Source of the DNA: Candidatus Aminicenantota bacterium
GTDB taxonomy: Bacteria > Acidobacteriota > Aminicenantia > UBA2199
Assembly (NCBI GenBank): GCA_026393835.1
Contig: JAPKZK010000103.1
Span: 1 to 64,000 of the forward strand
Direction of reading: 5' to 3'
DNA: 64,000 nt
Shown here: one piece after another, positions 1 through 64,000 of the stretch
How positions within the stretch are numbered: the stretch's first letter is position 1
Layout of the letters: every line of letters starts with the position of its first letter
Made by a program: the position numbers and the translations under genes
The notes under the pieces: model-generated
Seen by the model: the letters and a program-made list of their open reading frames with translations, nothing else
Told to the model about the DNA's origin: nothing
The model's database searches: none

Positions 1-1
1 C

Positions 2-11440
<11,439 letters not shown>

Positions 11441-11470
11441 GAACCCAATATTTAAAAAGGAGTCTTAGGC

Positions 11471-14400
11471 ATGACGATGCAAAATAATACGTTTTATGAC
11501 GATCTGGAACTTTCAGGAGAAGAGAGCGCCATATTGGCCAGGATATTAAAGGGCGAATTAGACGGCAATTTCGGGCAAGATAAGATTCGCCCCCGCGACG
11601 TTTTTTCTCCCGTCCTGCAGTCTTTTTCCCAACAGCGGTTATGGATATTGGACAGGTTGGTTCCCGGCAGCGCCTTTTATAATTTACCTTCCGCCATACG
11701 TATAAAGGGCCCATTGGATGCCGGCGTATTGGAACGCAGCCTTAATGAAGTGATACGTCGCCATGAGTCCCTTCGAACCGTGTTTTCCATGGTGGACGAG
11801 GAACCCATGCAGGTGATTCTGCCGCGATTAAAATTAACGGTAACCCTTATCGATTTGGGTGCGTTATCCACGGCGGAGCAGGATTCTGAAGTATCGCGGC
11901 GGTTGGCAGAAGAGGCGCGGACCCCGTTCGATCTCCAGCGGGGACCTTTGCTGCGGGTGATTTTACTGCACCTGGGCGAGCACCATCATGTACTGCTGCA
12001 AAACATGCACCATATTATTTCCGATACCTGGTCCATGGGGTTATTTATCAAAGAGTTATCGGTAATTCACGCCGCTTTTTCCGGGGGCGGCCCCTCACCT
12101 TTACTTCCACCCGGGCTTCAATATGGCGATTATGCCGTGTGGCAGCGGCAGCGGCTGAAAGGGGAAACGCTGGAAAAACAACTGTCGTATTGGCGGGAAT
12201 TGCTCAGCGGCGATTTACCCATCCTGGAACTGCCCACCGACCGGCAGCGGCCGGCCGTCTCCACTTACCGCGGCGGAATCCGCTCCTTTACAATCCCCGA
12301 ACCCCTGACCGCCAAACTCCTGGACCTGGACCGCCAGGAAAATTCCAGCCTTTTTATGATCTTGCTGACCGCCTTTAATGTCCTTCTTTGCCGCTATTCC
12401 GGCCAGGAAGATATCCTGGTGGGTTCCCCCATTGCTAACCGGAACCGGGCCGAATTGGAAGAGATTATCGGTTTTTTTGCCAACACCCTGGTTTATCGGA
12501 CCGACCTGTCCGGGAACCCTACCTTTCGCCGGTTGTTGGCCCAGGTCCGCGACATGACCACCCGCGCTTACGATAACCAGGATATTCCTTTCGAGAAATT
12601 GGTGGAAGAACTTCAACCCCAGCGGTTCATGAGTCATAACCCCCTGTTCCAGGTAATGTTCGTGCTGCAAAACGCGCCCCGGCATACCATCGATGTCGGC
12701 AGCCTGAACATTGAACACTTAGCCGCCCACTCCGGGACCTCCAAATTTGACTTATGGCTGTCCGTAATCCAGTTTGAAAGAACCATGGGGCTCACCTTCG
12801 AGTATAGTTACGACATTTTCAACGACAGTACCGTTACCCGGCTTGCCGGTCATTTCCTGGCGCTGTTGGAAGCCATTACCCGCGATGCCGGCTGCTGCAT
12901 CCACCAGTTGGAAATCCTTCCCGAAGAAGAAAAGAGACGGTTGTTGATCGATTTTAACTACACGGATGCGGAATATCCCCGGGGCAAAACCCTCCATCAA
13001 TTATTCGCGGAACAGGCTGAAAAGTCGCCGGATCATATATCCCTGGTAGGGGCAACCGCTGTAGAGACGTTGCGCGCAACGTCTCTACAAATCCAAATAA
13101 CCTACCGTCAATTGAACCGGCAATCCAATCGATTGGGCGGGTTGTTAATCGAAAAGGGCGTCGCACCCGATACCATTGTGGCCGTTATGCTGGAACGGTC
13201 CATCGAGATGGTAATGGCGCTAATGGCCATATTAAAAGCCGGCGGCGCGTATCTGCCCATCGATCCCGATTACCCGCAAGAACGCATCGATTACATGTTG
13301 AAAGACAGTGCAGTCAAAATCCTATTAACCGCAAATGAAATATCTTCGCTTTCAACGGAGTGTGTTTTTAATTCTCATCATTCATCATTCATCATTCATC
13401 ATTCAAATCATCTTTCTTACCTCATCTACACTTCCGGTTCTACCGGCGAGCCCAAGGGGGCGATGATTTCCCATGAAGGGATTGTCAACCGGTTGCATTG
13501 GATGCAGGAGGCATTTTGTTTGAACTGCGCTGACCGCGTATTGCAGAAGACCCCATATAGTTTCGATGTATCCGTATGGGAATTTTTCTGGCCTTTGCTG
13601 AACGGCGCCGGCCTGGTGATGGCTGTACCCGGCGGCCATAAGGATTGTGCGTACCTGGTACAGGCCATTATTGGCGAAAAAATAACCACCATCCATTTTG
13701 TACCGTCCGCGCTGCAAGTGTTTTTAGAGGAACCCGGGGTGTCCGCCATTACTTCATTGAAACGGGTAATTTGCAGCGGCGAGGCACTGCCCCTCGAATA
13801 CCAGGAACGTTTTTTTGCAATATTTGCTAAGGTGGAATTGCATAACCTTTATGGACCCACCGAAGCCTCCGTCGATGTAACTGCCTGGAGTTGTGAACGA
13901 AATTCCGACCGGCATATGGTTCCCATCGGCGGGCCCATTGCCAATACACAAATATATATACTGGATAAAAACTTACAACCCGTACCCATCGGCGTCCACG
14001 GCGAACTGTATATCGGCGGCATCCAACTGGCCAGGGGATACATCAACCGCCCGGAATTAACGGCAGAGAGATTTAAATTTAATAGGTCCTATAGGTCCTA
14101 TAAGACCTATATTCTCTACAAAACCGGGGACCTGGTTCGGTGGCAGGAGGACGGGGCCATCGAGTTTCTCGGTCGGTTGGATTTCCAGGTCAAGGTTCGG
14201 GGGTTTCGGATTGAATTGGGGGAGATCGAAACGCGGTTAAGAGAACATCACGCCGTCCACGACGCCGTGGTGCTGACTGCCGGCGGCGACGGCAAAGACG
14301 GCGACACCGGGAACAAGAAATTAACGGCCTACGTCGTTCCCCGCCGCGCAGGGACCGATTTACCCGGAGACCAGGTGGGCGATTGGGAAGGCGTATTCGA

Positions 14401-17400
14401 TGAGACCTATGCCAATGACCCCAGGCGCCCTGACCCCGCTGACCCCGCATTTAATATTGTCGGCTGGAACAGCAGCTACACCGGCGAACCCATTCCCGCC
14501 CCGGAAATGCAGGAATGGGTGGACCAAACCACGGAACGGATTGTTTCCCTGGCGCCGCAGCGAGTTTTGGAAATCGGCTGCGGAACCGGGCTGTTTTTGT
14601 TTCCCCTTATCCGGCGCTGCCGGTACTATGTGGGGACGGATATTGCCAAAAAGGGACTGGACTATATTCGCCGTCAGTTGGATCGGTTGAAGGACGGCAA
14701 ACCGGGACAGGCCCATTGGGCGTCGGCGGCGTCGGTGGAATTGCAGCACAGGAGCGCTGAAAATTTTGAAGACATGGAGGATAGGGACCTGGATATGGTC
14801 ATCATGAACTCCGTTGTGCAGTATTTCCCCAGCGCCGAATATTTGGTGGAAGTAGTGAGCCGGGCCGTCCAAAACTTAAAACCCGGCGGCCATATATTCA
14901 TTGGTGATGTACGCAGTTTGCCCCTATTAAAAACCTTTCATGCCTCCGTTGAGTTTGCGCGTGCCGACGACGACGACATGTCCCGGCAGGTACTGGGCCG
15001 GGTGATGAACAAGCTGGCGGCTGAACAAGAATTGGTGGTGGACCCCCGTTTTTTCATGGCCCTGAAAACCCACCTTCCCAAAATAAAACAGGTGGAATTA
15101 CTGCTTAAATATGGCCGTTACTGCAATGAACTGTCGAAGTTCCGCTATGATGTGATTTTGCATATCGGAGAGGGACATGACGATTGTACTGCCGGGGACT
15201 ACCGGCCCGAATGCATATTGGATTGGGAGTCGGAGAAACCCGGGCTGGAGGGCATTCGCCGGTGGTTGAATACAGTCCCCGGGGAGCCGGGTGTATTGAC
15301 AATCAGGGGCGTCTGGAACCCGCGCGTCTCCGCTGATTTGCAGGTGTTGAAATGGCTTACCCGTCCCGGCAGGACCGGGACTGTCGCGGAGTTTCGCCGC
15401 TATTTGGCGGCGCAGAAAATCCGCGCCATTGAACCCGACGATTTCCTCCAATTAGCCGGAGAGTTTCCCTATCACATTTCCATTGTTATTTCGACGCAGG
15501 GAGAGGCCCATACATATGACGTCATTTTCAAGCGTCACAATTATCGATGCGGGGTCATCGGCCGCGTCGAAGTTCACCCCTGGCACAGTTATTCCAACAA
15601 CCCGCTGCTGCGAAAAATGACCGGGGAGTTAGTACCCCAATTGCGGGAATACTTAAAAGAGAGTCTTCCTGAGTACATGACGCCGTCCCATTTCATATTG
15701 CTGGACAGCCTGCCGTTGACTGCCAACGGCAAATTGGACCGGGGGGCGCTTCCCCTTTATGAACCGTCGCGGGCCGCCGCCGCCCTGGAGAAGCAGAACG
15801 AATTTGTAGAGCCCACCACAGGGACCGAGAAGATGTTGGTCGAGTCATGGAAAGAGCTGCTGCTCCTGGATAAAGTCAGTATCCATGATAATTTTTTCCA
15901 GTTGGGGGGCGATTCCATCAATGCCATTCAACTAATTTCCAGGATGAATAAAAAAGGATTTAACCTTTCCGTGTCTCACCTTTACCGGAACATGACCGTC
16001 GCCGAATTCGGCCGGTATATCGATAATCATTGGGAGGAGGTAACTGTGCGCGGGCAGGCGGGTATTCCTGCCCTGGAATTAAAAATAGACAAGGAAACCG
16101 TACTAAGCCGGTTACCCGCCGGCGTTGAAATCGAGGATATCTATCCCTTAACCCCCCTTCAAAAGCACATGTTGGCTTATTATCTCCGGGATAAACAGGA
16201 AAATGGCGATACCGGGTTATATGTCAACCAGGTACGTTTGCGGTGGCCCCTGGATATATCGCATATTCCCCTTTTAAAACAAGCTTTCCGACATTTATCG
16301 GAGGTTTATCCGTATTTGCGAACCGCCTTTATGTGGGAGAATATCGGGGAACCGCTCCAGGTTGTACATAAACATGCCCCGGTAGATATCCAATGTTACG
16401 ATTGGAGTCATTTGCCCCCCGGGGAGCGGGACCGGTGTGTTGAAGATTTTGTAGCCCGGGATCATTATCGCGGTTTTGAGCGGGATAATCCCGCGGTGGA
16501 ACGTCTCGCCATCATCGCCCTTTCCCCATCTGAAAGCCTTATTATTAAAACCTCCGATTTAATGCGCGTCGATGGTTGGAGCGCCATGATAATAACCACC
16601 AAACTCTTTGAATATATGCGTGGTTTGTCTACCGGGCAAGCGCAGAAACTTGAACCCAACGATAGTTACCGCGACTACTTGTTTTGGCTGTCTTCCCGGG
16701 ACCAGGCCAAAGGCAAATATTTTTGGCAAGCCATGCTTCGTGGTTGTCCTGTTCCAACGCCTATCGTGGAGTGCGCCCCCCGGAATCGAGATACCGATGG
16801 GGGAAAAGCTGAACCGGGGTTTTATAACCGGACTATTTATTTAGGCGGGCCGCAGACCGCTGAGGTAAACAATTTCTTAAAACAAAATCAAATTGTGCTG
16901 AGTGCATTGACCTGCGGCATTTGGGCGCTGCTCCTGGGGCATTACACCGGTCATGACAGCGTTATATTCGGGGTGCTATTTTCCGGGCGCGGCGCGGCCC
17001 TGGCAGGCGTGGAGTCCATGATCGGTCAGGCCGTAAACATTTTACCCATGCGTATCGATTTGTCCAGGGAGGCGCCCATGTTAACCTGGATTCGGCAAAT
17101 CTGGGATACCCTGGCGGCGCTTCATCCGTATGAAACCGATCAACAGGATAATATTCGCCAGTGGTGGAATAGACCCACGGGACAGCCCTTATTTGAGAGT
17201 TACCTGGTGGTGGAGAATTTCCCGGGCATAAAAGAAAAAAGCAAAATCGATGCTTCCGGGCGACCCAATTTCGAATATATCGCGCAAATGGAATATCCCC
17301 TGAGAGTAGAATTCCAACCGGGCCCGGAATTGGGTTTAGTGATGCAGTATTACCGGCGTCATTTTACCGCTGAGTCCATCGAGGCAATGATGAATGATTT

Positions 17401-17518
17401 GCAAACCCTGCTGGCGGAGATAATCAAAAACCCGGCTCAAAAGGTGGGCGATTTGGAAGGATTGATTGGCAGTATGTCCTGGGGGGGGGTGCAAGGATTG
17501 AAAAGAAAAAGAAGTTGA
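11471..17518 (+). CDS. NRPS module C-A(MT)-PCP with a terminal condensation-like domain
   Basis: This gene starts 30 bases after the upstream synthase, with AAGGAG ahead of the ATG, so it is likely the next enzyme in the line. An N-terminal segment of about 40 residues may be a docking region. The C domain has HHIISDTWS at 180-188. The A domain pocket resembles EntF-type Ser domains (FDVSVWEFFWP, HFVPS, LYGPTEASVDV). A methyltransferase with EIGCGTG at 1034-1040 is inserted between a8 and a9, the usual place for N-methylation. The PCP Ser is 1482. The last 450 residues form a C-like fold in which HHxxxDG has become DLMRVDG (1696-1702), so it is probably inactive. No thioesterase follows. The 3' end overlaps the convergent S41 gene by 82 bases across a G9 tract. 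Confidence 0.93.
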   Translation: MTMQNNTFYDDLELSGEESAILARILKGELDGNFGQDKIRPRDVFSPVLQSFSQQRLWILDRLVPGSAFYNLPSAIRIKGPLDAGVLERSLNEVIRRHESLRTVFSMVDEEPMQVILPRLKLTVTLIDLGALSTAEQDSEVSRRLAEEARTPFDLQRGPLLRVILLHLGEHHHVLLQNMHHIISDTWSMGLFIKELSVIHAAFSGGGPSPLLPPGLQYGDYAVWQRQRLKGETLEKQLSYWRELLSGDLPILELPTDRQRPAVSTYRGGIRSFTIPEPLTAKLLDLDRQENSSLFMILLTAFNVLLCRYSGQEDILVGSPIANRNRAELEEIIGFFANTLVYRTDLSGNPTFRRLLAQVRDMTTRAYDNQDIPFEKLVEELQPQRFMSHNPLFQVMFVLQNAPRHTIDVGSLNIEHLAAHSGTSKFDLWLSVIQFERTMGLTFEYSYDIFNDSTVTRLAGHFLALLEAITRDAGCCIHQLEILPEEEKRRLLIDFNYTDAEYPRGKTLHQLFAEQAEKSPDHISLVGATAVETLRATSLQIQITYRQLNRQSNRLGGLLIEKGVAPDTIVAVMLERSIEMVMALMAILKAGGAYLPIDPDYPQERIDYMLKDSAVKILLTANEISSLSTECVFNSHHSSFIIHHSNHLSYLIYTSGSTGEPKGAMISHEGIVNRLHWMQEAFCLNCADRVLQKTPYSFDVSVWEFFWPLLNGAGLVMAVPGGHKDCAYLVQAIIGEKITTIHFVPSALQVFLEEPGVSAITSLKRVICSGEALPLEYQERFFAIFAKVELHNLYGPTEASVDVTAWSCERNSDRHMVPIGGPIANTQIYILDKNLQPVPIGVHGELYIGGIQLARGYINRPELTAERFKFNRSYRSYKTYILYKTGDLVRWQEDGAIEFLGRLDFQVKVRGFRIELGEIETRLREHHAVHDAVVLTAGGDGKDGDTGNKKLTAYVVPRRAGTDLPGDQVGDWEGVFDETYANDPRRPDPADPAFNIVGWNSSYTGEPIPAPEMQEWVDQTTERIVSLAPQRVLEIGCGTGLFLFPLIRRCRYYVGTDIAKKGLDYIRRQLDRLKDGKPGQAHWASAASVELQHRSAENFEDMEDRDLDMVIMNSVVQYFPSAEYLVEVVSRAVQNLKPGGHIFIGDVRSLPLLKTFHASVEFARADDDDMSRQVLGRVMNKLAAEQELVVDPRFFMALKTHLPKIKQVELLLKYGRYCNELSKFRYDVILHIGEGHDDCTAGDYRPECILDWESEKPGLEGIRRWLNTVPGEPGVLTIRGVWNPRVSADLQVLKWLTRPGRTGTVAEFRRYLAAQKIRAIEPDDFLQLAGEFPYHISIVISTQGEAHTYDVIFKRHNYRCGVIGRVEVHPWHSYSNNPLLRKMTGELVPQLREYLKESLPEYMTPSHFILLDSLPLTANGKLDRGALPLYEPSRAAAALEKQNEFVEPTTGTEKMLVESWKELLLLDKVSIHDNFFQLGGDSINAIQLISRMNKKGFNLSVSHLYRNMTVAEFGRYIDNHWEEVTVRGQAGIPALELKIDKETVLSRLPAGVEIEDIYPLTPLQKHMLAYYLRDKQENGDTGLYVNQVRLRWPLDISHIPLLKQAFRHLSEVYPYLRTAFMWENIGEPLQVVHKHAPVDIQCYDWSHLPPGERDRCVEDFVARDHYRGFERDNPAVERLAIIALSPSESLIIKTSDLMRVDGWSAMIITTKLFEYMRGLSTGQAQKLEPNDSYRDYLFWLSSRDQAKGKYFWQAMLRGCPVPTPIVECAPRNRDTDGGKAEPGFYNRTIYLGGPQTAEVNNFLKQNQIVLSALTCGIWALLLGHYTGHDSVIFGVLFSGRGAALAGVESMIGQAVNILPMRIDLSREAPMLTWIRQIWDTLAALHPYETDQQDNIRQWWNRPTGQPLFESYLVVENFPGIKEKSKIDASGRPNFEYIAQMEYPLRVEFQPGPELGLVMQYYRRHFTAESIEAMMNDLQTLLAEIIKNPAQKVGDLEGLIGSMSWGGVQGLKRKRS
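13060..13089. repeat. Perfect 30-bp palindrome in frame in the Ser-like A domain
   Basis: The 15-base arm TGTAGAGACGTTGCG is followed immediately by its complement. The sequence encodes a VETLRATSLQ-like stretch at the position where the Ile-like A domain has the 2472-2493 element. Confidence 0.85.
13370..13407. repeat. CATCATT tandem element in frame before motif A3
   Basis: Same element and same site as 2774-2811, encoding SHHSSFIIHHSN before LSYLIYTSGSTGEPKG. Confidence 0.8.
14081..14112. repeat. AGGTCCTAT tandem element before the TGD motif
   Basis: Copies of a TAGGTCCTA unit followed by the inverted AGACCTAT encode RSYRSYKTY in frame ahead of LYKTGDLVRW. It occupies the site filled by unrelated elements in the other A domains. 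Confidence 0.75.
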
Positions 17519-18837
17519 AAGACATAGGTCATTTCCCTGTCGATACCGTTGATCAGGTCTTCCAGGGAAGGGGCGACCGGATGATCCGGCATAATTCCCC
17601 GCCCCTTCTCAAAACCGGAAACCGCCGTCGCCCAGGTGGTCCGGGCAACCTGGAAATTGATATGGGTATTGGGTAATAATGTATTCATATGATTATCATT
17701 GCAATAAAAGGAACCGCCGGTTTCTTCACCGATAAATACGCCCAGGTGATGGAACTGGGCCAGCGAACAAAAATGACCGGCGCTGGAAAAACAAGACCCC
17801 GCGATTAAGAAATAGACATTGCCGTTAAAATTTAAATCATAAGGAGTTCTCGGTACAAAGAGCGATGGGTAAGCCGATCGATTACCTTCACTGAAATAGG
17901 TAAACGGATAATCGATCAAATATGAAATCAAATCCGCGCTGTATTCAGGATCGCCCCCGGAATTTCCTCTTAAATCGATAACCAGGTTTTTAATATTGCG
18001 GCGGAGAATATCCTGGAAGGAAGTTCTCATAAATGATTTAAAATCGGGTTGTATGCCGGAGGCAAAGGATTTAACCGTTAATATCGCCGTACTGGAATTT
18101 TCGCGTATTTCAAGAGATAAATTAGAACTGCCGGGGTTTAATGCCTGGAAAGCGCCCCATACTTCATCGTAGGGTAAGGCTTCCAGTGAAAGAGTAAATT
18201 CGCCGGTCTCCCCGGCCGCAATACACTGGAGTTCAAAACGATCAGGGGCATCGATAAGATCGAAATATAATTGAAAAAATTGGCGTTTGATCTTCCTGTA
18301 TTTATATGCCGCGATATTCCCGTCCGCGGGGATTCCATTTAACAATTTATTTAAAATCGTGGCAATGGGGACCCGGTTGATGGATACGATCTCAGTTCCC
18401 AGGATAATATCTGTTTCGCGGCTGTAATTTTGGTAAATATAGGCTTTTTCATTGAGAAATACCACACCTAACGGAAAGAGTCTCGCGTTGTTTCTTTGCT
18501 GATTCTTATAGGCGTTGGAGAAATCGATAAACGTATGACCGCAATTAACTTTAGCCACTATGGGCGCCAAAAGCTTGAAAAATTGGGCTTCCGTCATGGC
18601 CCTATCGATCGATGCGTAGGCTTCATCGAAAAAGCCGTCAAAGGTTTCTTTGGGGTAATATAAATAGAGCGCCGGATGATTGCTTTCCAATAGTTCGCGA
18701 AGATATGTGAAATCTTCCTGTAATTGCCGGATGCTAAATTCATTGGAATTGGGCGTTATATGGTCGCCCGATTTTATATTACAGCCAAAAGTAATGCATA
18801 GTATAAAGATAACCAGGATCGGTTCCACCGACTTCAT
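17437..18837 (-). CDS. S41-family peptidase, predicted lipoprotein
   Basis: The 466-residue protein starts with a lipoprotein-type signal ending in ITFGC, so it is probably anchored to a membrane outside the cytoplasm. The central part carries the S41 (tail-specific protease) hallmark LVIDLRGNSGG. The nucleophile region AGSCFSSAGHF follows, then GEETGG. No PDZ domain is obvious. The gene converges on the NRPS, and the last 82 bases overlap it. The C-terminal residues after about FQLLFLFN are encoded across a C9 run (G9 on the + strand at 17481-17489), so the true end is uncertain. A link to peptide export or maturation is possible but rests only on proximity. Confidence 0.85.
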   Translation of the reverse strand: MKSVEPILVIFILCITFGCNIKSGDHITPNSNEFSIRQLQEDFTYLRELLESNHPALYLYYPKETFDGFFDEAYASIDRAMTEAQFFKLLAPIVAKVNCGHTFIDFSNAYKNQQRNNARLFPLGVVFLNEKAYIYQNYSRETDIILGTEIVSINRVPIATILNKLLNGIPADGNIAAYKYRKIKRQFFQLYFDLIDAPDRFELQCIAAGETGEFTLSLEALPYDEVWGAFQALNPGSSNLSLEIRENSSTAILTVKSFASGIQPDFKSFMRTSFQDILRRNIKNLVIDLRGNSGGDPEYSADLISYLIDYPFTYFSEGNRSAYPSLFVPRTPYDLNFNGNVYFLIAGSCFSSAGHFCSLAQFHHLGVFIGEETGGSFYCNDNHMNTLLPNTHINFQVARTTWATAVSGFEKGRGIMPDHPVAPSLEDLINGIDREMTYVFQLLFLFNPCTPPQDILPINPSKSPTF

Positions 18838-18925
18838 GTTTTTATCTCCTTTTTCCGTAAATCATGAAAATTTTGCCGCTGTGCCCTGTTGCCCTGGCGG
18901 CTATTTTCGCGGCAGGTCATTAAAA

Positions 18926-19786
18926 CTAGCGATTGGGGTAATCGAAAAATCCTTTGCCGCTTTTTCTACCCAGCAGCCCGGCGTCCACCATTTTCCGCAG
19001 CAGCGGGCAGCAGCGAAATTTGGGGTCTTGATAACTTTCATAAAGCACATCCAGGGACTTCATCACTGTATCCAGACCGATTAAATCGGCGGTTTCCAAC
19101 GGGCCCATTTTATGTCCGAAACATTTTTTAAATATACTATCGATCTGTTCGGCGGTGGCCACGCCATCCTGGTACACAAAAGCGGCCTCATTCATGAAAA
19201 GATGGGAAATACGATTGGATACGAAACCCGGGAAATCTTTTACCACGATGGCATCTTTTCCCAATTGGGTCAGCAGCGCTTTTGTTTTTTCAAGACAGTC
19301 ATCCGAGGTATGAAACCCGCGCATGACTTCGATCACGGGCTTTAAATAACTGGGATTCATAAAATGCACGCCCACGACTTTGTCCGGGCGCTTCGTAATG
19401 CTGCCCACCTTCGTTATGGAAATACAAGAAGTGTCCACACCAAAACAGGTGTCCGGATTGCATATGCGGTCCAGTTCGAGGTAGACCTTTTTTTTAATTT
19501 CCCAATCCTCGGTTACGTTTTCAACGATATACTCGCAATCGCGGACATCTTCCAGGCGGGTGGTGAAAGTAATCTGCTTCAAGGCATCCTCGAACTGCAT
19601 TTTGGGGGCGCCTTTATACAGCAGCGGCGCAAAACGGATATCCTTGATAATCTCGGCCCTGGCTTTTTCCAGGCATTCGCTGGATATATCCACCAGGACG
19701 GACTGGATCCCGTGAAACACCATGTCCACAGTAACGCCGACGCCCATGACGCCGGCCCCGATAACTCCGACATTTTTAAAGGTCAT
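18926..19786 (-). CDS. 3-hydroxyacyl-CoA dehydrogenase (3-hydroxybutyryl-CoA dehydrogenase type)
   Basis: The 286-residue NAD(P)-dependent enzyme oxidises or reduces the 3-hydroxy group of acyl-CoA thioesters. The N-terminal Rossmann motif is GVIGAGVMGVGV. The catalytic His region is VVGVHFMNPSYLKPVIEV, and the C-terminal helical domain ends with GRKSGKGFFDYP, as in PaaH/Hbd proteins. Length is normal for the family. AAGGAGAT lies just upstream of the ATG. It stands between the NRPS cluster and the signalling operon. It could supply fatty-acid or butyrate metabolism, or an FkbK-like precursor step for the polyketide. The other methoxymalonyl genes are missing, so I favour primary metabolism. 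Confidence 0.9.
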   Translation of the reverse strand: MTFKNVGVIGAGVMGVGVTVDMVFHGIQSVLVDISSECLEKARAEIIKDIRFAPLLYKGAPKMQFEDALKQITFTTRLEDVRDCEYIVENVTEDWEIKKKVYLELDRICNPDTCFGVDTSCISITKVGSITKRPDKVVGVHFMNPSYLKPVIEVMRGFHTSDDCLEKTKALLTQLGKDAIVVKDFPGFVSNRISHLFMNEAAFVYQDGVATAEQIDSIFKKCFGHKMGPLETADLIGLDTVMKSLDVLYESYQDPKFRCCPLLRKMVDAGLLGRKSGKGFFDYPNR

Positions 19787-19834
19787 ATTAATCTCCTTAT
19801 CGCCGCTTCTATTGTATCATAAAATAATCAAAAT

Positions 19835-21571
19835 TCAATATTTAAACTGCGGCGGAAGCCACTTCGCAATCATATTTAAAAGCTGTGCCTGTTTCAAGGG
19901 TTTCGCTATAAAATCGTTCATGCCGCAGGTTAAACATTTTTCCCTGTCAGTGGGAAAAGCACCGGCTGTCAATGCAATAATCGGGAGATTGCAATAGCCC
20001 AATTGCCGGATGATCCTTGCGGCCTCTGTGCCATCCATAACCGGCATCTGCACATCCATTAAAACCAGGTGGTAATTATTTTTTTTTACTATTTCTACCG
20101 CGTCGATGCCATTGCCGACGATATCGACTTGGTGGCCTTCCTTCGTCAGTATGGCCGCGATCAGTTGCTGGCTAATCTTGTTATCCTCCGCCAGGAGAAT
20201 ATAAGCGGGATGTATTTTTCCACGGACTTCCGCTATTTCGGTAATTTCTTTGACGGTTGTTGTCCCGGTATCGGTAGCCGCGGCGGCGATGGGGAAGGGT
20301 AATTGGAGCCGGAAAACCGTTCTGCCCGGGATACTGTCGACAGTAAGCAACCCCCGCATCAATTCCGCCAACATCCTGGAAATGGCCAGGCCCAGTCCCG
20401 CGCCGCCATGCTGCCTTTTGAAAGATACATCCGCCTGGAAAAATTTGTTGAAAATAAGATTGAACATCTTCGGTTCGATCCCGATCCCGGTGTCTTCCAC
20501 GTCGATGCAAAATTGGACGACGTCGCCGGTTACGGTTTCCTCTCGCACTTTAATTTTTACACCGCCTTCAATTGTAAATTTCAGCGCATTTCCCGCGAGG
20601 TTCAAAATGATTTGTCGCACTCTGCCGGGGTCCCCCACCACATGGCGCGGCTCCGCGGGATCGAAATCCATGATAAAGGTTAATCCTTTTTTTGAGGCCT
20701 GGGGAGTAAGGATAAGGACGATATCTTCGATTATTTTTTTAAGATCGAAGGGAACCGCCTCAAGGGACATTTCCCCTGCCTCTATCCTGGAAATATCCAG
20801 GATATCCTTGATGATGGCCAATAACGCTTCGCCGCATTCATATATCGCTGCTCCATAGCTGTGCTGTTCACTATTAAGCGGGGTTTTCAGCAGCATTTCG
20901 CTCATGCCGATAATGCCGGTCAGGGGGGTGCGGATCTCATGGCTCATATTGGCCAGGAATTCGCTCTTAGTCTTGTTTGCCACTTCAGCCCGTTCTTTGG
21001 CTTGCCAAAGCGCTTCGGTGTGTAAGTCCACCATTTTTTGGAGTTCATTCATTTTAATGGAAGCCTGTTTTGATAGTATCCACTTGCTCAACAGGGCAAT
21101 GGTTATCTGGGACACTTCCGCATGATCGAAAGGCTTTTTAAGAATAAGCAAACTGTCTTGATAACCGACCTGCCGAACGATTTGTTCCCAGGAATAATCG
21201 GAATAAGCGGTGCAAATGACCACCTGGACGTCGGGGTCGATCTCCCAGATATATTTCGTGGTTTCAAGTCCATCCCACCCGGGGGGCATACGCATATCCA
21301 CGAAAGCCAGTTGAAAAGGCGAGCCTTCCCGGCAGGCTTTTTTAATCATTTCGGCGCCGTCCTTACCCTGGGCGGCGTAGGCCAGTTCATATTCCGGGTG
21401 TACCCTGGATTTTCCCCTGTGAACCGCCTCGCCGAAAAGCGTGGCTTCGATATCATCCAGCCCATACCAATCTTCTTCCTTGCAGAGGATATTGCAAAAG
21501 TCGTCGAAAATATCCGGGTTATCGTCGATGACGATAATCTTACGGGTCTCATTTATTTGATTTAAGTTCAT
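19835..21571 (-). CDS. Hybrid sensor kinase/response regulator (REC-HisKA-HATPase-REC)
   Basis: The 578-residue cytoplasmic protein has no membrane segment. An N-terminal receiver ([15 protein letters not shown]; phospho-Asp in [13 protein letters not shown]) is followed by a HisKA dimerisation box with [18 protein letters not shown]. The ATPase domain follows ([25 protein letters not shown]). A second receiver has the Asp in [14 protein letters not shown] and ends in ALTAGA and KPLKQAQ motifs. The arrangement suggests a phosphorelay in which the first REC receives input, probably from the histidine kinase encoded 10 bases upstream. No DNA-binding output domain is present. Confidence 0.93.
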
Positions 21572-21581
21572 GTTTTTAACC

Positions 21582-23609
21582 TCATTTTAAGAGGAGGGGG
21601 AGCTCAATGGTAAAGACAGCGCCTTTTCCGGGTCCGTCGCTGTTAACCGTGAGCGATCCCCCCATCTCTTTGGCGCAAAGGGCGGCGCTGTGAAGGCCCA
21701 AACCGTACCCGTCCTTCCGGGTAGTGAAACCGAGACCGAATATTTTATCCAGGTTTCCTTTTTCAATACCGACGCCGTTATCCGCCACTTCCACCAGGAA
21801 CCGGTTATCCTCTTTTTTTTTCAACCGCACCTCGATGATTTTCGGTTCGTTATGACTCATTTTAAGTGCATACCTGGCATTACTTAACAGGTTGATGATG
21901 ATCTGCAAAAATTTGTGGCGGTCAAGCCTGACAGGGGGGATATCGTCGAAATTTCGTTTTATTTCGATGCCGTAGCGTGAAGCGCCGGCGGTATTTCCCT
22001 GGAGCGCATTTTCTATTATTTCGCTGAGCGACAACATCTCGGTAAGCCCCGTCGATACGTTGTGCAGTTGGATGGTTATCAACTCCATGATATGCTTCGT
22101 ATGCTCACTTACATCCTTAAACAGCCCGGCCATACTTTCCTGTTCTTTTGCCAGGTGTTTCGCCAGGGCCGCCAGGTAACCCGGGATCTCCCGGCCCCTG
22201 GCATCTTTGCTAAGAAACTCGGCCAGGTCATGCCTATGTTGCTCCATCATTTCCACGGTCTTAACAAAATTGGGAATTCTCGATTGGTTGATTTTCTCGG
22301 CCAGCAAACCCACTGTTACACCGACGCTGTTAAAAACGTTTCCCACATTATGCAGGACCGTGGCGGCCATTTCCGAATTCCCTACCAGCCGGGCCGTTTC
22401 AACCAGTTTTTTATTGGCTTTTTCAAGTTCTGCTTCTGCTTTTTTACGTTCCCGGATGTCGGTAATAATTTTCATTAACCCCACCACACTGCCGTTATTA
22501 TCTTTTATAGGATGGATCCGTAAAAATATGGGGATAATCTCCCCGTACCTGGACCTGGCCTCGACTTCGCCTATCCATGGGACCCCATTTACGGCGGATC
22601 GATACATTTCTTCGAATTTTTTTTGATCCGGGAAAATGACATGGGCGCCGCCGGCGTCGTTCAATTGGCTCACGGTGTACCCGAATAATTCGCTAAACGC
22701 CTTGTTCTGGTAAAAGTGGACCAGTTCGTTATTCATCATGCCGATGGCATCCGAAGCGCTGTTCACGGCATAGTTAATGCGGCTGAGCTCGGCCACTTTT
22801 TGCTCCAGCAGTTTATAAGATTCTTCGATTTCAAAGGCCATTAAATTCATGGCATGGGCCAGTTCCCCGATTTCATCATGCTGGTGGATATCCAGTTTAC
22901 GGGAGAGGTCTCCTTCGGCCATTGCCGCGGCGAGGGCCGCCGCTTGTTTCAGCGGGCGGGTGACCAACCGGTATATAATCATCAAAACCATGAATGATGA
23001 TAACGAAGCCGCCAGGAAGAAAACCAACACATTCAGATTACGTTGGGACTGCATCTCGGTTCCCACTTCGTTCAGTTCGTCTTTAAGGAAATTGGAAAAC
23101 TTATTGCTCAGCGCAATTAATCTTTGACGGGTATTCTCTGAAATATGGGTCATTTTCGCCGCTTCCTTTAACGTCGTTTCGTCTTCCGACCCGGCGACCA
23201 TCTTCGCATATAGGGAATGCGCATTCAAGGTAAAACTCTTCGACTGTTCGATTAGAAGTTGGATCTCTTTTGCTTTCGGTTTATCGTCCTTTGCCGTTTC
23301 CCGGATGGCCGTCATTGCTTCCAACGATTCGTATCCCCGGGTTTGGGCGTCCTTAAGAAGTTCTTGTTTGCCGAACACCACGGCGTCTTTGTAAAGTTTA
23401 ACCTGTTCGTTAAATTTTGCCAGGGCCAGTGTGCTTTGCATGGCGGCGGGGAAAATACGGGTTTCCACCGCATATAGCCGGGATAACGTCTCATTGCTGC
23501 GGAAATGCCCGATTATCATCCAGGTCATATACCCTATTATCATTATACTCAGGCTGAGTCTTATTTTCATGGAGATGCCGAAAAAATATTCCCGCTTGAA
23601 GAAACGCAT
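21582..23609 (-). CDS. Membrane sensor histidine kinase (TM-HAMP-PAS-HK)
   Basis: The 675-residue kinase has a first membrane helix near residues 15-30, an extracytoplasmic helical sensor to about 195, and a second membrane helix before a HAMP linker (TRPLKQAAALAAAMAEGDLS). A PAS domain (RINYAVNSASDAIGMM) and its C-terminal extension (IITDIRERKKAEAELEKANK) follow. The phospho-acceptor His lies in MAATVLHNVGNVFNSV, a non-classical H box. The ATPase lobe shows NLLSNARYAL, VADNGVGI and GYGLGLHSAAL. It sits between the hybrid kinase and the barrel gene in one - strand operon. It may sense the ligand of the PstS-like protein. An internal Met at residue 14 is an alternative start. Confidence 0.92.
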   Translation of the reverse strand: MRFFKREYFFGISMKIRLSLSIMIIGYMTWMIIGHFRSNETLSRLYAVETRIFPAAMQSTLALAKFNEQVKLYKDAVVFGKQELLKDAQTRGYESLEAMTAIRETAKDDKPKAKEIQLLIEQSKSFTLNAHSLYAKMVAGSEDETTLKEAAKMTHISENTRQRLIALSNKFSNFLKDELNEVGTEMQSQRNLNVLVFFLAASLSSFMVLMIIYRLVTRPLKQAAALAAAMAEGDLSRKLDIHQHDEIGELAHAMNLMAFEIEESYKLLEQKVAELSRINYAVNSASDAIGMMNNELVHFYQNKAFSELFGYTVSQLNDAGGAHVIFPDQKKFEEMYRSAVNGVPWIGEVEARSRYGEIIPIFLRIHPIKDNNGSVVGLMKIITDIRERKKAEAELEKANKKLVETARLVGNSEMAATVLHNVGNVFNSVGVTVGLLAEKINQSRIPNFVKTVEMMEQHRHDLAEFLSKDARGREIPGYLAALAKHLAKEQESMAGLFKDVSEHTKHIMELITIQLHNVSTGLTEMLSLSEIIENALQGNTAGASRYGIEIKRNFDDIPPVRLDRHKFLQIIINLLSNARYALKMSHNEPKIIEVRLKKKEDNRFLVEVADNGVGIEKGNLDKIFGLGFTTRKDGYGLGLHSAALCAKEMGGSLTVNSDGPGKGAVFTIELPLLLK

Positions 23610-23645
23610 TCTTTTCTCCTTAATGGAAACTTTTTATTAACACAT

Positions 23646-24898
23646 TTAAAAGTTATAAGTCATTTTTGCGCCAAACAGGGACCACCTGCGCGCAAAAACC
23701 GGTACACCCGCATCATCCAGGTTGTGCTTGGGCAAACATAAGGCGACCCCGTCCGTCAAATGTCCTTCCATCTTAAATGTCCAGTGGGCATTTAAGTCGA
23801 AACGCATGGATACGCATATGTCCTTTTGAAAATCCAAATAGGGCAACCCGGGGGGGTGAGGGAAGGGATTAAATCCTTATTACAAACCGAATAATACCCC
23901 CCCAATTCGTACCAGTTGGAAAAGCGGTAGGAACCGCTTATATAATAGCTTTCGGTTTTCAACAGCATCCTGGTGTTAAAGCCGGCGATTATTTTTATAT
24001 CCATATCCTGTCGGAGCTTCAAATATTCGGCGGCCAGGACAAGATTATTCCAGGTATATTCGATTGAGAAAATTTTTATTTGATATTTTGGGATGTTGTT
24101 GATAAATAGGTCTCCTTTGCGGGCTGCTGTTATCGAATAGGGAGGAAATTCCACGGGAACGACGATATCTTTGGTGATATTGCCTGAACATTTCAACTTG
24201 ATATCGAAAAGGGTCGCCCCGGCCCGTAATCCTTTAAGCGGGGTTTCCCAGATGAGACAGCCGCTGATTAAGCGGCCCACATCGCATTTGCTTATATGAA
24301 TGTCCCCGATCGATTCGGCAAATTGGATACTGCTGCTGTCGATGTCGATTTCCGTGGTGCCGATGGACGCCTGGTATGAAATATTGCCCAGGGAACCGGG
24401 GGAAACCACCCCATATACGCCGATGCCTTTCATCGATGCCGAGGTATCGCGAAAGCTCTCAAAATAAACGCCCTGGGGCAACAAAATGAATGTACGCAGC
24501 ATGTCGATATCCCTTGTTTTGCTGTAGAAACCGATGGGCAATTTCATTTTCCCCACGCGGAGCCCCAACCAATTGCGCCAGTTATAATCGGCAAAAGCCC
24601 AGTCGATTAGAACTTTATCATTGCCCGTATCGCCAAGATCGCGTGCGGCGAACTGGATACCCACATGTATCCTGTCGGTCACTTGCGCGGTAAAATTAAT
24701 GCCCAATTCGTTAAATTGGAATGTCCCCTTTTTACTATCCAGGATGAAGTTATTCCGGCTGCTGATCAAAAAACCCTGGGAAAGATACCCGTGGATATTT
24801 ATTTTGGGAGCCTCTTCCGTTAATGCCGCATGCACACCCTCGCCTTGTACCCAGGAAATAACAAATAAGCAAAAAATCATTTTCATCGTTGTTCTCAT
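23646..24898 (-). pseudogene. Outer-membrane beta-barrel (porin-like) gene with a frameshift at a C7 tract
   Basis: The first frame (24898-23792) encodes a signal peptide and a porin-like barrel (GYLSQGFLISSRNNF near the start), but it ends abruptly with an unrelated tail. The next frame continues the barrel and ends with WSLFGAKMTYNF, the C-terminal Phe expected for outer-membrane insertion, with its stop at 23646-23648. One extra C in the C7 tract (G7 on the + strand at 23850-23856) would join both parts into a protein of about 417 residues. It may be a sequencing indel, a real loss, or an on/off slippage switch. The upstream PstS-like gene and downstream kinase suggest a sensing operon. 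Confidence 0.8.
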
Positions 24899-24910
24899 TT
24901 TTCCCTCCTT

Positions 24911-25333
24911 TCACCGGGTTATTTTAACAAATGTGACCGCTTTTTCCGTGGAAGTAGAGATATACCCGATGGCGCCCCTTGTGTTGGCAACGAAATCGAT
25001 AAGACTTTCTTCCGTTTTAAAGGGTTTCGGGCTTTCCCCTTCCCCGGTAAATACTTTTTCTCGCCAATAGTTCCTGAATTGAATAGGGGTTTTGTTCACA
25101 TATTCTTCCAGGAATTGCTTATGAAGTTCCGAGCCTTCCAATATGGCGATGATTACTTTCCCATCGGTATCCCATATTTTTGTTACCCCCGTATAGATAT
25201 CCCTTATGTCCTTCCTTCTCAGTTCGAAAACCTGGACGCCGGGGTTTGCAATGATTTTTAACCCGGCGGCATCGGAGAACACAGCCATGGGTAAGATAAA
25301 AAGAAGCGTCATTAAAATGGTTGTCATTTTCAT
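24911..25333 (-). CDS. Small PstS-like (phosphate-binding fold) secreted protein
   Basis: The 140-residue protein has a clear signal peptide (through VFSDAAG) and one lobe of a PstS/PBP-like fold: LKIIANPGVQVFELRRKDIRDIYTG, IQFRNYWREKVFTG, and GAIGYIST. Proteins of this short type are often encoded next to porins and sensor kinases, which matches the order here. It leads a - strand operon with the barrel gene, histidine kinase and hybrid kinase. The lack of ABC transporter genes argues for a sensory rather than an uptake role. The substrate is unknown. Confidence 0.8.
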   Translation of the reverse strand: MKMTTILMTLLFILPMAVFSDAAGLKIIANPGVQVFELRRKDIRDIYTGVTKIWDTDGKVIIAILEGSELHKQFLEEYVNKTPIQFRNYWREKVFTGEGESPKPFKTEESLIDFVANTRGAIGYISTSTEKAVTFVKITR

Positions 25334-25642
25334 AAAGGTTTCCTCCCTTTATATATTTTTGCCCTTTCCAGGCGGTTTTTCGTTGCCATGCAGCAAACGC
25401 GGCAAGCGCCCGGCCCATGGCATTGTATATTTTTCATATTCTTTACCTTATAGCCGCTCCCCTTTACTCCGGGGAAATTTAATCCTGGAAATTTACTATT
25501 AACATATACGGAAAAAATTTGCAAGTGATAGAAACGAAAAAAAATTATTGGGAATTACATATCATTCGGCCTGTCTCCGGGTCTTATGTTTTTACCTTCA
25601 AAAAACCTTGCTAAAAAACGTTATTTATGGTATTTACTATTT
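25334..25642. other. Intergenic region with a structured leader candidate
   Basis: This gap separates the divergent PstS-like operon (-) and the phosphoglucomutase (+). On the - strand the segment about 25370-25425 can fold with a 7-bp outer stem TGCCATG/CATGGCA around a GC-rich core, 40-90 bases before the PstS-like start. I could not match it to a known riboswitch consensus. No ORF here has a convincing start or family. Confidence 0.3.
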
Positions 25643-27043
25643 ATGTCTATCATTAAATTCGGTACCGACGGTTGGCGCGCCAGGATGGGGCATGATTTCT
25701 CTTTTAAAAATGTCCGCATCTTCGCGCAAGCATATGCCAATTTCCTGCAAAAAAAAAAATCCCGGGATATTAAAATCATTGTTAATTACGACACCCGGTT
25801 TCTCTCCCGGCGGTTTGCCGAAGAAGCCTCTAAAATACTTTCTTTAAACGGGATTCACGCCTATATCCCCAACCGGGACGTCCCCCTGGCCCCCATGGCC
25901 CTGGCCATCCTCCAGGATAAACTGGACGGCGGCATTATGTTCACCGCCAGTTTTAATAAGCCCATCTACAACGGCATTAAAGTGTTCACCCACCGCGGCG
26001 TTTCCGCCTTACCCTCCATGACCCAACAGATCGAGGCGGAAATCGAAAAAATCCAGGATACTTTCCATTTCAATCCCCAGTACGCCGCTAATGAACTGAT
26101 CAGCGACATCGAGGTCAAAGAAGGTTATATGAAATACCTGGAACATATCATCGATTTCGCTTCGATACGGGACTCCAGCATGCAGATCATCGTGGACAAC
26201 CTGTACGGCACCTCCCGCGAGTACCTGGATTATGTGTTGATGGAAAACGGCATCGATATCGTCAATATTCATAATTTCCCTTATTCTTCCACGGAAACGA
26301 TTATCTCGGAGTGCACCGAAACCAGTCTCAGGGACCTTTCCCGGCTGGTGGTGGAACGGGGCGCCCATATCGGCCTGGCCACGGATATCGACGGCGACCG
26401 CTTCGGGATTATCGATTCCAAAGGGAGATTCCTCAGTTCCAATGTCATTATGCCCCCCCTGATCGAATACCTGATAAGGGCCAGGAAAATGACGGGGGGG
26501 ATCGTCAAATCGGTGTCTACTACCAATAATATTCGCCGCGTCGCGGAATATTATTTAAGGGAAGTCTATACTACACCGGTGGGCTTCAAGTACCTGGCCA
26601 ATATGCTGGCCACCAAAGATGCTTTTATCGCCGTGGAAAGCTCCAACGGCGCTTCCCTAAACCGCAAAATTACGATTAAGGACGGGATTCTTTTCAACCT
26701 GCTGGTAACGGAAATGTTGGCCTATTATAAACTGGATATGGACTACATTCTTGATAATTTTTATACCCGGTTCCCCAGGATGTACGATATCGAATCCGCG
26801 GTCAAAAAAAATGAACGGAGAATAATGAAATTCAATGAACTGGCAACCCGGAAAAACTTCGATTTCCCGGGCTTTCATTTAAAGAAAATAGAATATATCG
26901 ATGGGATTAAGTTTATTTTCACCGATGCCTGGCTGCTGGTCCGTCACTCGGGCACCAGCGACCTGATCCGTATCTACGCGGAATCGACCGTTGCAAAAAA
27001 TACAAAACATTTAATTAAAGCGGGGCGTGCGTTAATTGAGTAA
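25643..27043 (+). CDS. Phosphoglucomutase/phosphomannomutase family protein
   Basis: The 466-residue alpha-D-phosphohexomutase starts at MSIIKFGTDGWR, the conserved N-terminus; the ATG at 25586 would add an unlikely tail. The phosphoserine loop reads TASFNKPIYNGIK instead of TASHNP but keeps the Ser. The metal loop is DIDGDRFG. The sugar loop is VESSNGAS rather than GEESGG, and the phosphate-binding loop is RHSGTSDLIRIY. It should interconvert hexose 1- and 6-phosphates; the exact sugar cannot be read. An A11 run (25749-25759) lies in frame and could cause slippage. The next gene overlaps by 8 bases, so the two are co-transcribed. Confidence 0.9.
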   Translation: MSIIKFGTDGWRARMGHDFSFKNVRIFAQAYANFLQKKKSRDIKIIVNYDTRFLSRRFAEEASKILSLNGIHAYIPNRDVPLAPMALAILQDKLDGGIMFTASFNKPIYNGIKVFTHRGVSALPSMTQQIEAEIEKIQDTFHFNPQYAANELISDIEVKEGYMKYLEHIIDFASIRDSSMQIIVDNLYGTSREYLDYVLMENGIDIVNIHNFPYSSTETIISECTETSLRDLSRLVVERGAHIGLATDIDGDRFGIIDSKGRFLSSNVIMPPLIEYLIRARKMTGGIVKSVSTTNNIRRVAEYYLREVYTTPVGFKYLANMLATKDAFIAVESSNGASLNRKITIKDGILFNLLVTEMLAYYKLDMDYILDNFYTRFPRMYDIESAVKKNERRIMKFNELATRKNFDFPGFHLKKIEYIDGIKFIFTDAWLLVRHSGTSDLIRIYAESTVAKNTKHLIKAGRALIE

Positions 27044-27413
27044 ACAAAATAATATAAAAGATAAGATTCATTTTTTTAAATCCAGGGGCTTTTTACTGCT
27101 CATCGCGCTGATTGCTTTTATTCTCTTGCTTACATTCTTCTTCGGGGACAGCGGTATCCTGGAAATCATTAAGGTCCGCAAGCAAATTGCGGAATTAACG
27201 GAAACAGTCAACCGCCTGCAACAGGAAAAAGAAAAATTAACGGCTGAGATCGAGGAATTGAAAAACAACCCCATGGCGCTGGAAAAAAAAGCCAGGGAAG
27301 AATTGTGGCTGATGAAAAAAAATGAAAAAGTGGTGGTGATTGTCCGGGACAAAAATAATAAGGAAGAAGAAAAAAATCCTAAACAAAAACAGCCCACGAA
27401 TGACACGAATTAA
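27036..27413 (+). CDS. FtsB/DivIC-like septum formation initiator
   Basis: The 125-residue protein has one N-terminal membrane helix (LLLIALIAFILLLTFFF) followed by a coiled coil (IAELTETVNRLQQEKEKL) and the short NPMALEKKAREEL segment typical of FtsB/DivIC. This is a bitopic divisome protein with the coiled coil outside the cytoplasm. The start overlaps the phosphoglucomutase stop by 8 bases. The Lys/Glu-rich tail runs into a dispersed repeat (ACGAATGACACGAATTAAC words), which supplies the stop codon and probably extends the natural C-terminus. Confidence 0.82.
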   Translation: MSKQNNIKDKIHFFKSRGFLLLIALIAFILLLTFFFGDSGILEIIKVRKQIAELTETVNRLQQEKEKLTAEIEELKNNPMALEKKAREELWLMKKNEKVVVIVRDKNNKEEEKNPKQKQPTNDTN

Positions 27414-27540
27414 CACGAATAAAATTAGCCGCGAAGAACGCGAAGAAACGCGAAGTAGGGGCGAACCGCAATGTCTCCGTGTTCGCCCTTTTACCCATTA
27501 CCAATCACCACTCACCAATTACCACTCACCATTCACCAAA
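27395..27540. repeat. Dispersed intergenic repeats between convergent genes
   Basis: Three simple elements sit in a row: CACGAATGACACGAATTAAC, a run of CGCGAAGAACGCGAAGAAAC words, and imperfect copies of CACCATTACCA/CACTCACCA. Related words recur near 35165-35190 and 61095-61125. They form the ends of both flanking genes. Confidence 0.65.
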
Positions 27541-29396
27541 CTCTCGGTTGTTTCCTTAAACCGTTCGATAATATCTTCCAGCAAGGGGGTGATATCCTGG
27601 AAATAGGTTTTATAGAGCCGGACGCTTTCTTTGATGTAGGAGCGGTCGGATTCTCTATGTTCCACCCGTTTGTAGCCTTTTAAGAAATAGTAAATAGGGG
27701 AGGGGGACCACATCTCTACCATATCGCCGTTCTGCGGGTCGCTGTAGAGATCGTTTTTAATGGTTTCCACCGCCGCCAATATGGGAAAGACAGTACCCCA
27801 GGCGGCAGGGGAATCATCCTTGATATCCCGGAGCAGTCCCAGGGCTTCTTGCACCTTTTGCCGATAATCCCGGAAAAAGCAAAGCCGGGCCCGAAAAAAA
27901 TCCAGCAGCCGCAGTATATTTTCTTTTTTGTTTAAGGTGGGTAGGCCCCGGAGTTTGCTGAAATCGATGCCGGGTTTCCCGAAAACGAAACGTTGAATGG
28001 ACTCAAGGAGGGGCATGGCGGGAATTTCCGAGAAAATCCCCCCTTCGGTGGCATTGATGAACCGGGTATGGGGGTATTTTTCCACCAGCCCGGCCAGGAA
28101 ATTTTTGTAAAGTTTCAGCCGGTCCGAGGTAAAGGTTTTATTGCCGTAGATATCCCTGGTTTCCAGCACTCGTTTATTGCCGGCGATGGATTGTTTTTCG
28201 AAGCGCTGTAATTGGTCCAGGTCGGAGGTGTATTCCAGGAGATCGTCTTCCCATGAGGTGCCGCGGCAGTGGTTCCGGGTATCGGTAAAGGCGAAATCCT
28301 GGCCCACGAAAATGATGGGATCCAGTCCCATATAGAGGGCCAGGGTTAAGGCGATGCTGATGACCGAACCCCAGGCTTCCAGTTCGCCGAAAGGTTCGCT
28401 GTGCTCTTCCATCATCCGCACCATGGATTTGCCTATGGAAAGGGTGAAGATTTTATCCTGGAAATCCCGGAATACCTGGTGGGCAATGCAGGCTTCGGCG
28501 GCGATAAAATGGCGAATCTCTTTTTCCGTTCCCTGGAGGTGCAGGTAGTTCTTGTGGGACGGGTCGCCGATGGCGGTGAAATGCGGATGAATGGACCGTT
28601 TTAATAAGGGTTTCAACGCCGTATCGACGGCGATCAACAGGGCGCGGCCCCTGATTTTCTTGAGGTGCAGTATGTTTTTATCCAGCGACGGACCGGCGGA
28701 GACGATGAAACCGGGCGTATTGGGAAAAGCGTTTTTTAAATGGGCGACCGGCCGGGTATTAAGTATCAGGGGCAGGTTTTTTAATATGTTGCGCGGCAGC
28801 ATATAACTCTCTGCCATGCGGGTTTTGAAATCGTAGACATTGGTTTTGATTTCTTCATCGATGACCTGCCGGGTTTTGCCAAAAAATGCCTTGAGTATCC
28901 GGGTTTCTGAGGGCAATTCGACGTATTCCACGGCGTCCAGGGTAACGATATTGATAAAAGTATGGACCATGCGGGTAATTTCGGCATAACTATCGCCGAA
29001 GACATAGAAAAAATCCCCGCGGGTCAATAGAGTTTGCCAGCGGAGGGTTTTTAGGGAATGTTTAATGATTTCCCGTTCGGGTTCGATCAGCAGGACCCTG
29101 GAGAATTTGTTTTTGGTTGCCATGATTTTTTCCAGGTGGTAGCCCAGGCCCAGGCCCATGACGATGATGTGGTCGGCGGAAAGGTTTTTATGGGCAATGA
29201 TTTTGGCGCTTTCTTCCTGGGGATTGAATTTGGAATGGATGTAATAGGGGATTTGGTCCTGAAAATAGAGTAGGGTTAGGGACCCGTTTTTAGCGGTTTC
29301 GGTTTTGCATTTTCCCACCGGGGCGGACTGGAGAAATTCCAGCAGCGCGGGGAATTGTTTTTCAAGAAAAAGTAAGTTTTCTTCGTATATGTTCAT
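27519..29396 (-). CDS. DUF115 / MptE-like (6-hydroxymethylpterin diphosphokinase-like) protein
   Basis: The 625-residue protein carries the PF01973-type core: FIVSAGPSLDKNI, a GDPSHKNYLHL region, and GLDPIIFVGQDFAFTD. Bacterial members of this size are often linked to glycosylation of surface structures (Maf-like proteins), while archaeal relatives are pterin kinases. No flagellar gene is nearby, so the substrate is unknown. The first 200 residues look like the Maf-type N-terminal region. The C-terminus (NGEW) is encoded by an intergenic repeat. Upstream on the same strand lies a small peptide gene, separated by a terminator-like hairpin. Confidence 0.78.
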   Translation of the reverse strand: MNIYEENLLFLEKQFPALLEFLQSAPVGKCKTETAKNGSLTLLYFQDQIPYYIHSKFNPQEESAKIIAHKNLSADHIIVMGLGLGYHLEKIMATKNKFSRVLLIEPEREIIKHSLKTLRWQTLLTRGDFFYVFGDSYAEITRMVHTFINIVTLDAVEYVELPSETRILKAFFGKTRQVIDEEIKTNVYDFKTRMAESYMLPRNILKNLPLILNTRPVAHLKNAFPNTPGFIVSAGPSLDKNILHLKKIRGRALLIAVDTALKPLLKRSIHPHFTAIGDPSHKNYLHLQGTEKEIRHFIAAEACIAHQVFRDFQDKIFTLSIGKSMVRMMEEHSEPFGELEAWGSVISIALTLALYMGLDPIIFVGQDFAFTDTRNHCRGTSWEDDLLEYTSDLDQLQRFEKQSIAGNKRVLETRDIYGNKTFTSDRLKLYKNFLAGLVEKYPHTRFINATEGGIFSEIPAMPLLESIQRFVFGKPGIDFSKLRGLPTLNKKENILRLLDFFRARLCFFRDYRQKVQEALGLLRDIKDDSPAAWGTVFPILAAVETIKNDLYSDPQNGDMVEMWSPSPIYYFLKGYKRVEHRESDRSYIKESVRLYKTYFQDITPLLEDIIERFKETTESLVNGEW

Positions 29397-29401
29397 GTTA
29401 T

Positions 29402-29475
29402 AAAAAAGGAGGTAGTTTCCTAGACTGGTATACCGTATGTCGGAGACCGGCCCGGGAACCTACCTCCCTCTAAAG
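29402..29475 (-). terminator. Rho-independent terminator downstream of the small peptide gene
   Basis: On the - strand GGAGGTAGGTTCC pairs with GGAAACTACCTCC (one mismatch) around a loop of about 30 bases and is followed directly by TTTTTT. It lies between the 74-residue peptide gene and the DUF115 gene. The hairpin would also cover the leader of the DUF115 gene, so attenuation is possible. Confidence 0.6.
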
Positions 29476-29503
29476 GTACAGCGTTGTGCGGTACGGCAGG
29501 TTG

Positions 29504-29728
29504 TTAGAGTTTCGGATACACAAAGCAACCCGTGTCGATCTCGCTGCCGGCGCCGCCGCCCAGTATAGAAGCCAGGTGAGAGAGTGACATTTCTGCCAGG
29601 TTCCGGTGCTGGTTTAGTTCTTCCCAGTTCACTTTCTCTCCCGCTCCCTTAGGAACGGTGTTGACAAAGTCTCTTAATTTTGCTACACAAACATCGAGAT
29701 TTGTCAGGTGGGTTTGTTGATTTACCAT
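29504..29728 (-). CDS. Small peptide gene, possible RiPP precursor
   Basis: The 74-residue product has a hydrophilic N-terminal half, a helix-like middle (NLAEMSLSHLASIL), a Gly-Gly-Gly stretch and a short C-terminal part AGSEIDTGCFVYPKL with one Cys. A leader ending in GG ahead of a short core is the layout of ribosomally made modified peptides. No modifying enzyme or GG-peptidase transporter is adjacent, so this is inference. The ribosome binding site is strong (ACAGGAGG, 4 bases before ATG) and a hairpin terminator follows, which together make a real, separately expressed gene likely. Confidence 0.65.
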   Translation of the reverse strand: MVNQQTHLTNLDVCVAKLRDFVNTVPKGAGEKVNWEELNQHRNLAEMSLSHLASILGGGAGSEIDTGCFVYPKL

Positions 29729-29804
29729 ATTACCTCCTGTTATATTTATTAATTAGTATTTATACAGCAAAATTGAAAAAAAATCAATCGGTAAATGGCT
29801 TATC

Positions 29805-29833
29805 TTGACTTTTCATTCGTTTATGTTCATAAT
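29805..29833 (+). promoter_or_regulatory. Sigma70-type promoter of mntA-hepT
   Basis: TTGACT and CATAAT are separated by 17 bases. The -10 box ends 9 bases before the mntA ATG, and no ribosome binding site lies between them. The transcript is probably leaderless. Confidence 0.6.
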
Positions 29834-29842
29834 AAACTCATA

Positions 29843-30265
29843 ATGAAAAACATTATCATCGAACAATTAACCCGCTGCCTGTCGGAAAAACAAGAAATCC
29901 TTTTCGCTTATCTACTGGGAACCTTTCTCACCCGGGACGACTTCAAGGATATCGACGTCGGGATCTACCTCGATCCTCAGAAAATGTCCGGAACCGATAC
30001 CCTTCGTTACGAATTGGAACTGGCGGTTGAAATGGAAAACCGCATAAAACCCGGGGAAATATTCAAACGGTATATACCCATCGATATCAAAGTTGTAAAC
30101 GATGCGCCCGTAACCTTCCGTTATTCTGTTTCGACAGGTAAGATGATGTTTTCCAAAGACGAAAATGTGCGCGAAGATTTTCTGTGCAGAACCTGGCAGG
30201 AATATTTCGATTTTCAATACATACTTGAATCATATTATCGGGAGGTCATTCATGCCGGACTATAA
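29843..30265 (+). CDS. mntA: MntA-type nucleotidyltransferase antitoxin
   Basis: The 140-residue MNT-fold protein has GTFLTRDDFKDIDVGIYL, a variant of the GSxxRG...DxD nucleotidyltransferase signature. In characterised pairs MntA adds AMP to a Tyr of the HepT toxin and silences it. The hepT-like gene follows with a 14-base overlap, which supports the pairing. I start at 29843 because the preceding in-frame residues lie in the promoter region. Confidence 0.85.
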   Translation: MKNIIIEQLTRCLSEKQEILFAYLLGTFLTRDDFKDIDVGIYLDPQKMSGTDTLRYELELAVEMENRIKPGEIFKRYIPIDIKVVNDAPVTFRYSVSTGKMMFSKDENVREDFLCRTWQEYFDFQYILESYYREVIHAGL

Positions 30266-30692
30266 TCTTGATCGACTCCGTAACATAATCGGCGAAATCA
30301 ACGCCGCCTATTCCAAGCTGGAGAAAATCAAGGAATTAAGCAAAGAAGAATTCCTTGATTCCCCGGAAAAAATCGACTCGGCAAAATATAACCTGATCGT
30401 CGTAATGGAAGGAGCCTGCGATATATGTAACCATGTGGCGGTAAAAGCCGGGGGACAGGCGCCGACAAGTTATGCAGACTGTTTTTCCATACTCGAAGAG
30501 CTCAAACTCCTATCCACTGAGTTATCGACCAAATTAAAACTAATGGCAAAGTTCAGGAATCTATTGGTTCATCGCTACTGGAAAATAGATAATGACAGGG
30601 TATATGATATCATTAAACAAGATATCCCCGCTGTAAGCGAATATGTAAAAATAGTCGATTCTTATATCCGGCAGGAAAGACAAAACAAATAG
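30252..30692 (+). CDS. hepT: HEPN-domain ribonuclease toxin (HepT-like)
   Basis: The 146-residue all-helical HEPN protein ends its active site with RNLLVHRY, which is the RX4HXY motif of HepT RNases; the Tyr is the residue modified by MntA in studied systems. GGGAGG lies just upstream of the ATG at 30252, inside the antitoxin gene. With mntA it forms a complete type VII toxin-antitoxin pair, common in defence islands. Confidence 0.86.
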   Translation: MPDYNLDRLRNIIGEINAAYSKLEKIKELSKEEFLDSPEKIDSAKYNLIVVMEGACDICNHVAVKAGGQAPTSYADCFSILEELKLLSTELSTKLKLMAKFRNLLVHRYWKIDNDRVYDIIKQDIPAVSEYVKIVDSYIRQERQNK

Positions 30693-30788
30693 ATTTACCC
30701 GAAATTGGGAAATGTGGTGTTTTCATGGAATTATGGTATAATTGGACTGTAAAATCAGGATATTAGGGTATTATTATGGAGACTATCG

Positions 30789-32051
30789 ATGTTTGATTTA
30801 ATTCTCGAATTACTGGCAAAAATTCGCCTGGGTGAGAGCTCTCTACTGGAACTACAGTCCCTGCGCTTTCGCGGCGACAAAAAAATAGACCTGAACCGGG
30901 AGAAAATCGCCGATGAAATCGCAGCTTTCGCCAATACCAACGATGGCGTGATAATATTCGGGGTGGATGATTCTACTCGCTCCATCGAAGGCATACCGAT
31001 AGAAAAATTGGATATCGCCGAGGAGTTTATCCGTGGAATCTGTCATGACGCCATGGACCCACCGGTGTTTGTCCGCATCTTCCGCCTGGAACTCCCGGAT
31101 ACACTGGGGAACCTTAAACCTGTTTTGAAAGTAGAAATCCCACGCAGCCTTTTTGTACATAAAAGCCCGGGGGGCTATTACCGGAGGATCGGCAGTTCCA
31201 AGCGTGAATTAAATTCCGAAGCCCTGGCCCGGTTGTTTCAACAGAGAAGCCAGACCCGCTTGATCCGTTTCGATGAACAGCCGGTCCCCGGCACATCCCC
31301 GGATATCCTGGAAGAAAGTTTATGGAAAAGATTTATGGGGAATTCCCCGGATAATCCCCTGGTTTTTCTTGAGAAAATAGGAATCATTACCCGTGATGAA
31401 GCCGGTGAATTAAGGGCTACGGTAGGTGGGTTGTTAATGTGCTGCCCCTGTCCTGAAAAGTACCTGCCCAATGTGTTAATCGAAGCGGTCAGGTATAAAG
31501 GGACCGCCCGTGATTCCAATTATCAAATCGACGCCGCCCAGTTAAAGGGACCACTGGACCGGCAAATTGCCCTGGCCCTGGCGTTTGCCGTGAAAAACAT
31601 GCAGGTTGCCGCCAGGAAAGAGCCCGGTAGAATCGAGATACCCCAATTTAGCCTGCGCGCCTTCTATGAAGCCGTAGTAAATGCCGTGGCCCACCGCGAC
31701 TATTCCTTGCACGGCTCCAAAATCAGACTGTTTATGTTCGATGACCGATTAGAGTTATATTCGCCCGGCGCTATTCCCAATACCATGACTATCGAAAGTC
31801 TTCCCTTGCGACAGTCCACCAGGAACGAATTAATAACCAGCATGCTGGCGCGATGCCCAAATACCCCCGGCGAACCGGGCGATCACAGGCAATTCATCAT
31901 GGAAAAACGCGGCGAAGGTGTACCGGTTATTATAAAGGAAAGTTTGGAACTCTCCGGCAGGGAACCGCAATATCGCTTAATCGATGAAATAGAACTCCTT
32001 CTCACTATATTCGCGGCAAAAGCCGACAATAAAAACGTAACGCAGTCCTGA
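30789..32051 (+). CDS. AlbA_2 (Schlafen-like) and HATPase_c_4 protein
   Basis: The 420-residue protein starts with an AlbA_2 domain (ELQSLRFRGDKKIDL, EIAAFANTNDGVIIFGV, GGYYRRIGSS) and continues with a GHKL-type ATPase segment, AFYEAVVNAVAHRDYSLHG followed by SPGAIPNTM. Such proteins are often called RecG-like transcriptional regulators; their biochemical role is mostly unknown and they are enriched near mobile or defence genes. GGAG lies 8 bases before the ATG, and a TATAAT box is visible at 30737-30742. No winged-helix tail is obvious after residue 400. Confidence 0.8.
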   Translation: MFDLILELLAKIRLGESSLLELQSLRFRGDKKIDLNREKIADEIAAFANTNDGVIIFGVDDSTRSIEGIPIEKLDIAEEFIRGICHDAMDPPVFVRIFRLELPDTLGNLKPVLKVEIPRSLFVHKSPGGYYRRIGSSKRELNSEALARLFQQRSQTRLIRFDEQPVPGTSPDILEESLWKRFMGNSPDNPLVFLEKIGIITRDEAGELRATVGGLLMCCPCPEKYLPNVLIEAVRYKGTARDSNYQIDAAQLKGPLDRQIALALAFAVKNMQVAARKEPGRIEIPQFSLRAFYEAVVNAVAHRDYSLHGSKIRLFMFDDRLELYSPGAIPNTMTIESLPLRQSTRNELITSMLARCPNTPGEPGDHRQFIMEKRGEGVPVIIKESLELSGREPQYRLIDEIELLLTIFAAKADNKNVTQS

Positions 32052-32107
32052 CCTTATATCTTGATCGAAGTTACCGGTGGCAAGGAAAGAAAAAAAACTT
32101 GTGCGCC

Positions 32108-32962
32108 TTATCTTAACATAGCATTAATATCAGAACCGTTGCGATCTTTTTGGTTGTTATTCCCGTTGCAATCGTCATTTTCCTTATTGGCATCCATGTA
32201 GATATCGGGATCGTAAACGATAAGCAGACGGTAAGAATAGGGAAATTCCCCTTCGCTGGGGGAAGAGCTGTTCCAGTCTCGTTCCCAGCTTACGTTAAGG
32301 GCGTTCCCTACGGCAAGATCGGTAAATGGCTGCTGGGCAACGAGGGTTCCCCCCGAAGTGGCCCCAGGCGGTAATTGATATAGGTAAGCCGCGGCCTGGT
32401 TGGGACCGGATTGAAACGCTTTATTGCCGATATTTTTCACCACGCCGGTGATACGAATCCGCCCCGTGAATTGGCTGTCCCGCCGCACAATCTCGAAACG
32501 AATCTCAGTGGCCGCCGGATCGATACAATCTACCCGCGGCCTTACCAGGTCGGTCCTTAACCGCATACCCGGTTTTATCAAGGCCACATGTAAACAATCC
32601 AATTTAAAACCCGCCTTGTTGGAAACCATGAGGTTGGGGGCCAGGATTTCCACGGCTTCCCAATGTTCCCCAACTGCCCCCAGTTCCCAGTAACTGGTAA
32701 CTCGTTTGATTCCCCGCCTGCGAAAGACAATGGTTTCCACCGGCGATATGGCATTGTCGCTGCGGATCCATTTGTACTTCACCACGCAGGGTTTATTTAC
32801 GGCTATCGCTCCGACAAACTCAAACCGCTTGGGACAAGTGCCGGAATACTCCGTTGGACTTACCGAAGCTTTTACTTCGATCACATTGGCGGTCAATTCC
32901 CAGTCAAATCCCAATAGACCGATTACAAAAGCTAATAATAAAAAGAACTTCATTCGTTTCAT
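32108..32962 (-). CDS. Secreted protein with a CARDB-like C-terminal domain
   Basis: The 284-residue protein has an N-terminal signal peptide (MKRMKFFLLLAFVIGLLGF). It is rich in beta-strand patterns and has five Cys in the mature part. The segment GRIRITGVVKNIGNKAF to NALNVSWERDWN resembles CARDB or Ig-like adhesion modules. The C-terminus (ANKENDDCNGNNNQKDRNG) is Asn/Asp rich and hydrophilic. Probably exported to the periplasm or surface; no function is known to me. Confidence 0.6.
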   Translation of the reverse strand: MKRMKFFLLLAFVIGLLGFDWELTANVIEVKASVSPTEYSGTCPKRFEFVGAIAVNKPCVVKYKWIRSDNAISPVETIVFRRRGIKRVTSYWELGAVGEHWEAVEILAPNLMVSNKAGFKLDCLHVALIKPGMRLRTDLVRPRVDCIDPAATEIRFEIVRRDSQFTGRIRITGVVKNIGNKAFQSGPNQAAAYLYQLPPGATSGGTLVAQQPFTDLAVGNALNVSWERDWNSSSPSEGEFPYSYRLLIVYDPDIYMDANKENDDCNGNNNQKDRNGSDINAMLR

Positions 32963-33304
32963 GTTTCCTCCTTTTTAGGATGTTTGTATTTACTTTATAA
33001 CATTATAAAAAAAAAAAATAAAGCGAATATCTTAAAAAAATATTCTTTGACTGACCAAAGGGGGCGCTTTTATAAAAGCGCCCCCTTTGGAATCCCCCGC
33101 AAAATTTTTGATAAGTTAACTAATAAAAGTTTTGTGGGGTTCAGGGGCGGTTTCTCAAAATGGGGCGGCGCCCCAAACCTCCTTGCACGGCCCTGGGGTT
33201 TTCCTTCTTTGAAGGCAGCGTCTCAAATCCTTGTTTTTTTTGCGTCCTTTTTGACCGTTCTTCGTCTCCTTTGTTAGAAATTAAAAATCAAAAGGAGATG
33301 AATC
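32963..33304. other. Gene-free stretch with a large palindrome and decayed repeat
   Basis: It holds a perfect 36-bp palindrome at 33055-33090, followed by sequence (AATTTTTGATAAGTTAAC, then AAAGTTTTGTGGGGTTCAGG) that resembles the flank of the hairpin at 56302-56345. An AAAAGGAGATG ribosome binding site for the permease closes the region. I see no gene here. Confidence 0.6.
33055..33090. repeat. Perfect 36-bp palindrome
   Basis: The arm CCAAAGGGGGCGCTTTTA is followed directly by its exact complement. It could act as a bidirectional terminator, but it has no U-run. It more likely belongs to the dispersed palindromic element family seen elsewhere in the window. Confidence 0.85.
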
Positions 33305-34378
33305 ATGAACAACCAATTATTAAATATTATTGATTCGATCGTATCGGACTTTGTCGGGCTTTGGCCCTATTTAGCGCTTACTATCCCGTTATCGGTGGCG
33401 ATACAGGTAACCGGGGCGGCAAAATATATCGATCGCGCCCTGGGTTCCCGGCCTAAGACGGCTATCTTGTTGGCGGTATTGGTGGGGGCCTTTAGTCCGT
33501 TTTGTTCGTGCAGTGTAATCCCGGTGGTGGCTTCTTTGCTTATTTCCGGCGTGCCGTTGGGGCCCGTGATGGCTTTCTGGATCGCTTCGCCCTCCATGGA
33601 CCCGGAAATTTTTTTCTTGAGCGCCGCCGCGCTGGGTTGGCCCCTCGCGGTCTGGAGACTGACCTCTACGCTGGTATTAAGTTTAGCCGCGGGATTTATC
33701 ACTCAATTTCTTATGCAAAAAGGATGGTTGGGGATGAATATCTTGCGAAATCAAGGAATACCGGCCCCTAAAATCACTTTTCAAGCAATTCGTTCGGCGC
33801 TTCAAACGCGCCCCCTGGTCCCGGCGGCGGCTGCGTCGCAGGCAGCGTCGCCGTCGGCGGGGGGGGGAGTGGCAATGGGGGCCGTTCATATGTCTAATTC
33901 AAGGGGATCGCTGCCGGTTCCCGGGGCTTGCGCCGGTTCTTGTTCCTGTGGATGCGCGGCGTCGCCGGTTTCTTTTTCAAGGAAATTGGTTAAAGAGACC
34001 TGGGCGGCGGTTTCGATGGTCATGAAATTCATGGTATTATCGTTTATTTTAAAAGCCTTGATTACGTTATATGTTCCCATGGAGTGGTTGACCGGGTTAT
34101 TGGGGAAGCAGAACGCTTTTTCAATTTTCAATGCCGCGTTGATCGGGGTTCCCATGTATACGAGTAACCTGGCGGCATTGCCGTTGGTGAAGGTTTTAAT
34201 AGGGCAGGGGATGTCGCCGGCGGCGGCGTTGGCGTTTTTGATAGCGGGGCCGACGACGACGCTCCCGGCGATGGCGGCGGTTTGGGGTATTACCAATCGG
34301 CGGGTATTTGTATTGTATTTATCATTTTCGTTTTTAGGGGCGTTGGTTTTTGGGTACTTATACCTGATAGTATCTTAA
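33305..34378 (+). CDS. ArsP/UPF0718-family permease
   Basis: The 357-residue membrane protein has about eight hydrophobic helices and the family signature GAFSPFCSCSVIPV with its Cys pair, then IASPSMDPEIFFLSAAALGWP. C-terminal helices carry VPMYTSNLAALPLV and AGPTTTLPAM. Characterised ArsP members export trivalent organoarsenicals; others are of unknown substrate. The cytoplasmic loop (residues about 160-220) is rich in Ala/Ser/Gly and Cys (PGACAGSCSCGCAAS) and contains a G9 tract (33859-33867) that could slip. A SigZ-like sigma gene follows, which suggests stress-induced metal or metalloid efflux. Confidence 0.8.
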   Translation: MNNQLLNIIDSIVSDFVGLWPYLALTIPLSVAIQVTGAAKYIDRALGSRPKTAILLAVLVGAFSPFCSCSVIPVVASLLISGVPLGPVMAFWIASPSMDPEIFFLSAAALGWPLAVWRLTSTLVLSLAAGFITQFLMQKGWLGMNILRNQGIPAPKITFQAIRSALQTRPLVPAAAASQAASPSAGGGVAMGAVHMSNSRGSLPVPGACAGSCSCGCAASPVSFSRKLVKETWAAVSMVMKFMVLSFILKALITLYVPMEWLTGLLGKQNAFSIFNAALIGVPMYTSNLAALPLVKVLIGQGMSPAAALAFLIAGPTTTLPAMAAVWGITNRRVFVLYLSFSFLGALVFGYLYLIVS

Positions 34379-34380
34379 AA

Positions 34381-34480
34381 AAATAATTATAAACGATAAA
34401 TGATAAACGATAAATTATAAATGAAGGCGCCCTACGGGCAAAAATAATATAGATATCGTCCGCAGGACACAGCTTTACGT
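34381..34480. repeat. Dispersed AT-rich element with GCCCTACGGGC and GTCCGCAGGAC words
   Basis: Repeated ATAAACGATAAATGATAAA words lead to CCTACGGGC and GATATCGTCCGCAGGAC. The same parts occur, partly inverted, in the element at 62950-63172. Confidence 0.65.
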
Positions 34481-34496
34481 TTATAAACTGTTGCTA

Positions 34497-34525
34497 TTGA
34501 TTTATATTGACACCCGTGATATGAT
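34497..34525 (+). promoter_or_regulatory. Promoter of the SigZ-like gene
   Basis: TTGATT and TATGAT are 17 bases apart, and the -10 box ends 8 bases before the ATG at 34534. No ribosome binding site fits between, so the transcript is likely leaderless. Confidence 0.5.
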
Positions 34526-34533
34526 TCGCTCTC

Positions 34534-35094
34534 ATGGACGCACAAACGGAACAAATATGGCATGCATTTAACATAAAGCTCAAGCATTTTATCAGGAAGC
34601 GGGTTTCCGGCGATGAAGCGGCAAAAGATATTTTGCAGGAAGTTTTTTTAAAGATACACACCCATATCGGAACGCTGCGGAGCAATGATAAGTTACAGGG
34701 TTGGGTATATCAAATAACCCGGAATGTCATCATCGATTATTACCGTAAGCGCAGACCCCTGGTACAGTTGGATGAGGCGGCGGCGGTATGGTGGAAGGCG
34801 GAGGATGGAGATATAGGGGCTAAGGAAGAGCTTTCCGATTGTATAAAAGAGATCGTGATGGGGTTGCCGGAAAAGTACCGGGAGGCGTTAATCTTGACGG
34901 AGTACCGGGGGTTAAAGCAAAAGGACCTGGAGGGAAAACTATGTTTATCCGGTTCCGGTGCGAAATCACGTGTTCAGCGGGCCAGGGTGAAGGTAAAGGA
35001 AGTGCTGTTATTGGATTGTCATCATGAATTGGCGCGTTCGGGGGTTGTAATCGATTACCAGCCCTGCTGTTGTTGTTGTTGTACGAAAAAATAA
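34534..35094 (+). CDS. sigZ: ECF-type RNA polymerase sigma factor, SigZ-like, with a Cys-run tail
   Basis: The 186-residue protein has sigma region 2 (AKDILQEVFLKIHTHI, LQGWVYQITRNVIIDYYRKR) and region 4 (LPEKYREALILTEYRGLKQKDLEGKL, then SGAKSRVQRARVKVKEVL). SigZ proteins usually end with GxVIDY and a few Cys; here VVIDYQPCCCCCCTKK has six Cys in a row, encoded by a TGT/TGC microsatellite. The Cys could bind a thiophilic metal or metalloid and tune activity. The ArsP-like permease lies directly upstream on the same strand. No anti-sigma gene is visible. Confidence 0.82.
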   Translation: MDAQTEQIWHAFNIKLKHFIRKRVSGDEAAKDILQEVFLKIHTHIGTLRSNDKLQGWVYQITRNVIIDYYRKRRPLVQLDEAAAVWWKAEDGDIGAKEELSDCIKEIVMGLPEKYREALILTEYRGLKQKDLEGKLCLSGSGAKSRVQRARVKVKEVLLLDCHHELARSGVVIDYQPCCCCCCTKK

Positions 35095-35240
35095 GTCCGG
35101 TGTTTTCCGTGGGCCCCTATTTCCATCAAGGTACACCAGGGATATTTTTTTCTTTTTCTTCGCGGTCCTTCGCGTTCTTCGCGGCTATTTTTACGGCAAT
35201 CGATCATAAGGAGAGTGGAAATTTTTTCCCCTGACGAACC

Positions 35241-35280
35241 GGGCCTAAAGTCCCGTTTTTAAGAAAGGGACTTTAGGCCC
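35241..35280. repeat. Perfect hairpin upstream of a secreted-protein gene
   Basis: GGGCCTAAAGTCCC and its complement flank a 12-base loop. The stem is too far from any U-run for a standard terminator. It is likely a member of the dispersed palindromic repeat family. Confidence 0.8.
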
Positions 35281-35333
35281 ATGGTTAAAACAGCAGCTAT
35301 GATTTATATTAGGCACAGTCAAAGGAGGCTACA

Positions 35334-35840
35334 ATGACGATATTTAAAAAAGAAAATGGATTTAAACAGTTTTTAGCTTTGCTGGTGGTGCTTACACTTA
35401 TTTGCCCCGGCGTTCTTTCCGCCCAGAAAAATAGGCATGGGGCCTGGCTAAAAGTTACAAAACAGGACATGCAAGTGGAGGGCGAGCTTCTTAAAGTGAG
35501 CGACAGCGATATACTATTGATGTCTAAATCGGAAACCGGGATTACGATACCCCTGACTGAGATCAGGATGATCGAATATAAAAAGAAGGGGAAATTTGGA
35601 ACCGGGTTTGCCGTAGGACTAGGTCTTTCAATGCTTGTCTTTTCAAGCTGTAACCTGGGAATGCATGGATATGACTTAGACTCTCTTCTGATCGGAGGCA
35701 TAATTGGGGTTCCCGTTGGTCTTCTCTTTGGAATTTTAGATTCTCAAACTGTAAGACAGAAGGCTTACGGTTTTCGAAATGTGACGAAGCAACAAGCTTC
35801 AAAAAATCTTGAGAAATTAAAAGCCCTGGCCCGTTTTTAA
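35334..35840 (+). CDS. Small exported or membrane protein of unknown function
   Basis: The 168-residue protein has a signal peptide (LALLVVLTLICPGVLSA), then a small beta-rich domain (VEGELLKVSDSDILLMSK, ITIPLTEIRMIEYKKKG), and one or two glycine-rich hydrophobic helices (FGTGFAVGLGLSMLVF, LLIGGIIGVPVGLLFGIL). AAAGGAGG precedes the ATG. I do not recognise a named family. It lies directly before the first 21-bp repeat array. Confidence 0.7.
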   Translation: MTIFKKENGFKQFLALLVVLTLICPGVLSAQKNRHGAWLKVTKQDMQVEGELLKVSDSDILLMSKSETGITIPLTEIRMIEYKKKGKFGTGFAVGLGLSMLVFSSCNLGMHGYDLDSLLIGGIIGVPVGLLFGILDSQTVRQKAYGFRNVTKQQASKNLEKLKALARF

Positions 35841-35880
35841 GAAAGCACGAAATCCGAAATTCAAATTGGGCAATTCGATT

Positions 35881-36755
35881 GATCTTAGCACGTGCAAGAG
35901 GTGTTTTAGCATGCGCATCCGGTGTTTTAGCGCATGCAACTAGTGTTTTAGCACGTGCAAGTGGCGTTTCAGCGTGTGCAAGAGGTGTTTTAGCGCGTGC
36001 AGGTGGTGTTTTAGCACGCGCATCCGGTGTTTTAGCGTGTGCAACTGGTGTTTTAGCACGTGCAAGAGGTGTTTTAGCGCGTGCAACCCTCGAGTTCGCA
36101 CGTGCAAGTGTCGAGTTAGCGCGTGCAACCCTCGAGTTCGCACGTGCAAGTGTCGAGTTAGCACGTGCAACCATCGAGTTTGCACGTGCAAGTGTCGAGT
36201 TAGCATCTGCAGGCGTCGAGTTAGCACGTGCAACCATCGAGTTTGCACGTACAAGTGTCGAGTTAGCATCTGCAGGCGTCGAGTTAGCACGTGCAACCCT
36301 CGAGTTCGCACTTACAGGCGTCGAGTTTGCACGTGCAGGGGGCGAGTTCGCACTTACAGGCGTCGAGTTTGCACGTGCAGGTGTCGGGTTTGCACGTGCA
36401 GGTGTCGAGTTTGCACGTGCAACCCTCGAGTTCGCATGTGCAGGTGGTGAGATCGCATGCGCAAATGCCGGGATCGCACGTGCGAGTGACCAGATCGCAT
36501 ATGCAAGTGGTGAGATCGCATGTGCAAGTGTCGAGATCGCATCTGCAGATCGACTATCCACATTTACAGCGCCATCATCCGCAAATACAAGTGGCGTGCT
36601 TGAATCCGCGCGCGCCGGGAATGAATAGGCCGGGATCGAATTTAATCCTGCATGACCTGGGAATAACTACGCAAGTATCTAGTTTTAAAATGCGGGAGCC
36701 GTTAATTAACGCGCCTGTGTCTCATTTGAAAATGCAGGAGCCGGGAATGGATGCG
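35881..36755. repeat. 21-bp periodic tandem array 1 (about 41 units, no indels)
   Basis: Degenerate units of exactly 21 bases run from 35881 to about 36755 without a single insertion or deletion. Each unit has a spacer such as TGTTTTA or CGAGTTA, a nine-base core GCACGTGCA, and a 5-base variable part. The core mostly varies by transitions that keep strict purine-pyrimidine alternation (GCATGCGCA, GCGTGTGCA, GCGCGTGCA). The last nine units are more diverged. Long frames are open on both strands (249, 332 and 155 codons) and translate as heptads such as E-F-A-R-A-S-V. Openness in several frames suggests none is selected as protein. Confidence 0.9.
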
Positions 36756-36804
36756 TAGGTGGCAGTAAGGGTAGTAAGAGACAGTCAAAAAAAATTTCAC
36801 GCCT

Positions 36805-37491
36805 TTATTTCTTGATGCGGTTTCCATGAATATTTGCCCACTGCGCCATAATCTCTTTGACCTTTAAATCCACCTGTTCACGGGCCTCCCAGCGTTCATA
36901 ACCCATTATTAACAGTTTATCGTAATCGGTCTCCTGATGTCGAATATGAGCGGCGACCGCCAGGTGAATGGTTTTCTCGTCGAATTGTTTGGCCGCTGCC
37001 GACCGACCAACACGGCCGCTGTATTTCTGGCAGGCATGGCGGGTTATGATTTGCTCCCTTTGGTGCGGGCAATGTGGATATAGTTCACGAATTCCTTTGG
37101 CAAATTGTTTGATGTATTGGTAGTCCAGCTCTTTTTCCCGTTCGGCTCGCCGCTGCCGCTGAAGTTCCCTTATTTCGCTGTCGTTTAAGCATTCTTGTTC
37201 GGCTTGTTCCAGTCCCTGCTCTTCGACCAGGAGTCCTTGCCTTTCATAGCGTTTGCGGGCGCGGCTCCATTTTAAAACCACTGCCGATAACGTCGAGTAC
37301 TTCCGTGCACGCCGTGTCAGCGCAGCGTCCCCGGAAGGAAGAAAAACCAGGTGGTCCAGGTCTGCACAAGATAAACACAACGCACCTTTCTCCTGGATTA
37401 ACCTAATCCAGGCGCCCTTCCCTAAATCCTCTCCGCATTCATCACACCTGCTGTCCCTGTTGGAAATAAATACTTTCAATTCAAATGCCAT
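36805..37491 (-). CDS. DUF2293-domain protein with an N-terminal zinc-binding-like segment
   Basis: The 228-residue protein begins with CDECGEDLGKGAW and CLSCADLDHLVFLPSG, two CxxC pairs that look like a small zinc knuckle. A charged coiled coil (REKELDYQYIKQF) follows. The C-terminal DUF2293-type region has IRELYPHCPHQREQIITRHAC and SAAAKQFDEKTIHLAV. DUF2293 proteins are of unknown function. It stands alone between the array and the Fic gene, on the opposite strand to both neighbours. Confidence 0.72.
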   Translation of the reverse strand: MAFELKVFISNRDSRCDECGEDLGKGAWIRLIQEKGALCLSCADLDHLVFLPSGDAALTRRARKYSTLSAVVLKWSRARKRYERQGLLVEEQGLEQAEQECLNDSEIRELQRQRRAEREKELDYQYIKQFAKGIRELYPHCPHQREQIITRHACQKYSGRVGRSAAAKQFDEKTIHLAVAAHIRHQETDYDKLLIMGYERWEAREQVDLKVKEIMAQWANIHGNRIKK

Positions 37492-37633
37492 TGTTCACAC
37501 GCTTTGCCTTTTTTCTTGTAAGATCCAATAATAACCCAAAATGGCTTAATAGTCAACAGTGTTAAGGTATACGGATTTATTTGCAAAATTTTAAAATTTT
37601 CGCCTGTCCCCGTTTTCCCGTTTTCCCGCCGAG

Positions 37634-37686
37634 AAACTTTATAAAGATTCTTATTTTTTGACAAACTTTATAAAGTTTTGTACAAT
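37634..37686 (+). promoter_or_regulatory. Promoter and paired operator of the Fic gene
   Basis: A consensus promoter (TTGACA at 37658-37663, TACAAT at 37681-37686, 17-base spacing) carries the palindrome-containing word AAACTTTATAAAG twice, at 37634-37646 and 37663-37675. The second copy fills the spacer. The Fic protein has an N-terminal HTH, so autorepression is the simple reading. Confidence 0.75.
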
Positions 37687-37712
37687 AGCTTCTTACAACC
37701 GAGGTGTGTAAC

Positions 37713-38645
37713 GTGACTACTGCACAGAAATTGAAAGTGATACAACAACTTTCCAGCCTGAGCCAGGAGAAACTGGCCCAAAAATTCGGGGTCTCTTTTG
37801 CCACACTCAATAGCTGGATAAACGGTAAATCCGTCCCCCGTGAAAAAGCCCGGGAACAAATAGAGACATTATACCTTGATTATACCGGCCAAAGAGTCAT
37901 CCCCCCGGGAGAACTGGCAGCCAAAAAACAATCGGTTATGGATAAATGCAAATCATATCCCCACGTTCTTAAATTAATTCTTGAAAACCCCGACATTCAC
38001 GATCAGTTTATTCTTTCCCTGACGTATCATACCAACCGGATCGAAGGGAGTACCCTGACGGAAGCCGAAACCTCGGCCATCTTGTTCCACGACGTGGCGC
38101 TGCCTGATAAGAGCTTAATCGAACACCTGGAAGTGAAGAATCACCAGACGGCATTACAGTACTTACTAAACTATATGTATACCGGTTCCGGCCAAATCGA
38201 CGAGGCATCGATATTATCTCTTCACCGGATGTTAATGAACAGCATCCGGCCCGATGCCGGGAGCTACCGCTCACACAGCGTGCGAATCGTGGGCGCGGAT
38301 GTACCGACTGCCAACTATGTAAAAGTACCGTTTTTAATGAATTCATTGATCGATGCAATTAATACCCCGATGGAAGACGTTGTTTCACATATCGCCGGAA
38401 TCCACAGCCGCTTTGAGCAGATACACCCTTTTTCCGATGGAAACGGGAGAATCGGGCGATTAATCGTTCATGCGATGGCCTTAAGAAAGAATTTACCCCC
38501 GGCCATGATCCGGCAAGAAAAAAAGCGGCTCTATTATTCTTATCTTAACAAGGCCCAGCAGTCGCAGCATAACGATTTGAGTTTGCTGGAATATTTTATA
38601 TGCGACGCCCTACTGGAAGGATTCGGGTTACTGGCCAGGGAGTAA
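37713..38645 (+). CDS. HTH-Fic family AMP-transferase
   Basis: The 310-residue protein starts at GTG 37713, with GAGG 8 bases upstream. An XRE-like HTH (SLSQEKLAQKFGVSFATLNSWI) comes first. The Fic core has HPFSDGNGRIGR with catalytic His 238. The inhibitory helix motif lies N-terminal to it (TNRIEGS, about residue 106), so the enzyme is probably self-inhibited. Fic proteins transfer AMP or another nucleotide to Ser/Thr/Tyr of target proteins. The gene has its own consensus promoter with two operator-like sites. Confidence 0.9.
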   Translation: MTTAQKLKVIQQLSSLSQEKLAQKFGVSFATLNSWINGKSVPREKAREQIETLYLDYTGQRVIPPGELAAKKQSVMDKCKSYPHVLKLILENPDIHDQFILSLTYHTNRIEGSTLTEAETSAILFHDVALPDKSLIEHLEVKNHQTALQYLLNYMYTGSGQIDEASILSLHRMLMNSIRPDAGSYRSHSVRIVGADVPTANYVKVPFLMNSLIDAINTPMEDVVSHIAGIHSRFEQIHPFSDGNGRIGRLIVHAMALRKNLPPAMIRQEKKRLYYSYLNKAQQSQHNDLSLLEYFICDALLEGFGLLARE

Positions 38646-38710
38646 GGCCATAATACGCCGCTTGAACAAGTTTCAAAGGGGCAGAAGGCAAAGAGCTGTC
38701 TAATGATGAA

Positions 38711-38950
38711 TTATTTTAAGAGTGTTTCGATTTCCTGGTGGGTAAAGCCAAATTGTCTGAAGATTCGGATGACATAAGCTGGAGAGAATTCTCTTTGTCC
38801 CATATCGATAGGCACGACTCTTTTCATTCCATTGACAATACGAAAATACATAGTGTGGTCTCCTTTGCCTTCCCGGTAAAATTCACAGCCGCCCCTCCGT
38901 AGGATTTTTATTAATTCCCTGGATTTTAAGGATGGGATATTTTTAGGCAC
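38711..38950 (-). CDS. hicA: HicA-family mRNA interferase toxin
   Basis: The 79-residue dsRBD-like protein has the HicA pattern: LKSRELIKILRRGGCEFYR, then GDHTMYF with the catalytic His, and a VPIDMG strand. It overlaps the upstream hicB by 8 bases. In known systems HicA cleaves mRNA and is bound by HicB. Confidence 0.88.
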   Translation of the reverse strand: MPKNIPSLKSRELIKILRRGGCEFYREGKGDHTMYFRIVNGMKRVVPIDMGQREFSPAYVIRIFRQFGFTHQEIETLLK

Positions 38951-39215
38951 AGGCTTCGATAGCCCTCAATTCATAATGCATCGATAGAGGTTCCGGGCCT
39001 TCTACCGACAGGAATTCATGAAGGTCATTTATCGATATGGGACTGTTATAAATATTTTCATCAAAGCAGCGACTTTCCTCAAAAGAATCGACGGCATCTT
39101 TCAGGTTTTGCATGGCTTCTTCATCGGTCAATCCTTGTCCCACGATTCCATTTTCCAGGCACAGGGCAACCCAGTAATCGTCGCTTTTTCTTAAAACTAC
39201 CGTCCGGAAATTCAT
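38943..39215 (-). CDS. hicB: HicB-family antitoxin
   Basis: The 90-residue protein has the partial RNase-H-like HicB fold: DDYWVALCLENGIVGQGLTDEEAMQNLKDA. No DNA-binding tail of HTH or RHH type is evident, so repression may need HicA or may be weak. AGGA precedes the ATG. The pair is complete and likely functional. Confidence 0.86.
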   Translation of the reverse strand: MNFRTVVLRKSDDYWVALCLENGIVGQGLTDEEAMQNLKDAVDSFEESRCFDENIYNSPISINDLHEFLSVEGPEPLSMHYELRAIEACA

Positions 39216-39244
39216 TTTTTATTCCTCGCTTTTCATACTGTTGT

Positions 39245-39286
39245 ATTTTAGCATATTTCAATTGCGTTTTAAAGTCTTTTAAAGTC
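39245..39286 (-). promoter_or_regulatory. hicBA promoter with a tandem 10-base repeat
   Basis: On the - strand TTTAAA and TAAAAT are 17 bases apart (+ strand 39268-39273 and 39245-39250). Two direct copies of TTTTAAAGTC (39267-39286, + strand) overlap the -35 box and could be the antitoxin operator. Confidence 0.5.
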
Positions 39287-39364
39287 CGTCGGAAAAATAG
39301 CAGAGCAGGGAATTATTTGAATGTCCCCTTGTCGTCCTTTCCTGTTGTTGTTTATCATGCGTTA

Positions 39365-39736
39365 ATGATAATACAAAATGATCTTTTTTTCAATTGCTGT
39401 GACGAGTTGGCGCGTGCACTCCTCGAGTATGCACGTGCAGGTGTCGAGTTCATACGAGCAAAAGGAAAATTACTTGTGTGCCCTTTTAACTTCCATAAAG
39501 GGAGTAAATATATTATCGAAACAAAAGTCAATCGTCAATCCAATATAACCCGTATGCTGAGCCAGGGGATCGCGCAAGTAACCGGGAAATACCTGGCTTC
39601 GGAATTCTACCGTGAAGGTTATCTTGTAATCTTCGATACGAAAACGCGTGTAGGTGAAACATGCGAACCCCGGTACTACCCGGTAGGGGATAAGAAAGTG
39701 ACTACGCTCATCATTGGCATCGGACGAGACGATTAA
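39365..39736 (+). pseudogene. Nuclease-domain fragment fused to array-1 repeat units
   Basis: The C-terminal half (KYIIETKVNRQSNI, then YREGYLVIFDTK) resembles the PD-(D/E)XK nuclease tail of AAA-ATPase-like proteins, with the E-x-K core. The upstream ATPase part is missing. Instead residues 15-35 (ALLEYARAGVEFIRAKG) are encoded by about two and a half units of the 21-bp array-1 repeat (39408-39460). I read this as a rearranged gene remnant with its breakpoint at the repeat. Whether it is expressed is unknown. Confidence 0.6.
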
Positions 39737-39813
39737 GATGAACCTATAATAAACCCTCCTGGTGAACCTTTGTGCCTTTGTGGCTATTTTATGGCAGGCT
39801 TGTCCCCCATTAT

Positions 39814-40128
39814 TTAGATTTCGATACCTGTGCGCTTTATTTCACCCAGAAGCCCATAAGAAGGTTCTTCCGCATATTCATATGAAGAGAAAACCACAGT
39901 CTCAATCCTGGGGTCAATGTGCACGGCAATGGGGGCAATGTTAAGCATCGAGGAAAAATTGTCCTGCATATTGTCGGCGATGATACATACATCAATATCG
40001 CTGTCACCTGAGAAATTTCCTTTCGCATAAGAACCGAAAAGAAACATCCGTTTGATAGCCAACCCCGGAAGCAGTCGGCGCTTCAATCGATGAATTGCCT
40101 GGATTATTTCATGAGGGACTTGAGCCAT
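39814..40128 (-). CDS. Nucleotidyltransferase-domain (MNT) protein
   Basis: The 104-residue protein has the full minimal nucleotidyltransferase motif GSYAKGNFSGDSDIDV. Such proteins normally pair with a HEPN partner. None with a start codon is visible next to it, although an open stretch upstream (about 40130-40200, - strand) could be the remains of one. It may be an orphan antitoxin. Confidence 0.82.
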   Translation of the reverse strand: MAQVPHEIIQAIHRLKRRLLPGLAIKRMFLFGSYAKGNFSGDSDIDVCIIADNMQDNFSSMLNIAPIAVHIDPRIETVVFSSYEYAEEPSYGLLGEIKRTGIEI

Positions 40129-40364
40129 TGTACCAACTCCTGACCGATGCGTAGATAATTAGCGGCAAAATCAACGGAACAAATTTTATAAAAGTTTCTT
40201 TTATAATCATTATTCTTTCTCAAGAATGATTATAATGGAAATGAGGATTAAAATCAAGTTGGGGGAAGAAAAAAGGGACAGGGGAAAAAATGCCCCTTCC
40301 ATTCCAACAGTTTTCGATATAATAATCGTTCCATGGGGGTGATTATAGTCGTTTTTGTCTTTTA
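40129..40364. other. Intergenic region with a hairpin and a truncated ATPase-gene copy
   Basis: An imperfect inverted repeat (TAATCATT...AATGATTA) lies at about 40203-40233. At about 40297-40360 is a near-exact copy of the promoter and first codons of the ATPase gene at 49112 (shared word ACAGTTTTCGATATAATAAT), pointing to the - strand and cut off after about 12 codons. Confidence 0.65.
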
Positions 40365-40508
40365 ATGAAGAAAGTCATTGCGTTCGTTGGTAGTGCCCGT
40401 AAGCAGCACACCTACAATGCGGTCCGTCAGTTTCTGGACTCCCTGCAGTTGTTCGGCGATGTCGAATATGAGATCGTCAGGCTGAGTGACTGCAACCTGG
40501 AGAGGTAA
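40365..40508 (+). pseudogene. Truncated NADPH-dependent FMN reductase / flavodoxin-like fragment
   Basis: A 47-codon frame starts with KKVIAFVGSARKQHTYNAV, the N-terminal FMN-binding strand and loop of iron-sulfur flavoprotein/FMN-reductase proteins (usual form VGSPRKxGNT). It stops at 40506-40508 after SDCNLER, where the family would continue for more than 100 residues. It abuts the truncated ATPase-gene copy, so this spot is a scar of two partial genes. Confidence 0.6.
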
Positions 40509-40595
40509 AAAAATTGGCCTGTCCCGTTTTCTTTCCCCTAATTATTGCTATCCCCCCGGTTTCCGTATTCAAATACTGCGTTATCCTTTTCCCTC

Positions 40596-42341
40596 TTACC
40601 CTTCTTTGACGGTTACATTCTTTCCTTCAAAAACCACGGCCAATTTCTTAATCTTTTTTATTCCCCTTTCCTTCAATTCGGTTTCGTATTTTTTTTCTTT
40701 GATTTGTTTAAGAGCAGATTTAGCGGCGGATTTCACGGATTCGTTTTTCCCGGTTTTTTTAAACTCCATGACTATACCCCATTGGGAAAGGTCCCGGGGG
40801 ATAATCATAATATCGTAACGTCCGTAACCCGATTCCCGGTTGGATTTGATTTCATGGGTATTGGCAATCCAGGTGAGCATACCGGCCACCAGGGCATGAT
40901 ACACCTTTTCCGGCTCGCCGCTGAAATCATGATAACTGAACACCGCCGCCACCACCTTTTGCAGCATTTCTTCAAAAAGTTCGGTATTGCCTTCCACCAA
41001 CGCCTGGAGCATGATTTCCAGGCGCTTGTTTTCTATTTTCGATGAAAAATATCGCCGGACAATCCGTATATAGGTGTTTTTTACTTCCAGGTTCGGGATA
41101 CAAAGGTTATAAAGCATTTTGTTGGATGCCGCGTCTCTTCTTTTGACGGTATGTTTCAGGTATCCCCCCATCAACAGGAAACTCCACAGCAAATCTTCAT
41201 CAATGCCGACATCTTTAAGCACGATGTTTTCATCGATGGCTTTTTCAATCGTTTCTCCCCTGATCAGTATTTCCAGTTCTTCCTTGAGTTCTTTTCCCCC
41301 TTTGGACAATAGGTCCTCGATGATTTCGTTATCCGAGGTATTGATCCAGTAAGGTTTTAATTCCTTTGCCCGGCTGTCTAAGAAGCTGGTGATGGACCAG
41401 GGATTGTAAATAATGCGTCCGCCGAAATTGTAGCCGTTATACCATTGTTTTACATCGTCATACCTATCCAATAGGTCGAAATCTTTTAGTATCGTCTCGA
41501 CTTCCGGTTCGGTGAACCCGAATTTATCGTTGAACTCTTCCGCCAGGAGTGTAAACACGCCCGGGTTGTTGAGGCCGGAGAAGATGGATTCCTGGGCAAT
41601 GCGCATAATCCCGGTAATAACAGCTTTTTCCAGGTATTCGCCGGTATCTTTCAGCCCCCCGCAAAGGAAATTTCGTGTGAAACCGATGATTTCCTTATAA
41701 TATTGGTTGGTAAAACCGGCATGTACCGGGGCATCGTATTCATCGATCAAGATAACGGCCTTTTTACCATAATAACGGCTTAAAAAAATAAGCAGCTTTT
41801 CCAGGCTGTTCTCATAATCCCCCAGGGATCCTTTTAGATCGATGATCCGCTGGAAATAATCTCTCTCGTGCGGCATAAGTTCTTTGCTTTCAAGAAGATA
41901 GTAATGCCTGGCATACTCTCCCTGGATAAGCGATTGTATCTTACCCAGGCAGGTTTCCCAGTCAGGTTCTTTGATGTTTTTAAAGGTAAGAAAAATGACC
42001 GGGTGTTTGCCCATTTTTCCCAGGTATAGGGGGCCTGCCTCGGCGATGGCCAGGGAAGAGAATAAACTTTTATAAGTATTACCGGGGGTAACCGGTTTAC
42101 TGCCCGCGGCCGGAGTATCCGGGACCAGCGGTAAGTTTTCCGGGCAGCAGTCATAAAAGTATTTCAACATGGAGATATTGAGGGTCTTCCCGAACCGCCG
42201 GGGCCGGGGGACCAGGATAACCCGGTTGCCCCTGTCGATAATTTCCTTGATAAAAAGGGATTTATCGACATAATAGTAGTTCCCGGTTATTATATTCTTA
42301 AAATCGGATTCTCCGACAGAAAATTGTTTCATACTCATCAT
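40596..42341 (-). CDS. AAA-ATPase-like / PD-(D/E)XK nuclease protein (PF09820/PF08011 type)
   Basis: The 581-residue protein opens with the AAA-ATPase-like signature FSVGESDFKNIITGNYYYVD and a variant Walker A RPRRFGKTLNISML. Walker B is KKAVILIDEYDAPVHAGF. The C-terminal nuclease-like domain has YGRYDIMIIPRD and IVMEFKKTGK (D...ExK). Such proteins occur in large paralogous sets in anaerobes and are of unproven function; defence or mobile-element roles have been proposed. A second, diverged member lies at 51059-52642. Confidence 0.85.
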   Translation of the reverse strand: MMSMKQFSVGESDFKNIITGNYYYVDKSLFIKEIIDRGNRVILVPRPRRFGKTLNISMLKYFYDCCPENLPLVPDTPAAGSKPVTPGNTYKSLFSSLAIAEAGPLYLGKMGKHPVIFLTFKNIKEPDWETCLGKIQSLIQGEYARHYYLLESKELMPHERDYFQRIIDLKGSLGDYENSLEKLLIFLSRYYGKKAVILIDEYDAPVHAGFTNQYYKEIIGFTRNFLCGGLKDTGEYLEKAVITGIMRIAQESIFSGLNNPGVFTLLAEEFNDKFGFTEPEVETILKDFDLLDRYDDVKQWYNGYNFGGRIIYNPWSITSFLDSRAKELKPYWINTSDNEIIEDLLSKGGKELKEELEILIRGETIEKAIDENIVLKDVGIDEDLLWSFLLMGGYLKHTVKRRDAASNKMLYNLCIPNLEVKNTYIRIVRRYFSSKIENKRLEIMLQALVEGNTELFEEMLQKVVAAVFSYHDFSGEPEKVYHALVAGMLTWIANTHEIKSNRESGYGRYDIMIIPRDLSQWGIVMEFKKTGKNESVKSAAKSALKQIKEKKYETELKERGIKKIKKLAVVFEGKNVTVKEG

Positions 42342-42430
42342 CGTTTACCATTTGAAGTATAACATATTGGTAAAGAGAATTCAAATTTTCTAATCTTTTA
42401 ATAATCAAAAGCTTTAGGCTGGATTTGGTA

Positions 42431-43249
42431 GATGCGTGATCGCATGAAAATGAGGCAATGTCGGTTCTTGAAGATGGATCAATGCAAGAAAAAGAGGCGG
42501 CATCGGTTCTTAAGGATGGTTTATCGCATGTTGATGAGGCGACGTTGGCTCCCGGGGATGCGTGATTGGGTGAGATCGATGCATATTTTCGTCTAAGGGA
42601 TACAAAATTGCTATAGCCGGATGAAAAATTGTCTCCCAGGGATGTAAAATTTCATGAGCGGGATGGAAAATCGGGTCATTGAAATGAAAAATTGCCTGGG
42701 AGGGACCAAAATTTGTCTCCTGGGGATGGTATTTTTCATAGAGGTGAGGTGATTTTTGGTCTCCGGGATGGTTCATCGCATGAAGAGGAGGCGACGTTGG
42801 TTCTTGAGGATGCGTGATCGCTTGATGTGGATGCATATATGCATCCATGGGACAAAAAATCGCTTGAGCCGGATGAAAAATTGTCTCAAAGGGATGCAAA
42901 ATTCCATGAGGAGAACCAAAATTTGTCTCCCTGGGATGGTATTTTTCATGAAGATGAGGCGATTTTTGCTATCGAGGATGGTTCATCGCATGAAGAGGAG
43001 GCGACGTCGGTTCTTGAAGATGCGTGATCGCTTGATGCGGATGCAAATTTGCATCCAGGGGACACAAAATTGCTTGAGCCGAATGAAAATTTGTCTCGAC
43101 AGGACAAAAAATTGTCTCGACGAGATAGAAAATTGCCTCGGCTTGACCAAAATTTTTATTGAGGGAATGAAAAATTCCCTGGACCGGATGGAAATTGGTT
43201 CGATGGGATAGAAAATTGCCTGGGATGGACCCATCATTTGCCCAATCAT
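42431..43249. repeat. 21-bp periodic tandem array 2 (39 units, A-tract phased)
   Basis: Exactly 39 units of 21 bases run from 42431 to 43249 with no indel. A common unit begins GATG, then AAAATTG or AAAATTT, then TCTC and a purine-rich end. A-tracts therefore recur every two helical turns. A higher-order repeat of ten units (210 bp) is visible: the unit at 42767 is identical to that at 42977 and neighbours match. The frame beginning with the GAT codon contains repeated TGA stops (in GATGCGTGATCG units), while other frames on both strands stay open by chance. The sequence differs from array 1 but the period is the same. Confidence 0.9.
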
Positions 43250-43487
43250 TTTAAAAAGGTGGTCAAAAGATATTGACTTTCGGTTTGGAGGTATGATAAT
43301 TTATATCTTCCGATAAGATCGACAATGATAATGTGGAGAAAATCAATGCTTGGATTGCGAAAAAGGGTAAGGTTAGGCCCAAAAGGCGGGAGCATTTTGA
43401 AATAATTCCGGTGCGGATTTACCTGTCAATGCTTGAGTTAATCGCATATTTTCCCATTATAGATGTTTACTTAGTATGGTTTGAGAT
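43250..43487. other. Intergenic region upstream of the radical SAM-TIR operon
   Basis: A frame without stop runs from about 43320 to the start of the operon and ends at 43490 (KINAWIAKKGKVRPKRREHF and so on). It has no good ribosome binding site and I recognise no family; it may be a gene remnant. I see no clear promoter. Confidence 0.35.
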
Positions 43488-45458
43488 ATGAAAAACCAAG
43501 GGGAAAAAAGTACAATTAAAGATTGCACATTTGCACGCACCGTCCCATTTTTTCTGGCTGCAGAAACGGGGGAAAAGCAAGGAAGCTCAAGTCACGGGGC
43601 GTTTTGGGTGGAACCTAATGAAGTTCAATCCCGATATGCGTCGGCTCATTGTTACACGCACACGTCTTGTGTTGTTTCGGAGAATGTGAATCGGAACCTT
43701 GTCGTTCTTGTATCTTTGATGGATGACCGCATTCCGTTCGCGGGAGAGTCACTCGGTATCCTGGCAATTTCTGGCTACCTTCAAGCGCAAAAGAGAGCTG
43801 TGGTGCGAATGTTTGACATGCAACTGAGCTCGGTCGATGAGGTCATTGAATATATTAAGACAAACCGGCCTGGTATGCTGGGATTTTCCGTCAAACACAA
43901 TTCATTGAATCAGCTTTTGGATTTATATTCTCGTATGGACGACCGGATCCCCCATTCCCAACGCCCGGTGTTGGTAGTCGGTAACACTCTTCCAGGGTAC
44001 ATCGATGAAACACTGTTGAGAAAGCTTTTGCCAGACAGCGTAATTGGTCTTGGAGAGGGAGAAGTGTGTATGGGAGATATGTTCGATTTCGTTCAAGGGA
44101 CACGGCATCTTTCTGATGTTCGCAATATCGCCTATCTGGATGCGGGGACACTTATCCGCCGTCCCATTGTCGCCATGAACAAAACAGAATACGCACTTCC
44201 TGATCGCAGCTTGTCCAAAATGTTCTACGAACGAGGAGGCTTGATTTACAGCGAAAGATCGAGAGGTTGCCCTTGGGGTAGCTGTACCTTCTGCCCTCGC
44301 GAACACGAACCGATGAGGAATCCAAAGAATAACAGGCCCGGACGACTGCGCCGGGGACCTTCATGGCGTGTAAGAGACACTGAAACGGTGATTGAAGATC
44401 TCAAACAACTCCAAAACCTTGGAATAAAGAATGTGCGGTTTGCCGACGAAGATTTCATCGGACCCGGATTGCCGGGCATTCAGAGCGCTCAGGAATTTGC
44501 CAAAGCTGTGTTGAATCAATGCCTCCGGATCCATTTCGACGTGATTGCGAGAGTCGATTCGGTCTTCAACGATCATGACGACAAAAAAACAAGAATCGCA
44601 CGAAAACAAATGTGGTCCGAGTTGGTCGAGGCCGGGCTGGTGAAGGTGGCTCTCGGCGTCGAAACCTTCAGCCCTAACCAGCTTAAACGATACGGGAAAG
44701 GTGTGACCATAAAGGAAACCATTGAAGCTATTCGAATTTTAAAGCGCGATCTGCAACTTGAGATTGAAGTGGGTTTTATTTCCGTAGATGTTATGTCAAC
44801 TCTCGACGATATACAGGACACACTCTTCGGACTGAGGCAACATGAGTCTGACCTCTATGCTTCAACGGCTTTCAAGGAAATGCGCGTATATCACAACACA
44901 CCCTATCTTCGACTAGTTCGGGCCGCAGAGAGGGAGTTTCAGCGGACGCTGCTCGGTCCCTTGAACATCAACACCCTTGAGTACGCGGTGGAACGATATT
45001 TAAACGACGATGTGGACATATTGGCAAGGCATTTACGCCAATGGAATGGCCGCGCCTACGAATTATTTTACTTGCTCAGGATTTATACCAATACTTCGTC
45101 GCAGGCTCATCGCCTCAGCGCAGCGAACGAATCGGTCCATCATTGTCTGCCGCAGTTGATAGAAGATTGGCGCAGGCTTGAACTGCAAGTCCTGCTCGAA
45201 TCGATTTCGACTCTCCAAAAGCGCAGTGAAGGGTTCAAGGAGAAGGAGTTCCAAATCGACCGGTTGGTAAAACGATATGAGGTCCACAGATATGAGCGCG
45301 TACGTGGCCTCGCGGCGCTCCTCGATAATGAACTCCGCAGTTTTGACTCTCCTTTGGCGCCCCTGAAGCGCGACGTTATGAGCTACTTAGAACGCGCCGA
45401 AAGATACATCACCGCCCTTCCCGATCATTGTTGTAACAATCTCGGTTGCCAGGAATAA
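43488..45458 (+). CDS. B12-binding-type radical SAM protein
   Basis: The 656-residue protein has a cobalamin-binding-like Rossmann region (residues 70-220: LVVLVSLMDDRIPFAGESLG, PVLVVGNTLPGY, VIGLGEGE). It lacks the DxHxxG His, so any cobalamin would bind base-off. The radical SAM core has GCPWGSCTFC, a C-x4-C-x2-C arrangement (Cys 261, 266, 269), then VRFADEDFIG and VALGVETFSPNQL. The substrate is unknown. The last 150 residues are helical and unlike known domains. The first gene of a tight three-gene operon, it is followed after 2 bases by a histidine phosphatase. Codon use is less GC-rich than in the flanking catabolic genes, which suggests acquisition. Confidence 0.82.
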   Translation: MKNQGEKSTIKDCTFARTVPFFLAAETGEKQGSSSHGAFWVEPNEVQSRYASAHCYTHTSCVVSENVNRNLVVLVSLMDDRIPFAGESLGILAISGYLQAQKRAVVRMFDMQLSSVDEVIEYIKTNRPGMLGFSVKHNSLNQLLDLYSRMDDRIPHSQRPVLVVGNTLPGYIDETLLRKLLPDSVIGLGEGEVCMGDMFDFVQGTRHLSDVRNIAYLDAGTLIRRPIVAMNKTEYALPDRSLSKMFYERGGLIYSERSRGCPWGSCTFCPREHEPMRNPKNNRPGRLRRGPSWRVRDTETVIEDLKQLQNLGIKNVRFADEDFIGPGLPGIQSAQEFAKAVLNQCLRIHFDVIARVDSVFNDHDDKKTRIARKQMWSELVEAGLVKVALGVETFSPNQLKRYGKGVTIKETIEAIRILKRDLQLEIEVGFISVDVMSTLDDIQDTLFGLRQHESDLYASTAFKEMRVYHNTPYLRLVRAAEREFQRTLLGPLNINTLEYAVERYLNDDVDILARHLRQWNGRAYELFYLLRIYTNTSSQAHRLSAANESVHHCLPQLIEDWRRLELQVLLESISTLQKRSEGFKEKEFQIDRLVKRYEVHRYERVRGLAALLDNELRSFDSPLAPLKRDVMSYLERAERYITALPDHCCNNLGCQE

Positions 45459-45460
45459 TA

Positions 45461-46042
45461 ATGTTGGACGATCGTTGTGGTATGAGTGATTTCTATTTTC
45501 TGCGGCATGGCGCAACGCTAGCCAATGAAGATGGCTACATGTGCGGGTCCGAGTGGGACCTCGAACTCTCCGAAGCGGGGAAGATACAGGCCGTTCAGGG
45601 GGCCGAGATAACACAGCGGCGCGTCAAGTCCCTGAAAACCATTTGCACTAGCCCTTTGCTGCGCGCCCGTCAAACCGCCAACGAAGTTTGGCTCCATTTC
45701 CCCGAAGCGGATCTGAAAGAAGTTGCAGAACTTCGAGAGTGGGATTTCGGACAGTGGAGCCGCGCCCCGTATAAAGACTTCAAGGAGCAATACCTGTCCT
45801 CTGGAAATCCTCCCGGGGGGGAAACCCGCCATGTTTTTGCAAACAGGGTTCGAGCAGCATTGGAAAAGTGTTTGTCTTTTACACGCCCGGTATTGATTGT
45901 CGCCCATGGAGGAGTCTGGATGATGATTCATCAAGCGCTCTCACTTAGCCTTATTGACGCTCCTCACGCGGTTCCTGTTCATGTCTTTCAGAAACCGGGG
46001 GGTGAGTGGAATCTACGGATACTAGATATGTCCGACAGATAA
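45461..46042 (+). CDS. Histidine phosphatase family protein
   Basis: The 193-residue protein belongs to the phosphoglycerate-mutase-like fold: FYFLRHGATLANEDG holds the phospho-accepting His in RHG, CTSPLLRARQTA follows, the acid is in ELREWDFGQWS, and LIVAHGGVWMMI carries the second catalytic His. It would remove phosphate from a small metabolite or nucleotide. AGGA lies 7 bases before the ATG at 45461; ATG 45482 is an alternative. The 2-base gap to the radical SAM gene indicates translational coupling. Confidence 0.86.
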   Translation: MLDDRCGMSDFYFLRHGATLANEDGYMCGSEWDLELSEAGKIQAVQGAEITQRRVKSLKTICTSPLLRARQTANEVWLHFPEADLKEVAELREWDFGQWSRAPYKDFKEQYLSSGNPPGGETRHVFANRVRAALEKCLSFTRPVLIVAHGGVWMMIHQALSLSLIDAPHAVPVHVFQKPGGEWNLRILDMSDR

Positions 46043-46081
46043 ACCGGCCTCTCGTTTGGGGCCGGAGGAGAAGATTACTAA

Positions 46082-47632
46082 ATGAATTGGTTAACTAAAA
46101 TGATCGCTCGATTGAGAGGACCGCGGAAAAAATCGGCTAAGTTCCTCTTCATCAGTCACGCGAGCAAAGATGAGACACTAATCGACGCATTTGTGGACCT
46201 GATAGAGAGCGTTGGCCTGGATTCCTCCACCCAGATATTCTATACATCTCGATCGCGTCTGGGTGTTCCGCCAGGTGATAATTTCACTAATCATATCCAG
46301 CAGCGAATAAGGGATGCGGAGTTTGGCCTTGCAATTATCACGCCCAACTTCTTAGAGAGTCAATACTGTCTCTGTGAACTAGGGTGCCATTGGGGTGTGA
46401 ATAAAAAGCTCTATCCGATCCTCGTGCCACCGATGGTAAATTCAGATATCCCTGATATGATCGCGGGTATCGAAGCGCTCAATATTGACCGTGGCAATGA
46501 ACTCGATTCATTGGCTCATGTAATCGCCCTTCGTCTACGGGACGGCGAACCGGATTGGCTGAAGTGGAATGAAAAAAAAGACCACTTTCTCAAGAATTTG
46601 CCGACTCTGCGCAAGAACACTTCCTCTTCTTCGCCTCCTGAACTACACAAACCTTTGACCATCGTTTTTTATACTCCGTCACTTATGCCGCATTCCTTTT
46701 GCTCGGAGATCATTGATTCTGCAGTTGATTCGGCTAAAAAGAGGCATTTCACGTTCGTGTTGGAGGTCGGCACGGGGCGTCATACTTCAACGGAACACCT
46801 TGATGTTCTTCTAAAGTATTGCGAGTCCAAAAACACGGTAATCCTCATGATTCCACCCAACCCCGAGTCGTACACCAAGATTTGGCAAATTCTTGGAGTC
46901 GTTTCCCAAAAAAATGGTGGATGGAACAATGTCACCAGTTTGATCACACTGGATATCCCACCTGATCTCACTTCAAAAGAAAACTTGGATGCGTTTCAGA
47001 AATGCGAGGCGCACAAAGAAGTCATTGCGGTAAACAGTGACATGGGAGCGCAATTTGCTGCGAAAGAGATAGTCAGTTTTTGCAAGGACAAAAAACTGCA
47101 ATCAATTACGGTAATCATTTGTGAAGGCAATTTGCACGGTCAACCATTGAACGACCGCGGGAAAAAATTCAACTCCGCGATAATAAGCATGGCTTCCAAA
47201 TGTGGTCTGAGGATCGAGAATCTCTGGGACGGGGAGGCGCTTGATTTTGATAACGCATTCGATGCTGCATATAGATATGTGAAGACAATTCTGTCGAGCA
47301 AAAATATCTCGCACGACAACGTGTTCGTTTTCTGCGCGAACGATAATCTGGCCCTCGGAGCGTCCTGTGCTTTAAGTCACCATGTCTGTAACACAAACGA
47401 TCAACGGAAATTCAGGATAATCTGCTTCGACCGTTCGCACCTGATAGACAAGTATATTAAATTGAAGCACGGATTCTTTTGGAGAGCCGTTGATCAACAG
47501 ACTCAATTAATGGCCAATCAAGCAATGAGTACTGCTTTAAGCCTTTTTTCTGACACTCCGCTTCTTCCGCCTGACAAGGTACTCAAGAGTCCCCCCGCAA
47601 TCTACTCACCACCACCTAGCACGGATGGTTAA
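46082..47632 (+). CDS. TIR-domain protein fused to a periplasmic-binding/LacI-type ligand sensor
   Basis: The 516-residue protein has an N-terminal TIR domain (residues 18-165: FLFISHASKDETLIDAF, IFYTSRSRLGVPPGDNF, AIITPNFLESQYCLCELG). Glu 99 sits where NAD-cleaving bacterial TIRs keep their catalytic Glu. A Ser-rich linker leads to a type-1 periplasmic-binding fold (about 192-500: LTIVFYTPSLMPHSFCSEII, VIAVNSDMGAQFAAKEIVSF, VFVFCANDNLALGA). There is no signal peptide, so this sensor is cytoplasmic, as in LacI repressors, but without an HTH. Binding of a small ligand may control NAD cleavage. GGAGGAG precedes the ATG. I do not know a named system with this architecture. Confidence 0.85.
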   Translation: MNWLTKMIARLRGPRKKSAKFLFISHASKDETLIDAFVDLIESVGLDSSTQIFYTSRSRLGVPPGDNFTNHIQQRIRDAEFGLAIITPNFLESQYCLCELGCHWGVNKKLYPILVPPMVNSDIPDMIAGIEALNIDRGNELDSLAHVIALRLRDGEPDWLKWNEKKDHFLKNLPTLRKNTSSSSPPELHKPLTIVFYTPSLMPHSFCSEIIDSAVDSAKKRHFTFVLEVGTGRHTSTEHLDVLLKYCESKNTVILMIPPNPESYTKIWQILGVVSQKNGGWNNVTSLITLDIPPDLTSKENLDAFQKCEAHKEVIAVNSDMGAQFAAKEIVSFCKDKKLQSITVIICEGNLHGQPLNDRGKKFNSAIISMASKCGLRIENLWDGEALDFDNAFDAAYRYVKTILSSKNISHDNVFVFCANDNLALGASCALSHHVCNTNDQRKFRIICFDRSHLIDKYIKLKHGFFWRAVDQQTQLMANQAMSTALSLFSDTPLLPPDKVLKSPPAIYSPPPSTDG

Positions 47633-47783
47633 TAAACCTACGGCTTCCGACCAAAACGTTTGTATCTATGACAAACTATTCTCAAGACATTTTGTTGAAA
47701 ACACTTTCTGACCATTTTTATATTCTCCTTTTCTCAAATTCTTAAGAGGAGCCAGTTTTTTTTCTTTCCGGCGCCGTGTGAAA

Positions 47784-49112
47784 CTATGTTATTTTCCCGG
47801 CCAGGTAAAGCGGATAATTATGTATCGGGGTACTCTCCCTGTGAAGATTATTAGCGGTAATCTTTATCATCAGCGGCGGCGCATATTTATTCTTATAAAC
47901 CAAAAGACTCTTGGCCTTGGTTCGCTGCCCTGATTTTACTTCCACCGGGATAACAGCGTTGTCTATTACTTTTAAAAATTCTATTTCGGATTCTTTACCG
48001 ACCCAGGAATAAAGCTCCCTGTCCCCGGCTCCGCCATACCCCGCGGCGATAAATTCCTGCGCCGTAAAATTTTCCGCATAAAATCCCTTATACTGCCCGT
48101 AATCCTGGTTCAAAATCGAATCGAAAGATAAATCCATCATACACCCCAGCAGCCCTGTATCGAACAGGTAGAGTTTAAAGATATTGTCGATTTTGAAATT
48201 TTTCAATGGCAATGCCGGTGTATTCACGATAAATACCTTGATAACAAGACCTGATTTCAAAAGCCAGTCGATAGGACCTTCTAACTGCACGAATTTGCTC
48301 TTATTGGGTATGATTCCTTTAAACCGGAACCGCGATACCGAGTCATCGATATTCTTCGATAATTGTACCGGGATATTATCAAACACCCGGTTAATATGCG
48401 CGGCATTTTCTTTCCCGGCATGTTTGGCAAAATCGCCGCGGTATCCTTGCAGTATCGCCTGCTGAACGCTTCTCACATTATTAAAGGTTTCATGGGGATT
48501 GTCTTTTAAATCGAGATACCGTTTCACCGCTTCCGGCATTCCCCCAGTGATATAATAAACTTTTAAATCCTGCCACAATTGGTGATGGATCACTTCCGGG
48601 ATAACCGTTTCATTTGAAAATTCCGCCAGGAGGGCAGCTTTTCTTTTATTAATGGCCATAAGAAATTCTTCGAAATTCATGGGAAATAAATTCAAAAAGT
48701 CCACCTGGCCGACGGGAAAAGATTTTTGATTCAAACTGACCCCGATATGGGACCCGGCACAGCAGAGGGCCAATTCCTTCATGTCCTCGTTAAAATACTT
48801 TAAGCTGGTCAGGGCTCCCGGGCATTCTTGTATTTCATCGAAAATCAAGAGGTCGGTTTCGATATCGATTTCTTTATCCAGGATGATCGATATATTTTCG
48901 ATTACCCTCTTGGTATCGAAGGTCTCTTTGAAGAGGAAGTCCAGGTCATGCCTCCTCTCAAAATTGATATAATGGACCTGTTTAAATTCCCTGCGGCCAA
49001 ATTCTTTCAACAGGAAAGTTTTGCCCACTTGCCGTGCTCCCTGGAGCAGTAAGGGTTTCCTATATTTTGAACTCTTCCATGCCAACAGTTTTCGATATAA
49101 TAATCGTTCCAT
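47784..49112 (-). CDS. DUF4143-type AAA ATPase
   Basis: The 442-residue protein has Walker A LLLQGARQVGKTFLLKEF, Walker B DLLIFDEIQECPGALTSLKYF, and the DUF4143 C-terminal region ending with ELYSWVGKESEIEFLKV and VIPVEVKSGQRTKAKSL, a nuclease-like E-V-K core. The family is widespread in anaerobes and of unknown function. I start at MERLLYRKLLAWKS because the upstream in-frame codons cover the promoter. The -10 box ends 7 bases before this ATG, giving a leaderless transcript. A truncated duplicate of its 5' end lies at about 40297-40360. Confidence 0.85.
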   Translation of the reverse strand: MERLLYRKLLAWKSSKYRKPLLLQGARQVGKTFLLKEFGRREFKQVHYINFERRHDLDFLFKETFDTKRVIENISIILDKEIDIETDLLIFDEIQECPGALTSLKYFNEDMKELALCCAGSHIGVSLNQKSFPVGQVDFLNLFPMNFEEFLMAINKRKAALLAEFSNETVIPEVIHHQLWQDLKVYYITGGMPEAVKRYLDLKDNPHETFNNVRSVQQAILQGYRGDFAKHAGKENAAHINRVFDNIPVQLSKNIDDSVSRFRFKGIIPNKSKFVQLEGPIDWLLKSGLVIKVFIVNTPALPLKNFKIDNIFKLYLFDTGLLGCMMDLSFDSILNQDYGQYKGFYAENFTAQEFIAAGYGGAGDRELYSWVGKESEIEFLKVIDNAVIPVEVKSGQRTKAKSLLVYKNKYAPPLMIKITANNLHRESTPIHNYPLYLAGKIT

Positions 49113-49119
49113 GGGGGTG

Positions 49120-49171
49120 ATTATAGTCGTTTTTGTCTTTTTTTGCAAGGAAAAAAAGTCAAAAACGACTT
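49120..49171 (-). promoter_or_regulatory. Leaderless promoter embedded in a long inverted repeat
   Basis: On the - strand TTGCAA (49143-49148) and TATAAT (49120-49125) are 17 bases apart and directly precede the ATPase ATG at 49112. Bases 49125-49171 form an inverted repeat with arms of about 20 bases (AGTCGTTTTTGTCTTTTTTT and its near-complement) around GCAAGG, centred on the -35 box. Confidence 0.6.
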
Positions 49172-49302
49172 TTTTTGCCGGGAAAGCGGAACGCAACCCG
49201 GGAATTTTTGCCACCAAAACAGCAAGACCCTGTTCTCCGTGTTCAAAAACTTAGCCTGTCCCCAAGTTCCAAAAAGTAGGCCAGAGTTAAGTTGTGTTTG
49301 GT

Positions 49303-50886
49303 TTATAAAATCCCAATCGGTAAAACCGTTACGGTGACGCCGTTTTTCTCCACCACTTTTTCCAGTTGTTTCGCTTCTGCCGGGGTTAATTCAACGAATA
49401 CCAGGAATGCCGCCTCTTTTAATCCCATCTGCCGGCCATATGCCGCTGCCTGCTCAATACCTTTTTCGTGTGTATACATATCCTTGAAACTCTTTAACTC
49501 CAATGCATAAATTTTTCCCTGATATTTCAAGATCAAATCGATCTTGCCGTTACCGGTGGGGAATTGGGGAACCACGTCGACTTTCCAGGATTTTAACAGA
49601 TCGTACAGGTATCGATATAAATTAAAATGATAAATGGCTTCATATATCCTTAAATCGTCTTTACGGCGTGGGACATCTTTGAAAAAGACACCCTGGTTTT
49701 TGCTCAAATAAGCCTGGTAACGTTTAATGATATTGGGGATATAGAGATTCTCTTGATCCACGGCGTCTTCCATGGCGTCGAACGGGTGGATCAACGGGCC
49801 CAGGTAATTGAAAAACCGAAGGGAAAAATAGTTAAATATCCGCTTCTGCACAAAAGGACAGGAAAAGCGAAGATAATACTTGCCGTCATCCGCTTTTTCC
49901 AGGTCGATCAGCCCATTCATGTATAAATAATTAATGTCCGGTCTGTCGAAATTAAATTCGATTTTCTCACCGGTCTTAAAAAATTCAATAACTATTTCAT
50001 CGTAAGGGGGTTTATTGACTTTGCTGATAAGGTTTAAAATATTGTTGTTGGGCAGGATATGGGTGGCGGCGCTGTAGGCTTCGTTGAAATTAAACATGGA
50101 AATAGGTTTCTTCGGATCAGGATTATAGGTTTCTGCAAGCAATTCGCCGAACCAGCAGGTCAAACCCGGTTGGCCGCGCATCTCATCATAAAGCGTGTCG
50201 ATGACTTCTTTTTCTACCGCCTGACCGCTCTCCTTTTCATACCATTTGAACATTCCCGCCACTTCTTCATAAGTCAGGTTGGGGACATGGACGCTGCGCT
50301 GGACATTGAAAGGGGAACCTTTCTGGTTTTCGATGCCCAGGACGCTGCGTACCCCGATCAGCGCTACCCCATGCAGCAGATAAGTTTTTTTCTCCGTGGT
50401 TTTTTCCACCTCATCCATCCGGTGGATATAAATATTCCTGAATGCGCTGACAACGGCGTTGATACCTTCTTCGATCATGGCGTCGAATTCATCCAGGATT
50501 AAAATAAGGGGTTTATCCGATTCTTCTTTTTTAAAAATATCTACGAAATCCTCTTGATTACGGATATCGACGGGTGGTTTACCCGAATTTTCCCTGATTT
50601 TCCTGGCAATGCTTCGGAGGATTTCGTTGGCGTTGGTTTTATCTTTTTGGTCTTCAAGGTTGATTTTCAGCACATTGAAGCGGGGGTCTTTTTTCAAGCG
50701 ATGGAGTATTTGCTGCATGAGCCAGGTTTTGCCTGTCTGGCGCGGCGCCCAAACAGTGAAATAATGGCCGCCTTCGGCGGTATTTTCCCCGATCAAATTG
50801 ACATATGTTTTCTCAATTAGTTCTTCCCTGGGGGCGTAATAATTTGAAGTGTTGCTAATAGGCCCATAGGATGAGAATTTTCTCAT
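49303..50886 (-). CDS. AAA_35-type ATPase with a C-terminal PD-(D/E)XK nuclease-like domain
   Basis: The 527-residue protein has Walker A VWAPRQTGKTWLMQQIL, Walker B PLILILDEFDAMIEEGI, and a winged-helix-like middle (PNLTYEEVAGMFKWYE, EMRGQPGLTCWFGEL). The C-terminal part has FPTGNGKIDLILKYQGKI and YALELKSFKDM, the D...ExK pattern of restriction-like nucleases. It is related in plan, but not in sequence, to the ATPases at 40596 and 51059. Function is unproven; the neighbourhood suggests defence or mobile-element biology. Confidence 0.82.
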   Translation of the reverse strand: MRKFSSYGPISNTSNYYAPREELIEKTYVNLIGENTAEGGHYFTVWAPRQTGKTWLMQQILHRLKKDPRFNVLKINLEDQKDKTNANEILRSIARKIRENSGKPPVDIRNQEDFVDIFKKEESDKPLILILDEFDAMIEEGINAVVSAFRNIYIHRMDEVEKTTEKKTYLLHGVALIGVRSVLGIENQKGSPFNVQRSVHVPNLTYEEVAGMFKWYEKESGQAVEKEVIDTLYDEMRGQPGLTCWFGELLAETYNPDPKKPISMFNFNEAYSAATHILPNNNILNLISKVNKPPYDEIVIEFFKTGEKIEFNFDRPDINYLYMNGLIDLEKADDGKYYLRFSCPFVQKRIFNYFSLRFFNYLGPLIHPFDAMEDAVDQENLYIPNIIKRYQAYLSKNQGVFFKDVPRRKDDLRIYEAIYHFNLYRYLYDLLKSWKVDVVPQFPTGNGKIDLILKYQGKIYALELKSFKDMYTHEKGIEQAAAYGRQMGLKEAAFLVFVELTPAEAKQLEKVVEKNGVTVTVLPIGIL

Positions 50887-51058
50887 GTCAAGCTCCTTAT
50901 CGTAATATTGTTATATTAACGTATAACATTGTATCACAAGGGGTATTTGAAAGCAAACCTTGAATAACCCGGGTCGCAAGTGAGCTTAAGGAAACCTGGA
51001 AACGAGTATCTCATATCTTCCCCTCTTCCCTGCTTTTTTTTACCTTCTCAATTTCAAT

Positions 51059-52642
51059 TTAATCCCTCTCGATAATCCAGTCGCCGATGTTTCTCTCTGC
51101 TTCTGAAAAACTCACACCCACCAGGACAATCTCTTTTCCTCTACAGCGATACATTTCATCATATTTTTGCTCATGGATTTGTTCGAGGGCCTTTTGGGCG
51201 CTGTTCATTTTGAATTCAAAGATATAAATATATTTATCGGTTTCAATCACCTCATCGATGCGCCCGCGGTTGGTGTGGATTTCGGCGCCGATGTTGTCTA
51301 AAAGCAAATAAAATATCACATGTATTAACGAATGATAAGAAGCCTCCCGGGTAGGATCGAAATGATCATAAGGTACAGCGGCAAAAATCCCCTTCATGTT
51401 CTCCAACATATCATCGATACGGTTTTCCTGCACTGCCGCGGTAATATTATCGATTAAACGCGGATTCCCGGGAGAAAAATCTTCCAGCAAATGATTCAAA
51501 AAGGAATACCTGACATCCCGGTTGGGATAGTCCAGTAAATATTCTTCCACGACGAGATTTTTGTTTAGCTTCTCGATGATCGTTAAATACCCGGTTTGAA
51601 ACAACAAGGGAATCAATTCCAAATGAGTTACTTCCATGTTTTCCAGTTTTGATCTTTTTTCTTTAATATGATCCAGTTCCTGGATTTTTACTTTTCGTTC
51701 CCTGATGGCCTTAATGAGAACCGTGGGGGTTCCCGTGGCATACCAATGGCATCCGAAACGAAAATCGGCGAATAATTTTATTATCGAATAGGGATTATAG
51801 ACCCTGGTATGGCCATCCCACGAATAACCGTCATACCATTTGCCGATAAGGTCCACCATGTCGGCGAAACTGCAACATTCTTTTTCCGCAAACCGCTCGA
51901 TGAAAACAGTGAAATAATCCGTTAATTCTTTATGGGTATACCCGGTAATAGAAGCGTACCGTGGGTCAAAGGTCAAATCGATTAAATTGTTTAAATCGGA
52001 AAATATGGAAACCCTGGAAAACCGGGATATCCCTGTTATAAAAACAAACCTGATATAATCGCCGCTGCCTTTCAATACCGAGAAGAATTCCTTTAATTGG
52101 CTGCGATTCTTTTCCCTCTGGGGATCATCGGCGATATAATCGATAATGAATTTATCATATTCATCGATTAAGATGACCACGGGTTTCTTTTCTTTTTTAG
52201 CCAGGTTTTCGATCAAATACCTGAATTTAGCTTTATGGTTTCCTTTAGTAATGGGTAAATGAAAGTCGTTGGCTATTTTATTTACTTCGTCGGCCAGCGC
52301 TTTTTTAACGGGGGTGGTTTCATCCACGGCAATCAAGGAGAAATCGAAATGGATCACCGGGTAGGATTCCCACTGGATTTCATTATATACCTGGAGGTTT
52401 TTAAACAGAGCTTTGTTTCCGCTGAAAATTTCTTTCATGGTAGAAATGAGCAGGGATTTTCCGAATCTCCTGGGCCGGGAAAGGAAGAAATAGGTCAGTT
52501 TGCTATTGATTAATTGGGCGATAAGCCCGGTTTTATCGATATAAAGGAAATCATCCTTTTTAATTTTGTGGAAGAACTGGATATCCAGGGGCAGGAGAGG
52601 TAGTGATTTATCCGTTGTAACCATGGCCATATTATAAAACAT
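51059..52642 (-). CDS. AAA-ATPase-like / PD-(D/E)XK nuclease protein, second copy
   Basis: The 527-residue relative of the 40596 gene has LPLDIQFFHKIKKDDFLYID, Walker A SRPRRFGKSLLISTM, Walker B KPVVILIDEYDKFIIDY, and the nuclease-like C-terminus GRIDEVIETDKYIYIFEFKM. The open frame continues upstream across the isochorismatase promoter and gene on the opposite strand, so I place the start at MFYNMAMVTTDK; two Met codons a few residues later are alternatives. It is divergent from the catabolic operon, with about 90 bases between them. Confidence 0.83.
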   Translation of the reverse strand: MFYNMAMVTTDKSLPLLPLDIQFFHKIKKDDFLYIDKTGLIAQLINSKLTYFFLSRPRRFGKSLLISTMKEIFSGNKALFKNLQVYNEIQWESYPVIHFDFSLIAVDETTPVKKALADEVNKIANDFHLPITKGNHKAKFRYLIENLAKKEKKPVVILIDEYDKFIIDYIADDPQREKNRSQLKEFFSVLKGSGDYIRFVFITGISRFSRVSIFSDLNNLIDLTFDPRYASITGYTHKELTDYFTVFIERFAEKECCSFADMVDLIGKWYDGYSWDGHTRVYNPYSIIKLFADFRFGCHWYATGTPTVLIKAIRERKVKIQELDHIKEKRSKLENMEVTHLELIPLLFQTGYLTIIEKLNKNLVVEEYLLDYPNRDVRYSFLNHLLEDFSPGNPRLIDNITAAVQENRIDDMLENMKGIFAAVPYDHFDPTREASYHSLIHVIFYLLLDNIGAEIHTNRGRIDEVIETDKYIYIFEFKMNSAQKALEQIHEQKYDEMYRCRGKEIVLVGVSFSEAERNIGDWIIERD

Positions 52643-52700
52643 TTCCACCGGATTATCAAATCTTTTTTTTGCTTGTGTTACCGCATTTCGACGTTGGCTC

Positions 52701-52729
52701 TTGAAAAATAATACCAATTCCGCTAAAAT
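52701..52729 (+). promoter_or_regulatory. Promoter of the catabolic gene series
   Basis: TTGAAA and TAAAAT are 17 bases apart, and the -10 box ends 6 bases before the isochorismatase ATG at 52736. No ribosome binding site fits, so the first gene is probably translated from a leaderless transcript. Confidence 0.6.
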
Positions 52730-52735
52730 GTATCC

Positions 52736-53332
52736 ATGACTTCTCAAAACACAAACGAATGGAAACAAATAACACGGGATAACTTCCTGTTTGTTTTGAT
52801 CGATTTTCAAGAAAAATTCTTCCCTATCCTGGATCCCCAGGTGGTGAAACTGACCAAAGCCAATATCCTGGTTTTGACGAAAATGTTCAAAACACTCAAG
52901 GTCCCCATGATCGGCACGGAACACTATGTCAAAGGCCTGGGACCGACTGAAAAAGATGTCCTGGCTGCCTGGGGCGATGCACCCATGACGGACAAAATCA
53001 GTTTTAGCTGCTGCGGGGATGAAAAGTTCCTGGAGAACCTGGAAAAAAACTCCCGCCCCTTTGTGTTGGCGGCCGGCCTGGAAACCCAGATATGTGTGCT
53101 GCAAACGGTCCTGGATTTGCTGGACCGCCGCTATAAGGTCATCGTCCTAAAAGACGCGGTCATCTCTTCCACCCAATTAAAATGGCAAAATGGCCTGGAA
53201 CTGATGAAAGAGGCCGGGGCTTATATTCTGAATACGGAGACGCTGCTCTTCTACTTACTAAAACGGGCGGATACCGCGGAATTTAAGTTGCTGGTCAAAC
53301 TGCTGAAAGAACATCAAGCCAGTTTGAACTGA
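52736..53332 (+). CDS. Isochorismatase-like cysteine hydrolase
   Basis: The 198-residue protein shows the family triad: Asp in FVLIDFQEKFFP, Lys in MTDKISFSCCG, and Cys in AAGLETQICVLQTVLDLL. Members hydrolyse amides or carbamoyl groups (ureidoacrylate, N-carbamoylsarcosine, nicotinamide) or isochorismate. The following FdrA and DUF1116 genes favour an amide or carbamoyl substrate here. It has its own promoter and is 18 bases from the next gene. Confidence 0.86.
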   Translation: MTSQNTNEWKQITRDNFLFVLIDFQEKFFPILDPQVVKLTKANILVLTKMFKTLKVPMIGTEHYVKGLGPTEKDVLAAWGDAPMTDKISFSCCGDEKFLENLEKNSRPFVLAAGLETQICVLQTVLDLLDRRYKVIVLKDAVISSTQLKWQNGLELMKEAGAYILNTETLLFYLLKRADTAEFKLLVKLLKEHQASLN

Positions 53333-53350
53333 CTGGATACCGGTGCAAAC

Positions 53351-54892
53351 ATGCAAATTAAAGGTTTAATTAAAAAAGGGGAATACTTCGATTCCATTTC
53401 ACTGATGATTGCCACTCAAAAGATCAAGCAAATGGAAGGCGTGGTAGACGCGGCGATTATGATGGGCGTCCCCGAAAATAAGGTCATTTTAAAAAGTTCG
53501 GGGTTCCTCATCGATTTGTTCCTGGACGCCGAAGACTCGGACCTGCTGGTGGCTGTCAAAGCGGCGGATGAAGCGATGACCCAAGAAATCCTGCGGAAAA
53601 TCGCCGACCTGTTAAAAGATACCGGGAAAAAAGAGAACCGGGGTGTGGAGTTTACTCCCCGCGGCCTGGAAGGGGCTTTAGCGGCATTACCGGGCGCCAA
53701 CCTGGCCCTGGTTTCGGTGGCGGGGAAATATGCGGCCCACGAAGCAATGGCGGCTTTGAAAAAAGGGTTGCACGTGATGATCTTTTCAGATAACGTCCCG
53801 CTGGACAAAGAGATTGAATTAAAAAAATACGCGCGGCAAAAGGGTTTGCTGGTTATGGGGCCGGACTGCGGCACTGCCATCATCAACGGCGTACCCCTGG
53901 CTTTTGCCAATGTGGTGAACCGGGGCAATATCGGGATAGTCGCCGCTTCAGGTACCGGTCTGCAAGAGGTCGCCTGCCTGATCTCCAATAACGGCGGCGG
54001 GATTTCCCAGGCCATTGGCACCGGCGGCCGGGATGTGAAACAAGAGGTCGGCGGTATCACCTTCCTCTCCGCCCTGGAAATGCTGGCCCAGGACGATCAA
54101 ACCAAAGTCATCCTGCTGGTCTCCAAACCACCGCACCCGGAGGTCCTGGCCAGGATCGGGCAAAAGGTTAAAGGGTTCTCCAAACCCGTGGTGGCGGTTT
54201 TCCTGGGCGCGGCTGCCCCGGAGGTGGAAGTCTATGGGATCACGGCGGCGCCGGACCTGGCCGCGGGCGCGGAAAAAGCGCTGGCCCTGGCGGGTATTCA
54301 CATGGACAAAAGGGCCAATGAAATGGATTTATCGGCTGTCGCCCAAAATATTGCGGCGAAACTGCACCCAACACAGAAATATTTACGCGCCCTCTTCACG
54401 GGCGGTACGTTTTGCAGTGAAACCCAGGTCATTTTAAAGGGATTGCCGGGTCTCTTTTCCAATACCCCAATTGCCGGCGCCCAACCGCCGGTAGATGTTT
54501 GGAAAAGCCAACAACACACGGTGATAGACCTGGGGGAAGATACTTTTACGGTGGGGAAACCCCATCCCATGATCGATTTCTCCACCCGTAACCTTCGTAT
54601 CCTGCAAGAAGCCCGGGACCCGGAAACGGCGGTTATCTTGCTGGACCTGGTCCTGGGATACGGCGCTAATTTGAACCCGCTGGCGGAATTGTTGCCGGTG
54701 CTGGTTGAGGCTAAAGCATTGGCCTGCACCCAGTATAAGCATAGAGAACTACCGGTGATTTGTTCGGTTACGGGTACGGACGCCGACCCGCAGAACCGGG
54801 GTTTGGTGGTCAAAGCGCTGCGGGAAGCAGGTTGTATTGTTTGCGCCTCCAACGCCCAGGCGGCGAAGTTGTGCCAAAAGGTTATACCATGA
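53351..54892 (+). CDS. fdrA: FdrA family protein (acyl-CoA-synthetase-like)
   Basis: The 513-residue protein has the N-terminal FdrA region (GEYFDSISLMIATQKIKQM, AIMMGVPENK), a CoA-binding Rossmann part (GLLVMGPDCGTAIINGVPL), and a succinyl-CoA-synthetase-like phosphotransfer region (GIVAASGTGLQEVACLISN). In FdrA the canonical phospho-His loop is altered. In Escherichia coli the allantoin locus encodes FdrA with YlbE and YlbF, reported as an oxamate carbamoyltransferase. The start of the next gene overlaps this stop (ATGA). A DUF2877 (YlbF) partner is not in the window. Confidence 0.85.
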   Translation: MQIKGLIKKGEYFDSISLMIATQKIKQMEGVVDAAIMMGVPENKVILKSSGFLIDLFLDAEDSDLLVAVKAADEAMTQEILRKIADLLKDTGKKENRGVEFTPRGLEGALAALPGANLALVSVAGKYAAHEAMAALKKGLHVMIFSDNVPLDKEIELKKYARQKGLLVMGPDCGTAIINGVPLAFANVVNRGNIGIVAASGTGLQEVACLISNNGGGISQAIGTGGRDVKQEVGGITFLSALEMLAQDDQTKVILLVSKPPHPEVLARIGQKVKGFSKPVVAVFLGAAAPEVEVYGITAAPDLAAGAEKALALAGIHMDKRANEMDLSAVAQNIAAKLHPTQKYLRALFTGGTFCSETQVILKGLPGLFSNTPIAGAQPPVDVWKSQQHTVIDLGEDTFTVGKPHPMIDFSTRNLRILQEARDPETAVILLDLVLGYGANLNPLAELLPVLVEAKALACTQYKHRELPVICSVTGTDADPQNRGLVVKALREAGCIVCASNAQAAKLCQKVIP

Positions 54893-56313
54893 GCATAAAA
54901 ACATTATTCGATACGGAGTTAAAAGTAATCAACATCGGTTTAAAGTCCTTTAAAGAAACCCTTGACCAATGTAAGGTCGCCTCGGTCCAGGTGGACTGGC
55001 GGCCGCCGGCGACTATGGATGAGCATTGGCAAGAGGTGATGGAACATCATAAAGAAACCATCGATGCGGCCAACCGCGAGGTATGTAACCGGGTTTTAAG
55101 CAGCCGGCCGGTACTGATCGGCCTGGATGTGGCTCTGGTGGCGATCCCGGGCATGAAAAAGAACCTGATTTTACATGCGGGTCCGCCGGTGGCCTGGGAA
55201 AATATGTGCGGACCGATGCGGGGCGGGATTATTGCGGCCTTGAAATATGAAGGGTTGGCCAGAGACGACCGGGAAGCGGAGCATCTGGCGGCTTCGGGTG
55301 AAATCGAATACGCCCCTTGCCATGAACATGCCGCTGTCGGCCCCATGGCGGGTATTGTGTCTGCCTCTATGCCGGTGTTTATCGTAAAAAATGAAAACCG
55401 CGGCAATGTCGCCTACTGCACGATGAATGAAGGTTTAGGGAAAGTCCTTCGTTACGGGGCGTTTAGCGCGGCAGTGATCGAGAAATTGCAATGGATGGAA
55501 AAGGTGCTTTATCCCACTTTAAAAGCAGCGGTGGCGGATTTAGGGAGAATCGATTTAAAGAACATCATTGCCCAGGCGCTGCACATGGGCGATGAGGTAC
55601 ACAACCGCAACCGGGCCGCCACTTCGTTGTTCTACCGTCAAATCACCCCGGCTATTATTCGTACTTCCGAAAATAAAAAGGAGATGATCGAGGTCCTGGA
55701 GTTTATTAACGGCAATGACCACTTTTTTTTAAACCTTTCCATGGCCGCGTCTAAAGTGTCGTTAGATGCCGGCCGGGATGTGCCCGGCAGCAGTGTGGTT
55801 ATTGCGATGGCGCGTAATGGGACGGAATTTGGTGTGCAGCTTTCCGGCGCCGGGGATCGCTGGTTCACCGGGGCCGCGCCCGTACCCGACGCCCTTTATT
55901 TTCCCGGTTTTACCAGGGCGGATGCCAACCCCGATATCGGGGACAGCGCCATTACCGAGACCAATGGGCTGGGCGGTTTTGCCATTGCCGCCAGTCCCGC
56001 TATTGTGCAGTTTGTGGGTGGAACCGCTGCCGATGCAGTGAACTATACATTACAGATGTATGAGATCACAGTGGCTGAAAACAACATGTACCGGATACCT
56101 TACCTTAATTTCAGGGGCACGCCCACGGGTATCGATGTCAGACAGGTGATAGCGAAAAACCTGTGTCCTTTTATCGATACGGGGGTGGCGCACAAGGAAG
56201 CGGGGGTCGGTCAAATCGGGGCGGGCGTTCTCAGCGCACCGCCGGAACCTTTTAAAAATGCTTATATCGGACTGGCAAAAACTTTTGCCCCCGGCGGGTC
56301 AGGACCTTTTTGA
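54889..56313 (+). CDS. DUF1116 (YlbE-like) protein
   Basis: The 474-residue protein starts at ATG 54889, overlapping the fdrA stop. Typical segments are RPVLIGLDVALVAIPGMKKN, LHAGPPVAWENMCGPMRGGI, and YAPCHEHAAVGPMAGIVSA. It pairs with FdrA in putative carbamoyltransferase complexes; the reaction here is inferred only from that partnership. The stop codon lies inside a perfect hairpin (56302-56323), so the last residues (GGSGPF) come from a dispersed repeat. Confidence 0.85.
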   Translation: MSIKTLFDTELKVINIGLKSFKETLDQCKVASVQVDWRPPATMDEHWQEVMEHHKETIDAANREVCNRVLSSRPVLIGLDVALVAIPGMKKNLILHAGPPVAWENMCGPMRGGIIAALKYEGLARDDREAEHLAASGEIEYAPCHEHAAVGPMAGIVSASMPVFIVKNENRGNVAYCTMNEGLGKVLRYGAFSAAVIEKLQWMEKVLYPTLKAAVADLGRIDLKNIIAQALHMGDEVHNRNRAATSLFYRQITPAIIRTSENKKEMIEVLEFINGNDHFFLNLSMAASKVSLDAGRDVPGSSVVIAMARNGTEFGVQLSGAGDRWFTGAAPVPDALYFPGFTRADANPDIGDSAITETNGLGGFAIAASPAIVQFVGGTAADAVNYTLQMYEITVAENNMYRIPYLNFRGTPTGIDVRQVIAKNLCPFIDTGVAHKEAGVGQIGAGVLSAPPEPFKNAYIGLAKTFAPGGSGPF

Positions 56314-56323
56314 AAAAAGGTCC
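56302..56323. repeat. Perfect hairpin covering the DUF1116 stop codon
   Basis: GGACCTTTTT and AAAAAGGTCC flank GA. It resembles the 1286-1315 element and could act as a weak terminator or RNA stabiliser within the operon. Confidence 0.75.
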
Positions 56324-56358
56324 CGACACCCCCAAAAACTTCTAATAAGGAGATAAAT

Positions 56359-57183
56359 ATGGAATTAGAACAATTTTTAAATTTTATGGATGACATGGAG
56401 GTCCTTGATTTAACCCAGGATTTAAGTATTCATACGCCGCCGTGGCCCAGTTACATGCCTATGGGCTTACAGTACTTCAAACGCATTGCCGGCGCCCATA
56501 TGGGACAGGGGGCCAATGGACAGATCATGACCACCAGTAACCATGTGGGCACCCATATGGACGGTGAAATTCATTTCTGGTCCTGCGGCCGCGCCATTGG
56601 CAAAGTGCCCATGAAAGAATGGATCGGGCAGGCCGCCGTGGTAGACCTTTCCGATGAATTGAAGGACTATGAACTCTATACCCCGGACATGATCACAAGT
56701 AAAGTCGAGGTAAAAAAAGGCGATATCTTGATTATCAATACCGGTTACAACAGGTACGCCTGGAATCAACCCCAGGCCGATGAACTCCGCTACTTTGTCA
56801 AACACCCCGGACCGGGCAAAGATTTTCACACCTGGGCCATTGACATGAAATTAAAGTGGATCGGCGTGGACTGCGGCAGCGCCGACCATCCCATGAATAC
56901 CATTATCCGGCAATGGCACCCCGCCCGTTTTGCCGAAGCGGAAGCGCTGCTAATAAAGAAATACGGGGCCAAATCGTGGGACGATTATTTTCCGCCCGAA
57001 GAGTATTACCAGGTCATGCATATCAAACTCTTCCCGCACACCATTGTCCATGCGGAAAACCTGGGCGGCGAGATCAATAAATTAAAGAATACCCGAGCCT
57101 GGATCGGTTGTTTCCCCTTAAAAGGCATCGAATTGGAATCGGCCATGTGCCGTATCGTGGCTTTTATGCCGCCTAAAAAATAA
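56359..57183 (+). CDS. Cyclase family (KynB-like) metal-dependent hydrolase
   Basis: The 274-residue protein carries the family metal motif as SNHVGTHMDGEIHF (HxGTHxDxxxH) and the second region GVDCGSADHPMNT. Relatives include kynurenine formamidase and isatin or hydantoin-type ring hydrolases, which open cyclic amides or cleave formamides with a divalent metal. Between FdrA/DUF1116 and a molybdenum hydroxylase, a ring-opening role is plausible. AAGGAG precedes the start. Confidence 0.85.
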   Translation: MELEQFLNFMDDMEVLDLTQDLSIHTPPWPSYMPMGLQYFKRIAGAHMGQGANGQIMTTSNHVGTHMDGEIHFWSCGRAIGKVPMKEWIGQAAVVDLSDELKDYELYTPDMITSKVEVKKGDILIINTGYNRYAWNQPQADELRYFVKHPGPGKDFHTWAIDMKLKWIGVDCGSADHPMNTIIRQWHPARFAEAEALLIKKYGAKSWDDYFPPEEYYQVMHIKLFPHTIVHAENLGGEINKLKNTRAWIGCFPLKGIELESAMCRIVAFMPPKK

Positions 57184-57222
57184 AATAATAGGTCTTTTAA
57201 TCTTTTTTTGCGAGGTAAGAAT

Positions 57223-58110
57223 ATGGGTTTTGTTAAAGAGTTTGAATACTTTAAACCAACCGGTCTGAAAGAGGCGGTGTCGCTCTTATCTGCCCATAAG
57301 AAGACCGCCATCCTGGCCGGGGGCACCGATTTGGTAGTCGAAATCAAAGGGGGACCGGCGGCGCCGGACGTCGTGGTGGATATCAAAGGATTAAGTGAAC
57401 TGGCCGGGATCAGCTTTGACGGGAACGTTTTACGAATCGGCGGCCTCGTCACCTTCACCCAATTACTGCAATCGGAGGTCGTTCGCCAATTTTTCCCGGT
57501 GCTGCAAGAAATGGCCGCGACAGTCGCTTCCGGCGCCGTGCGCAACCGCGCCACCATGGCCGGGAACATCTGTTCCGCCGTTCCCTGTATGAACAGCGGC
57601 CCTGTTATTTGTTTGTACGACGCCCAGATAACCCTTTTCGGACCCCGGGGCGAACGGACAGTCCCAGCCCGGGACTGGTTCACCGGTGTGCGGCGCACCG
57701 CCATCCAGCCGTCCGAGATCCTGACCGCCATCACCTTCCCTGTTCCTGCCCCCCGGCAAGGCGCCTGTTTTGTGAAACTGGGCCGTTATGCCGGTGAAGA
57801 CCTCGCCCAGGTGCTGGTGGCCGTGCTGGTCTTGCCCGGCCATCATTACCGCGTCAGCTTCGGCGCGGTCGCACCCGTGCCTTTACGGGCCGCCCGGATA
57901 GAGACGCTGCTGCAAGGCAATATCCCGGATGAGGCATTAATCGGTGCCGCCCAGGACCTGATCGACATCGAGATCGCGCCTATCACCGATATCCGCGCCG
58001 GTAAAGAGTACCGGCTGCACATGGCCAAAGTCATGTTTAAACGGGCCCTCACAGCGGCATTACAACGGTTCCAGGGCGCGGGACCGGCCTATGGAACCCC
58101 ATTGATTTAA
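57223..58110 (+). CDS. Molybdenum hydroxylase FAD-binding subunit (CoxM/XdhB-like)
   Basis: The 295-residue flavoprotein passes electrons from the 2Fe-2S subunit to an acceptor. The FAD contacts are visible in TAILAGGTDLVVEIKGG and the second loop RNRATMAGNICSAVPCMNSG. The start at 57223 has GAGG 9 bases upstream. It is the first of three consecutive genes encoding a xanthine-dehydrogenase-family enzyme. Confidence 0.9.
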   Translation: MGFVKEFEYFKPTGLKEAVSLLSAHKKTAILAGGTDLVVEIKGGPAAPDVVVDIKGLSELAGISFDGNVLRIGGLVTFTQLLQSEVVRQFFPVLQEMAATVASGAVRNRATMAGNICSAVPCMNSGPVICLYDAQITLFGPRGERTVPARDWFTGVRRTAIQPSEILTAITFPVPAPRQGACFVKLGRYAGEDLAQVLVAVLVLPGHHYRVSFGAVAPVPLRAARIETLLQGNIPDEALIGAAQDLIDIEIAPITDIRAGKEYRLHMAKVMFKRALTAALQRFQGAGPAYGTPLI

Positions 58111-58141
58111 GGGATTGTAATGAATTGAATTGGAGCAAACC

Positions 58142-58642
58142 ATGTTGTATGAAATCACATTTATATTAAACGGTGAAGAACGGCGCCTCGGGGTTCAACC
58201 CAATGAGACGCTGCTGGATGTTTTACGCCGTAAACTGGGCATTACCAGCCCCAAAGTCGGCTGTGAACGGGGCGACTGCGGCGCATGCACGGTGAAACTA
58301 AACGGCCTGTTGGTGAAAAGCTGCCTCATCCTGGCCGTCGAAGTTAATGGCCAGGAAGTAACCACCATCGAAGGACTCATGGCCAAAGGACTCACCCCAC
58401 TGCAAGAGATGTTTATGGCAAAAAACTCTTTCCAATGCGGGTACTGCGCCCCCGGCATGATTTTGGCGGCCGACGACCTGCTGGCAAGGAACCCGGACCC
58501 CAGCGACCACCAGATCAAAGAGGCGCTGGCGGGGAACTTGTGCCGCTGCACCGGCTACGAACCCATTATCGGGGCCATCAAAGCGGTGGCCGCCAATAAC
58601 AAAGCATCCGCGGGACAGACCCGGGGAGGTAACGATGAGTAA
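58142..58642 (+). CDS. Molybdenum hydroxylase 2Fe-2S subunit (CoxS/XdhC-like)
   Basis: The 166-residue protein binds two [2Fe-2S] clusters: the plant-type cluster in GCERGDCGACTVKLNG with a later Cys in VKSCLI, and the second cluster in FQCGYCAPGMIL and NLCRCTGYEPI. Length and order match CoxS. GGAG lies 7 bases before ATG 58142. The stop overlaps the start of the large subunit by 8 bases. Confidence 0.93.
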   Translation: MLYEITFILNGEERRLGVQPNETLLDVLRRKLGITSPKVGCERGDCGACTVKLNGLLVKSCLILAVEVNGQEVTTIEGLMAKGLTPLQEMFMAKNSFQCGYCAPGMILAADDLLARNPDPSDHQIKEALAGNLCRCTGYEPIIGAIKAVAANNKASAGQTRGGNDE

Positions 58643-60995
58643 ACAGGAATATAAATATATCGGGCAATCGACCCCCCGTATTGACGGCAAAGAAAAAATT
58701 ACCGGCGCCACCTGTTTTGTGGACGATATCCAGTTCGGCCCCAACCTGCTCTACGCCGCTGTAGTAGAAAGCCCCCATGCCCACGCCTTGATCGAAAAAA
58801 TCGATACCGGCCGGGCGGCCAAGGTGCCCGGGGTGGTCAAAGTCGTGACCGGCAAAGAGTTTCCCTTCCGTTTCGGTTTGTACATGCATGACCGCTATGT
58901 CTTTGCCCAGGACCGCGTGCGTTTTGTCGGCGAGCAAGTGGCCGCGGTCATCGCCCGCGACCCCAGCGCCGCTAAAAAAGCCGCCGCCTTAGTGGAGGTT
59001 CAATATAAAGAACTGGTCCCCTTGCTCAATGTATTCGATGCCATCGGCGAACACCCCAAAAGCATTATCCACCCCGAATTAAAAAACTATGCCCACGTGC
59101 CCTGGTTTTTCCCTGAAGCCGACAGCAACATCGCCCATTTCCGTAAAGTCCGGCGCGGTGATATCGAGAAAGGTTTTGCCGAAGCCGACCTGGTGTATGA
59201 AGACCAATACGTCGTCCCCCGTTACGCGCACTGCGCCATCGAAGTCCATGCCGCCGTGGGTCTCCTGGACAATTCCGGACGTTTAACCCTATGGACCGCC
59301 TCCCAGTCGCCCCATACCCAGCGGCACCTCTTTACCCAGGCCCTCGCCCCCCTCGGTTTCACCCATCAAGATGTCCGTGTTATCAGCCCGGCCGTGGGCG
59401 GTGGTTTTGGGGGCAAAGCCGGCGTCTCCATGGAAATACTTGCCGCCGCATTAGCCACCGTCGTTAAAGGCAGCCACGTCAAAGTCTTGTGGTCCAGGGA
59501 ACAGGAGTTCTACAACACCTATCAACGGCAGGGCGTGCATGCCCGTTTGAAAGTGGGCGTTAAACATGACGGTACGATCACTGCCCTCGAACAGACCCTC
59601 TACTGGGATGCCGGGGCCTATGTCGAATATGGCGCCAATGTCGTGAATGCCGCCGGACTCTCCGCTACCGGGCCCTACCGCATTCCCAATATTAAAATGG
59701 ATTCCATATGCGTCTATACCAACCTACCCCCCGGTGGGCCCTACCGCGGTTTTGGGTATTCCGAGTTTATCTTCGGCCTCGAATCCCATTTTAATGAAAT
59801 AGCCAAAAAATTAAACATGGATGCCGTCGCTTTCAGGAGAAAGAACGCCATTCGTGAAGGCGATACCCTGGCCTACGGCGGCAAGATGAACCCCAACGGT
59901 TTGTTGGAAGCCATTGATAAAGTCGCACAGGCCATTGAATGGGACAAAGAGTTTCCTTCCACCGACCCCAATATCGCTGTCGGCAAAGGTTTTTCTTTAT
60001 TCTGGAAAGCGCCGGCCATGCCCCCCAATGCCTCCTCCTCTGCCTTTTTGAAGTTCAATGAAGACGCCGGCCTCAACATCCTCGTATCCGCCCAGGAGAT
60101 CGGCCAGGGGTTCCTCACCGCCATGGCCCAGGTTGCCGCCGAAGTCCTGGGCGTACCCCCCGACCGCATCCGCGTGGAATCGCCGGATACCGACCGCACC
60201 CCCTATGAATGGCAAACCGTGGCTTCCCATATTACCTGGGGCTGCGGCAACGCCGTGAAACGGGCCGCCGAAGACGCCCGCGAACAAATCTTCGACCTGG
60301 TAGAAAAAACCCTGGGCAAAAAACGCGCGGCCCTCTACCTGGAAGACTCGGCAGTCAAATCCCTGGAGGAACCCGAATTCAATTTACCTTTAAAAAGTTT
60401 TGTAATAGACGGGATCATAATGGCGGACGGCACCTGGCGCGGTGGGCCCGTGACGGGACGCGGCATGTTTATGCCTGAATTCTCATCGGCCGTCAGTGAC
60501 CCCGAGACCGGACAGGGCGGTAAACCCATGGTTCATTATACCGTGGGGGCCAGTGCCATTCGTATTGAAATCGATAAAGAGACCGGTAAAATACGTATCC
60601 CCAAAGTGGTCCTGGCAGTCGATGCCGGTCAAGCCATTAATCCCGGTTTAATACGCGGCCAGATCGTCGGTGGACTGCTGCAAGGTTTGGCCACGGTGTT
60701 ATACGAAGATATGCGTTTCAATGATAAAGGCAAGTTGTTGAACCCCAATTTCACCGATTATAAAATACCTACCGCCCTGGATATCCCCGCTGAAATCGTG
60801 CCCATTATCATCGAAGTCCCCCAGCCGGACGGACCTTTCGGGGCGCGCGGCATCGGCGAGCACACCATGATACCCGCCGCACCCATAGTCGCCAATGCCG
60901 TAGAAGATGCGCTGGGCATTCGCATCAAATCCATGCCTATTACCGCCGAGAAGATTGCCATGGCCATTAAGAAAATGGAGGAAAATAAGAAATAA
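58635..60995 (+). CDS. Molybdenum hydroxylase large (molybdopterin-binding) subunit, xanthine/aldehyde dehydrogenase family
   Basis: The 786-residue catalytic subunit has PRIDGKEKITGAT at its start, the MPT-contact loop VGGGFGGKAG, the YRGFGYSEFIFGLE region, EIGQGFLTAMAQVAAEVLG, and GARGIGEHTMIPAAP with the catalytic Glu. Such enzymes hydroxylate N-heterocycles or aldehydes with water as oxygen source. The active-site sequence does not let me name the substrate. No maturation or selenium gene is nearby. GGAGG lies 5 bases before the start. Confidence 0.93.
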   Translation: MSKQEYKYIGQSTPRIDGKEKITGATCFVDDIQFGPNLLYAAVVESPHAHALIEKIDTGRAAKVPGVVKVVTGKEFPFRFGLYMHDRYVFAQDRVRFVGEQVAAVIARDPSAAKKAAALVEVQYKELVPLLNVFDAIGEHPKSIIHPELKNYAHVPWFFPEADSNIAHFRKVRRGDIEKGFAEADLVYEDQYVVPRYAHCAIEVHAAVGLLDNSGRLTLWTASQSPHTQRHLFTQALAPLGFTHQDVRVISPAVGGGFGGKAGVSMEILAAALATVVKGSHVKVLWSREQEFYNTYQRQGVHARLKVGVKHDGTITALEQTLYWDAGAYVEYGANVVNAAGLSATGPYRIPNIKMDSICVYTNLPPGGPYRGFGYSEFIFGLESHFNEIAKKLNMDAVAFRRKNAIREGDTLAYGGKMNPNGLLEAIDKVAQAIEWDKEFPSTDPNIAVGKGFSLFWKAPAMPPNASSSAFLKFNEDAGLNILVSAQEIGQGFLTAMAQVAAEVLGVPPDRIRVESPDTDRTPYEWQTVASHITWGCGNAVKRAAEDAREQIFDLVEKTLGKKRAALYLEDSAVKSLEEPEFNLPLKSFVIDGIIMADGTWRGGPVTGRGMFMPEFSSAVSDPETGQGGKPMVHYTVGASAIRIEIDKETGKIRIPKVVLAVDAGQAINPGLIRGQIVGGLLQGLATVLYEDMRFNDKGKLLNPNFTDYKIPTALDIPAEIVPIIIEVPQPDGPFGARGIGEHTMIPAAPIVANAVEDALGIRIKSMPITAEKIAMAIKKMEENKK

Positions 60996-61149
60996 TAAAT
61001 AATAAATTCGAAATTCGAATATCGAAATTCGAAACAAATCCCAATGACCAAAACTGTAATTGATGAATGATGAATGATGAAAAAAAGACAAAAAACATTC
61101 GTGAAAATTCGTGTAATTCGTGGGCCAGAGTTATAAAGGAGTCTGAATC
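60996..61149. repeat. Dispersed repeats between the hydroxylase and CoA-transferase genes
   Basis: AATTCGAAATTCGAA words, TGATGAATGATGAATGATG (the reverse complement of the CATCATT elements inside the NRPS genes) and ATTCGTGAAAATTCGTG words fill the spacer. The following ribosome binding site is AAAGGAG. Confidence 0.75.
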
Positions 61150-62145
61150 ATGAGCTTACCAATTATCGATGAAGGGATCGGCGTGCTGTTCGCAAACCCG
61201 GATCCCGATTTAGCGCGCGCTTTTTCCAGGACGAAAAATTGCGGCCAACGAAACAAGGTAATGAGTCTGAAACAAGCCGTTGCCGAATTTGTGCATGACG
61301 GCGATTATTTAGCCACCGGCGGTTTTGGTTCCAACCGGACCCCTTTAGCCGCTTGCCATGAAATCGTGCGTCAAAAGAAAAAAAATATGGCCTTTGCCGG
61401 GCACACCACCACCCATGATTTCCAGGTATTGTGCGCCGGGAAAACCTTTAACCGGGTGGATTGCGCCTATATCGTCGGCCTGGAAGCGCGGGGCCTGTCC
61501 CCCAATGCCCGCCGGTACATGGAGAGCGGCGCCGTGGAAGTCACCGAATGGACCAACTACGCCCTTGCCGCCCGCCTCAAAGCCGGGGCCATGGGCGCCT
61601 CTTTTATACCCGTACGCAGCATGATGGGTACGGATACCTTCAAGTACAGCGCCGCCAAATTGATCGAATGCCCTTTCACCGGCAAAAAAGTTGTCGTTTT
61701 GCCCGCCCTCTACCCCGATGTCTGCGTCATTCATGTCCATGAAGCGGATATGTACGGCAATTGCCGTTTCAGGGGTATATCCGTGGCGGATATCGAACTG
61801 GCCGGCGCTTCCAAACGGGTCATCATTACCTGTGAGCGGCTCATTGCCAACGAAGAAATCCGCCATGACCCCAGCGCCACCCAGATCCCCTTTTATTTAG
61901 TCGATGCCGTGTGCGAGGTCCCTTACGGCGGTTATCCCGGCAACATGCCCTATGAATATTTCTCCGATGAAGAGCACTTAAACCAATGGTTGACCGCGGA
62001 AAAAGACCCCGAATTATTCGCCGCCTTCCTGGAAAAGAATATTTATAGCTGTGAAGACCATTTCCAATACATCGAGAAAAACGGCGGTTTGCACAAACTC
62101 CAGGCCTTACGGGCCAAGGAGTTCCTGTTGAAAACCGGCAGTTGA
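61150..62145 (+). CDS. CoA-transferase subunit A (glutaconate/IpdA-like)
   Basis: The 331-residue class I CoA-transferase alpha subunit has LKQAVAEFVHDGDYLATGGF near the start, FAGHTTTHDFQVLCAG, VRSMMGTDTFKYSAAK, and VVVLPALYPDVCVIHVHEAD. The product would move CoA between acids, in this locus perhaps activating the ring-cleavage acid. Subunit B follows after 19 bases. Ring-degrading IpdA and glutaconate GctA are the nearest families I recognise. Confidence 0.9.
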   Translation: MSLPIIDEGIGVLFANPDPDLARAFSRTKNCGQRNKVMSLKQAVAEFVHDGDYLATGGFGSNRTPLAACHEIVRQKKKNMAFAGHTTTHDFQVLCAGKTFNRVDCAYIVGLEARGLSPNARRYMESGAVEVTEWTNYALAARLKAGAMGASFIPVRSMMGTDTFKYSAAKLIECPFTGKKVVVLPALYPDVCVIHVHEADMYGNCRFRGISVADIELAGASKRVIITCERLIANEEIRHDPSATQIPFYLVDAVCEVPYGGYPGNMPYEYFSDEEHLNQWLTAEKDPELFAAFLEKNIYSCEDHFQYIEKNGGLHKLQALRAKEFLLKTGS

Positions 62146-62164
62146 GGAGCTGAGGAGGAGAACC

Positions 62165-62947
62165 ATGACGGCAGCCAACCAGGATTACAATGAAATGGAA
62201 ATGATGATTACCGCGGCAGCGCGGGAATTGGAAGATAACACCATCGTCGGTGTCGGCACCGGCGCCCCGTGCGCCGCCGCCATGTTGGCGCAAAAAACCA
62301 TCGCGCCGCACCTGGTCATCATGTTTGAAGCCGGCGGCATCGACCCCATTCTCCCGGAAATGCCCATTACCGTCGGCGATTCCCGGACCTATTTTAAAGC
62401 AACTAAAGCAGGCAGCATGGCGGATATAATGGAAGCCGGGGCGCGGGGTATGATCGACTACACCTTCCTCGGCGGCGCCCAGATCGATATGTATGGCAAC
62501 CTTAATTCAACCATGCTGGGCAACGACCATCAACACCCCAAGGTCCGCTTTCCCGGGAGCGGCGGCGCCAATGACTTTGCTTCTTTTTGTTGGCGGATGA
62601 TGGTGATTACACCCCAGGATAAGCGACGTTTCGTCGAGAAATTGGACTTTTTGACCACCCCCGGCTGGGTGGAGGGCGGCGATTCACGGGAGAAATCAGG
62701 TTTAGCGCCCGGCGCCGGACCCTATCGAATCATTACTAATATGGCCGTGATGGATTTTGAACCCACATCCAAACGCATGCGCGTTATCTCCGTGAATCCA
62801 GGGTATACCTTCCGGGATGTGCAGGATAACTGTGGTTTTGAATTGCTTAAAGCCGCTGAAATTTTGGAAACCAAAGCCCCTTCGGAAATAGAACTCCAGG
62901 TGTTACGGGAAGTGGTCGATCCTTATGGGTTTATCATTGGTCGGTAA
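62165..62947 (+). CDS. CoA-transferase subunit B (glutaconate/IpdB-like)
   Basis: The 260-residue beta subunit has Glu 55 in LVIMFEAGGI, at the position of the covalent-intermediate Glu of GctB. Other landmarks are TFLGGAQIDMYGNLNST and FPGSGGANDFASFCWRMM. GAGGAGGAG precedes the ATG. With subunit A it closes the + strand catabolic series; a large repeat element follows. Confidence 0.9.
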   Translation: MTAANQDYNEMEMMITAAARELEDNTIVGVGTGAPCAAAMLAQKTIAPHLVIMFEAGGIDPILPEMPITVGDSRTYFKATKAGSMADIMEAGARGMIDYTFLGGAQIDMYGNLNSTMLGNDHQHPKVRFPGSGGANDFASFCWRMMVITPQDKRRFVEKLDFLTTPGWVEGGDSREKSGLAPGAGPYRIITNMAVMDFEPTSKRMRVISVNPGYTFRDVQDNCGFELLKAAEILETKAPSEIELQVLREVVDPYGFIIGR

Positions 62948-62949
62948 AA

Positions 62950-63172
62950 GATAATTAATTATAAATGATAAATGATAAATTATAAATTATAAATGAGAAG
63001 CTGTGTCCTACGGACGATATCTATTCACGCCTGCGGCGAAAAAAAATAGGTTTTAATCTTTTCGCCGCAGGCGTTTAAATTGTTTTTGCCCGTAGGGCAC
63101 CATCATTTATAATTTATCATTTATAATTAATAATTTATAATTTTTAATTTTTAATTTATATTTTAATCGCCA
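62950..63172. repeat. Composite inverted repeat element between convergent genes
   Basis: ATTATAAATGATAAATGATA words on the left are mirrored by ATTTATAATTTATCATTTAT words on the right. Inside are GTCCTACGGAC, CGCCTGCGGCGAAAA mirrored by TTTTCGCCGCAGGCG, and GCCCGTAGGGC. The same parts occur at 34381-34480. The layout resembles a nonautonomous mobile palindromic element and may also end transcription from both sides. Confidence 0.75.
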
Positions 63173-64000
63173 TTATTCATAATGCAGCGCATTGATGGGA
63201 TTCAGTTTCGACGCTTTCATGGCGGGGTAGAAACCAAAGAATACGCCCACTGCCCCGGAAAAGAAAAACGCCCCAAATACCACCACCGGGTTCACGATAA
63301 TCGTCATTTTAATGAGATTGGCAATCATTTTCCCCAACCCGATGCCGGAGAGAATCCCGATCACACCGCCAAACAAACTGAGGGTAACCGCTTCGATAAG
63401 AAATTGAACCAGGATGTCGCCGCCCCTGGCGCCGATGGCCAGGCGGATGCCGATTTCTCTTGTTCTTTCGGTAACGGATACCAACATGATGTTCATGATG
63501 CCGATGCCGCCAACAAGAAGCGATACCCCCGCGATTGCCCCCAATACCATGGTCATGATGCCGGTAACACTGGTGGCAGTCTCAATAATATCGGTCTGGG
63601 AACGAACATTGAAATCATCATCATCCCCGGGCAACAGTTTGTGCGCCGCACGCAGTATTTTTGTTATTTCCGCGTAAGCGGCGTTCATTTTTTCAGTGGA
63701 AACAGCGCTGGCCATAATGGTATTAATGTTTTTACCGTCGCTCATACGGTAAAGAACAGTAGTGTAAGGCGCAAGGATGGTGTCATCCTGGTCCTGTCCG
63801 CCCATACTCTGGCCCCTTTCCTTCAAGACGCCGATAACCTGGAACGGGATATTCCCAATGCGTATCCGTTGTCCTACCGGGTCAGCATCGCCATACAATT
63901 CCGAGGCGACGGTTTTACCTAAAACCGCCACTTTTCTCCTGGCCAGGACATCGCGCGCCGTAATGAACTCACCCATGGCGAGTCCCCATTCCCTTATTTC
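63173..64000 (-). CDS. MacB-like ABC transporter permease, C-terminal part
   Basis: The frame is open to the window end, so the N-terminus is missing. Visible are part of the MacB periplasmic core (VLGKTVASELYGDADPVGQR, TILAPYTTVLYRM), then three or four membrane helices with the FtsX-like motif GGIGIMNIMLVSVTERTREIGIRLAIGA. The C-terminus is FGFYPAMKASKLNPINALHYE. Such permeases export peptides, lipoproteins or drugs with a MacA partner, which would be outside the window. Confidence 0.92.
   Translation of the reverse strand, partial: EIREWGLAMGEFITARDVLARRKVAVLGKTVASELYGDADPVGQRIRIGNIPFQVIGVLKERGQSMGGQDQDDTILAPYTTVLYRMSDGKNINTIMASAVSTEKMNAAYAEITKILRAAHKLLPGDDDDFNVRSQTDIIETATSVTGIMTMVLGAIAGVSLLVGGIGIMNIMLVSVTERTREIGIRLAIGARGGDILVQFLIEAVTLSLFGGVIGILSGIGLGKMIANLIKMTIIVNPVVVFGAFFFSGAVGVFFGFYPAMKASKLNPINALHYE

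Follow-up and report, generated by a model that had tools for sequence, protein, structure and literature searches.

The array that opens at position 35886 of the window (the whole stretch of DNA analysed here, 64,000 nucleotides) raises the question of why units that have diverged in sequence all keep a length of exactly 21 bp. Our preferred reading, to which we give a probability of roughly 60%, is that this is a non-coding minisatellite lying between genes, one member of a class spread across the genome in which units of any sequence keep a length of 21 bp (sometimes 42 bp). Arrays of this class consist of head-to-tail units, are non-coding, lie between genes and change in copy number between relatives. 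The unit length of tandem repeats is usually regarded as accidental. One length shared by nearly all intergenic minisatellites, with sequences that differ, points to a testable physical rule of copying or retention.

Structure of the array in the window

Laid out in register, 32 clear 21-bp units occupy 35886-36557 without an indel, and decayed units continue in unchanged register to about 36767. The earlier note's figure of about 41 units over 870 bp holds only if this decayed end is counted. Its exact, indel-free period was confirmed by TRF (period 21 and 0% indels, along with 42- and 63-bp higher-order periods) and by a circular-profile Viterbi alignment, which covers 714 bp (35885-36598) with 24% mismatch to the consensus and 0 indels. 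Identity at lag 21 is 0.748, compared to 0.26 in a typical base shuffle and 0.307 in the highest of 2000. Identity at lag 7 is at background (0.24 vs 0.24), thus a 7-bp unit was not identified. At 36614-36761, period 42 outweighs 21 (0.63 vs 0.38). The similarity of units drops with distance, from 0.75-0.78 at 21-63 bp to about 0.64 at 336 bp, and three linker types follow one another around the core with unit length constant (Table 1). Comparisons were made with G003, a congener labelled Acidobacteriota, in which contig C768 is identical to JAUPLE010000453.

Table 1. Positions and character of the arrays and adjoining features (window coordinates, except for the loci in the last row).
Feature	Position	Strand	Description	Basis
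Array block 1	35886..36074	.	nine units; core mostly GCRYGTGCA; linker ...GGTGTTTTA	units in register
Array block 2	36075..36431	.	17 units; linkers CCCTCGAGTTC / GTGTCGAGTTA and relatives; 42-/63-bp higher-order repeats	TRF, register
Array block 3	36432..36557	.	six units; linkers ...GGTGAGATC and relatives	units in register
Decayed tail	36558..36767	.	21/42-bp register kept; resembles tail of G003:C768 array	
Left flank	35827..35883	+	95% identical to G003 L214:339-395	
Short fragment of the array's unit family	39403..39461	+	about three units; 80% identity to the array	
Second array, same class	42414..43241	.	42/21-bp units; unit sequence unrelated to the first array	
Arrays without the search pattern	L295, L298, L305, L307, L312		period 21	

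Several other identities were considered for this locus. A CRISPR array was rejected, as the 21-bp units are continuous and no unique spacers lie between them. An assembly artefact is unlikely, because diverged units reappear in a second MAG (G003) and 21-bp arrays are also present in foreign genomes. No DNA match to phage or plasmid was found, and such an origin was dropped. The best Rfam score for the array (25.8 bits) is below the gathering score of 60, and a structured RNA of known family was therefore rejected. Upstream of gene 35334, a near-perfect inverted repeat (CTAAAGTCCC...GGGACTTTAG) is located at 35241-35280; it occurs at two further places in G003.

Arrays across the genome, a congener and other phyla

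Relatives of the array were identified at about ten other places in its own genome (8.2 Mb) and in G003; the core pattern has one match in G001 and none in the remaining relatives searched. A census run without any motif on 858 kb of this genome identified 32 regions of period 21 and 30 of period 42, along with 16 of 7 bp and 0-3 for every other period up to 60. Sorted by location in 1.01 Mb, the basic periods of intergenic arrays are 21 (33), 42 (5), 7 (13) and 22 (1). Period 20 was detected three times, each time weakly (two arrays of low identity and one with higher identity at 21). Repeats inside genes are mostly 66-126 bp and mostly of coding type. That 21 and 42 dominate between genes bears out the earlier suggestion that an exact two-turn period reflects a constraint. 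One 42-bp array (C149:89940) has no 21-bp residue. Scaled from 28 arrays per 858 kb, the estimate for the genome is roughly 270 arrays, i.e., a few hundred. Only two or three arrays have a lag-7 identity above background, and an origin from 7-bp repeats was rejected. In the window itself, perfect or near-perfect 7-bp repeats (TCATCAT/TTCATCA) are present at 2779-2809, 4548-4577, 7545-7574 and 13375-13405, within two giant NRPS/PKS reading frames; the translation at these repeats reads HHSSFIIHHS.

The unit sequences are diverse. Loosely, 26 of 52 unit profiles chain into one superfamily (TGCAnnTGCA-like), and about 14 unit families are dissimilar to it and lack its core, with the period equal. 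What is constant across the class is unit length, not sequence. Beyond the genus, a pattern scan of 84,980 genomes returned 21-bp arrays in MAGs of Acidobacteriota and Verrucomicrobiota. In four of these (the acidobacterial SZAS-13 and gp7, and two verrucomicrobial MAGs, one of Akkermansia and one of Verrucomicrobiaceae; ~370 kb), arrays outside the search pattern are also 21 bp, and apart from 21 the basic periods are limited to 7, 12 and 129; the sample is small, and reaching these genomes via a 21-bp pattern biases the choice of genome, not of their other arrays.

Between the congeners, copy number, presence and place of arrays vary and unit length is constant. The left-flank homology with G003 ends two bases ahead of the first repeat, at a site that has no array. 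On G003:C445 a fragment of the 37704 gene comes immediately after the orthologue of gene 35334-35840, again with no array between. G003 in turn has an array immediately following its counterpart of gene 39814-40128 (L215 2809-3122, unit ATCTCCAnnGATnAAAAGTTA), and the window has none at that place. The homologue of the second array in Table 1 is at another place in G003 (L212:932-1239), not next to gene 40596-42341. The orthologous arrays C98:1682 and G003:C481 have a common flank and common proximal units, and comprise ~6-8 vs ~25 units, all of 21 bp. Decayed tails are common to different loci, including the window array and that of G003:C768. Homologous arrays in relatives, to which the earlier note had pointed as a check, thus vary in copy number and keep 21 bp, and free variation of unit length was not found.

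Synteny breaks between G000 and G003 coincide with array edges (L212 932, L187 3088; window 42418-42432), and the arrays may be rearrangement points. Two further repeated elements were observed in this comparison: a dispersed repeat of roughly 100-140 bp (33117-33254; >20 copies in G003, mostly at 76-93% identity), and the AAA-ATPase-like/PDDEXK_9 gene family of gene 40596-42341 (>15 copies in G003).

Across 28 arrays we counted 10 indels (a single 42/43-bp array contributes 4) against ~870 nearest-unit substitutions or 2654 mismatches to consensus, vs 13 indels per 379 substitutions in ordinary intergenic G000-G003 alignments. These counts suggest a depletion of indels in arrays of roughly 3- to 9-fold, as read with a gap-penalised profile aligner, which may miss paired or edge indels. 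The flank-tail pair C98:1682 / G003:C481 contains one 2-bp indel event, a count not below that of ordinary intergenic DNA; thus, selection on phase is unsupported at that pair. Among the intergenic tandem duplications listed (length of at least 15 bp, identity of ~90% or more), those up to 45 bp measure 21 or 42 bp, with two exceptions (one of 16 bp, the other of 33 bp).

Origin of the 21-bp length

We propose that copy number would rise and fall through slippage in replication or through unequal exchange in register, and that blocks of array could spread to further loci. The length would stay at 21 bp because shifts other than by two whole turns of the helix (2 x 10.5 bp) either arise with difficulty or do not survive. 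Slippage or exchange in register agrees with the higher-order repeats, with arrays homogenised in the core and decayed at the edges, and with the recent 21- and 42-bp duplications. The number 21 may be explained by descent with register-bound homogenisation or by a helical rule in formation or retention, and both may act. The unrelated unit families and the foreign genomes favour a helical rule, and the superfamily favours descent.

The helical rule, in its broadest form, is a tentative proposal: some process that gauges length by the helix, be it replisome slippage, template switching or repair, and that works only in two-turn steps would yield or keep 21-bp units of any sequence, and the intergenic minisatellites of Acidobacteriota and Verrucomicrobiota would follow a 21-bp clock. 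Were helical phase the only factor, arrays of 31/32 or 52/53 bp would also be possible; none occurred, which counts against the rule. A bias toward 21 at formation is something we infer, no array having been caught at birth. Putative services to the cell include supercoil buffering, gene spacing and a scaffold for nucleoid proteins.

It is possible, if rather doubtful, that inheritance is sufficient and that no helical measure is involved. One ancestral 21-bp array would have been copied around, its sequence turned over by concerted evolution and its length kept since indel-bearing units leave the register and cannot spread. The placing of half of the array profiles in one superfamily argues for this, and it also weighs against our preferred reading, as the common period is partly plain descent. 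The succession of linker types at equal length, the fall of unit similarity with distance, and the decayed tails common to several loci point the same way. Inheritance alone is at odds with the families that have no similarity to the superfamily and with 21-bp arrays of unrelated units in Verrucomicrobiota and other Acidobacteriota MAGs.

We consider it unlikely that selection for a DNA-level role has kept the arrays, locus by locus, as binding sites in helical phase or as segments prone to form Z-DNA, as the earlier note had proposed. Exact two-turn spacing, the alternation and transition bias of the core, and the excess dyad symmetry of units are in its favour. Strict purine-pyrimidine alternation of the nine-base core, which that note had taken to be conserved, is present in 27 of the 32 units of the window array; the common GCATTTGCA and GCACTTGCA cores disrupt alternation even inside the TGCACGTGC-type family. 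Core differences are mostly transitions (25 transitions to 5 transversions, vs 42:78 in the linker; Fisher p=2e-6, for units that share ancestry), with p=0.11 when only distinct variants are counted, and the core is perfectly palindromic in just 15/32 units. Dyad symmetry of units exceeds column-permuted controls (11/33 at p<0.05; combined p=6e-9 over arrays that are partly related), an excess that also speaks for our preferred reading; in keeping with it, the window array is predicted to fold strongly (z -6 and -8). Across the class, significant alternation was found in 14/33 arrays, mainly of TGCACGTGC type; it is present in most units of the window-array family and missing from most other families. 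Since length is constant and unit sequences are wholly different between families, neither Z-DNA nor a binding site for one protein explains the class, and the earlier idea of Z-DNA or a core-reading protein is not supported as a general explanation. Three further observations count against selected sites. Counterpart loci are array-less, and placement relative to genes and promoters is without bias (divergent in 10/26; expected 30-33%), for which reason promoter-directed placement was also rejected. As a third point, the 10.5-bp A/T harmonic is absent from units (harmonic 2 of 0.052 vs 0.051 +/- 0.008 when permuted), and an array of curved DNA was rejected on this basis.

The window array is non-coding, and the idea of a repeated heptapeptide protein (e.g., the 249-aa frame at 35879-36628) is already contradicted and very improbable. 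Several frames do remain open, two of them within the array itself, the 3-bp harmonic of unit composition is slightly above control (0.071 vs 0.051 +/- 0.007), and there is a weak sub-threshold Pfam OEP match. However, the six frames score from -0.57 to +0.03 per codon on gene codon usage, vs a gene median of 0.24 and a 5th percentile of 0.105 (genes were called with our own codon-score script). This bears out the earlier note's view that the array is not coding. A synonymous bias, which the earlier note held would speak for coding, was looked for as codon-phase bias in substitutions across the 21 columns and was absent from 33 arrays (combined p=0.73). Pfam and NCBIfam searches of the frames returned nothing above cut-off, a 2-bp difference shifts the frame between the orthologues C98:1682 and G003:C481, and differences in the orthologous-array flank, read by eye, are mostly non-synonymous. 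Given the low codon scores, the lack of third-position bias and the lack of a Pfam or NCBIfam family, coding in any frame was rejected.

Comparison with known repeat systems

The class resembles bacterial minisatellites and VNTR loci in its tandem units, its higher-order repeats and the difference in copy number between relatives. VNTR loci, as generally described, have many unit lengths within one genome, whereas here nearly all intergenic arrays outside the 7-bp class are 21 or 42. Like REP and BIME elements, the arrays are intergenic, dispersed and often palindromic; REPs of one genome are alike in sequence and are not known to form head-to-tail arrays with a fixed period. Helically spaced direct repeats are shared with iteron and partition-site arrays, which occupy one or a few loci per replicon and use one motif, whereas here there are an estimated few hundred loci and many motifs. 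The literature covered, which was partial, contains nothing direct on 21-bp intergenic arrays or a 21-bp lock.

The best-described prokaryotic class with a dominant period is that of the heptanucleotide tandem repeats, the abundant 7-bp intergenic class of the SPADE survey (PMC6344855), for which slippage with a polymerase footprint was proposed in the case of TAACTGA repeats (PMC4679880). The arrays described here are likewise intergenic and non-coding with one dominant period, 7-bp arrays are common in this genome, and 21 is 3 x 7. They differ in having a 21-bp unit, much greater divergence, mostly no 7-bp sub-period, and many unit families. A lock at 21 bp would also bear on why the 7-bp class is the dominant one among prokaryotic repeats (PMC6344855).

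Follow-up and report, generated by a model that had tools for sequence, protein, structure and literature searches.

A three-gene operon encoding an OxsB-like radical SAM enzyme, a histidine phosphatase and a TIR-PBP fusion resembles a small-molecule alarm against phages

The window analyzed here is a 64,000-nucleotide stretch of contig JAPKZK010000103.1 from a Candidatus Aminicenantota bacterium. It contains three consecutive plus-strand genes, so far encountered as a set only once, whose products jointly resemble a new type of small-molecule alarm directed against phages. The first gene (43488..45458) encodes P1, a cobalamin-dependent, OxsB-like radical SAM enzyme of 656 residues. The second (45461..46042) encodes P2, a 193-residue histidine phosphatase of branch 1 that resembles CobC/alpha-ribazole phosphatases. 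The third (46082..47632) encodes P3, a 516-residue cytosolic protein in which a TIR domain is fused to a type-1 periplasmic-binding-protein (PBP) fold. The stop codons end at 45458 and 46042 and the following genes start at 45461 and 46082, leaving gaps of 2 and 39 bp, in agreement with the coordinates, strand and spacing of the first-pass annotation. Shine-Dalgarno-like sequences precede genes 2 (AGGA) and 3 (GGAGGAG). A terminator scan found no terminator-like site at the P2-P3 junction, and the terminator and promoter scans were at chance level. The domain assignments given below are well clear of chance. What the sequence analysis establishes is the identity of the genes, their catalytic motifs, their spacing in the operon and the fusion in P3.

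The surroundings had been described as an island of toxin-antitoxin pairs, Fic and ATPase-nucleases, and this broadly holds. The neighbors include Fic, an AlbA_2 protein, PDDEXK_9 ATPases, a DUF4143 ATPase and an MNT-type nucleotidyltransferase. The operon is flanked by a 68-bp direct repeat whose only two copies in the assembly are 99% identical. The right copy (49074..49141) lies at the DUF4143 ATPase gene, at its 5' end, and the left copy (40296..40363) matches that 5' end and the gene's leader. These repeats possibly mark the boundary of an 8.8-kb segment containing the operon. The window has no tRNA genes, and therefore no tRNA-integrated island boundary there.

P1 matches the Pfam Radical_SAM family (9e-13) and, slightly under the gathering cut-off, the B12-binding family (1.7e-7). 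Its best PDB sequence match by phmmer is OxsB (5ul2, E 1.3e-41), with the next match at 3e-6. Foldseek aligned the AF2 model of P1 with OxsB (5ul4) over 650 columns (E 2.3e-32, TMq 0.67; next family 4e-15), a full-length match that takes in the cobalamin-binding domain, the radical SAM domain and the C-terminal helical bundle. The [4Fe-4S] motif RGC-X4-C-X2-CPREH (C261, C266 and C269; 44262..44306, plus strand) has the CX4CX2C spacing and the CPR(E/D)H sequence of OxsB, and both proteins also carry ADE(D/E)FIG and QLKRYGKG. The former motif reads ADEDFIG at residue 319 of P1, which supplies a residue of the OxsB Glu363 type. DMQL replaces DXHXXG in P1, as expected of a base-off/His-off cobalamin site. 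P1 differs from OxsB in having Lys136 at the lower cobalamin face, where OxsB places Asn186 under the cobalt, in lacking most of the N-terminal domain, and in having a TIR-PBP gene attached. In a phylogenetic tree P1 sits beside OxsB with moderate support (83/88), a placement that was not resolved once more rows were added. The methylases TokK, CysS and TsrM are far more distant from P1 than OxsB is, in sequence and in fold. By sequence and predicted structure, P1 appears to be a relative of OxsB, the nucleotide ring-contracting enzyme of oxetanocin-A, which is its closest match. The OxsB/OxsA pathway, together with AlsB of albucidin biosynthesis, is the nearest known system for P1, whose gene is likewise accompanied by a phosphatase gene. 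The resemblance of P1 to OxsB, like that of the TIR domain to SpbK described below, goes beyond the first-pass annotation.

OxsB accepts dAMP, dADP and dATP and is partnered by the phosphohydrolase OxsA; the product is an antiviral nucleoside, and OxsA inactivates its phosphorylated form (PMC13331322). The P1 product could accordingly be the antiviral agent itself, acting in viperin fashion as a chain-terminating oxetanocin-like nucleotide, with P2 detoxifying it and P3 serving as a back-up killer at excess analogue or precursor. The finding of OxsB-like genes on mobile elements and phage-like contigs also fits this explanation. However, P1 matched none of the viperin models in NCBIfam or PADLOC, and a scheme of this kind needs no PBP-TIR protein in the operon, so we regard it as unlikely. 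The role proposed for P1 has its general principle, nucleotide alteration by a radical SAM enzyme in immunity, in common with prokaryotic viperins, but P1 belongs to the B12-dependent OxsB-like family and has an effector gene at its locus.

P2 matches the Pfam family His_Phos_1 (1.7e-26) and has a complete set of catalytic residues, distributed over the motifs RHG (residues 15-17), RARQTA (from 68), LRE (from 91) and AHGG (from 148). It also matches PDB entry 2ekb (5.7e-9). P2 is nearest to the CobC/alpha-ribazole phosphatases, more so than to nucleotidases, and OxsA is an HD enzyme, so the phosphatase partners of P1 and OxsB come from different families. The best matches of P2 raise the possibility that it supplies cobalamin to P1 in the manner of CobC, while P1 modifies a non-nucleotide target such as a peptide or P3, for example as a methylase, and the PBP domain senses an unrelated sugar. 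Most B12-radical SAM enzymes are indeed methylases (PMC13331322). Against this, P2 scores far below the cut-off of the CobC model TIGR03162 (77.5 versus 162.9 bits), no small peptide gene is seen in the operon, and the three methylases named above are much less similar to P1 than OxsB is. Taken together, these points make this alternative as a whole quite improbable.

The N-terminal part of P3 (residues about 22-150; 46145..46531, plus strand) is an SpbK-like TIR domain modelled at high confidence. It matches TIR_2 in Pfam (3e-11), the PADLOC spbK model (1.1e-22) and SpbK in the PDB (4.2e-14), and Foldseek aligned it with structure 9phb (TMt 0.81). The first-pass annotation had assigned Glu99 (codon 46376..46378, plus strand) to the NADase position. 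This residue corresponds in the alignment to Glu192, the catalytic residue of SpbK, and is invariant across all of the TIR relatives aligned. Gly194 and Trp197 of the SpbK alpha-C interface are likewise retained, as G101 and W104. For the SpbK TIR, both NADase activity and a role against phages have been demonstrated experimentally (PMC12847820). P3 belongs to the same TIR subfamily as this protein of Bacillus subtilis ICEBs1, but in SpbK a helical bundle at the N-terminus binds the phage portal, whereas P3 carries its TIR domain at that end and its sensor at the C-terminus. The P3 operon also adds two enzyme genes.

The sensor occupies residues 201-489 of P3 (46682..47548, plus strand) and is RbsB/LacI-like, of the ribose-binding type. 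Peripla_BP_4 matches residues 314-488 below its gathering cut-off (6.9e-7), and hhalign comparison with 22 PBPs aligned both lobes over 252 columns (P 7e-6, probability 84%). Foldseek matched this half to LacI/PBP-I structures, on a model of low confidence, predicted with TIR relatives only. These results support the type-1 PBP fold proposed earlier; neither a signal peptide nor a helix-turn-helix is visible, also as proposed. Overall identity to RbsB is 18% in the alignment, in which all four C-lobe sugar contacts are kept (R359, N420, D450 and Q472 of P3 for R141, N190, D215 and Q235 of RbsB) and the N-lobe contacts N13, D89 and R90 are not. P3 shares its fold and these C-lobe residues with type-1 PBP and LacI-type sensors such as RbsB, PurR and MalR, but has no signal peptide, no DNA-binding domain and a TIR domain as its output.

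P3 could instead act alone in the manner of SpbK, its PBP domain recognizing a phage protein directly and P1 and P2 being bystanders. SpbK is activated when the phage portal protein YonE binds directly to its N-terminal domain (PMC12847820), and the TIRs nearest to P3 are mostly stand-alone prophage genes. Yet the SpbK sensor is a four-helix bundle (PMC12847820), and the sugar contacts kept in the PBP domain of P3 suggest that its ligand is small. We regard direct recognition of a phage protein by P3, with P1 and P2 as bystanders, as very improbable.

TIR NADases that are gated by a nucleotide signal, or that make one, are found in Thoeris and in TIR-SAVED and TIR-STING CBASS, and the arrangement proposed here is similar in this respect. 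Both were rejected for this locus. ThsB models score more weakly than spbK on P3 (1e-6 versus 1e-22), and the operon has no ThsA gene next to it. No CD-NTase or SAVED was seen among the neighbors, nor was STING, and in the present proposal the signal would come from a radical SAM enzyme.

OxsB-type chemistry requires a reductase and a phosphatase. Among the individual loci inspected, radical SAM relatives of P1 repeatedly adjoin phosphohydrolases. They lie beside SurE and NUDIX (L019, L030), NUDIX (L020), an aldo/keto reductase and an exo/endo-phosphatase (L021, L076, L082), an exo/endo-phosphatase and NUDIX (L081), or a pyrophosphatase (L080). At another locus, L075, NUDIX, STAND/NACHT NTPase and OxsB-like radical SAM genes follow one another with gaps of 17 and 36 bp and adjoin a phage integrase. 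This is a second pairing of an immune-type receptor with the OxsB-like enzyme class, and a supportive but partial parallel, as the operon differs from P1-P2-P3. More speculatively, the two loci might represent a new class of nucleotide-signal immunity, in which an OxsB-like enzyme and a phosphohydrolase would make a sugar-rearranged nucleoside messenger for interchangeable receptors, the PBP-TIR NADase here and the STAND/NACHT NTPase in L075, a generalization that we hold to be somewhat doubtful.

We surveyed 142 genomes of the same class and a 396-genome sample of the phylum, each including the source genome; other phyla were covered by insensitive patterns only. The intact trio was found in 0 of 141 other class genomes, in 0 of 395 others in the phylum sample, and in no plasmid or phage. 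No relative of P3 extending past its TIR part turned up in a set of 60 relatives, in the 142 class and 396 phylum genomes, or in plasmids, phages, viral contigs and genome contigs, and a plasmid search with just the PBP part gave no match up to E 10. A CPR(E/D)H DNA pattern gave one match in viral contigs (L044), which was by chance. Conserved co-occurrence, put forward in the first-pass annotation as a test, was therefore not borne out in the space searched: the same set in several unrelated genomes, as expected of a conserved system, was not found for P1-P2-P3. The literature searched likewise has no description of the three-gene set, for which the first-pass annotation could name no defense system.

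With no second copy, the neighborhood may be accidental. P1 and P2 would then form a small cassette for a nucleoside or other natural product, and P3 would be an independent TIR defense gene in a gene-accreting island. The genome does have secondary metabolism, with two NRPS/PKS megasynthases at 5-17518, and the plasmid neighbors of OxsB-like genes look biosynthetic. Against a chance juxtaposition, P2 and P3 are encoded on one strand across a 39-bp gap with no terminator-like site between them, and the TIR domain bears a small-molecule sensor that fits both enzymes. On balance we consider this explanation improbable.

We favor, at a probability of roughly 40%, a model in which P1 and P2 together supply a modified nucleoside, and its detection by the PBP domain leads to NAD+ depletion by the TIR domain. 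P1-P2-P3 would then constitute a single immune-type module resembling abortive infection. P1 would alter the sugar of a nucleotide or deoxynucleotide, P2 would strip one or more phosphates from the product, and the cytosolic PBP domain of P3 would bind the resulting unusual nucleoside or sugar. Ligand-bound P3 would allow its SpbK-like TIR domains to assemble and destroy NAD+. A shift in the deoxynucleotide pool during phage infection is a plausible trigger, given the substrates of OxsB. We infer the substrate class, the ligand, the direction of control (activator or inhibitor), the trigger and the defense function of the operon. The first-pass annotation had already suggested that the radical SAM enzyme makes or modifies a ligand, the phosphatase turns it over and the PBP domain gates the TIR. 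The likeness of P1 to OxsB, with its phosphohydrolase partner, and the retained sugar contacts strengthen this logic, but the trio was not found again in the space searched. Also counting against the model are Lys136, the reduced N-terminal domain and the moderately supported tree position of P1, the greater similarity of P2 to CobC than to nucleotidases, the loss of the N-lobe sugar contacts and the low confidence of the PBP half of the P3 model.

The nucleotide signals known from bacterial immunity are cyclic oligonucleotides or derive from NAD. Should the model be confirmed, the operon would provide, to our knowledge, the first case in which an immune signal arises by radical SAM sugar rearrangement, and the first TIR NADase under the control of a PBP domain. 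The enzymology behind oxetanocin, an antiviral nucleoside, would then be connected with bacterial immunity, which might hint at the origin of such natural products.

The window carries a plus-strand operon of three open reading frames, encoding a radical SAM enzyme (P1, 43488-45458, 656 aa), a histidine phosphatase (P2, 45461-46042, 193 aa) and a TIR-PBP fusion (P3, 46082-47632, 516 aa). The positions and the intergenic gaps of 2 and 39 bp are those of the first-pass annotation. Shine-Dalgarno-like sequences are present at both P2 and P3, and a terminator scan found no terminator-like site between the genes. P2 has an alternative in-frame TTG start at 45446; the ATG at 45461 is preceded by AGGA at a distance of 6 bases. 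The trio is real, unusual and clearly delimited. Directly upstream (42431-43218) lies a degenerate array that repeats every 21/42 bp, with a higher unit of 210 bp.

P1 contains Pfam Radical_SAM (9e-13) and B12-binding (1.7e-7) domains, and no NCBIfam equivalog reached its cut-off. In a sequence search against all solved structures, the clear best match was OxsB, the B12-radical SAM enzyme of oxetanocin-A (E 1.3e-41; runner-up 3e-6). An AlphaFold model built from five sequences (mean pLDDT 63) matched OxsB over 650 columns in a structure search (E 2.3e-32, TM 0.67; next family CysS/TokK, 4e-15). Both proteins have the CX4CX2C spacing with a CPR(E/D)H motif tail, QLKRYGKG, and ADE(D/E)FIG, the stretch containing OxsB Glu363, which is located close to AdoMet. 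In contrast, OxsB Asn186, the residue beneath cobalt (PMC13331322), is replaced by Lys136 in P1. In a first tree, P1, OxsB and two plasmid-borne OxsB-like genes formed a group (support 83/88); in a tree with four extra rows, the placement of P1 was not settled. We therefore describe P1 as an OxsB-like cobalamin-type radical SAM protein rather than as an orthologue of OxsB. The ring contraction carried out by OxsB acts on the sugar of dAMP, dADP and dATP and needs the phosphohydrolase OxsA (PMC13331322). P1 would likewise rearrange a nucleotide sugar; in a rival, viperin-like scheme, an antiviral nucleotide would act directly.

P2 is a complete histidine phosphatase, with RHG at residues 15-17 and RARQTA, LRE and AHGG beginning at 68, 91 and 148. 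Its nearest kin is alpha-ribazole-5'-phosphate phosphatase, yet the score falls far under the CobC cut-off. In a rival reading, P2 would serve cobalamin salvage, with P1 acting on a non-nucleotide target. The P1-P2 pairing fits a theme of phosphate chemistry, which recurs beside P1 relatives in a raw tally of loci. A GntR-SurE nucleotidase-radical SAM-NUDIX cassette, its radical SAM gene OxsB-like, is conserved in the Sphingomonadaceae Sphingobium and Sphingomonas, on plasmid and chromosome (L019:6290-10170; L030:8223-12140). Agrobacterium has two tandem radical SAM genes, recalling the albucidin pair, followed by NUDIX. Aldo/keto reductase and exo/endo-phosphatase genes lie next to the radical SAM gene on two Streptomyces plasmids and one phage-catalogue contig; the Nocardia locus has exo/endo-phosphatase and NUDIX, and the Enterococcus locus a pyrophosphatase. 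Loci L022, L031, L034, L078 and L079 have no evident phosphohydrolase near the radical SAM gene. L034 (2463-11097), L078 and L079 are viral-catalogue contigs whose OxsB-like genes may let mobile elements modify nucleotides or DNA; L034 also carries a GmrSD-type restriction gene. L031:183-13542 encodes an OxsB-like radical SAM protein, a HerA-like ATPase, a second radical SAM-like protein, an HSP90-type ATPase and a SNF2 helicase resembling ZorD/DpdE. The HerA- and SNF2-type genes are of a defence-like kind, and the region has the appearance of a defence or DNA-modification locus not described before.

The most telling locus is L075, a viral-catalogue contig on which NUDIX, NACHT/STAND-like NTPase and OxsB-like radical SAM genes form one operon (5236-9659; gaps 17 and 36 bp) adjoining a phage integrase. 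The 721-aa NTPase has Walker A (GRGKST) and Walker B (LLIDGLDEID) motifs and a weak Pfam NACHT match (1.3e-4). The radical SAM protein, at whose gene the contig stops, is a distant relative, matching OxsB at only 8e-9. With this caveat, L075 is a second case in which an OxsB-like enzyme, together with a phosphohydrolase, is paired with an immune-type receptor.

The TIR domain of P3 is of the kind found in SpbK, the Bacillus subtilis ICEBs1 antiphage protein (PADLOC spbK model, 1.1e-22), which is its top solved relative by both sequence (4.2e-14) and fold (TMt 0.81). Glu99, Gly101 and Trp104 align with SpbK Glu192, Gly194 and Trp197, and Gly194 or Trp197 mutants of SpbK lose both NADase activity and phage defence (PMC12847820). 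Glu99, previously assigned to the NADase position, is invariant across every aligned TIR relative. In a less likely rival reading, P3 would be a stand-alone, SpbK-like protein. The remainder of P3 is a type-1 PBP fold, as also proposed at first pass; this is supported by a Peripla_BP_4 match under the gathering score (6.9e-7), by hhalign alignment of residues 201-489 to 22 PBPs, and by Foldseek matches of a low-confidence model to LacI-family and solute-binding structures. In an 18%-identity alignment with the ribose-binding protein RbsB, R359, N420, D450 and Q472 correspond to R141, N190, D215 and Q235, which are ribose-contacting residues, and the N-lobe ligand contacts are not preserved. 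The predicted ligand pocket thus seems to be kept, with changes on one side. No further Peripla_BP_4 gene was found in the 8.2-Mb assembly, a weak result since the search also missed the sub-threshold domain of P3 itself.

The most economical reading is a chain in which P2 would dephosphorylate the P1 product, the PBP domain of P3 would sense the resulting molecule, and sensing would gate TIR assembly, with subsequent NAD+ loss. The gene identities, motifs and architecture are established here, and from them we infer the substrate, product, gating direction, trigger and defence role. Absence of the three-gene set from other genomes, which the first-pass annotation had named as counting against its proposal, holds within the searched space, where no second trio was found. 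Full-length P3 relatives were absent from 60 relatives, 142 genomes of the class, a 396-genome phylum sample, plasmids, phages and viral contigs, and P1 relatives in that space are only ~29% identical; this leaves the trio, for now, as a single occurrence. Scans of 84,980 species genomes used short degenerate patterns and are insensitive. The lack of a second trio is the chief weakness of the ligand-gated reading, and a small biosynthetic cassette with a TIR gene adjacent by chance is a rival explanation.

The operon neighbours include AlbA_2, Fic, an MNT-type nucleotidyltransferase, a PDDEXK_9 ATPase and a DUF4143 ATPase, in keeping with the island of Fic and ATPase-nucleases described initially. 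The AlbA_2 (Schlafen-like) protein (30789-32051) weakly matches a pAgo-associated PADLOC model. A 68-bp direct repeat (40296-40363 and 49074-49141; 99% identical, exactly two copies in the genome) flanks an 8.8-kb segment containing one ATPase gene, the operon and the DUF4143 gene. What is repeated is the leader of the DUF4143 ATPase gene together with its first codons, so the repeat may be either the scar of a duplication or the boundary of an insertion. Elsewhere, two NRPS/PKS megasynthases (3811 and 2015 aa) occupy the contig start (5-17518), and CoA-ligase, cyclase, molybdenum hydroxylase (XDH-type) and CoA-transferase genes (53351-62947) form what looks like an anaerobic catabolic operon.

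Together, these results lend moderate support to the hypothesis that the P1-P2-P3 trio is a TIR-NADase immunity system of differing make-up, which could possibly involve new signalling chemistry.
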